This document shows, in pieces, positions 1 to 32,822 of a stretch of 32,822 bases of DNA. The position numbers were made by a program, and so were the translations under genes. This DNA is from Henriciella sp. (lineage in GTDB: Bacteria > Pseudomonadota > Alphaproteobacteria > Caulobacterales > Hyphomonadaceae), in assembly GCA_027019605.1 (NCBI GenBank), contig JALUWJ010000266.1:1-32822 (forward strand). Direction: 5' to 3'. The notes below the pieces were generated by a model, which ran no database searches, was not told where the DNA came from, and saw nothing but the letters and a program-made list of their open reading frames with translations. Numbering within the stretch: position 1 is the first letter of the stretch; each line of letters opens with the position of its first letter.

Positions 1-856
1 GCAAGGGTTCGGTCTCGCTATCGCGCCATTGTCCGGTCCAAACGGCACAGCACAGACAAACGCGATCATCTCAGCCCTGGAAACGCATCTTGAGCAATTC
101 ATGTTCGGGTCTCCATTTGAGATTGTCCGCGCTCCAAAATTACGCGCCAAAGGCTCAAAAGGATTGCGGGCCGCGGCGACTGATTGGCTGGAAAAATCGT
201 CCACGGACCTGATTGTCTGGGGATATCGACCACGCGACAAAACCGAAGCCTCCCGCGTCGAAGTCTTGTCCTTGGGCGGCTCACTGCCACCAAGCGATGC
301 GATGCACTCAGAAGGCTTGCTGCCCTTGGTCACGCGCGAGAATGAAGAGACGACATCGCGCACCATCGCGTATCTGATTGCGCGCGCCTTGCAGCCTGGC
401 CTCGGCGATGGCTCTGCATTTCGCGCTGACAAGCTCGCACCGGTCGCAGACATCATAATCAGCTGTTTGCAGGATGAAGACGCGTTACCTGCGCAAACTC
501 GCAACACACTGGAAATGGATTATTGTTCGATGGCGATTGCCTTGAACACTGAGCCGCACCTGACCCGTGTGGTGGAGCTGCGCCGCCGCCGTCTGGCGAA
601 CGAAGAGCCGCTCGCACCAGCCGATGAAATCCAAGCGCGGATTGACCTTGGCCGGGCGCTCTTGCTGCTCTCAAACTCAAGTTTTGATCCGGTGCGCGTC
701 CGTGAAGCCATGGATCACCTCAAGATTGCGGTCGACCGGTTGAAAGGCGATCCGATCTTGCGACTGGCGCAGCAGACCAACCAGGCGGTGCAGCAAGGCC
801 AAGCCATGTTGGCCAATCGCAAACGGTTCTCGGTGACTGGCGGCTCGACGATCTAG
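1..856 (+). CDS. Hypothetical protein, 3' part (5' end outside window)
   Basis: The frame is open to the left edge, so the gene is truncated by the window. The first listed start (TTG at 29) is only the first possible start in view, not the real one. About 284 residues are visible. The N-terminal part contains a DLIVWGYR stretch like the 'ALIWG' strand seen in some TolB-like or TPR-associated proteins. The C-terminal half (from about nt 500) is helical with repeated Leu/Ala/Arg spacing, compatible with TPR-type helices. No catalytic motif is seen and I do not recognise a named family. It ends convergently against msrA, and the two stop codons share the palindrome CTAG. Confidence 0.7.
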
Positions 857-1509
857 TCGAGCGCGTGCGCGCCCGGCATCGGACAAGTCACACCCGTCCC
901 ACCAATCCCGCAATAGCCGGCTGGGTTTTTCGCCAGATATTGCTGGTGATAATCCTCGGCCGGATAAAACGTATCGAGCGGCTTAATCTCGGTCGTGATC
1001 TCGCCGCGCCCGGCCGCAACCAAGGCGCGGTTATACGCGTTCCGGCTCGCGTCGACGACAGCTTTGTCGGCTTCATTAATTGTATAGATCGCAGAGCGGT
1101 ACTGTGTGCCGATATCATTTCCCTGCCGCATGCCCTGGGTTGGGTCGTGGCTTTCCCAGAATAATTTCAACAGCGCGTCGAGCGAGATCACATTCGGATC
1201 ATACACAACGCGGACGACTTCGGTGTGTCCGGTTTTTCCGGTGCAGGTCTCTTCATAGGTTGGGTTCGGCGTATAGCCGCCAGCATAACCGACTTGCGTG
1301 ACATAGACGCCTTCAGCCTGCCAGAAAACGCGCTCTGCACCCCAGAAGCAACCGAGGGCAAAGACAATCTCTTGCATGCCATCTGGCACCGAGGCGTTCA
1401 GCTCACGGCCATTTACGAAATGCGTGTCTGCGGTCGGGATCGCCATTGCGCGGCCAGGTAGAGCCGTATCGCGGGTCGGAAGATCCAAAGGTTTGCGAGA
1501 GAATAACAT
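853..1509 (-). CDS. msrA: Peptide-methionine (S)-S-oxide reductase MsrA
   Basis: Reduces the S-epimer of methionine sulfoxide in oxidised proteins and free methionine, using thioredoxin. The 218-residue product carries the catalytic GCFWG motif at about residues 53-57, followed by AERVFW. It also has the family blocks VGYAGG, TGHTEVV and YHQQYL. The N-terminus ([18 protein letters not shown]) resembles the longer E. coli-type MsrA of about 212 residues, which supports the start at 1509. The C-terminal end has a [11 protein letters not shown] segment with possible resolving cysteines. It is monocistronic and convergent with the gene to its left. It belongs to the chromosomal backbone, just upstream of the tRNA used as the island's integration site. 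Confidence 0.95.
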
Positions 1510-1613
1510 ATCAACTCCGTATGCCGGTTCGTCTCACAATATGGGCCATGTGCAGCCAACTGCAATGTCCTCTCTTGCAGTATCGCCTGCCTCAAGTATA
1601 CAGCCCGGCTTAC

Positions 1614-1704
1614 GGTGAGGTGGCCGAGTGGTCGAAGGCGCACGCCTGGAACGCGTGTAGGCGGTATCCCCGTCTCCAGGGTTCGAATCCCTGTCTCACC
1701 GCCA
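1614..1704 (+). tRNA. tRNA-Ser (anticodon GGA), CCA encoded
   Basis: Cloverleaf read directly. The acceptor stem starts GGTGAGG at 1614 and pairs with TCTCACC, followed by discriminator G and an encoded CCA ending at 1704. The anticodon stem CACGC/GCGTG encloses the loop CTGGAAC, giving anticodon GGA (reads UCC/UCU). The long variable arm expected of a serine tRNA lies between the anticodon arm and the T arm, whose loop contains GTTCGAATC. The 3' end overlaps the 16-bp direct repeat repeated at 22262, so this gene is the attachment site of the island to its right and remains intact. Confidence 0.97.
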
Positions 1705-1705
1705 T
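1690..1705 (+). repeat. attL: 16-bp direct repeat at the tRNA-Ser 3' end
   Basis: CCTGTCTCACCGCCAT is found here, covering the T-arm/acceptor end of tRNA-Ser plus one base. It recurs perfectly in the same orientation at 22262-22277, about 130 bp upstream of a tyrosine recombinase gene. A tRNA 3' end duplicated at the far side of an integrase-bearing segment is the standard signature of site-specific integration. Confidence 0.9.
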
Positions 1706-1758
1706 GTCCTATTTTATAGTATTGTTTTTGCGCATGGTTTTTTGATATCTGAAGGATT

Positions 1759-1782
1759 ATCCCCCATTTTATCCCTCACTTC
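1759..1782. repeat. Left copy of an att-proximal box (candidate integrase arm site)
   Basis: ATCCCCCATTTT, one mismatch, TCCC, then TCACTT. The same string, with two extra C, occurs at 22123-22147 across the integrase start codon. Both copies are in the same orientation and inside the element, one about 54 bp from attL and one about 115 bp from attR. In the excised circle they would flank the att core, as arm-type binding sites do. It could instead be a remnant of the first codons of another integrase gene, since reading leftward from 1767 gives ATGGGGGAT, the same three codons that open int. Nothing else is recognised between 1706 and 1914. Confidence 0.5.
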
Positions 1783-1914
1783 GCTTCGTCTGTTGCTAAC
1801 GGTTTTGTATGGGTCGCCAAGCGATCACAATTGAGGAAGGCGGTCCGTTTCTATTAGCAGATACAACCAAATCGCTGTTTAATCTGTAACCCTGACTTTC
1901 TGAATTACCGATGT

Positions 1915-2670
1915 CTAATTCTGGTCTTCGAGGGCTTCCGCTTGATCGACCATTCGAAGAAGGTGGCTAGCGAACATTAACAGCTCTGCCGCCCTTATTG
2001 GATCGTCTAAACCAACCTCGCGATGGCTATTGGGGTTTTTAAAGGCTCCAACAGCCCCCATGAATAGGTGCATAATAGCCCCGCGCTCCGCACTAGGAAT
2101 TGATTGATCTGCAAGCGGACCATCATTCTCGTTGAATGCTTTCGACATGAGTTTTCTGCCAATATCTTCGTTGGACAAACCTGCTCCAGAACGCACTGCG
2201 ATCTCAACTTGTATGAAAGCCTCAAAAACGGCGAGGTCGAATTTTCCTCTTCTGTACAGTGGGTACGACTCAGACTGAATCACTTCATGGAGCGCATTCA
2301 ATGCGAGGAAATTCTGGGTCAAAAAAAAATCCTTGAAAGCGGTTTGGGTATCAGCTCGAAATCCCGCGCTCGTTATTCAGTGGAACATAGCGGGCTGCTC
2401 GAAATCTATCGCAACTAAGCCAAGCGATACCAGCCTACCTAGCGCTTCGCTCACTAACACGCGGAGCGAATATTTGTTTGATGGGTCCATATTGACGCCG
2501 GTGTGTGGAGGTGGATCGTACAAGCTAGTTAGATCGAGCATCAAATTGGCGGAGTATTCTCGCTCACCCTTCTGTTTCGGATGCTCTAAAACCAACCAAG
2601 CGCGTTCATCGATGGATAACTCTTTGAACGATGAATAGTTCGGTGCAATTTCTAGGATTTTGCTCAACAT
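1915..2670 (-). pseudogene. TIGR02391-family protein gene interrupted by an in-frame TGA
   Basis: Two open segments, 2377-2670 (97 codons, ATG start) and 1915-2322 (TTG start), lie in the same frame. They are separated only by TGA at 2377-2379. Reading through it gives one product of about 250 residues, the usual length of TIGR02391 (Ymh domain) proteins. The C-terminal half shows the family's FDLAVFEAFIQVEIAVR, GAVGAFKNPNSHREV and LLMFASHLLRMVD blocks. The KNPNSH stretch resembles the Rx4H motif of HEPN-type RNases with Lys in place of Arg (inference). A nine-A tract (2321-2329) lies just before the downstream TTG. The simplest reading is a nonsense-inactivated gene. Independent translation of the C-terminal domain from the TTG is possible. 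Confidence 0.75.
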
Positions 2671-2858
2671 CGTTTGCTCCGGCTAAGATTGAATTCTCGA
2701 TTGCATTAGCGCCGAGCGTGATCGTTCACAATGAAAAGCCCATCGTCCGACCTGATGGCTCGTAATTCAACGTCCTCTTGGCGGTCAGAACCCAGCGCAT
2801 GCCAACATTTTTTTGTCATTTTCTATAATCGAGCGAAGCATCAATTTCGTGCTTCTTT

Positions 2859-3473
2859 TCACTTTTCGGGTAGCTCCGCGCCGAGAACGGGGAAGAGAAA
2901 TGATGCGACGGCGCGCTCAGCTTCGGCCGCATATTGGTCGGTTATCTCACCATGCAATGCGATGGAAGTTGACCAAAGTGCGTCCGTCAAAATGATCGTC
3001 ATTGCGAGGTCATCGACGATATGCAGGTGAGGTGCGAGGACGAATAAGCGGTCAAATTCTGAAGCGATTGCTGCGGCCAGCGTCCAATTGCTTTCAAGGA
3101 GGAGGTAGCGTGCGCTTTCGCTACTGTGCGGGCAAAGCCGGACTTTTTTGGCGGCTGGATATTTCTCATTGAAAACGCGGCCCCGCGCGAAGATTTCGTT
3201 CACAATTCCTTGCCAGTTTGAGCCCTCAGCTGGCTCAAGGTTCGACATGATTTCGACGGCAGCCTTTTCAATATACTGCTCTACGAGTGCGGCTAGAGCG
3301 GCCTCTGGGACTGGGAAGAAGTGGTAAACGGACGCCACTGGAACGTTCGCAGCGTCGGCTAATTCTTTGAGGCTGATGGTTCGGCTGTCGTCCCGGGCAA
3401 AGATCGTATCAATCGTACTGACCAGTTTCTCATAGGTGGCGACCCCGTCAGACCGGACTGGTTTTCGGGGCAT
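2859..3473 (-). CDS. TetR/AcrR family transcriptional regulator
   Basis: About 204 residues from the ATG at 3473, the usual size for the family. The N-terminal helix-turn-helix reads ISLKELADAANVPVASVYHF, with the recognition helix ending in the typical SVYHFF and followed by a conserved Glu/Ala segment (EAALAALVEQY). The C-terminal two thirds are helical and would form the ligand-binding and dimer domain. The frame extends upstream to ATG 3569 and TTG 3575, but those extra 32-34 residues do not look like TetR sequence and no start has a clear ribosome-binding site. The gene is divergent from the small gene at 3716 and lies inside the island. The target is unknown; the giant gene at 4097 is one candidate. 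Confidence 0.8.
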   Translation of the reverse strand: MPRKPVRSDGVATYEKLVSTIDTIFARDDSRTISLKELADAANVPVASVYHFFPVPEAALAALVEQYIEKAAVEIMSNLEPAEGSNWQGIVNEIFARGRVFNEKYPAAKKVRLCPHSSESARYLLLESNWTLAAAIASEFDRLFVLAPHLHIVDDLAMTIILTDALWSTSIALHGEITDQYAAEAERAVASFLFPVLGAELPEK

Positions 3474-3715
3474 TTGCGCGATTGCAAGGTCGCTTGGCTG
3501 ATGTGTCGGAGTATCGATCGGTAATCCTATGCGTGCTTCCCACAGCACTATTGATCTACTTTTTCCCATGAGCAAATAGAAAAAATTCTAGTTTTTGCAT
3601 CTACTTAGTGCGCTGTATATAAACGCAAAAATTTCAGCAGAAACCTCTTGTTAGGCAATTGTTGTGTTTCGGTTCAGATTGATCGGCTAGGCTCTCATCA
3701 CTGGGAGACTGGCTG

Positions 3716-3904
3716 ATGATGAAACATCTTACACGCGACGACGCATCGAAACTCTTAGAGCGCATCCAATCTTATTGGGCTGATCGGGGGTATGACGTGA
3801 CGGGCATAATCGTCGCCGCTGGCTATAGCGAGCGGCTGCGCTCCACAGTCTACGAGATTAAAACAGATTTGGTGAACGGATACCCAAGTCAGCGCGTTGC
3901 GTAA
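3716..3904 (+). CDS. Small hypothetical protein (62 aa)
   Basis: A 62-residue product starting MMKHLTRDDASKLLERI, with either of two adjacent ATGs (3716, 3719) following a GGGAGA ribosome-binding site at about 3701. It contains YWADRGYDVTGIIV, then a loop and a final KTDLVNGYP block. I have an impression that short alphaproteobacterial proteins with a 'YW..RG' and '.SDLVNG.P' pattern are common in phages and islands, but cannot name the family. It lacks signal or membrane segments, so a small cytoplasmic protein is likely. It lies between the TetR gene (divergent) and the giant surface gene (same strand, 192 bp downstream). Confidence 0.55.
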   Translation: MMKHLTRDDASKLLERIQSYWADRGYDVTGIIVAAGYSERLRSTVYEIKTDLVNGYPSQRVA

Positions 3905-3963
3905 ACAAGTATTGGGCTGCTGATTTCAGGATGACTGTTTCGCGGATACATCCGTAGGTAGAT

Positions 3964-3992
3964 TTGTTAGTGTACTGAATCAACTGCATAAA
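3964..3992 (+). promoter_or_regulatory. Possible promoter upstream of the giant surface gene
   Basis: TTGTTA at 3964-3969 and CATAAA at 3987-3992 are separated by 17 bp, a fair sigma-70-like spacing in an AT-rich stretch about 105 bp before ATG 4097. The -10 matches only four of six consensus positions, so this is tentative. The 3905-4096 interval holds no other recognised element. Confidence 0.25.
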
Positions 3993-4096
3993 AACTGAAA
4001 AAGACAGTATTTATGTAAACTTGTTAACACTTCTGAATGAATAATGCCGGAGCGCGCGTGATCCCGCTCGTCGATTCGAACAAGGACTTCGTCACC

Positions 4097-7000
4097 ATGT
4101 TAAAAAAGCAGATGTTTGCAATTTTGGTGTCGGCCGGGTTCGCCGGCGCCGCGCAGGCTGCAGACCTCGCCGTATCGCGTTTTCAGGTGACGGCTCCGAG
4201 TGGAGACATCTATCGCGGCGCAGAAGTCACATTCGAAGTCGACTTAGACAATAATGATCTGACGCCGGTCACCGATGCAGAACTGACCATCAACGTGCCA
4301 AGCACGATGGTTGTGACTGCTGGGAATTTGCCCGCTTCCTGTACGACGCCAGCATTCACGGCGCCGCAAACACTGACTTGCTCATTGCCGACGCTCACGC
4401 GCGACGGCTCGAACCCTGATCACACATTTACGTTCATCGCGACCGCTCAGACCGCCGATGCGCAGCCCGGTACGGCAACGATCTCGAGCCCCACAAATGT
4501 TGATAATAATGCCTCAAATGACAGCCTGTCAGTGACGCCGACCGTCGGCGCAGGGGCCGACATTGAGTTTACGCTTTCTAGCTCCACTGGTTCGTTACCG
4601 GCGGGTGGTCAGTACAGCTATTTCGGCGATATCACGAACAATGGACCGGACTCGGTCGACGCGGCGCAGGTTGAGTTTGCCATGCCGCCGAGCGCTGACT
4701 TTGGATTTGTGTCAGCATCAGGAACGAACTGGACATGTGTTCAGAGTGGCGGCGGGTCGCAAACCGTCACATGTGACTATTCTGGAGCTGCGATTGCCTC
4801 CGGTGCTAGCTTCCCGCAAATCACGGTCACTGGAAATGCGGACATCTCTTCCGGGACACTGTCGGCGCAAGGCGATGCTACGATCACTGAGGTTGGGCTC
4901 GGAGATCCGAATCTCAGCAACAATCTCGATGGGCCGGTTGTGGTTACGATCACACCCGGGACCGATCTAGAAGCGCGCATTCAGATCGCCTCATCCTTTA
5001 TCACGGGTGATACGGGCACTCTGACACTCTTTATCGACAATAATGGGCCAACCGATATCGCGGGCGGCGCGCAGATCGTACATACGCTTTCATCCGACCT
5101 CTCTTTAGATGGCCCGCTTCCGACAGGGTGCTCTGAGAGCTCAGGAACGATTACCTGTACCGCGGGCAGTTTAAACTCCGGTGACACGGATAGCTTTGTC
5201 ATCAACATCACCGCGGACAATGACACGGGCGGAAATCAAACCATTAATGCGACCGTGACGCCGCCTGCGGGGATCGATGACCCAGTCGCGTCTAACGATA
5301 CAGGGTCAGACACGTTCCGCATCGATGATCCGGCTGCGGACGTCTTCTTGCAGTCGAAGACCAAAACGCCAAATCCGGTTCAAGCCGGGCAAAATATGAC
5401 CTCGACCATTCGAATTGAGAATGGGGGGCCATCGGTCCTAGATTGGTCCGTCGCCAATCCAATTGTGATTACGGACGACCTTGGTCCGAACGAAACATAC
5501 GTATCTGTATCCACGTCTGGGTGGAGCTGTGCGACAGCGCCGTCCCCTGATGCTGGCTATACAACGCGCGTCACGTGTACGACGACGGATAGCGGGTCGG
5601 TGGCGGTTGATGCGCGTAAGACATTGCAGATCGTCACCGTCGCGGGCGCTGCGGCCGATAGCGATATTACGAACAATGCCTGTGTCGACTCCTCTGGGTT
5701 TGCTGTTGGCGACCCAAACACCGGAAACAATTGCCAAAGCAGAACGTCACGCGCGACAACGGAGACGGCAAACCTGTCTATCGAAGCGGAAGTCTCCACG
5801 TCGAGCGGTGCAGGATTTGTGGACACGGCTTCCCCTGCCAGTGCTTTGACGATTTCTGATAGTACGGTCTCGCACTTCATTCGCCTCACTGTTTCCAATG
5901 CTGCGGGTTCAGACACCGCGCGAACGGTCGACATCCGGACCGATGATCTTGCTCAATGGATGGACACAACGGTCAACTTCAACGGCGGCAGTGTAACTCA
6001 TGATACGACCGTTTCGCTGTTCTCTGCGGATCCAGGTGTGACGTGTTCAACGCTCGCGACCAACAATGACAACATTCGATGCGAAGCGACCAACCTCGCA
6101 GCAGGTGCGAGTGTATCCCTGATCCTACAAGTCGATCGACCAATCCTTGAGGGGCTTCGGTCTACGACGTTCACAGTCTCATCTCCGGATACTGTTGAGT
6201 CCGACACGAGTGACAATAGCGACGTTGCCCGTATCGATGCCGAGCCAATCGCTGACCTGATCGTCAACGATAAGCGGATCAGTCCAAATCCGCCGCAATC
6301 GGGCGGGGATGCGACCTACCTTGTCGATATCAAGAATATCGGACCAAACACCGGCGACGCGGTGGCTGCGGCTGACTTTATTGATCCGAGCCTGTTCGAA
6401 GTTGTGAACGTGACAACGACAGCGCCGGGGGGAACGTGTGACTATAACACGACCACAGCGAATACGGCGACCTGTGACATGGGTGACGTCGACCGCGATG
6501 AGACCTTCCAAATGGCAATCTCGGTACGGCCGCTCTTCCCGTTTAACGGCGCGAGCGATCCGGGCGATTTCCCCGCATCGCACACAAACACCGCGACTGT
6601 TTCAACAACCACGACCGAGAGCGATCCGACGGTCAACAATACGCGGTCTCTGACCCATGATGTTGATGCGCCGACGCTGGATATGCGCGTCACTAACGCC
6701 GAACCGAGCGGATTTGCAGAACCTGCCGTTTACGGGTCGACGCTGCTCTATGAGATTGAAACCCGGAACGGTGGGATTACGCGCGGCACCGGGATCGTCA
6801 CAACGGTCTCGCCAAATCCGCCAGCAGGCTATGAGATGGCTTACAATGCCGGAAGTTCCACGCTGCCGGTGGGCGTGTCCTGTTCGCAGGCCAGCAACAC
6901 GGACCCCGTCATCTGTACCTATCCGGATATGAGCAATAGCGACTCTGAAACCGTGACGCTGGCATTTGACATTGTCGATGCTGGTGGCGGCGCGCCAATC

Positions 7001-10000
7001 TCTTCGATCACGTTTGGAACGACCGCTGTCGTGACGTCCGATCAGCAGACCTACGATACGCCAACCGCAAACAATACAGCCGCGCAAACGACAACCGTGC
7101 TGCCGTCAACCGATCTTGAGGTGATGTCTAAGACGCGCGTTTCACCAGCGCCGCCGAACCCAATCAACATCGCTGAACCCGTCGTCTACGACATCGTATT
7201 CCGAAACAATGGAACGTCAGCAACGACGCAGGTTCGCTTAACCGATACGCTGCCAGGCGGGTTTGAGCGCACAGCCACCGCGGTGACCTTCACACCGTCC
7301 GGGACGGCGACAGTCTCAGGGTCAACCTGCTCTACCGGGGCGTCCGTTCTGTGTGTGGTTGATGGCTTTTTCCCGGCGAATGGCGACACGGTCACGATGC
7401 GTATCGAAATCGCGGCGAGCTTCCCTTACACGGGAAGCACGACTGACCCAATCGTCAACAATGCCTCTATTTCTGTGGGACGAAATGCAAGCAATGAGGC
7501 GATTTCGATTGATGAGGATTCAACAAACAACTCCGCCTCAAGCAGCGATGGGGTCATCCTGGTCAGCACGATAAGCGGCCGAGTCTATGCCGATGACGAT
7601 CAAAGCGACAGCTTCGGGGCAGGAGAGGGAATCGGCTCCGTTACTTTAACGCTGACGGGCACTGATCTTTACGGAAACACTGTTTCGACGACCGTTCAAA
7701 CAGCTGCGGATGGCACTTATACATTCGCAAATTTGCCGCCTTCAAATGCGACCGGGTATACGATCACACAAACCCAGCCGAGCGGCTATTTCGACTATCA
7801 GGAGACAGCTGGAACGGCTTCAGGGACCGTCAACAATGCGTCCTTTGGCAATGGTGCGTCCACCAACGTCATCTCCGGGATTGTGCTGGGCGAAGACGAG
7901 GATGCAACCGGCTATGAGTTTGCGGACTTCACGGAAGCCACTGTGTCCGGCGCGATTTACGACGACGCCAATAATAACGGGACCCGCGATGGCGGAGAAT
8001 CTGGAATTGGATCCGGCTATGCCGCAACGCCGCATGTCAGCCTGACTGGAACAGATTATGCCGGAAACACCGTCAATCTGACCGAATCCGTCAATGGCTC
8101 GGGCGCTTATTCCTTCTCGAGCGTACCGCCATCAGATGCGACAGGCTACACGGTCACGCAATTGCAAGAACCGTCAGGTTTTTATGATGGCCTTGAAGAG
8201 AATGGCAGCGGTTCAACCCTAGCCGGGACCGTCGATGGGACCGAGCAAATCGTGATTGGCGTTGTCGACCCGGCCGATACATTCGCCGATCGCAACTTCG
8301 GTCAGGTCGAAGTGTCGAGCATTGCTGGCATCGTCTACGAAGACGACAATGAGAATGGAACCCGTGAAGGCGGCGAGACCGGCACATTCTCTGGCGCTAC
8401 GCTTGAGCTGAGCGGTTTGGATGACCTTGGCCGAAACATTTCTTGCACCACGACTAGCGCGGCCGATGGAACGTTTTCCTTCCCAGTTGCAGCCTGTACG
8501 GAGATCCGGCCTGGGACATATACAATTACAATGACGGCCTCGCCGGGTGGAGCCGCCACCGGCACAACATCGGGGACACCCGCAGGGACGACCTCCACCA
8601 ATGCGATTTCATCCATAACCATCACACCAGGAACAAGCGCGACTGGATATCTCTTCGGCGTCGGCGCGAACTCGATCGAAGCGAACAATGACGACTTTAC
8701 CGCCACTCCGATTAATGGCGCAGATGGCGGCGACACCGCAACTGTGTTTACGGATGATCGACTTGCAGGCGCTGCGTTTGCCGACACGGACGTCATCCCG
8801 TCAATCACCGCGGATGGTGGTCTCACCGGCGTCTCAATCAATGCCGACGGGACGTTGACCGTCCCGGCGGGCACACCTGCGGGCACGTACACAGTCGGCT
8901 ATCGGATCTGTGAAGCTGCCAATACTGGCAATTGTGATCCGGCGACGGCGGTGATTTTGATCGAGCCGCCCCAAATTCTCGCCAATAATAATGATTTCTC
9001 TGGGACGACGATCAATGGCGCCGATGGTGGCACGACAGCGAGCGTGTTCCCAGATGACCGACTGAACATGGTGGCCTTCGCGGACGCGGCGGTGATTCCA
9101 ACTATCCTCGCAGATGGCGGCCTAACCGGTGTGACGATCAATGCTGACGGAACACTGAACGTCCCCGCGAACACGCCGGAGGCGACTTACACGGTCCAGT
9201 ATCAAATTTGTGAGGCGCTCAATCCTACAAACTGCGATGATGCGACTGCGATTATCACTGTCGGGGCGCCAACGATTACGGCGAATCCGGATGACTTTAC
9301 AGGGACCCCGATCAATGGCGCGGATGGCGGCTCGACGGCGAGTGTGTTTCCCGATGACCGGTTGAACAATGTGCCCTTCGCTGATGCTTTGGTCATCCCG
9401 ACCATTACTTCAGATGATGGGCTAACCGGCGTTACAATCAATTCTGACGGCACGCTTGATGTCCCGGCGGGCACACCTGCGGGCACGTATAATGTGGTCT
9501 ATCAAATCTGTGAGGCGCTCAATACTGGGAATTGCGATACAGCGATTGCGGCCATTCTCATTGAGCCGCCGCTCATCGAAGCAAATCCGAATGACTTCAC
9601 TTCGACGCCATTCAACGGCGCGACCGGAGGAACGACCGGCAGCGTGTTCCCGGATGACAGATTGAACAATCTTCCCTTCGCAGATGCTGATGTGATCCCA
9701 ACAATCGATTCTGATGGCGGGCTAACCGGTGTCTCGATCAATCCTGATGGAACGCTGACGGTGCCGACCGGAACACCGGCTGGAACCTATTTAGTATCCT
9801 ACCAGATCTGCGAAACGCTGAACCCGACGAATTGTGATGATGCCGTCGCAACGATCGTCGTCGAAGCTTCGCCGATTGTGGCGAACGACAATGATTTCAC
9901 ATCCGTGCCGATTATCGGTGCGAGTGGTGGACCAACCCCAAGTGTCTTCCCGGATGATACGCTCAATGGAGCAAGTTTCGCCGACAGTGATGTCGTCGTC

Positions 10001-12481
10001 TCGATCACCGATAATGACGGATTGTCTGGTGCAACGATCGGGGCCGATGGCGTCATCAACGTGCCCGCCGGAACGCCAGCTGGGACCTATATGATCGGGT
10101 ATCAAATCTGCGAAGCGCTCAATCCGAGCAACTGTGACCCGGCGGTCGCCACGGTCGTCGTTGGCGCCGCTGCGATTAACGCCGAAGATGATGACTTCAC
10201 CTCGACGCCGGTCAATGGCGCTGATGGCGGCCCGGTTGGGAACGTGCTTCCCAACGATACGCTGAACGGCACCCCGGTCAGCCTGACGGACATTTCGATT
10301 ACCGTCATCGATGCGGACCCCGAGCTCGATTTCGATCCGGCAACCGGTGACATCAGCGTCCCGCCTGGAACACCAGCTGGGACCTATACGATCGAGTATG
10401 AGATCTGCGAGACCATCAACCCGACCAATTGCGATACAGCGATTGCGATTGTCCAAGTCGATGCGCCTGCCATTATCGCGGAGAATGATGACTATACAGA
10501 CACGTCAATCAACGGTGCAGATGGCGCGACACTGCCAAGCATATTTGGCAATGATACGCTAAATGGTGACCCGTTCGATCCAGCCGATGTTATCGCTACG
10601 ATTACAGATGATAATGGCCTGACGGGCATTGCTATCAATGACGATGGCTCCGTCTCAATCCCTCCAGGCGCACCTGCTGGGACCTACACTGTCGAATATC
10701 AAATCTGTGAGGCGTTGAATCCAACCAATTGTGACACCGCAACGATTACGTTCACGATTGTCACGGACTCTAGCCTTTCCGGAACCGTGTTCTTAGACGG
10801 AAACGGGGATGAAACCCTTCAAAACGGCGAAACACTGCTGCCGGGATACACGGTTGAATTGAGATCCAACGGCGTTCTGATCGCAACGACGACGACAGAT
10901 GCAAATGGCGCATACTCGTTCGACGGCTTGGATCCGGATTCGACCCACGAAGTTGTGTTCATTGAGACGGACACTGGAACGGTCATCGACACGATCGAGA
11001 TGATTGATCTGATGCCGGGTGAAAACCGAACTGGCCTCGACCAACCTATCGCGCCAACAGGGACGGTCTATGACCTATCGACAAACGAGCCTGTGGTCGG
11101 TGCGATCGTCACGGTTGTTGATGAGAACGGTCAGCCTCTACCTCCGGCATGTTTCAGTGACCCAAGTCAACAAGGCCAAGTGACGGGCAGCGAAGGGTTC
11201 TACTTCTTCGACTTTGTTCCGGGCGGCGCCGCAGCTTGCCCAGCCTCTGGTGGAACTTATCGGATCGAAGTCACGCTGCCGAATGGATTGACCGCCGTTT
11301 ATGGCGCTGCGCCAGCCGATGTCGCCAATGGCGCGCTTGATCCAGGTCTGTGCCCGGATGATGCGGTTAGCGGTCCAATCTGCGAAGTGTCTGGCGAGCC
11401 AACGCGCCCGGATGCGAGCAATGTTCCACCATTCTACGCTGAGTTTACGATCGCAGAGGGTGACCCGGAGTTCGTGAACAACCACCTGCCGATTGATACA
11501 TCGGTCAGTCTTTCACCGCTGAGCGCCACCAAGCGCACACTTTCAGCGACGGCGTCTATCGGCTCGGTTGTTGTCTACACGATTACGATCACCAACCCAC
11601 ATGATGTCCCTCAGTTCAATGTTGATATCGTCGACCAATTGCCTGCAGGCCTCGCCTATATTGATGGTTCAGCGCGAATTGGCGGCGTTGAAGTGGAGCC
11701 GGTACGAGATGGCCGCACGCTGACCTGGTCAGGTCAGAGCGTGCCCCCGCGCGGATCGCTGGAAGTAACCCTCGGTGTCGCGGTTGGCGCGGGTGTGACA
11801 GTCGGAGAGTACGTGAACCTCGCTTATGCTGATAATGGCCCGCAAGACATTCGGATTACAAACATCGCAGAAGCCACGGTCCGCGTGACCCCGGACGAAG
11901 TCTTCGATTGCTCAGAAATCATTGGCAAAGTCTTCGAAGACAAGAACCGGAATGGTATCCAAGATGAGGGTGAAGATGGATTGCCAGGCGTTCGACTGGC
12001 GACGGTCAAAGGCCTGCTTGTCACTACGGATGAATTTGGGCGCTATCACATTGCCTGCGCCGCAACCCCAAAGGTTGGCATCGGGTCAAACTTCATCCTC
12101 AAGCTTGATGATCGTACACTTCCTACGGGCTTCACGGTCACGACGGAGAACCCACGTGTGGTCCGGCTGACACAGGGTAAGATGGGGCAGCTGAACTTTG
12201 GCGTCGGCGCACTTCGTCCGGTCGAGTTCCAGGTCCGCGGAAATGCATTTGAGGCCAGCAGCGCGGAGCTAACCGAAGCGACACTGATCGAAGTCGACAA
12301 GCTCACGCAAACCCTGTCGGAAGAGGCGTCCGTCTTGACCATCGTCTTCTTCGAAGATGCAGGAAGCGAAGCACGGATTTCGGCGCTCGTTTCAGCCATC
12401 GAAAATTCATGGGAAGAGCGCGACTCTCCCTTAGAGCTCATCATTGAAACAGAGGCGGTCAGTTCCAGCCAGAACCCTTGA
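4097..12481 (+). CDS. Giant secreted DUF11/SdrD-B repeat surface protein (2794 aa) with OmpA-like C-terminus
   Basis: Start taken at ATG 4097 because it opens a clean signal peptide (MLKKQMFAILVSAGFAGAAQA, cut after residue 21) and has AAGGA ten bases upstream. The frame also extends to ATG 4037. Architecture: about eight DUF11-type beta-sandwich repeats (residues 22-1156), three SdrD B/Cna-B-like domains with DxNxNGxRDxGE-type calcium loops (about 1157-1526), seven near-identical 100-residue repeats (1527-2223), further SdrD-B/Cna-like domains, a DUF11 domain (about 2480-2600), a last SdrD-B domain with DKNRNGIQDEGE (from 2604), and a degenerate OmpA-like domain (about 2708-2794). This is a long extracellular stalk, probably an adhesin or surface fibre anchored or capped by its C-terminus. 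The next gene encodes its probable outer-membrane partner. Function is inferred from architecture; base composition looks host-like. Confidence 0.9.
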   Translation: MLKKQMFAILVSAGFAGAAQAADLAVSRFQVTAPSGDIYRGAEVTFEVDLDNNDLTPVTDAELTINVPSTMVVTAGNLPASCTTPAFTAPQTLTCSLPTLTRDGSNPDHTFTFIATAQTADAQPGTATISSPTNVDNNASNDSLSVTPTVGAGADIEFTLSSSTGSLPAGGQYSYFGDITNNGPDSVDAAQVEFAMPPSADFGFVSASGTNWTCVQSGGGSQTVTCDYSGAAIASGASFPQITVTGNADISSGTLSAQGDATITEVGLGDPNLSNNLDGPVVVTITPGTDLEARIQIASSFITGDTGTLTLFIDNNGPTDIAGGAQIVHTLSSDLSLDGPLPTGCSESSGTITCTAGSLNSGDTDSFVINITADNDTGGNQTINATVTPPAGIDDPVASNDTGSDTFRIDDPAADVFLQSKTKTPNPVQAGQNMTSTIRIENGGPSVLDWSVANPIVITDDLGPNETYVSVSTSGWSCATAPSPDAGYTTRVTCTTTDSGSVAVDARKTLQIVTVAGAAADSDITNNACVDSSGFAVGDPNTGNNCQSRTSRATTETANLSIEAEVSTSSGAGFVDTASPASALTISDSTVSHFIRLTVSNAAGSDTARTVDIRTDDLAQWMDTTVNFNGGSVTHDTTVSLFSADPGVTCSTLATNNDNIRCEATNLAAGASVSLILQVDRPILEGLRSTTFTVSSPDTVESDTSDNSDVARIDAEPIADLIVNDKRISPNPPQSGGDATYLVDIKNIGPNTGDAVAAADFIDPSLFEVVNVTTTAPGGTCDYNTTTANTATCDMGDVDRDETFQMAISVRPLFPFNGASDPGDFPASHTNTATVSTTTTESDPTVNNTRSLTHDVDAPTLDMRVTNAEPSGFAEPAVYGSTLLYEIETRNGGITRGTGIVTTVSPNPPAGYEMAYNAGSSTLPVGVSCSQASNTDPVICTYPDMSNSDSETVTLAFDIVDAGGGAPISSITFGTTAVVTSDQQTYDTPTANNTAAQTTTVLPSTDLEVMSKTRVSPAPPNPINIAEPVVYDIVFRNNGTSATTQVRLTDTLPGGFERTATAVTFTPSGTATVSGSTCSTGASVLCVVDGFFPANGDTVTMRIEIAASFPYTGSTTDPIVNNASISVGRNASNEAISIDEDSTNNSASSSDGVILVSTISGRVYADDDQSDSFGAGEGIGSVTLTLTGTDLYGNTVSTTVQTAADGTYTFANLPPSNATGYTITQTQPSGYFDYQETAGTASGTVNNASFGNGASTNVISGIVLGEDEDATGYEFADFTEATVSGAIYDDANNNGTRDGGESGIGSGYAATPHVSLTGTDYAGNTVNLTESVNGSGAYSFSSVPPSDATGYTVTQLQEPSGFYDGLEENGSGSTLAGTVDGTEQIVIGVVDPADTFADRNFGQVEVSSIAGIVYEDDNENGTREGGETGTFSGATLELSGLDDLGRNISCTTTSAADGTFSFPVAACTEIRPGTYTITMTASPGGAATGTTSGTPAGTTSTNAISSITITPGTSATGYLFGVGANSIEANNDDFTATPINGADGGDTATVFTDDRLAGAAFADTDVIPSITADGGLTGVSINADGTLTVPAGTPAGTYTVGYRICEAANTGNCDPATAVILIEPPQILANNNDFSGTTINGADGGTTASVFPDDRLNMVAFADAAVIPTILADGGLTGVTINADGTLNVPANTPEATYTVQYQICEALNPTNCDDATAIITVGAPTITANPDDFTGTPINGADGGSTASVFPDDRLNNVPFADALVIPTITSDDGLTGVTINSDGTLDVPAGTPAGTYNVVYQICEALNTGNCDTAIAAILIEPPLIEANPNDFTSTPFNGATGGTTGSVFPDDRLNNLPFADADVIPTIDSDGGLTGVSINPDGTLTVPTGTPAGTYLVSYQICETLNPTNCDDAVATIVVEASPIVANDNDFTSVPIIGASGGPTPSVFPDDTLNGASFADSDVVVSITDNDGLSGATIGADGVINVPAGTPAGTYMIGYQICEALNPSNCDPAVATVVVGAAAINAEDDDFTSTPVNGADGGPVGNVLPNDTLNGTPVSLTDISITVIDADPELDFDPATGDISVPPGTPAGTYTIEYEICETINPTNCDTAIAIVQVDAPAIIAENDDYTDTSINGADGATLPSIFGNDTLNGDPFDPADVIATITDDNGLTGIAINDDGSVSIPPGAPAGTYTVEYQICEALNPTNCDTATITFTIVTDSSLSGTVFLDGNGDETLQNGETLLPGYTVELRSNGVLIATTTTDANGAYSFDGLDPDSTHEVVFIETDTGTVIDTIEMIDLMPGENRTGLDQPIAPTGTVYDLSTNEPVVGAIVTVVDENGQPLPPACFSDPSQQGQVTGSEGFYFFDFVPGGAAACPASGGTYRIEVTLPNGLTAVYGAAPADVANGALDPGLCPDDAVSGPICEVSGEPTRPDASNVPPFYAEFTIAEGDPEFVNNHLPIDTSVSLSPLSATKRTLSATASIGSVVVYTITITNPHDVPQFNVDIVDQLPAGLAYIDGSARIGGVEVEPVRDGRTLTWSGQSVPPRGSLEVTLGVAVGAGVTVGEYVNLAYADNGPQDIRITNIAEATVRVTPDEVFDCSEIIGKVFEDKNRNGIQDEGEDGLPGVRLATVKGLLVTTDEFGRYHIACAATPKVGIGSNFILKLDDRTLPTGFTVTTENPRVVRLTQGKMGQLNFGVGALRPVEFQVRGNAFEASSAELTEATLIEVDKLTQTLSEEASVLTIVFFEDAGSEARISALVSAIENSWEERDSPLELIIETEAVSSSQNP
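8675..10768 (+). repeat. Seven tandem 300-bp coding repeats inside the giant gene
   Basis: Units begin at 8675, 8975, 9275, 9575, 9875, 10175 and 10472: five exact 300-bp periods, then one of 297. Each unit starts NDDFT-like, continues NGADGG, FPDDRLN and LTGVSINADGT, and ends in a PAGTYTVxYQICEALNxxNCD block. Every unit keeps the two cysteines of the C-x7-C pair, suggesting one disulfide per domain. Sequence drift increases toward the last two units, so the first four or five look like the most recent expansion. Confidence 0.95.
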
Positions 12482-12511
12482 CCGTTTCGCCTACGTTTTG
12501 GTGATCGAGAG

Positions 12512-12543
12512 CCCCCAGCAACGTTTCGTTGCTGGGGGTTTTT
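12512..12543 (+). terminator. Rho-independent terminator after the giant gene
   Basis: A perfect 12-bp stem (CCCCCAGCAACG at 12512-12523 with its complement at 12527-12538), a TTT loop and a following T-run. It lies 30 bp after the stop at 12481 and before the outer-membrane gene at 12709. The two surface genes are therefore mostly transcribed separately. Confidence 0.95.
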
Positions 12544-12708
12544 ACTGATTGGAGTGCTGTAAGGAACGGCGCTTAGTCTCTGAATAGTTTACAGATTTAC
12601 CGAAAACTTTAACCAGTGATGGGGGGGTTGTAAACGTCAAATTGACTCTCTTCAGGCATGATCATCCCAAAGCAAGGGTTCTGGCGAATTTTGCTTCAGG
12701 TTTGAGAT

Positions 12709-15700
12709 ATGCGAACCACTCATCGATCAGGATCTACGCTCGCGGGCATACTGTTGTCCGGCGCAGCCCTCGCCCCTATCGCGCAAGCATCTGAAACGCG
12801 TTCTTCCTCGAACGCCGATGACGAAGCAAATCGTTCGATTGCGTTTACAGACGCAAACCACGAAGAACTGCCAAGCCGAAAACTTAATGTCGGCCTGGGG
12901 CAGGGGGGCACAGTCGTTCCTGGGGGCGAGACCGTCTCGTTCATGACGTATTGGAACTATGACCGAGATGTCGCGTTCAGTTCTGTTCGGATCTTCAAGG
13001 CTTCAGATAAGCAACTAAGCTCACCCTTGGCAGATATTCCTTTTACACGGGAGCAGGGTGCCGAGTGGCAAATGCCGGAGACCGGCAATGGGGAATTTAT
13101 CTACGTCCTTCGGGTCTACAATCAGTCTGGCCTCTATGATGAAACCCATCCCAAATCGTTGAAGCGCGGGGCTGTGAAGGATCGCGATATAGATTTGGAG
13201 CATCTGCAAAATCAGATCAAATCCGTTGACAATACGGCGGTCCAGAACATTCAGATCACACCGCGAATCCGCGTGAAAACAGTAACGCGCGTCGCGACGG
13301 ATAAGGTGCAGACAGAAGCATCTAAAGTGGTCGAAGACCACATCGCCACGACGCCATCAGCACCGTCGGTGAAACCGAACTTGGAAGCCCCTTCAAGGGC
13401 GCCCGATGAAGGGGTAGAGACGACAGTCCTCACCGAAACTAAACCTGATCTCACCGCGGAGCTGGACCCCATTCCAGAGGCGCCTGCGACACGTATTCTG
13501 GTGGGTGAGACCTATTGGGCGGACGCCGTGAGTGCGACAAAGCTAGATCGCGAGAGCGATGATTTGCTGCGGCAGTCCGATATCCATGTCAGCTTTGATG
13601 GTTTGGATGTGCAACCGCTTCTGAATGTGGGTCTCGTTGGCGGCGGAACGTCCGTCGTGCCTGGGTCAGGAATTCAGTTCGAGACCTATTGGAATTATAG
13701 CGATTTCATCGATCGAGCGCAGATCGAAGTCTACGATCCAAGTGACAAATACATCGCCGCACCGATTGCCACGCTATTGGTTGATTCCGTTACCGGACGC
13801 GCGGATTGGACGGTGCCAGCCTACCGACGGACGGACGGTTATACATATGTCTTGCGCGTGTTTGATAAGGACGGCCAGTCCGATATAACCGATGCAAAAC
13901 ACCTCGCAATCGTTTCTGAAACGCAGTCCTTGGAAGACGCGCCCAACATGACCGGGCCTATCTATGGAGAAGATGCGACCGCTCGTCGAAACATCGACGT
14001 TCGCGGCGGCGCGATCACGGTATCAGGCACAGGGTTTACGGTAACAAAGGCCGAGACGCTGAGCGTGCGTGGGAAGCCGGTTCTCACTGACACCGATGGC
14101 AGTTTCGCAATCCAAGAAATCATGCCGCCAGGCGAGCATGATGTCTCCGTGCGATACAAAACATCCGACGGACGCGTTGTGCGCACCACAAAGTCTGCAG
14201 AAATCCCCGAGAGCGAGATGTTTTTTGTCGCGCTTGGCGATTTGACGGTCGGAACTCGGTCGAGTGAGGGGCGTGCCTTGCTCGAAGCGAGCGGCGAGGA
14301 CTTTGAGGAAACCTACGTGACGGGGCGCGGGGCGTTTTATCTCAAAGGTAAGATCCAAGGGCGCTATTTGCTCACAGCATCTATGGATACGACTGAGGAC
14401 GATATTGATAATCTGTTCTCAAACCTTTCTGACAAAGACCCACAATCCATTCTCCGGCGCGTGGACCCTGACCGCTATTATCCGGTGTATGGCGATAACT
14501 CGACCTATGTCGAAGATGCCCCAACCCAAGGCCGGTTCTATGTCCGCCTGGAGGATGGCGATGACCATGTCGTGTGGGGGAATTTCTTCACCAATGTGAC
14601 GGACACAGAATTCGCTCAGATTGATCGCGGCCTTTACGGCGCCAAAGCAGAGTATAATTCAGACGCCACGACGGAAGACGGCGAGAAGAAACTGAGAGCG
14701 ACCGTGTTTGCGGCCGATCCGGGGACGATACCCGGTCGCCAGGAATTTCGCGGCACCGGTGGCTCAGTCTATTTCCTCGAGAACCAAGATGTCACGATTG
14801 GCTCGGAGCGGCTCCGCGTCGAGCTACGAGATCAAGACTCAGGACTGGTGCTCGAAACACGCGAGCTGCGCCCGTTTGTGGATTATGAGATCGATTACAT
14901 TCAAGGCCGAGTCATTCTCGCCGCGCCGCTTGCCTCCACAGAGCTGAATGACCAGGTGGTTCGAGATGGCGTCCTCTCCGGCGCTGCGGTCTATCTCGTG
15001 GCGCGGTATGAATACACTCAAGCCTTCGTCGATGTGGCTGGATACTCGACAGGCGGCCGTGCGGAAGCCTGGGTGAACAAGCTGCTTCGACTTGGTGTGA
15101 CTGCACAGAATGAAGAAACCGGCGAGGCGGATCAAACCCTGGTCGCTGGAGATGTTCTGCTCAAAAAATCAGAGCGGACCTTCTTAAAAGCTGAGCTTGC
15201 ACAAACCGAAGGCGCAGCGTTCGAGGAGCGCTCTTCCTTAGACGGCGGATTTACGTTCAATCCGCTGACCAGTGGCCTTGTCGGATCTCAAAAAGCAACC
15301 GCTTGGCGGGTCGAAGGCGCACTGACTGGCGAAGACTTTGATTTGGAGCAGCCTTTGAGCCTGAACGGCTTCTATGAGGACTTAGAGGCTGGATTTTCAG
15401 CACCGGGTCGTCTGACACGCGGCGATACAACCCGGTTCGGCTTTGGGGCTCAATCGGAGATCAATGACCGCGCGTCGCTGGCTTTGAAATATGACTCCGC
15501 TTCGATCGACGAAGCGGTGGATGAAGATACGGCAGCGGCTGATTTGAGGATCGCTCTAAACGAGGATTGGTCGGCGGGCTTAGGCCTCCGCTATAATGAG
15601 CTCTCTGGTCCTCTTAGCCAAAACTCCGGTGATCGAACCGATGCGGGCTTGGAGATACGCAATCAGGTCCACGAAGCCCTTGCGGTTTATGGATTTGGCC

Positions 15701-16872
15701 AGGCAACTCTAGATACGAGTGGGAATCGAGAGGATCTTAATCGCATCGGTCTTGGGATTGAGAGCCGCGTTTGGGATGCGCTTCAAATTCGGGGCGAAGT
15801 ATCAGGCGGCGATGGCGGCACGGGCGCGCTCGCAGGTGTCACATGGCAACGGTCTGATGGCGAAGAATATTATTTGAACTACACGCTGGACGCCGATCGA
15901 ACGGAGCCGGGTGTGGATGGAACCTCCTTCCTGCCGAACACACAGAATAGCCTCACGCTTGGGGGCAAACGACGCTTCACCAGCACGCTCAGCGTATATG
16001 GCGAGGAGCGCGCGACATTCGGCGACCGCGCCGGGCTCACGCATGCCTACGGCCTGGATTATACTTGGAATGATCACTGGACGTTTGGCGCGTCCTTCGA
16101 AATCGGCGATGTGGAAGAGTTCACCCAAACGCTGGAGCGCGAGGCCTATACTGTGACGGCGGGATATGCCGATGAGGCGATCAGCGCGGGCGCGGCCCTC
16201 GAATGGCGGTCCGATGAGGACGCGACAGGGAAGCGAGACACTTGGTTGTTCCGGTCCAATCTCGGGGTCAAAGTCTCGCCCGATTGGACGGCGATCTTGA
16301 AGTATAACATCGCTGAAAGCGACTTCACGGGCGGCGCTTTCTTTGATGGTGACTTCACCGAATTGCAGGTTGCAGGGGCCTATCGCCCAACCGAGAACGA
16401 TCGCCTGAATGCGCTGTTCCGCTACACCTATTTTGAAGAGCTGCCGTCTGCGGAGCAGATTTCAAATTCGGCTCAAACCGGATTGCCGGCGCAGAAGTCG
16501 AATATTTTCAGCGCCGACGCAAACTATCGCGTCACCGACTGGCTGACACTTGGCGGCAAGATAGGGCACCGTGACGGCGAGGTAAGTCTATCGCGAATCG
16601 AGGATGATTTTGTCGAGAATAGCGCGACGCTCCTCGTTGGCCGCGCTGACGTCCACTTCGTCAAAAAGTGGGATGCTTTGATTGAGCTGAGATCTCTCGA
16701 AGTTGATGCCTCCCAAGACAAGAAGACGGGCGCTTTAGCGGCAATCTATCGGCACGTTAGCAACAATGCCAAAGTAGGTCTCGGCTATAACTTCACCGAC
16801 TTCTCAGACGATCTCACAGATCTTTCCTTCAACGATGATGGCTTGTTCCTAAACGTCGTTGCGAAATTCTAA
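12709..16872 (+). CDS. Large outer-membrane beta-barrel protein (1387 aa), probable partner of the giant surface protein
   Basis: Signal peptide at residues 1-27, ending in AQA before SETRS. Two homologous modules follow: residues 59-148 (LNVGLGQGGTVVPGG, FMTYWNYD, YVLRVYNQSG) and about 304-395 (LNVGLVGGGTSVVPG, FETYWNYSD, YVLRVFDKDG). A Thr/Pro/Glu-rich linker separates them. A small beta-sandwich (about 425-500, GGAITVSGTGFTV) leads into a long region of alternating amphipathic strands from about 506 to the end. The last residues, FLNVVAKF, end in Phe, the usual C-terminal signal for BAM-dependent barrels. From memory, proteins of this type accompany DUF11/SdrD-B giants in other proteobacteria, but I know of no experimentally assigned function. 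Export or anchoring of the giant protein is inference. Upstream spacing after the terminator implies its own promoter. Confidence 0.88.
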   Translation: MRTTHRSGSTLAGILLSGAALAPIAQASETRSSSNADDEANRSIAFTDANHEELPSRKLNVGLGQGGTVVPGGETVSFMTYWNYDRDVAFSSVRIFKASDKQLSSPLADIPFTREQGAEWQMPETGNGEFIYVLRVYNQSGLYDETHPKSLKRGAVKDRDIDLEHLQNQIKSVDNTAVQNIQITPRIRVKTVTRVATDKVQTEASKVVEDHIATTPSAPSVKPNLEAPSRAPDEGVETTVLTETKPDLTAELDPIPEAPATRILVGETYWADAVSATKLDRESDDLLRQSDIHVSFDGLDVQPLLNVGLVGGGTSVVPGSGIQFETYWNYSDFIDRAQIEVYDPSDKYIAAPIATLLVDSVTGRADWTVPAYRRTDGYTYVLRVFDKDGQSDITDAKHLAIVSETQSLEDAPNMTGPIYGEDATARRNIDVRGGAITVSGTGFTVTKAETLSVRGKPVLTDTDGSFAIQEIMPPGEHDVSVRYKTSDGRVVRTTKSAEIPESEMFFVALGDLTVGTRSSEGRALLEASGEDFEETYVTGRGAFYLKGKIQGRYLLTASMDTTEDDIDNLFSNLSDKDPQSILRRVDPDRYYPVYGDNSTYVEDAPTQGRFYVRLEDGDDHVVWGNFFTNVTDTEFAQIDRGLYGAKAEYNSDATTEDGEKKLRATVFAADPGTIPGRQEFRGTGGSVYFLENQDVTIGSERLRVELRDQDSGLVLETRELRPFVDYEIDYIQGRVILAAPLASTELNDQVVRDGVLSGAAVYLVARYEYTQAFVDVAGYSTGGRAEAWVNKLLRLGVTAQNEETGEADQTLVAGDVLLKKSERTFLKAELAQTEGAAFEERSSLDGGFTFNPLTSGLVGSQKATAWRVEGALTGEDFDLEQPLSLNGFYEDLEAGFSAPGRLTRGDTTRFGFGAQSEINDRASLALKYDSASIDEAVDEDTAAADLRIALNEDWSAGLGLRYNELSGPLSQNSGDRTDAGLEIRNQVHEALAVYGFGQATLDTSGNREDLNRIGLGIESRVWDALQIRGEVSGGDGGTGALAGVTWQRSDGEEYYLNYTLDADRTEPGVDGTSFLPNTQNSLTLGGKRRFTSTLSVYGEERATFGDRAGLTHAYGLDYTWNDHWTFGASFEIGDVEEFTQTLEREAYTVTAGYADEAISAGAALEWRSDEDATGKRDTWLFRSNLGVKVSPDWTAILKYNIAESDFTGGAFFDGDFTELQVAGAYRPTENDRLNALFRYTYFEELPSAEQISNSAQTGLPAQKSNIFSADANYRVTDWLTLGGKIGHRDGEVSLSRIEDDFVENSATLLVGRADVHFVKKWDALIELRSLEVDASQDKKTGALAAIYRHVSNNAKVGLGYNFTDFSDDLTDLSFNDDGLFLNVVAKF

Positions 16873-16893
16873 GTCCCTGAGCGACCTATGCAA

Positions 16894-16950
16894 GGCGTTT
16901 TAAGACTCGGCGCGATATTGTAGGCTATAGCGCTATCAAACGCCATTTTT
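16894..16950 (+). terminator. Possible long-loop terminator after the outer-membrane gene
   Basis: GGCGTTT (16894-16900) can pair with AAACGCC (16938-16944), followed by ATTTTT. The loop of about 37 nt contains the palindrome ATAGCGCTAT. The stem is short and the loop long, so this is a weak candidate. It lies between the convergent outer-membrane and terS genes. Confidence 0.3.
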
Positions 16951-17009
16951 GTGTCGACACGCCAACAACCGGCGGCATGGCGGGACCCATCTCTGAAAAC
17001 TGAAAAACT

Positions 17010-17534
17010 TCAGAAGTACTTCGCGGCAGGATTTTCATCCGCCGCTTTAAACATCGGAAATTCAGATTTTGAGTGCGGCGACAGTCCAAATTCCTCTGCT
17101 AAGTTGGCTAGTCGTTTCTCAACATCACATCTCATTGCAAACAGCGGGTGTTTACGTGCCATTTTATCGGTGTGAGCGCTGGATGACACGTAGCAGTATC
17201 CCTCTTTTTTGAGTTGGCTATCCAGTTCCTGATACTCTTGGTAACTTCGACAAAAGAGCTCGAACAGTATTCGATATGCCGGCTCTAGCTTGATTGATTG
17301 CGCCGTGAGCTCTGCGAGTCCATACCATATTTTAGACAGCTCATCATCGAAGTGGTCTGGAGGGTCGCCCAGTCTTTCCAGGTTATCGCAAAGAGCTTTA
17401 TGAGATCGTTCCTCAGTTGTTAGGACAGTTACAACTCGAACAGCGCTAGTAAGTTTATCTTTTGACACATTTGACTCCAAAAAAGTTTTCAGCGACTCAA
17501 AAATCTGTGCATAGGTCCCTCCTCCGGTCCCCAC
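17010..17534 (-). CDS. P27-family phage terminase small subunit (TerS)
   Basis: The C-terminal 110 residues match the P27 small terminase pattern: an IWYGLAEL helix, EPAYRILFELFCRSYQEYQE, LKKEGYCYVSS, then KHPLFAMRCDVEKRLANLAEEFGLSPHSKSEF. The order 'HP.. RLANLAEEFGLSP' is characteristic. TerS recognises the pac or cos site and, with the large subunit, packages DNA. No large subunit is encoded here, as in phage satellites that borrow a helper's. The longest start is GTG at 17534. An alternative GTG at 17468, preceded by GGAG with a 6-nt gap, gives 152 residues, closer to the family's usual size. It is the last gene of the minus-strand module, after the iterons. Confidence 0.75.
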   Translation of the reverse strand: MGTGGGTYAQIFESLKTFLESNVSKDKLTSAVRVVTVLTTEERSHKALCDNLERLGDPPDHFDDELSKIWYGLAELTAQSIKLEPAYRILFELFCRSYQEYQELDSQLKKEGYCYVSSSAHTDKMARKHPLFAMRCDVEKRLANLAEEFGLSPHSKSEFPMFKAADENPAAKYF

Positions 17535-17641
17535 GCGTTCGATCTTAAGAAACGAGGGTACCCCTCCCTTCTACTCAGCAGTATACTTGATCAAACCACA
17601 CGGGCAGATGTCGCTGCGACCATATTATTCGACCGCAGAAA

Positions 17642-17783
17642 TCCCACTTTTCCCACTTTTCCCACTTTCGTTTGGTAAAGAATGCAAAGCTCGAATAACC
17701 TGAGAAGAACGCCTTGAGGCCGCCGCTCAATACCGCCCGCGCGAGTTTACCCTTTTAAGATAATCAGTGGGAAGAGTGGGAAA
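17642..17783. other. Inverted iteron clusters: candidate replication origin
   Basis: Three perfect tandem copies of TCCCACTTT (17642-17668) face two tandem copies of the complementary unit, AGTGGGAAG and AGTGGGAAA (17766-17783), across 97 bp. The cluster sits in the 319-bp gap between the primase-helicase stop and terS. In staphylococcal pathogenicity islands and other satellites the origin likewise lies next to the replication gene, with iteron sets flanking a melting region. The middle part is only moderately AT-rich. Assignment as ori rests on this arrangement, not on known sequence. Confidence 0.6.
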
Positions 17784-17853
17784 GAGGGATATAGATGAGC
17801 CTTATGATCAACTCTCGGCTGAGTGCCCTGATCGAAGGTGAGTGCTTTCTCCC

Positions 17854-20571
17854 CTACTTGTCATCCAGGATCGAAGAAGACATAGCGTAGACCCTACTGT
17901 TTTGAGACAATCGATGTGCTCGTAGATCCAACTTAGTCTGCCATCTTTTACCGTCCCCCCTTCGCAGGTAACCCATTATCCCGAGGGTTTTGGCTGCAGC
18001 GCCCGGGTTCAGCCCCTCCCGTTGAAACAAATTCTTCCAAGCCTCAGGCAAAATATAGAAGATTGTTGATCCATCGGCTTCAGTTTTGAAGAATCCAACG
18101 CGCTCTGATTTGAATTGGGACAAATCAAATTCAGTATCTAAGGGCTGAAACACCAGATCACCGCGCGTTTGAATGAGCTGCCTCAGAACTTCGATGTATC
18201 TTTGGTCTTCAACGGGTCCGATATAACCACGGTTCTCTATCCAATCTTCCAGGCATCGTGAAACGCCCCATATCGCCTCGCCTTTCTGCCAAGGAAGAAT
18301 TTTCAACTTTATTGCGACTTCACCGGCGGCCGCTAAGGCTGCAAATCTATTCAGACCACGTCGAACCTGACCAACGTCACTGTGATCATAGTGGTTCTGA
18401 CAAAATTCTGCTCTCGCTGATTCAAACCACCGCAGCACCTCCTCTCGGCGTTCAATCACTTCCTTTATGAATGCGGGTCCGGCCATTCCATAGTTTTCAC
18501 TGAGCGCTTTCGACAGTTCCTCAGCAAATAAGGACGCGCTTTGATGGCCGTGAATCGTATCGAACAATCCAAACCCCATACCCGGATCCGCTTCGATGTC
18601 GAGAACCCTAATCTGTTGACCCGCGGTCGCCCTTTTACCCGTTTCGCGCAATTTATCTGCTAGCGATATTTCACCGCTAGACACGAAGATGATCCGCCAC
18701 TTCTTTGCCGGACGACTTGATCCATCTCGATTGGCTCGATCTTTACCACGCCCATTGGCGAGCATGTACGCAATCCGATCAGCAGCACCGGGTGCTGCTT
18801 CCGACAACTCGTCTAACAGCAGACAAGTATCGGAGCGGCTCTCCGCAACACTTTCCAGGCCATTGTCCGTGGCCCGCCAGGTTTTCATGAATGCATTTGG
18901 GCCGTACACAGACGCACATACGCGTAGCGCTGTACTTTTTCCGATTGAAGATGGGCCGTTAATGTGGATCCCGCCATTCTCCACGCCCGTCCACTTCATC
19001 AATGGACCCAGAAATGCGGCACATAGCGTGATAATTAAGCGCGAGTTCCCAGCACAGTACTGTGCTACCGATTGTTGCCAATCTTCGAGGGCTCCACGAG
19101 AGCCAAATCCGTCATTAGCAGGGATCCTTTCTACGACCTGCGGGCACCCGTCTGCGCAGATCACGTTCTCGGGAAGTGCAAACGCGGTATGGTCCACCCA
19201 CCCAGTTCGGGTCGCTAGCACTGCAGAAGGTGGCTTCCCTGAATTAACCCAAGCTCTCAAGTTGCTGCGTGCTGACTGGAAGCTTGCATGGAAGAGCCCT
19301 TCTTTCGTCAGAATATCTAGGAAATCATCTCGACGCCCGCTCCACGCCTTGCAAGGAATGGTAACTTCTTTGAACCTATCTACGCGGGTGCCAACTTCAA
19401 AACACCGGTAGTACTCTCCGGCGTCGTCGATTAGTTCGTAAATCGGTTTGATGTAGCTCGAGAGCTTCTCATAATAGCGATCACTATCTCGCTTTTTTTG
19501 AATGAACAGTGCGTTACGCTCCCGATCCGCTATAAATACTGGAAGCTCTGTCCCAGCATTGTTTTCCCAACATCGTTTCCATGATCGAGCGCGTTCGCTA
19601 TCAGGCCTTTGGTCCCCGTCCCCTTCACCATAGCCAAACCCAGCCGCGGTCCAGGCCTTTATTGCTTCTTCGAAAGCGGGCTCATCCAGACCCGACAAGC
19701 GCGCTACGCGAGCAAAAGCAAACTCCTGTCCACTTCGACTGGGATCGCCGAGGTGATCAGTAGCGCCTGATGAAAGCAACTGGAACGCATTCCGATATGG
19801 CAACATATCATCCGACGCTGCCCAATCGCGCATTCGTTCCAGGGAACCCTGAACAATAGAGGCATCCGGTTCTCCGTCATTTACTTTAGGGTCTGGTTTG
19901 CTGGACTTGTTCGCTCTCGATCTAGGCGGGAGCTTTCTTACCGTGTTTGATTTACAAGAAAGCTTCGGCCCAAACTTGTTGATGATTTGCCCAATCTGCT
20001 CCCTGGTCAGGAAGGGGAGGGACTCTTCCGATTCATTGATGCGTTGCCCGGTAATCGTGAAAAAGCGTCCCCCAGCATAAAGATCGATGCAAGGTGGATG
20101 CTCTCTCTCGCTCCCAGGCTTTTTCCAAGTCTTGGTCAGTGTTCCGTTGAGCACAGACGAAAACGCTTCGAGATCGCATCTTCGAGCCAACGCAAATCCT
20201 TTCAGACCCGTTCCGCTGGGGCTGGTCTCCCAATACCCTGGAGTGGCTTCGAGAAGTTCTTCCGCCCAAGGCACGCGAGTGCCAACGGTTGGATCTATGC
20301 AGGTATCTAAGTCTAACCCTATTAGAAGCTTGTCCGGATCCCGCAGCAAAGGTCCAAGGAATACACCCAAGCCCTCGTTTCTGCCAAGCTTGGATAATTC
20401 GATGGCAGCTGTAAAACTCATCCAAGATGCGGGGTCGTTTGATTTTCCAACTAGGGGATCGCAGACAGGCAACTTCGTAGACTTGCCGTCGCGCTTTACA
20501 TACTTCCACGCACAGAATCGATTTTCGTTAGTGAGCGCCGCAAAGGCCGTTTGGATAATTTGCTCAGTCAT
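17854..20571 (-). CDS. PrimPol / DUF927 replicative primase-helicase (905 aa)
   Basis: Start at ATG 20571, overlapping the end of alpA by 8 bp (ATGACTGA). The frame is open to 20775, but that extension lies over alpA. The N-terminal part looks like an archaeo-eukaryotic PrimPol domain: LDLDT at about residue 87 (metal-binding DxD), SPSGTGLKG at about 124, and IDLYAGGRFFTITGQ. A helical linker leads to a DUF927-type helicase domain with Walker A GPSSIGKST near residue 540 and Walker B CLLLDE near 584, then TRPAKKW-like and SSGE sensor segments. The C-terminal winged-helix-like region ends LRAHRLSQNSRVYAM. It would prime and unwind the element's DNA from the adjacent iterons. The order int-alpA-this gene is that of phage satellites and P4-like islands. 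Confidence 0.88.
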   Translation of the reverse strand: MTEQIIQTAFAALTNENRFCAWKYVKRDGKSTKLPVCDPLVGKSNDPASWMSFTAAIELSKLGRNEGLGVFLGPLLRDPDKLLIGLDLDTCIDPTVGTRVPWAEELLEATPGYWETSPSGTGLKGFALARRCDLEAFSSVLNGTLTKTWKKPGSEREHPPCIDLYAGGRFFTITGQRINESEESLPFLTREQIGQIINKFGPKLSCKSNTVRKLPPRSRANKSSKPDPKVNDGEPDASIVQGSLERMRDWAASDDMLPYRNAFQLLSSGATDHLGDPSRSGQEFAFARVARLSGLDEPAFEEAIKAWTAAGFGYGEGDGDQRPDSERARSWKRCWENNAGTELPVFIADRERNALFIQKKRDSDRYYEKLSSYIKPIYELIDDAGEYYRCFEVGTRVDRFKEVTIPCKAWSGRRDDFLDILTKEGLFHASFQSARSNLRAWVNSGKPPSAVLATRTGWVDHTAFALPENVICADGCPQVVERIPANDGFGSRGALEDWQQSVAQYCAGNSRLIITLCAAFLGPLMKWTGVENGGIHINGPSSIGKSTALRVCASVYGPNAFMKTWRATDNGLESVAESRSDTCLLLDELSEAAPGAADRIAYMLANGRGKDRANRDGSSRPAKKWRIIFVSSGEISLADKLRETGKRATAGQQIRVLDIEADPGMGFGLFDTIHGHQSASLFAEELSKALSENYGMAGPAFIKEVIERREEVLRWFESARAEFCQNHYDHSDVGQVRRGLNRFAALAAAGEVAIKLKILPWQKGEAIWGVSRCLEDWIENRGYIGPVEDQRYIEVLRQLIQTRGDLVFQPLDTEFDLSQFKSERVGFFKTEADGSTIFYILPEAWKNLFQREGLNPGAAAKTLGIMGYLRRGDGKRWQTKLDLRAHRLSQNSRVYAMSSSILDDK

Positions 20572-20761
20572 TGCTAACCTCTTCAGATTTTGAGAGGTTG
20601 TTGATCCAGTCTTCGATATCTCGTTCGAACCATCCGACCGATCGTACTCCCAGCTTGAAGGGCTTGGGGAACCGACCTTGATTGATGAAGTAGTATAGGG
20701 TCGAAACGGATAATCCCGTTCGATCGAGCACGGTTTTTCGCCGGAGTATTCTATTAGACAT
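20564..20761 (-). CDS. AlpA-family excisionase / transcriptional activator
   Basis: 65 residues, nearly all one winged helix-turn-helix: RRKTVLDRTGLSVSTLYYFI, GRFPKPFKLGVRSVGWFERDIEDWI. This is the AlpA/MerR-like pattern of island regulators. In P4-like elements and Gram-negative satellites AlpA activates the excision or replication genes. A strong ribosome-binding site (GAGGAGGG) precedes ATG 20761. Its stop overlaps the start of the primase-helicase gene, so the two are translationally coupled. Transcribed in the same direction as int, 125 bp downstream of it. Confidence 0.9.
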   Translation of the reverse strand: MSNRILRRKTVLDRTGLSVSTLYYFINQGRFPKPFKLGVRSVGWFERDIEDWINNLSKSEEVSND

Positions 20762-20822
20762 GTTTCCCTCCTCATTTCTTAAGGAAGGTGTCTATTTATA
20801 CGAAGAAACCACGAAGGCCCCT

Positions 20823-20855
20823 ATCGTCGCCAAATTGTCAATAACGACCGACGAT
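20823..20855. promoter_or_regulatory. Inverted repeat around a TTGACA box in the int-alpA gap
   Basis: ATCGTCG (20823-20829) is repeated inverted as CGACGAT (20849-20855) with 19 bp between. The minus strand of the interval contains TTGACA, a consensus -35. No convincing -10 at the right spacing was found. It may be an operator for alpA or a partial terminator after int. Confidence 0.3.
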
Positions 20856-20886
20856 TCTGACTGAATTCAGGTGATTCGAATGGGTT

Positions 20887-22131
20887 CTAATTGAACGCTA
20901 AATATAGCTCCCAACTGCGCATTACATCACGCCGGCGCTCTAGCATATCTGTCCTGAGATACGCCCGCTCTACCTCGGTGCCGACTTTGTGCGCGAGGCA
21001 AATTTCGGCGAGGTTGCGATCAATTCCTGTTTCAGCCGCCCAGTCGCGGAACGTGGACCGCAAACCGTGAGGTACCGCTGGTCGTTGCGATCGGCGATCG
21101 ATAAATCCGTTCTTTCCACTGCGAATGTCCGCTTCATGCATGCGTTTCATCACCGCTGATATCGCCATATCAGAGAGCATCCCGCCTCTCGGTGCCCAGA
21201 ATACAACATCCGAGCCAGCCATACGGGGCAGTGATTGTAGAAGTTCGAGCGCTTGTTTTGGCAAAGGAACCCGGTGCTCTCGCCTAACCTTCATTCGTTC
21301 TGCAGGAACTATCCAGAGCCGCTGATCAAAGTCGACTTCTCGCCACGTCATCCCGCGAACTTCACCAGACCGTGCAGCAGTGATTGCAAGAAAGCGCAAT
21401 GCGTTCGCGGCCATTCCGTCACGTTGTCGAAGCGCGTGCCACCATCGCTGCAAATCCTTTCCTTGCAAAGCCGGGTGGCTGGTGATTGTCGTTAGCTTTG
21501 CAGGGCTCGCAAGTAGCTCCGACAGATTTCCTTTCCACCTAGCGGGGTTATCCCCGCTGCGATGACCAGATACGGTGGCCCAATTCAAAACCGCCTCAAT
21601 GCGGGACCGCAGTCGTTTAGCAGTTTCGGTCTTTTCCTCCCAAATGGGAGCCAGCACTTTCAACACGTCCTGCGTTGCGATCTGGGACACATACATTTTC
21701 CCGAGGACCGGAAAAGCATAACGCTCGAGCGTGGATCTCCATTGTTTCTTGTGCTTTTCGTTCTTGAGTTCTTTGAATCGTTTCATCAGCGCGTAGTCTG
21801 CTGCAGCAGAGAAAGTAAGGCGTTCCTTTTGAGCCTCCCTTATGGCCAATGGATCATGTCCAGCGACAACTGATCGTTTCGTCTGCCATGCAATGTCTCT
21901 GGCTTCGGCCAAAGAAACAAAGTTCGCATTGCCAATACCAAGCTCACGCCGACGCCCATTTATCACTATGCGCTGCTTCCAGTACTTTCGCTGGTTAGGA
22001 CCAACCTGGAGAATAAGGCCAGTGTTCTGACCGTCGTGGTATTTACCCTGCTGGGAAACGGTTCTTACAAACGCCGCGCTGAGTGGTTTGCCTACCATTC
22101 GATTTGTGGAAGTCGAACTTTCATCCCCCAT
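20887..22131 (-). CDS. int: Tyrosine recombinase, P4-type integrase (414 aa)
   Basis: Catalyses integration and excision at the tRNA-Ser site. The N-terminal 100 residues match the arm-DNA-binding domain of P4-type integrases (LSAAFVRTV, GLILQVGPNQRKYWKQRI, LGIGNANFVSLAEARD). The catalytic domain shows Arg in AARSGEVRGMTW, H-x-x-R in HGLRSTFRDWA, His in CLAHKVG and Tyr in ERAYLRTD. The full length and all active-site residues are present, so it should be functional. ATG 22131 is preceded by a GGGGAG ribosome-binding site. It reads inward from attR, 130 bp away. It lies at the end of the element opposite the tRNA. Confidence 0.95.
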   Translation of the reverse strand: MGDESSTSTNRMVGKPLSAAFVRTVSQQGKYHDGQNTGLILQVGPNQRKYWKQRIVINGRRRELGIGNANFVSLAEARDIAWQTKRSVVAGHDPLAIREAQKERLTFSAAADYALMKRFKELKNEKHKKQWRSTLERYAFPVLGKMYVSQIATQDVLKVLAPIWEEKTETAKRLRSRIEAVLNWATVSGHRSGDNPARWKGNLSELLASPAKLTTITSHPALQGKDLQRWWHALRQRDGMAANALRFLAITAARSGEVRGMTWREVDFDQRLWIVPAERMKVRREHRVPLPKQALELLQSLPRMAGSDVVFWAPRGGMLSDMAISAVMKRMHEADIRSGKNGFIDRRSQRPAVPHGLRSTFRDWAAETGIDRNLAEICLAHKVGTEVERAYLRTDMLERRRDVMRSWELYLAFN

Positions 22132-22147
22132 TTTCTCCCCCTCACTT
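22123..22147. repeat. Right copy of the att-proximal box, overlapping the int start
   Basis: Partner of the box at 1759-1782, matching except for one substitution and a two-base insertion. It covers the ATG of the integrase gene (complement of 22129-22131) and its ribosome-binding site. A protein binding here could therefore also control integrase translation or transcription. The role is inferred from position and repetition only. Confidence 0.45.
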
Positions 22148-22261
22148 AGTTGGAATAAGGTGGATCTAATGGAACCCTACTGGAACAGAATAATCAATAT
22201 TAATAACGTGTTACTAGGCTCTCTGGAACTCTTTGAAACTCACTGTTCGCCGCAAATGCTG

Positions 22262-22277
22262 CCTGTCTCACCGCCAT
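22262..22277 (+). repeat. attR: second copy of the 16-bp tRNA-Ser repeat
   Basis: Perfect copy of the 16-bp tRNA-Ser 3' end sequence at 1690-1705. The flanking bases differ on both sides (TC before the left copy, TG before this one; G after the left copy, T after this one), so the identity is limited to the core. It lies between the integrase start codon (22131) and the accessory region to the right. It therefore marks the right boundary of the integrated element. Confidence 0.9.
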
Positions 22278-22450
22278 TCAGTCTGCTCTCCCAGACCTGC
22301 TCTGGTTCTATCCCATAATGTGCCCAACATTCCGGGACTTAGCGGGTGATTCAGCCATTTGTGATCGCCGAGAGCCGCTCATCCCACCCCTATCGGGCGC
22401 ATTTCTAGCACCGTTCTCTGTGTCGCCGATTGCGGCTTAGGTCTTAAACG

Positions 22451-22472
22451 ACAGGGAAAATACAGGGAAAAT
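22451..22472 (+). repeat. Tandem 11-bp repeat outside attR
   Basis: ACAGGGAAAAT occurs twice without a gap in the gene-free stretch 22278-22543. Short tandem units beside an attachment site can be protein-binding sites or traces of an older element. No gene or other signal was recognised in the rest of this stretch. Confidence 0.6.
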
Positions 22473-22543
22473 CGAACGAAAGAGCCAATCATCAATAGCT
22501 CAGCCATCTTACGCCTCTCCTCATTTAACGCCGCCGCCCCGAG

Positions 22544-22981
22544 CTAGCTGGCAATGTCTTCAGCGAGCTTCTTGAGCTTCGATATTGTCAGCGTGTGCTT
22601 GTTGTCCCTCGCTGAGTAGCGCGCTTGTTCAGAAACCTTCGAGAACGGACCGTAATACACTTCCTCCCACTCGCCCTCAGTATCGACTTTAATGACGAGC
22701 ATCAGATCGGCTTCTCCGCGAAACCCTATCTGATTGGCAGCGTGACTAGCTTTGATCTGGACACGTTGTCCGTCGGGCGTGATTGCGTCGTAGCCGTTTG
22801 CGCCGGCAGGTGCTTTCTCGAGACCGTAGTGTTCGATGCAGACGAACTCACCATAGTCACCAAGAAGATTTCCGAGACCTGCCCAACGAAACTCTGGCGC
22901 GAGCGCGCGGAGCGCCTCCTGCGCAGAAAACAGCGTCGACAGAACATGTTTGATAGCTTGAGAGCGCTGTGTGTTTTCCAT
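22544..22981 (-). CDS. PD-(D/E)XK-like protein, DUF6998-type (145 aa)
   Basis: The product has a restriction-endonuclease-like core: a Glu in LLGDYGEFVCIEHYGL (about residues 40-55), Asp in GANGYDAITPDG and the Q-x-K element in RVQIKAS, followed by FRGEADLMLVIKV and EWEEVYYGPF. This order (helix with E, then D, then Q/ExK) fits a nuclease fold. From memory it resembles a family of small proteins annotated DUF6998; that label is unconfirmed. ATG 22981 follows an AAAGAG sequence. It is the first gene outside attR, in a region otherwise full of relics, and may be a leftover of a defence or mobile module. Confidence 0.65.
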   Translation of the reverse strand: MENTQRSQAIKHVLSTLFSAQEALRALAPEFRWAGLGNLLGDYGEFVCIEHYGLEKAPAGANGYDAITPDGQRVQIKASHAANQIGFRGEADLMLVIKVDTEGEWEEVYYGPFSKVSEQARYSARDNKHTLTISKLKKLAEDIAS

Positions 22982-23000
22982 GCTCTTTCATCCCCAACTA

Positions 23001-23028
23001 ACGCCCCACCACTGTGGTAATGGGGCGT
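23001..23028. other. Hairpin upstream of the PD-(D/E)XK-like gene
   Basis: ACGCCCCA (23001-23008) pairs with TGGGGCGT (23021-23028), with an inner CCAC/GTGG pairing. It lies 20-50 bp upstream of the start at 22981. It could act as an operator. It is not followed by a T-run on either strand, so it does not look like a terminator. Confidence 0.4.
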
Positions 23029-23091
23029 CATAAGAATGTCTATTTCAAGATGGGCAGGTCGTACCATCGTAAGGCTTAGGCGCCGCGACCT

Positions 23092-23205
23092 ATCAACGCC
23101 GCCGCCTACGTGAATGGACAGGTTATTTATATAGATGGCGGTCTTCAGAACGGCGATGGAAGACATGATTGCCTGACCGTTCCCGAGCGCAGCCAGCTCG
23201 CTTAG
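23092..23205 (+). pseudogene. Relic of a short-chain dehydrogenase/reductase C-terminus
   Basis: The frame from 23092 gives INAAAYVNGQVIYIDGGLQN before running to a stop at 23203. AYVNGQVIYIDGG is the conserved C-terminal block of SDR enzymes ('..itGqvlyvDGG'). A stop (TAG at 23077) lies just upstream, and no Rossmann or YxxxK part is present. Only the tail of the gene survives. Its end overlaps the end of the methyltransferase relic on the other strand. Confidence 0.65.
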
Positions 23206-23687
23206 CATGGATTTGTCGGCGAGGGATTGTCAGCGGAACCGGACCTCGCAGACGAGCGCTTCCTCGCTGATATCAGATCTATCTTCTGAACTGTGGGTAC
23301 CCTCTCAGCGCCCTCGAATCCGGACTCATTCAGTAAGTGAACTGTTTTGGCTATCTCTTCTCCAGACCGGCTGACCGGGTTCGGTAGCCATTCTGGAGGT
23401 TTGCTTCCATGAGACCTTAAACAAAGCCATAGGTGCCCGTCATTCTTCAATAACGCACTGAGGGGCCGAACTGTAGGTTCCGGGTTCGACCAGAACTGAA
23501 ACGAATGAAGCGCCACGGCATGATCAAAGCGATTGTCGGGCCAGGTGAGATCGGTGTCATCTCCCAGTCGTAGTTCGAATTCCGCGCCGGTTTGATTTAG
23601 CTTTCGGGTTGCAACCTGGTGCATGAGTGGGGACGGGTCCACGCCAGCCAAGCAACAATTCCGCCGGGTGCTCGTGCCGCCTACCAA
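23202..23687 (-). pseudogene. Class I SAM-dependent methyltransferase, N-terminally truncated
   Basis: 161 residues remain. AGVDPSPLMHQVATRK corresponds to the strand and acidic loop after motif I, LTWPDNRFDHAVALHSFQFW to the next block ('PDnsFD..'), and LLKNDGHLWLCL to the 'kpGGrl' strand. The glycine-rich SAM-binding motif I that should precede AGVDPS is absent in this frame, and the only start is TTG. Upstream codons in another frame (GAT TTT GGC GGT GGT) could be the displaced motif. Most likely a decayed fragment, probably unable to bind SAM. Confidence 0.6.
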
Positions 23688-23793
23688 TCCGTTGTTTCTT
23701 AAGCCTGAAAACCTTTTGATTTATTCGAAATCACAACAAAGGTTGGACCACCGCCAAAATCAGAAGCCCGTCAGGACCTATCAGGCAGTTTAG

Positions 23794-23925
23794 CGTGATC
23801 CCTGCGACAGCTCACTAAAGTCAGCTGGCAAGATGAAATCTGCTCAGATTGCGGTGCACCTAGGGATTAGCCGGCCGCCTATCATCCGATGCACTCGACA
23901 TCATAAACGTGATCTTAGAACATGA
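23794..23925 (+). pseudogene. Relic of a serine recombinase (resolvase/invertase) C-terminal HTH
   Basis: The frame after TAG 23791 reads RDPCDSSLKSAGKMKSAQIA, then VHLGISRPPIIR and a stop at 23923. 'SAQIAxHLGISRPxxxR' is the typical C-terminal helix-turn-helix of Tn3-type resolvases and invertases. The catalytic domain is missing. It indicates that a transposon or integrative element once occupied this spot. Confidence 0.5.
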
Positions 23926-23984
23926 CGAAGAGATCGCTCGCCTCTACTTTGAGCGTAATCCCTAGTTCACGCCCCGGAGTTTCG

Positions 23985-24722
23985 ATGAAAGAGAGCTCTT
24001 TGATAAAAACGCTTCAAGAGCTGTTCAGCCAACACCCGATGTTCGAGGCCAAGCCACTCGAGACCACAAATGAGGTTCTGCTCCCAGTATGCTTGAACGG
24101 GACCAAAATGGAATATTTGGCAATTCGGGATGGCAATCCCTTGCTCATCGTCTTCAATTTGGTTTTGGATGCGCAGAGGTTTTCCGAGACCTCTACCATC
24201 AAGCATGCTGTTCGTGAGAAACGACCATCTCCATACAGCCACGATGCGTATCACTCGCTGATAAGAGCTTTAGAGCTCGACCCGTGCCTGATTGATGCAG
24301 AAGACATATTCGACGCGCTAGTGACTGTAGCGACATCCTCGAGAATGCAACGATTGGTTCCGTGCACTGAGGATGCGCCGTGGGTCTCCAAACTTCGCGA
24401 ATACAACCAAGCTAAAGGAGAGTGGGAGCTTCATACGGCGACAAACGAAGTCCTGGAAACGATAAATAGCACGAACATCGATTTGGTGATGTCCGGTATC
24501 CCGGAGCTGGATCCCTGGTGCGAACAAGATCCAGAGAACCCTTTGGGGACCCAGTTGATCCTCTTGAGCGACCTCATGGAGAAGCATCGCATTCATACGG
24601 CTCAAGCCGGTGCTCACCTAAAACGACTGCGAAAAGACTACGTTACCCTCACCGGTAACTGGCAGGCCGAAATCGACGAAATCGATTACTTGCTTGCGCT
24701 AGTTGACGCGAAACCCAATTGA
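23985..24722 (+). CDS. Hypothetical protein (245 aa)
   Basis: Start chosen at ATG 23985, which has GGAG five bases upstream. The frame also opens at ATG 23922, with no ribosome-binding site and lying over a recombinase relic. The product begins MKESSLIKTLQELFSQHPMF and is soluble. An alpha/beta N-terminal half (LLPVCLNGTKMEYLAIRDGN, PLLIVFNLVLD) is followed by a mostly helical C-terminal half ending in a Leu-rich helix. No family recognised. Two further small unrecognised genes follow on the same strand, 54 and 88 bp apart, suggesting a cassette. Confidence 0.6.
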   Translation: MKESSLIKTLQELFSQHPMFEAKPLETTNEVLLPVCLNGTKMEYLAIRDGNPLLIVFNLVLDAQRFSETSTIKHAVREKRPSPYSHDAYHSLIRALELDPCLIDAEDIFDALVTVATSSRMQRLVPCTEDAPWVSKLREYNQAKGEWELHTATNEVLETINSTNIDLVMSGIPELDPWCEQDPENPLGTQLILLSDLMEKHRIHTAQAGAHLKRLRKDYVTLTGNWQAEIDEIDYLLALVDAKPN

Positions 24723-24776
24723 CCGACGACTTCCTATCGTAACTAAAAAATCCAACAACTAAAGCAGACTGATTGT

Positions 24777-25169
24777 ATGAACCTCTATCTTGTAAGCCGC
24801 TACGGAGCGGGCATTTTTCTAGACGAACTCAACCCTGATTTGGAGACTACGAAGGATTCCAACTTACTGGTGCGCGCCAAAACGTTTGGAAGGGCTGGCG
24901 AGCTAGCGCATGATTTCTTGGCTGCATACATCTCCTCATTTGAGCATCTTCAGGATGAGCTAAAAACCAGTCGGATGCTTTGCGACTATATTGTTCAGAT
25001 TGGAACTGACGCCGAGAACCCAACCGAAGAAGTCATCCACGGTCCGTTCCTATCCCACGCCATCATTCGCGGAAAACATGCCGGAGAAATCGCCAAAGGC
25101 ATCAATCCCTTCAAAAGCTGGACTTATGATCGCGCCGCCGGGACTTGGCGAAAAGTAAGGCATTCATGA
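24777..25169 (+). CDS. Hypothetical protein (130 aa)
   Basis: Starts MNLYLVSRYGAGIFLDEL and contains a central helix (GELAHDFLAAYISSFEHLQDEL) and a C-terminal KSWTYDRAAGTWRKV strand pair. No signal peptide, membrane span or known motif. Small alpha/beta proteins of this size in accessory cassettes are sometimes immunity proteins, but nothing here proves that. ATG at 24777, 54 bp after the preceding gene on the same strand. Confidence 0.55.
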   Translation: MNLYLVSRYGAGIFLDELNPDLETTKDSNLLVRAKTFGRAGELAHDFLAAYISSFEHLQDELKTSRMLCDYIVQIGTDAENPTEEVIHGPFLSHAIIRGKHAGEIAKGINPFKSWTYDRAAGTWRKVRHS

Positions 25170-25257
25170 GCTGGTGAAAGCCGCAAGCTGTCTGGACAAG
25201 GACATGATTAGCCAAGAACCTCGGTTCACCACCTTCGCTCGGAGCGTTTAAAATCAA

Positions 25258-25722
25258 ATGTCCTCAATCACTCATCGCCTCAATTCTTACAAACGCCCGA
25301 GAGGAATTTCTGCACGGCAGCACGCTGTATCGTCTGCTCATGTTGAGAATGCTGGCTTCATCGCGGTCATCAGCTTTCACGGCAAAATTCCTGACGGGTC
25401 TGAAGGTAAAAGCCACGCTGAGTTTGTAACGCTGCAATGTGTTGAGGCGATCGCAAGGCTGGACGCAATTTGCATAATCATCGACTTTCGAGACGTGCAA
25501 TATCAGTGGGGAAATAGCCTGCTAAGGGTCTTCGACACGCTCAGAAAGCACCTTTATTATGAGTGGCATGATGTCAAAGGCGCGACACCGGTTAAGCTTT
25601 TGGCGTCAGATAAATCAGCCGGATTGTATTCCTTGATTGGCAATCCGAACATGTTTTTTGAAACCATGGAAGCCGCCATTGAATCTTGCGGTTCAGACTT
25701 GGAGCTTTGGTTGCCGGAATGA
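25258..25722 (+). CDS. Hypothetical protein (154 aa), possibly STAS-like
   Basis: An alternating strand-helix pattern: FIAVISFHGKI, a helix with EFVTLQCVEAIARL, ICIIIDFRDVQYQWGNSLL, PVKLLASDKSAG and a final helix EAAIESC. A beta-strand running into 'IIIDFRD' and then a helix is reminiscent of STAS or SpoIIAA folds, though the identity is too weak for a name. A GGAG-containing sequence lies upstream of ATG 25258. Its last 30 bp overlap the 3' end of the convergent gene at 25693. It marks the right end of the accessory cassette. Confidence 0.55.
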   Translation: MSSITHRLNSYKRPRGISARQHAVSSAHVENAGFIAVISFHGKIPDGSEGKSHAEFVTLQCVEAIARLDAICIIIDFRDVQYQWGNSLLRVFDTLRKHLYYEWHDVKGATPVKLLASDKSAGLYSLIGNPNMFFETMEAAIESCGSDLELWLPE

Positions 25723-26751
25723 TCGACTTGAAATTCGCCACAGCAATCGGTCTGCCTGAATCTTGCAGTCGACGTCCAAAAAACTGCGCTGCGCGTGAAT
25801 GGCGCCGCGCCAGAGTTCGACCCAGCAAGACAACAATAACTGACGCGTCTGACCTTCGAGGCCTCGCGCGATGCGCAATCCGGTTTGGGTGATCGAAACG
25901 CTGCCATCCTCGAACTCATCGATGACGCACGCATCGCCCATGCCTTGCATCATCTGTGACAAGAATTCCGCCGATTGACGGGCGTTACCTTCCGCCATGC
26001 CCAACGCGGCGCGCATGTCTTGATAGTTTTGTAGCCCCGTCAGCCACGCGGCCTTTGTTGCGAGCATCTTTGTTCGCTCGGCACCGATGACCTCCGTCAG
26101 GGCGCTCAGACCATTGCGGACATATTCCATGGCATAGTTTCGATTGGCTTTGGCCAGTCGCTCCTCGCTCCAATCGCGCGCCGGAGGTACGGGTTGGTCG
26201 CCGGCGACAAAGGCAGGCGGTCGCTCATCCGGCGCAAAGACCAGGCGCTCTGTTTCGCTGAGGTCGTGATCATATTCTTTGAAATAGCCGCAAAGGCCGA
26301 ATTGACCGGTCACATCTTCCGAAACGCAGACAAAGCCGAGGCGTGGATTGTTCAAGGAGACGCCATTTTGCGCGTACCAGCCGTGTAAGAAGCCGCGGCT
26401 GGCTTCGACCGGAATGCCGCAAATGGCGGGGCCGGCATACATCCAGCGCGGGTAACGAAACCGGACCCAAGCTTTGCTCTCGGACTCGGCCATATACTCC
26501 ACCGCGACCCCGCCAATGCCGTTTGAGAGCACATGATATTTCGCGCACGCGACCGCGTCCGGCTCCTGATCCAGTCCAAGCTTTTCAAAGCTGGATAAGA
26601 ACTTGTCTTCATGCTGGCGGCGAAACAGTCGGAACATCCAATTATAGACAACCTGCTTACTCTCTTCGACGGCGACCATGAGCTGCAGGCCGAGAAAATA
26701 CTGATGGTGAAGGTTGGCTTGTGCGGTGATGGCGGCAGAGGTCATGGTCAT
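25693..26751 (-). CDS. Hypothetical protein (352 aa)
   Basis: A soluble protein starting MTMTSAAITAQANLHHQYFL. The middle has VEYMAESESKAWVRFRYPRW and GLCGYFKEYDHDLS, the C-terminal third is helical (GMAEGNARQSAEFLSQMMQG) and ends in SCWVELWRGAIHAQRS before a tail. I do not recognise the family. The start overlaps the stop of a truncated upstream frame (ATGA at 26748-26751), so it was the second gene of an operon whose first gene is now mostly gone. The last 30 bp lie over the end of the convergent cassette gene. The C-terminal tail (RSFRQPKLQV) may therefore be partly foreign sequence added at the junction. Confidence 0.65.
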   Translation of the reverse strand: MTMTSAAITAQANLHHQYFLGLQLMVAVEESKQVVYNWMFRLFRRQHEDKFLSSFEKLGLDQEPDAVACAKYHVLSNGIGGVAVEYMAESESKAWVRFRYPRWMYAGPAICGIPVEASRGFLHGWYAQNGVSLNNPRLGFVCVSEDVTGQFGLCGYFKEYDHDLSETERLVFAPDERPPAFVAGDQPVPPARDWSEERLAKANRNYAMEYVRNGLSALTEVIGAERTKMLATKAAWLTGLQNYQDMRAALGMAEGNARQSAEFLSQMMQGMGDACVIDEFEDGSVSITQTGLRIARGLEGQTRQLLLSCWVELWRGAIHAQRSFLDVDCKIQADRLLWRISSRSFRQPKLQV

Positions 26752-26890
26752 TCAGCGATTGTGGATTGGCGATCGGGTGTGTCCAAGTAAGTTTCCACGG
26801 TTTGGTTGAATGCGTCCAGCGCGCCCTCAAAGCGCCCAAACAGCACGTTTTGATTTGCACCAGACAGACGCGCCGCGCCGACACGGCTAT
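26748..26890 (-). pseudogene. C-terminal stub of an unknown gene upstream of the 352-aa gene
   Basis: In the minus frame ending at TGA 26748, about 40 residues read like natural protein: AARLSGANQNVLFGRFEGAL, then DAFNQTVETYLD and DRQSTIAE. The stop overlaps the next gene's ATG, a typical operon junction. No usable start lies upstream in this frame, and beyond about 26890 the opposite strand begins to encode a TetR C-terminus. The gene seems cut off by a rearrangement. Family not recognised. Confidence 0.4.
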
Positions 26891-27136
26891 TTGAAAGGGT
26901 TTTTGCAAAACCTGATCGACCAAGTGAAAGACATTCCGTTATGGCAGCAGGCGGAAGACGCTCAAATCCTCGCCTTCGTCTATCAGATTTTGGGCGCGAT
27001 CAATTATTATGGGATCTCGGAGTCGACTCTCACCGGCATATTTGGGCGTGATTTCTATGGTGAGCTCAATGCAAATTATCCCTATCAATTGGTGCATTTG
27101 ATTGATGCCGCATTGGCTGCTGGGCCGCCGCGCTGA
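26890..27136 (+). pseudogene. TetR-family regulator, C-terminal remnant
   Basis: From about 26900 the frame reads FLQNLIDQVKDIPLWQQAED, then AQILAFVYQILGAINYYGIS and STLTGIFG, a pattern of the C-terminal ligand domain of TetR proteins ('Y.is.pTLtgmfG'). The N-terminal helix-turn-helix is missing. The frame stays open to ATG 26810, but that stretch is antisense to another plausible coding end, so it is not native N-terminal sequence. The gene was probably truncated by a deletion or inversion. Confidence 0.5.
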
Positions 27137-27196
27137 AATTAGTTAGAGACGCAACTTTCGGGTGGCGTTTGAGAACAATCGGCGTTACCGGAGCGA

Positions 27197-28108
27197 ATGT
27201 CTTCAAATCTTCGCCTCGGATTTCTGTGCTGCCTCGGATGCTACACCATATGGGGCTGTTTGCCGCTCTATTTTCGAGTGCTTGACCATATCTCTCCGAT
27301 GGAAATGCTCGCGCACCGGATCGTCTGGAGCGTTCCAACCGGCCTGATTCTGATTCTAATTGCGCGAAACTGGGCGCAGCTGCGCGCCGCTCTGACGCGT
27401 CAGCACGTCATGTGGCTCAGCATCTCGGCTCTGCTCATCGGTATGAACTGGCTCGTCTATATCTGGGCTGTCAGCCAAGAACGCGTGATGGAAGCCAGCC
27501 TTGGATATTACATCAATCCCCTTGTGAATGTTCTCATCGGGGCCGTGTTTTTCGCGGAACGCCTGCGCCCGGCACAATGGGCGTCGGTTGGGTTGGCGGG
27601 CATTGGGGTGGCGGTGATGACCAGTGCGCTCGGATACATCCCTTGGGTCGCGCTCGTGCTCTGCTTCACATTTGCGTTCTATTCAGTCATTCGGAAACAG
27701 GTTCAGGTCGATAGCCGCGCCGGGTTTGTTGTCGAGGCCGCCTTGTTGGCGCCACTGGCTTTGCTTTGGATGGGATGGTTCTTCGGACAACCGGAGGGCC
27801 GTCTGATCGGCGATGGCGGATGGGATATTCCATTGCTTTTGGCTTCAGGGCCGATCACCGCAGTTCCGCTGATCTTGTTCGCGATTGCTGCTAAGCGCCT
27901 GCGTCTCTCAACAATCGGGATGATGCAATACCTTGGGCCAACCTTGCAGTTCTTGATCTCGGTCCTGGTCTTTAAAGAAGCCTTTGGTCTGACACATGCC
28001 ATCGCATTTGCGTTTATTTGGACAGCGCTGCTCGTCTTCTCGATCGATAGTCTGATGGGAGAGGCGAAGGCCCGGCGCTTGGCGCGGGCGGCCGCGTCGC
28101 TCAGATAA
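27197..28108 (+). CDS. rarD: RarD-type EamA/DMT family transporter
   Basis: A 303-residue inner-membrane protein with about ten hydrophobic segments and the RarD signature pieces YTIWGCLPLYF, EMLAHRIVWSV, LIGMNWLVYIWAV, ERVMEASLGYYINPL and MMQYLGPTLQFL. RarD proteins are drug/metabolite exporters originally linked to chloramphenicol sensitivity; the physiological substrate is unclear. GGAG lies just before ATG 27197 with a short 3-nt spacing. It stands alone on the plus strand. Immediately after its stop lies a hairpin whose T-run is on the other strand. Confidence 0.92.
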   Translation: MSSNLRLGFLCCLGCYTIWGCLPLYFRVLDHISPMEMLAHRIVWSVPTGLILILIARNWAQLRAALTRQHVMWLSISALLIGMNWLVYIWAVSQERVMEASLGYYINPLVNVLIGAVFFAERLRPAQWASVGLAGIGVAVMTSALGYIPWVALVLCFTFAFYSVIRKQVQVDSRAGFVVEAALLAPLALLWMGWFFGQPEGRLIGDGGWDIPLLLASGPITAVPLILFAIAAKRLRLSTIGMMQYLGPTLQFLISVLVFKEAFGLTHAIAFAFIWTALLVFSIDSLMGEAKARRLARAAASLR

Positions 28109-28109
28109 A

Positions 28110-28133
28110 GAAAAACCCGGCAGGAGCCGGGTT
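28110..28133 (-). terminator. Terminator for the minus-strand hydrolase gene
   Basis: An 8-bp stem, AACCCGGC (28114-28121) with GCCGGGTT (28126-28133), and a 4-nt loop. On the minus strand it is followed by a T-rich run (complement of AAAGAAAAA). It lies about 100 bp after the stop of the hydrolase gene at 28232 and abuts the end of rarD. Confidence 0.75.
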
Positions 28134-28231
28134 CAAGTAAAGCGTAATGGAGATTTTAGAGTTTCCAAACTCGAGACACACGGAGCAAACGCCGTGCCAG
28201 ATCGTAAAAAACTATTAACGGTCGAATATCG

Positions 28232-29356
28232 CTACATACAACCGTAGAGCGCTTGCACCAAACGCGTCGCGCGCGGATCAGCTTGTAGACTGTTCGACTG
28301 CCGGTTCATCACATAGGCCAAACTGAGACCGCGATCCGGATCGCCAAGCGCCAAAGACCCGCCCCAGCCAGAATGACAAAGCGTGTCTGGGTTTGGACCA
28401 TAGAGACCGATATTGTTGCGCATCACGCCAGCGGCGAACTCTGTGACATACGGCAAGACGAGATCCTGACCTTTGACGCGGCTTTGGGTCAAAGCATCAA
28501 ACGCTGCCTCAGAGATAAGCCGCCGATCAGACAGATAGCCGCCATGCGCATAGAGCCCGTAGAGCTCAGCCACCGCACTTGCGGTGCCGATCCCGTTGGC
28601 GGACGGAATTTCGATCTCGCGCCAGATGGCGCCGCCGCGGTCAGGCGCTGCCCATTTTGTCAGGAACGCAGCGCGCGTCGCATCATTAATCTCTCCGAGA
28701 TCTGGCAGCGCGCGGGGACGCATAATCTCCGCGACACGGTCATGGTCGGATGCGGGTGTGCCAATTTGAAAGTCGATCCCAGCGGGGCCCGTAATCTCTT
28801 CGCGCAACACGGTGCCAAGGCTTCGGCCATCGATGCGCTGCACGATTTCGCCAATCAGATAACCCCATGTGAGCGGATGGTAGCCGTGCTGCGTGCCGGG
28901 TTCCCAAAGCGGCGCTAGCGGCGCGAGTGCCGCGCTGCAGGCTGCTGGATCAAGCCACACCGCTGGATCAACTGGGTCGACAAAACCGGGCAAGCCCGCC
29001 TGATGCGAGACCAGTTCCGCAATTGTCACATCGCCTTTTCCATTGGCACCGAACTCTGGCCAAAGGTCTGCGACCGCAGTCTCATATCCGGTTGGAAGCG
29101 CATCAATCACATGGGCCAGTGTCAGCGCAGCGATCGGCTTGGTTGTCGAATAGATCGGAACCACGGTCCGCGCATCCCAGGCGCGCGCCTTTCTCCGGTC
29201 TGCGAAGCCGCCAAACAGCTCAACGATCAATTGCCCGTCGAGATAGGCGGAGAACCCGGCGCCAAGTTCGGACTCTTCCGCAAAGTTCGCTTCAAACGCG
29301 TCTCGGACAGGTTCAAAACCAGGGGCGGCGAAGCCAGAAATCGGATGCTCAGTCAT
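28232..29356 (-). CDS. Class C beta-lactamase-like serine hydrolase (esterase)
   Basis: 374 residues of the Pfam beta-lactamase (PF00144) fold. The nucleophile motif S-T-T-K is in VVPIYSTTKPIAALTLAH, the Tyr motif in HGYHPLTWGYLIGEI and the third motif HSGWGG near the C-terminus. The YHPLTWG form of the second motif is typical of EstB/LACTB-type carboxylesterases rather than true beta-lactamases. No signal peptide is seen, so it is probably a cytoplasmic esterase with unknown substrate. A good AAGGAAAGG ribosome-binding site precedes ATG 29356. The GNAT gene ends 9 bp upstream of its start, so the two are likely one operon. Confidence 0.9.
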   Translation of the reverse strand: MTEHPISGFAAPGFEPVRDAFEANFAEESELGAGFSAYLDGQLIVELFGGFADRRKARAWDARTVVPIYSTTKPIAALTLAHVIDALPTGYETAVADLWPEFGANGKGDVTIAELVSHQAGLPGFVDPVDPAVWLDPAACSAALAPLAPLWEPGTQHGYHPLTWGYLIGEIVQRIDGRSLGTVLREEITGPAGIDFQIGTPASDHDRVAEIMRPRALPDLGEINDATRAAFLTKWAAPDRGGAIWREIEIPSANGIGTASAVAELYGLYAHGGYLSDRRLISEAAFDALTQSRVKGQDLVLPYVTEFAAGVMRNNIGLYGPNPDTLCHSGWGGSLALGDPDRGLSLAYVMNRQSNSLQADPRATRLVQALYGCM

Positions 29357-29365
29357 GGCCTTTCC

Positions 29366-29833
29366 TTACAGCGTTTTGATCATGTGCGCACGTGCGAGTT
29401 GCTGCCCTTCAATCTGGACCGTTTCATGAAAATCGACGTCAAACCCCATCGCCGTGAAGGCGGGTTGCGCCATCAGGCTTGCATGGGTTGAGAGCTGTGT
29501 CTCGCCGGCGGCTTCTGCCCGCGCGAGGACCGCACGATACAGACGGCGAAACAGGCCAGACCCTTGCGCAGAGGGGCGGATATAGGCGAAATCGATATAG
29601 CCGCCGGGCTCAATCGACATGAAGCCCAGAGCGACACCGTCCTGCTCAGCCATGATCACGTCTTTTCCGCTCAAACGGTCCGCCCAATCGCTGCCAGACC
29701 GCACCTTCGGGGCCCAGGCCTCAGACTGCGCGGCAGTGTATTTGGTAGGTCCATTGTGGATCGCGTCGAACATCAGCTCGCCAAGCGCATCATAGTCAGC
29801 GGCGCAACCGGTCCGAAGTATAATCTCTGCCAT
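29366..29833 (-). CDS. GNAT family N-acetyltransferase
   Basis: About 155 residues from ATG 29833, where the product begins MAEIILRTGCAADYDALGEL as GNAT proteins do. The longer frame to 29890 overlaps the divergent promoter region. Acetyl-CoA-binding motif A is IDFAYIRPSAQGSGLFRRLY, with the Q-x-S-G loop; motif B follows as THASLMAQPAFTAMGFDV. The acceptor substrate is unknown. It is upstream of and probably co-transcribed with the hydrolase gene, and divergent from the CitE-like lyase gene with 94 bp between the starts. Confidence 0.88.
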   Translation of the reverse strand: MAEIILRTGCAADYDALGELMFDAIHNGPTKYTAAQSEAWAPKVRSGSDWADRLSGKDVIMAEQDGVALGFMSIEPGGYIDFAYIRPSAQGSGLFRRLYRAVLARAEAAGETQLSTHASLMAQPAFTAMGFDVDFHETVQIEGQQLARAHMIKTL

Positions 29834-29927
29834 GGCTGTTAAGGGGCTCTCGTAGCGCAAGTGGTTGATTTCGGGGGCACAAGCGGGCACTCGTGTCGCG
29901 TTCCACTTCGTCCGTCAAGGAGACGCA

Positions 29928-30815
29928 ATGACTGTTTCTGCCCACCGCCCACGCCGATCCTGTCTCTATATGCCCGGCGCCAATTCACGCGCGCTCGAGA
30001 AAGCAAAGACGCTGGCTGCTGATGCTGTGATCTTTGATCTGGAGGATGCTGTGGCCCCGGATGCCAAACTGGAGGCGCGGAGCACGGTCTGCGACGCGGT
30101 CAAATCCGGCGGTTATGGCGCGCGCGAAGTGATTGTTCGGATCAATGGTCTCGATACCGAATGGGGACTGGAAGACCTCAAAGCCGCAGTTGAAGCCGGC
30201 CCAGATGCGATCCTCGCGCCGAAAGTGATTGATGGCGGCGACATAGACCGCCTCGATGATGCGATGAGCCGCGCTGGCGCCCCGGACGATATGGGCCTGT
30301 GGGTGATGATTGAGATGCCGAAAGCCATTCTCAACATTCAAGATATCGCTGAAGCGGTTGGCCGAACGCGATTGACCGCTTTCGTCATGGGCACAAATGA
30401 TCTCGCCAAAGAGTTGCGCGGGGTGAATGACCCGCCCGTGCGGACGGCCTTCCAAACCTCGCTTGGCCTCACCGTTGCCGCGGCGCGGGCTTATGATCTG
30501 CTCGCGATTGACGGTGTATTCAATGGGATTGGCGACGAAGACGGCCTCGCGGCGGAGTGTCAGCAAGGCCGTCTGATGGGATTTGACGGTAAGACCCTGA
30601 TCCACCCATCCCAGCTCGCAGCGGCCAATACAGTCTTCGCGCCAGCAGAGGCGGATGTCGACCAAGCCAAAGCGGTGATCGAGGCGTTCGCCGACCCGGC
30701 CAATGCGGGCAAAGGCGTGCTAAAGGTGAATGGCAAGATGACTGAGCTTTTGCACCTCGAAGAAGCGCATCGCACGGTTGCCGTCGCCGACGCCATCGCG
30801 GCGATGGAAGCGTGA
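29928..30815 (+). CDS. HpcH/HpaI aldolase / citrate lyase family protein (CitE-like CoA-ester lyase)
   Basis: 295 residues from ATG 29928, which follows a clear AAGGAGA ribosome-binding site; the upstream extension to 29865 is rejected. CitE-like features: RRSCLYMPGANSRALEKA, VIFDLEDAVAPDAK (metal-binding Glu/Asp), VRINGLDTEWG, VMIEMPKAILNI, FVMGTNDLAKELRG, GFDGKTLIHPSQL. Members cleave or hydrolyse (S)-malyl-CoA, beta-methylmalyl-CoA or citramalyl-CoA. Which one cannot be decided from sequence alone, and a mcl2-type malyl-CoA thioesterase is possible. Stands alone downstream of a divergent promoter region. Confidence 0.9.
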   Translation: MTVSAHRPRRSCLYMPGANSRALEKAKTLAADAVIFDLEDAVAPDAKLEARSTVCDAVKSGGYGAREVIVRINGLDTEWGLEDLKAAVEAGPDAILAPKVIDGGDIDRLDDAMSRAGAPDDMGLWVMIEMPKAILNIQDIAEAVGRTRLTAFVMGTNDLAKELRGVNDPPVRTAFQTSLGLTVAAARAYDLLAIDGVFNGIGDEDGLAAECQQGRLMGFDGKTLIHPSQLAAANTVFAPAEADVDQAKAVIEAFADPANAGKGVLKVNGKMTELLHLEEAHRTVAVADAIAAMEA

Positions 30816-30864
30816 AGTTTAGAAGACGCGCGGCCCGGTTGATCAGCTCAAATTCTGGCTTGAA

Positions 30865-31164
30865 TCAGTCGAACGCCTCATAGTGGTGCACCCAGCACGC
30901 CTCGACATATTTCTCCATGCCAGGCGGAATGTGTGCTTGGTTCCAGTCCTCGCCAGCAAAGGCGATTAGACTGCGCTCGTCTTTCCACGTGGACACCATA
31001 ACATATTCGTCAGGGGCATGTTTGGTCGGCTTCCCAATGGTAACGGACAGGAAGCCATCTTGGTCGCGAACCGCATTGACTGAAGTCGATTGAAAAAGCG
31101 GCTCGAATTCAGCGTGTAACGCCGCCGGCACGCGCACCCGAAATATTCTCACAATACTGGCCAT
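30865..31164 (-). CDS. Antibiotic biosynthesis monooxygenase (ABM)-domain protein
   Basis: 99 residues from ATG 31164 (MASIVRIFRVRVPAALHAEF); the longer frame to 31224 adds an unconvincing 20-residue extension. The small ferredoxin-like ABM fold is indicated by the first strand, the FLSVTIGKP strand, DEYVMVSTWKDERSLIAFAG and a C-terminal CWVHHYEAFD. Such proteins are often heme-degrading or quinone monooxygenases, or have no known activity. Monocistronic, convergent with the CitE-like gene. Confidence 0.8.
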   Translation of the reverse strand: MASIVRIFRVRVPAALHAEFEPLFQSTSVNAVRDQDGFLSVTIGKPTKHAPDEYVMVSTWKDERSLIAFAGEDWNQAHIPPGMEKYVEACWVHHYEAFD

Positions 31165-31234
31165 AAGACAGGCTAGTCCGGCAATATCTGAGTGTCCACG
31201 TCCAGACGTCTCAGATTGTCGCACGTTTTATCAG

Positions 31235-31316
31235 CCTCATCCTGAGCGAAGTCGAAGGATCAGGCTGGTTCTTGGGAACCTCGGCCCTTTATCCTTCGAC
31301 TTCGCTCAGGATGAGG
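31235..31316. repeat. REP-like inverted repeat (26-bp perfect arms)
   Basis: Arms at 31235-31260 and 31291-31316 are perfect inverted copies with a 30-bp loop. The arm core is CCTGAGCGAAGTCGAAGG, a sequence I associate with dispersed repeats in alphaproteobacterial genomes. It lies in the gap between the ABM gene and nadE. It could act as a transcription stop or mRNA-stabilising hairpin, or be a non-autonomous REP element. Confidence 0.85.
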
Positions 31317-31391
31317 GCCTTATGACCAATGTCCGCATCTGACCCAAAAAAGCCATAACGCGCGACCTTAGCCGTCCAGCGCCGCACGCAG

Positions 31392-32822
31392 TCAGCTGTC
31401 CCGAAACCTGTTCGTGATTGGATAGCGGCGATCTCGTCCGAAATTCTTTGATCCAACCTTCACCCCGGGCGGGGCTTGGCGGCGTTTGTATTCGGCGATG
31501 TAGAGCAAGTGCTCGATCCGCTTTACCGTTGCGGCGTCGTGGCCGCGGGCGAGGATGTCGTCGACATCTTCCTCGGCATCGACCAGGCCGCGTAATATGT
31601 CATCGAGCACATCATAGGGCGGCAGCGAGTCTTCGTCTTTTTGGTCGTCACGCAGCTCCGCGCTTGGCGGCTTGGTGATGATCCGCTCCGGAATGACCTC
31701 GCCGCCTGGGCCAAGCGCGCCGAGCGGGACCGCGGTATTGCGCCAGCGGGACAAGGCGAAGACTTCAGTCTTATAGAAGTCCTTCAGCGCATTATAGCCG
31801 CCGCACATATCGCCATATAGGGTTGCGTAGCCGACCGCCATTTCCGACTTGTTGCCGGTGGTCACCACCATATGCCCAAACTTGTTCGACAGGGCCATCA
31901 GCGTCAGGCCGCGCAGGCGGGATTGGATGTTTTCTTCGGTCGTATCGGGCTGGGTCTCCGCAAAGGTCTCGCCGAGCATCTCGTCAAGCGCGCCAACGCC
32001 AGGGGCGATATTGATCGAGTCATAGCGCACCCCGAGGGCCTCAGCGCAGGCTTTGGCGTCTTGGAGACTCTCATCGCTGGTATATTTGCTGGGCATCATC
32101 ACACACCAGACGCGGTCTGGGCCGAGCGCATCGACGGCCATAGCGGCGGTCAGAGCGCTATCAATCCCGCCCGAAAGGCCGAGCACGACGCCCGGGAACC
32201 GGTTCTTGTTCACATAATCGCCGAGCGCCAAGGTTGCTGCGCGGTATTCGGCTTCCCAGCCTGCGGTCAGTTTGGCGGGCTCGTCTGCCGGAACGAAACG
32301 ATGGTTTTTTCCGTCATAAGTGACGATCGCTGTGCCGGTCACGAAGTCGCCGAGTAATTGATGTTCGGTGCCGTCAAAATCGACGGCATAAGAGGCGCCG
32401 TCAAACACCAGCTCATCCTGTCCGCCGACTTGGTTTGCGAACAGATATGGCGCGCCCGTCTTGGCCCAGGCGGAGAAGGTCGTATGTCGCTCGACATTTA
32501 CTGTGCGGCGCCAGGGCGAAGCGTTCGGCACCAGCAAAACTTCAGCGCCCGCTTCATGCAAAGCTGCAGGCACGCGCGAATACCAAATGTCCTCACAGAT
32601 CGCGATCCCGACCTTGATCCCGTTAAGCTCGACCAGTTCGTGCGCGCCTTCGCCAGCGTCAAAGATACGCTTCTCGTCGAACACGCCATAATTGGGCAGT
32701 TCGCGTTTGTCATAGCGTAAGCGGATCTCGCCATCCTGTAGGAGCAAAACCGAGTTGTGCAGCTTGTCGCCATCGCGCCAGGGCGCGCCAATTAGCATGC
32801 CCGGGCCGTCTGTTGTGAGCGC
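31392..32822 (-). CDS. nadE: Glutamine-dependent NAD+ synthetase, partial (5' end outside window)
   Basis: Converts deamido-NAD+ to NAD+ with ATP and ammonia from glutamine, the last step of NAD synthesis. The frame is open to the window edge; M at 32798 is internal. The visible N-terminal part is the nitrilase-type glutaminase domain, with catalytic Lys in KRELPNYGVFDEKRIF and Cys in VGIAICEDIWYSR. The synthetase domain follows with the ATP pyrophosphatase loop LGLSGGIDSALTAAMAVDAL, then VMMPSKYTSDES, TTGNKSEMAVGYATLYGD and a C-terminal KNFGRDRRYPITNRFRDS. About 476 residues are seen; some 80 N-terminal residues, including the catalytic Glu, are missing. Confidence 0.95.
   Translation of the reverse strand, partial: ALTTDGPGMLIGAPWRDGDKLHNSVLLLQDGEIRLRYDKRELPNYGVFDEKRIFDAGEGAHELVELNGIKVGIAICEDIWYSRVPAALHEAGAEVLLVPNASPWRRTVNVERHTTFSAWAKTGAPYLFANQVGGQDELVFDGASYAVDFDGTEHQLLGDFVTGTAIVTYDGKNHRFVPADEPAKLTAGWEAEYRAATLALGDYVNKNRFPGVVLGLSGGIDSALTAAMAVDALGPDRVWCVMMPSKYTSDESLQDAKACAEALGVRYDSINIAPGVGALDEMLGETFAETQPDTTEENIQSRLRGLTLMALSNKFGHMVVTTGNKSEMAVGYATLYGDMCGGYNALKDFYKTEVFALSRWRNTAVPLGALGPGGEVIPERIITKPPSAELRDDQKDEDSLPPYDVLDDILRGLVDAEEDVDDILARGHDAATVKRIEHLLYIAEYKRRQAPPGVKVGSKNFGRDRRYPITNRFRDS

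Follow-up and report, generated by a model that had tools for sequence, protein, structure and literature searches.

The question raised by this locus of Henriciella sp. is whether a small terminase gene (terS) that lies beside integrase and replication genes belongs to a phage satellite with a packaging specificity of its own. The stretch of DNA that was analysed, 32,822 nucleotides in all, is referred to as the window. It is likely that the locus is a 20.6-kb satellite at tRNA-Ser(GGA), similar to the phage-inducible chromosomal islands (PICIs), and that its own cos-TerS pair would take over the large terminase (TerL) and the particles of an HK97-like helper phage. The island is real, satellite-type and PICI-like in layout, and probably functional.

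The initial annotation read the minus strand as int, alpA, primase-helicase, iterons and P27 terS; this order is confirmed, with open frames (Table 1). The reported absence of a large terminase or capsid gene also holds, as tblastn gives no TerL, portal or HK97-capsid match in the window. The tyrosine integrase is supported by three Pfam matches in an open frame and shows the expected catalytic motifs. As originally described, alpA and the primase gene, which starts at 20571, have 8 bp in common. The proposed PrimPol/DUF927 primase stands for DUF927 (PF06048, 1.5e-54); the PrimPol part has no match to the Pfam PrimPol model at E up to 1, but residues 13-178 match the solved 'Primase' chains 6a9w/7rr3 at about 1e-7. 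These chains are presumably NrS-1 PrimPol.

Table 1. Features of the island and its integration site, with positions in the window
Feature	Position	Strand	Evidence or remark
tRNA-Ser(GGA), integration target	1614..1704	+	ARAGORN; PMSR-tRNA-Ser(GGA) locus also in relatives
att copy at tRNA 3' end, CCTGTCTCACCGCCAT	1690..1705	+	exact 16-bp direct repeat of 22262-22277
Cargo region, ~15 kb	1706..16872		missing at this site in the closest relative (G001)
Hypoth_ymh	1915-2322	-	Pfam
TetR-like	2859-3575	-	Pfam matches below cut-off
DUF11/SdrD_B protein, 2814 aa, giant, repeat-rich	4037-12481	+	Pfam
1387-aa protein, probable outer-membrane barrel	12709-16872	+	OMP_b-brl 24.3 bits, below cut-off 28.7
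terS, P27/Terminase_4, 152 aa with revised (probable) GTG start	17010..17468	-	PF05119, phrog_83
Conserved block, probably non-coding, candidate cos	17472..17572	-	75% identity to the sister over 105 columns
GAAAACTTTTTT	17479-17490	-	in candidate cos block
GGGGACCG	17525-17532	-	in candidate cos block
GGGAGGGG	17561-17568	-	in candidate cos block
Iterons, three tandem AGTGGGA(AA) units	17642..17666	-	gene strand
Iterons, two inverted AGTGGGA units	17766..17781	+	both sets downstream of replication gene
Replication protein, 905 aa	17854..20571	-	PrimPol-like N-terminus, residues 13-178; DUF927 helicase, residues 385-623; Walker A at 539
alpA, excisionase/activator	20564..20761	-	PF05930 2.5e-18
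Tyrosine integrase, 414 aa	20887..22131	-	PF22022 1.7e-30, PF00589 6.9e-19, PF13356 2.2e-13
Distal att copy	22262..22277	+	130 bp upstream of integrase start

An iteron cluster does follow directly 3' of the primase gene, with five AGTGGGA copies in two sets; when the 385-bp intergenic stretch is shuffled by dinucleotides, 2 of 2000 shuffles contain a 7-mer as frequent as this. As a trait of the DUF927 replicon family, the AGTGGGA word was rejected: of 60 deduplicated loci, just 2 have at least three downstream copies, against a background of 0 in 1124 windows. Many DUF927 loci have a repeated word of their own downstream. A search with the single primase protein gives no relative in genome contigs and one distant locus in viral contigs. 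The primase is not found in any of the 28 other genomes of the genus; in the class sample, 24 of the other 384 genomes have it.

The left end had been set at 16873, a position which merely follows the stop of a cargo gene. The real left end is the 3' end of tRNA-Ser, at 1690. Elsewhere in the window there are no att sites with up to 2 mismatches; allowing 3 mismatches across the whole window adds a single site, with 3 mismatches and on the opposite strand. In the shuffle control, three matches are reached in 0 of 100 shuffles. A repeat search with one copy restricted to 12000-17900 gives no att, and the tRNA-end query gives the pair. In G001, the closest relative by PMSR identity (92%), homology stops at the tRNA end (window 1704) and begins again at window 26897; 1705-26896 is missing from this site and 1.36 kb of different DNA is found instead. 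These tRNA-end repeats, together with a relative without the island at the same site, define the island as 1690-22277, or 20.6 kb. The tRNA-end core is present as a single copy in 19 of 20 fetched regions of relatives; 14 of these 19 are about 20 kb long and the remaining five are too short to exclude a second copy. The 4.6 kb from 22278 to 26896 lies outside the repeats and is also missing from G001.

The product of the gene at 17010 is a P27-type TerS according to both Pfam and PHROGs, as had been proposed. PF05119 matches at 5.4e-16 on a longer frame (start 17534); phrog_83 matches at 7.6e-19 on the longer frame and at 4.9e-19 on 17010-17468. The original start at 17534 is not retained, as this GTG falls within the conserved non-coding block. 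The frame upstream of 17468 is not conserved in the sister element described below: a one-base indel breaks it, and GTG 17534 reads GCG in the sister. The start is therefore probably the GTG at 17468. The predicted structure (mean pLDDT 78.5) has no match in the PDB better than 0.001; its top match, which is weak (E 0.3), is the HK97 small terminase 8pop, and 6z6e chains A and B give TM scores of 0.63-0.64 by target length. The family assignment thus rests on sequence, not structure. A query of viral contigs with TerS only gives no relative.

Upstream of the revised start, the block consists of GGGAGGGG, about 30 bp, GGGGACCG, a T-run and GAAAACTTTTTT, followed by the ribosome-binding site of terS. 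Phages mEp235 and Pm34 show the same order ahead of terS, as do capsid-forming elements, minus the last box. HK97-like phages have this layout in front of their terS, so a cos site of the island's own is probable. In HK97, the available text of PMC11331095 places the TerS site 15-29 bp downstream of the cos cut, with an A-tract needed; in the island block, too, a T-run follows GGGACCG. This candidate packaging site, which is absent from the first reading, is the strongest support for redirection by the island's own TerS.

A strict cos-like pattern lies upstream of terS in 14 of 28 terS loci and is not found in the other 14; L061, L084, L085 and L086 are near copies and do not count independently. 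In total this pattern has 19 matches in 5.24 Mb on both strands, which include 13 of the 14 loci and a duplicate, L219. When IMG/VR was scanned blind for the satellite form of the pattern, five matches were found. Two (L239, L242) are directly upstream of TerS-TerL-portal, one (L241) is near a frame read by eye as HNH-like, and two (L240, L243) are one common sequence with no adjoining terS. A longer pattern (GGGACCGG, GGG, GCNC, T-run), framed after the scans, has 10 matches in 6.09 Mb at four distinct places, all before terS: the window, the sister, L284 and L242. Viral contigs contain no exact copy of the 18-mer GGGGACCGGWGGAGGGAC.

The sister element is found in Henriciella sp. HXMU1422-3 (G025; L217/L219; contig JAEPOM010000014.1). 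When 120 genomes were queried with TerS, only the window, this genome and G049 were recovered; G049 belongs to another family of the order, and there TerL and portal follow TerS. The integrase of the sister is 74% identical and its AlpA 73% identical over 55 aa. Its replicon consists of Toprim and DUF3987 instead of PrimPol-DUF927, and it has iterons of its own, with six copies of AATCGCA within 242 bp, a frequency reached in 0 of 2000 shuffles. Between the two elements, terS and the cos-like block have been kept together across a replicon swap. The sister spans 10.7 kb, from tRNA-Ser(CGA) to a 15-bp repeat of the tRNA end that lies upstream of int. TerS is present in it, with no match to TerL, portal or capsid; the layout is thus not confined to complete prophages. 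Together with the Pfam and PHROGs assignment of TerS, this supports the PICI-like interpretation given in the initial annotation.

A search with the sister integrase gives a match in 92 of 299 genomes of the order. Repeats of the tRNA end, 14-18 bp long, lie upstream of int in all 14 related-integrase elements tested, one of which is the sister; the test was restricted to loci where a tRNA gene lies downstream as expected (5 of 14 in one set, 9 of 20 in another). TerS matches are found in 2 of 20 fetched sister-integrase places, of which four are stretches below 5 kb; both positives (L276, L284) have TerS and capsid matches. A second set of related-integrase loci gives TerS matches in 2 of 19, namely the sister (L219) and L224, a Flavimaricola MAG in which TerS follows a DUF3987 replicon. 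L224 is at a contig end, and TerL could lie beyond it. As judged from these loci, terS is not general in this integrase family. Capsid-like and tape-measure-like proteins are found in the related elements L284 and L226.

Three other explanations deserve consideration. Relatives of the primase often lie in elements that also encode P27 TerS, TerL, portal and capsid, and among 109 primase loci fetched, all 21 with a terS match have a TerL match as well. The island might then be the remnant of a capsid-forming PICI (cf-PICI) or prophage in which portal, capsid and TerL were deleted and terS was kept by chance. This is quite improbable: the sister has a terS-only layout with another replicon, the genes of the core have open frames, and the cos-like block has been conserved. 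A tree was built from 23 TerS, with six terS from primase loci left out. In it, 14 capsid-forming TerS make up a single clade (97/94) that does not include the three satellite TerS; these group together weakly (86/92), on long branches. The tree is moderate evidence against a remnant, and the tree and the sister element together make a recent deletion of a capsid cassette unlikely.

It is also unlikely that the satellite is the 5.4-kb core only, with the DUF11/OMP region (1706-16872) as a separate insertion into the same tRNA and the left att of the core lost. The core alone does resemble a minimal satellite, its GC content differs from that of DUF11 (0.51 vs 0.56), and the absence of 22278-26896 in G001, beyond the distal att, implies that the site changed more than once. 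However, no third att lies near 16873 within 3 mismatches, and in the sister, cargo also lies between terS and the tRNA att. An integrative element independent of phages, with terS as a leftover or in some other role, is highly improbable. DUF927 replicons are found on plasmids and islands without terminase matches too, and most of the examined related-integrase elements have no TerS match; against this, terS and the cos-like block have stayed together through the replicon swap, and phages share the cos-like block.

As a PICI-like satellite, the island would be switched on when a helper phage raises AlpA. This step is proposed by analogy with Gram-negative PICIs, in which alpA is required for induction (available text of PMC6092414), and with PICMIs, in which AlpA is required for excision (available text of PMC10803314). 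AlpA and the integrase would then excise a circle, which the PrimPol-DUF927 protein would replicate from the iterons. The island TerS would bind its own cos-like block and recruit helper TerL, and DNA would be packaged from this block into helper particles. The cargo, including the giant repeat-rich protein and the probable outer-membrane barrel, would travel along. No capsid-remodelling or interference gene is recognised in the island. With regard to the helper, a search of the MAG (84% complete) with the TerL_nuclease model gives no match, and the TerS query of 120 genomes gave one prophage only, in another family. One may speculate that the sizes of the two elements would suit multimer packaging; two copies of the 20.6-kb island would make up a ~41-kb genome, and four of the sister 43 kb.

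A broader and more tentative possibility is that these elements form a separate alphaproteobacterial satellite lineage with one tRNA-targeting integrase family. Some members might keep cos-terS as a packaging ticket while replicon and iterons are swapped as a block, and some (L284, L226) might add capsid-like and tape-measure-like proteins; if so, these proteins would point to resizing of the helper head and tail.

In a limited literature search (phage satellites/Rhodobacteraceae; PICIs/Alphaproteobacteria), no account of a Henriciella satellite came up, and the available text of PMC8682789 describes no such element. Within these few searches, four aspects were not found described: the host group, the PrimPol-DUF927 replicon, a cos-terS cassette retained while the replicon is exchanged, and a cargo of large surface proteins. 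The island extends terS-bearing satellite-type islands to the Hyphomonadaceae. It offers a compact natural case in which what is likely to be the packaging specificity (cos-like block and TerS) has been conserved and replication exchanged. With two related members in one genus, the TerS/cos part that decides helper choice becomes testable, and the cos-like pattern provides a sequence handle for finding satellites and helpers together.

A complete prophage would be expected to contain TerL, portal and capsid genes, to which the island has no matches. The HK97-like phages mEp235 and Pm34 have these genes; like the island, they have a P27 TerS and carry a G-box, GGACCG and an identical GAAAACTTTTTT upstream of terS. 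Capsid-forming PICI-like elements in IMG/VR (e.g. L080-L086) share the DUF927 primase family, the P27 TerS and, in some of them, the cos-like layout; unlike the island, they have their own portal, capsid and TerL, and their TerS fall in a separate clade. A cf-PICI is defined by having its own portal, capsid and TerL; the island has no match to any of these and falls outside this definition. A lack of phage structural or lytic genes is listed as a trait of Gram-positive PICIs; the island agrees with it in having no TerL, portal or HK97-capsid match. Gram-positive PICIs are about 15 kb, compared with 20.6 kb for the island and 10.7 kb for the sister.

PICMIs resemble the island in having a very small int-alpA-prim core without capsid remodelling; as described in the available text of PMC10803314, they have no terS, adjoin fis and use DUF3987/DUF5906 primases, whereas the island has terS and a tRNA-Ser att. 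The Gram-negative PICIs (EcCICFT073 and relatives), as covered by the available text of PMC6092414, differ in several respects: the island is 20.6 kb, has PrimPol-DUF927 and a cos-like block joined to its own terS, and is found at tRNA-Ser in Hyphomonadaceae with no recognised interference gene. In these PICIs the origin directly follows rep and has an AT-rich region between two sets of iterons (PMC6092414); the island has two iteron sets in the right place, with a stretch between them that is 51% A+T and not AT-rich. Gram-negative PICIs are further characterised by a specific att site that prophages do not use, and by helper induction, interference and transfer in particles; the att site of the island is at tRNA-Ser. 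Some Gram-negative PICIs carry terS or cos, and the island has a terS (by Pfam) together with a candidate cos. The two are alike in int, alpA, primase/rep, a unidirectional core and accessory cargo (PMC6092414).

The cargo of the island at tRNA-Ser(GGA) includes two large proteins (table); a second, divergent relative of the barrel-read protein is found on another contig (C35) of the same source MAG. The stretch beyond the distal att ends inside a TetR gene, which is intact in G001, the closest relative. The same stretch codes for a DUF6998 protein that weakly matches a methyl-directed restriction enzyme. The sister element in Henriciella carries a cargo protein with matches to SIR2-type defence (table), and a related element in Ruegeria (L221) encodes a SIR2_2/ThsA-like protein.

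Coordinates of the island cargo, the adjoining stretch and the sister-element cargo protein
Feature	Sequence	Coordinates	Content or match
Island cargo	Window	4037-16872	2814-aa DUF11/SdrD_B repeat protein; 1387-aa protein read as outer-membrane barrel
Stretch beyond distal att	Window	22278-26896	4.6 kb; missing from G001 at the same site
Sister-element cargo protein	L217	13114-14103	Matches to SIR2-type defence (PADLOC 5e-11)

Several further elements have related integrases. One of them, L222, is a 5.8-kb element flanked by tRNA-Arg repeats; it carries int and alpA, and a DUF5681 protein occupies the position held by TerS in other elements. L284 and L226 have an integrase of the same family as the window and an element end at tRNA-Ser. 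The products of each include a capsid-like protein (PF05065; E 2.2e-6 and 1.3e-6) along with one that is tape-measure-like by PHROGs. A TerS is present in L284 as well (phrog_83, 2.3e-12), and the cos-like block of this element matches only the looser pattern, framed after the strict one; tblastn for TerL and portal gave no match. L276 has a capsid match and a P27 TerS in the interval bounded by int and tRNA-Tyr. A 15-bp repeat of the tRNA end lies upstream of its int, and tblastn for TerL gave no match.

Among the 80 IMG/VR loci, 17 combine matches to the DUF927 primase, portal, capsid, P27 TerS and TerL (L080-L086, L089, L091, L095, L098, L100, L101, L104, L105, L113 and L128). Their contigs are mostly 8-22 kb, and L113 differs from the others in gene order. 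These loci apparently represent a large group of capsid-forming satellites.
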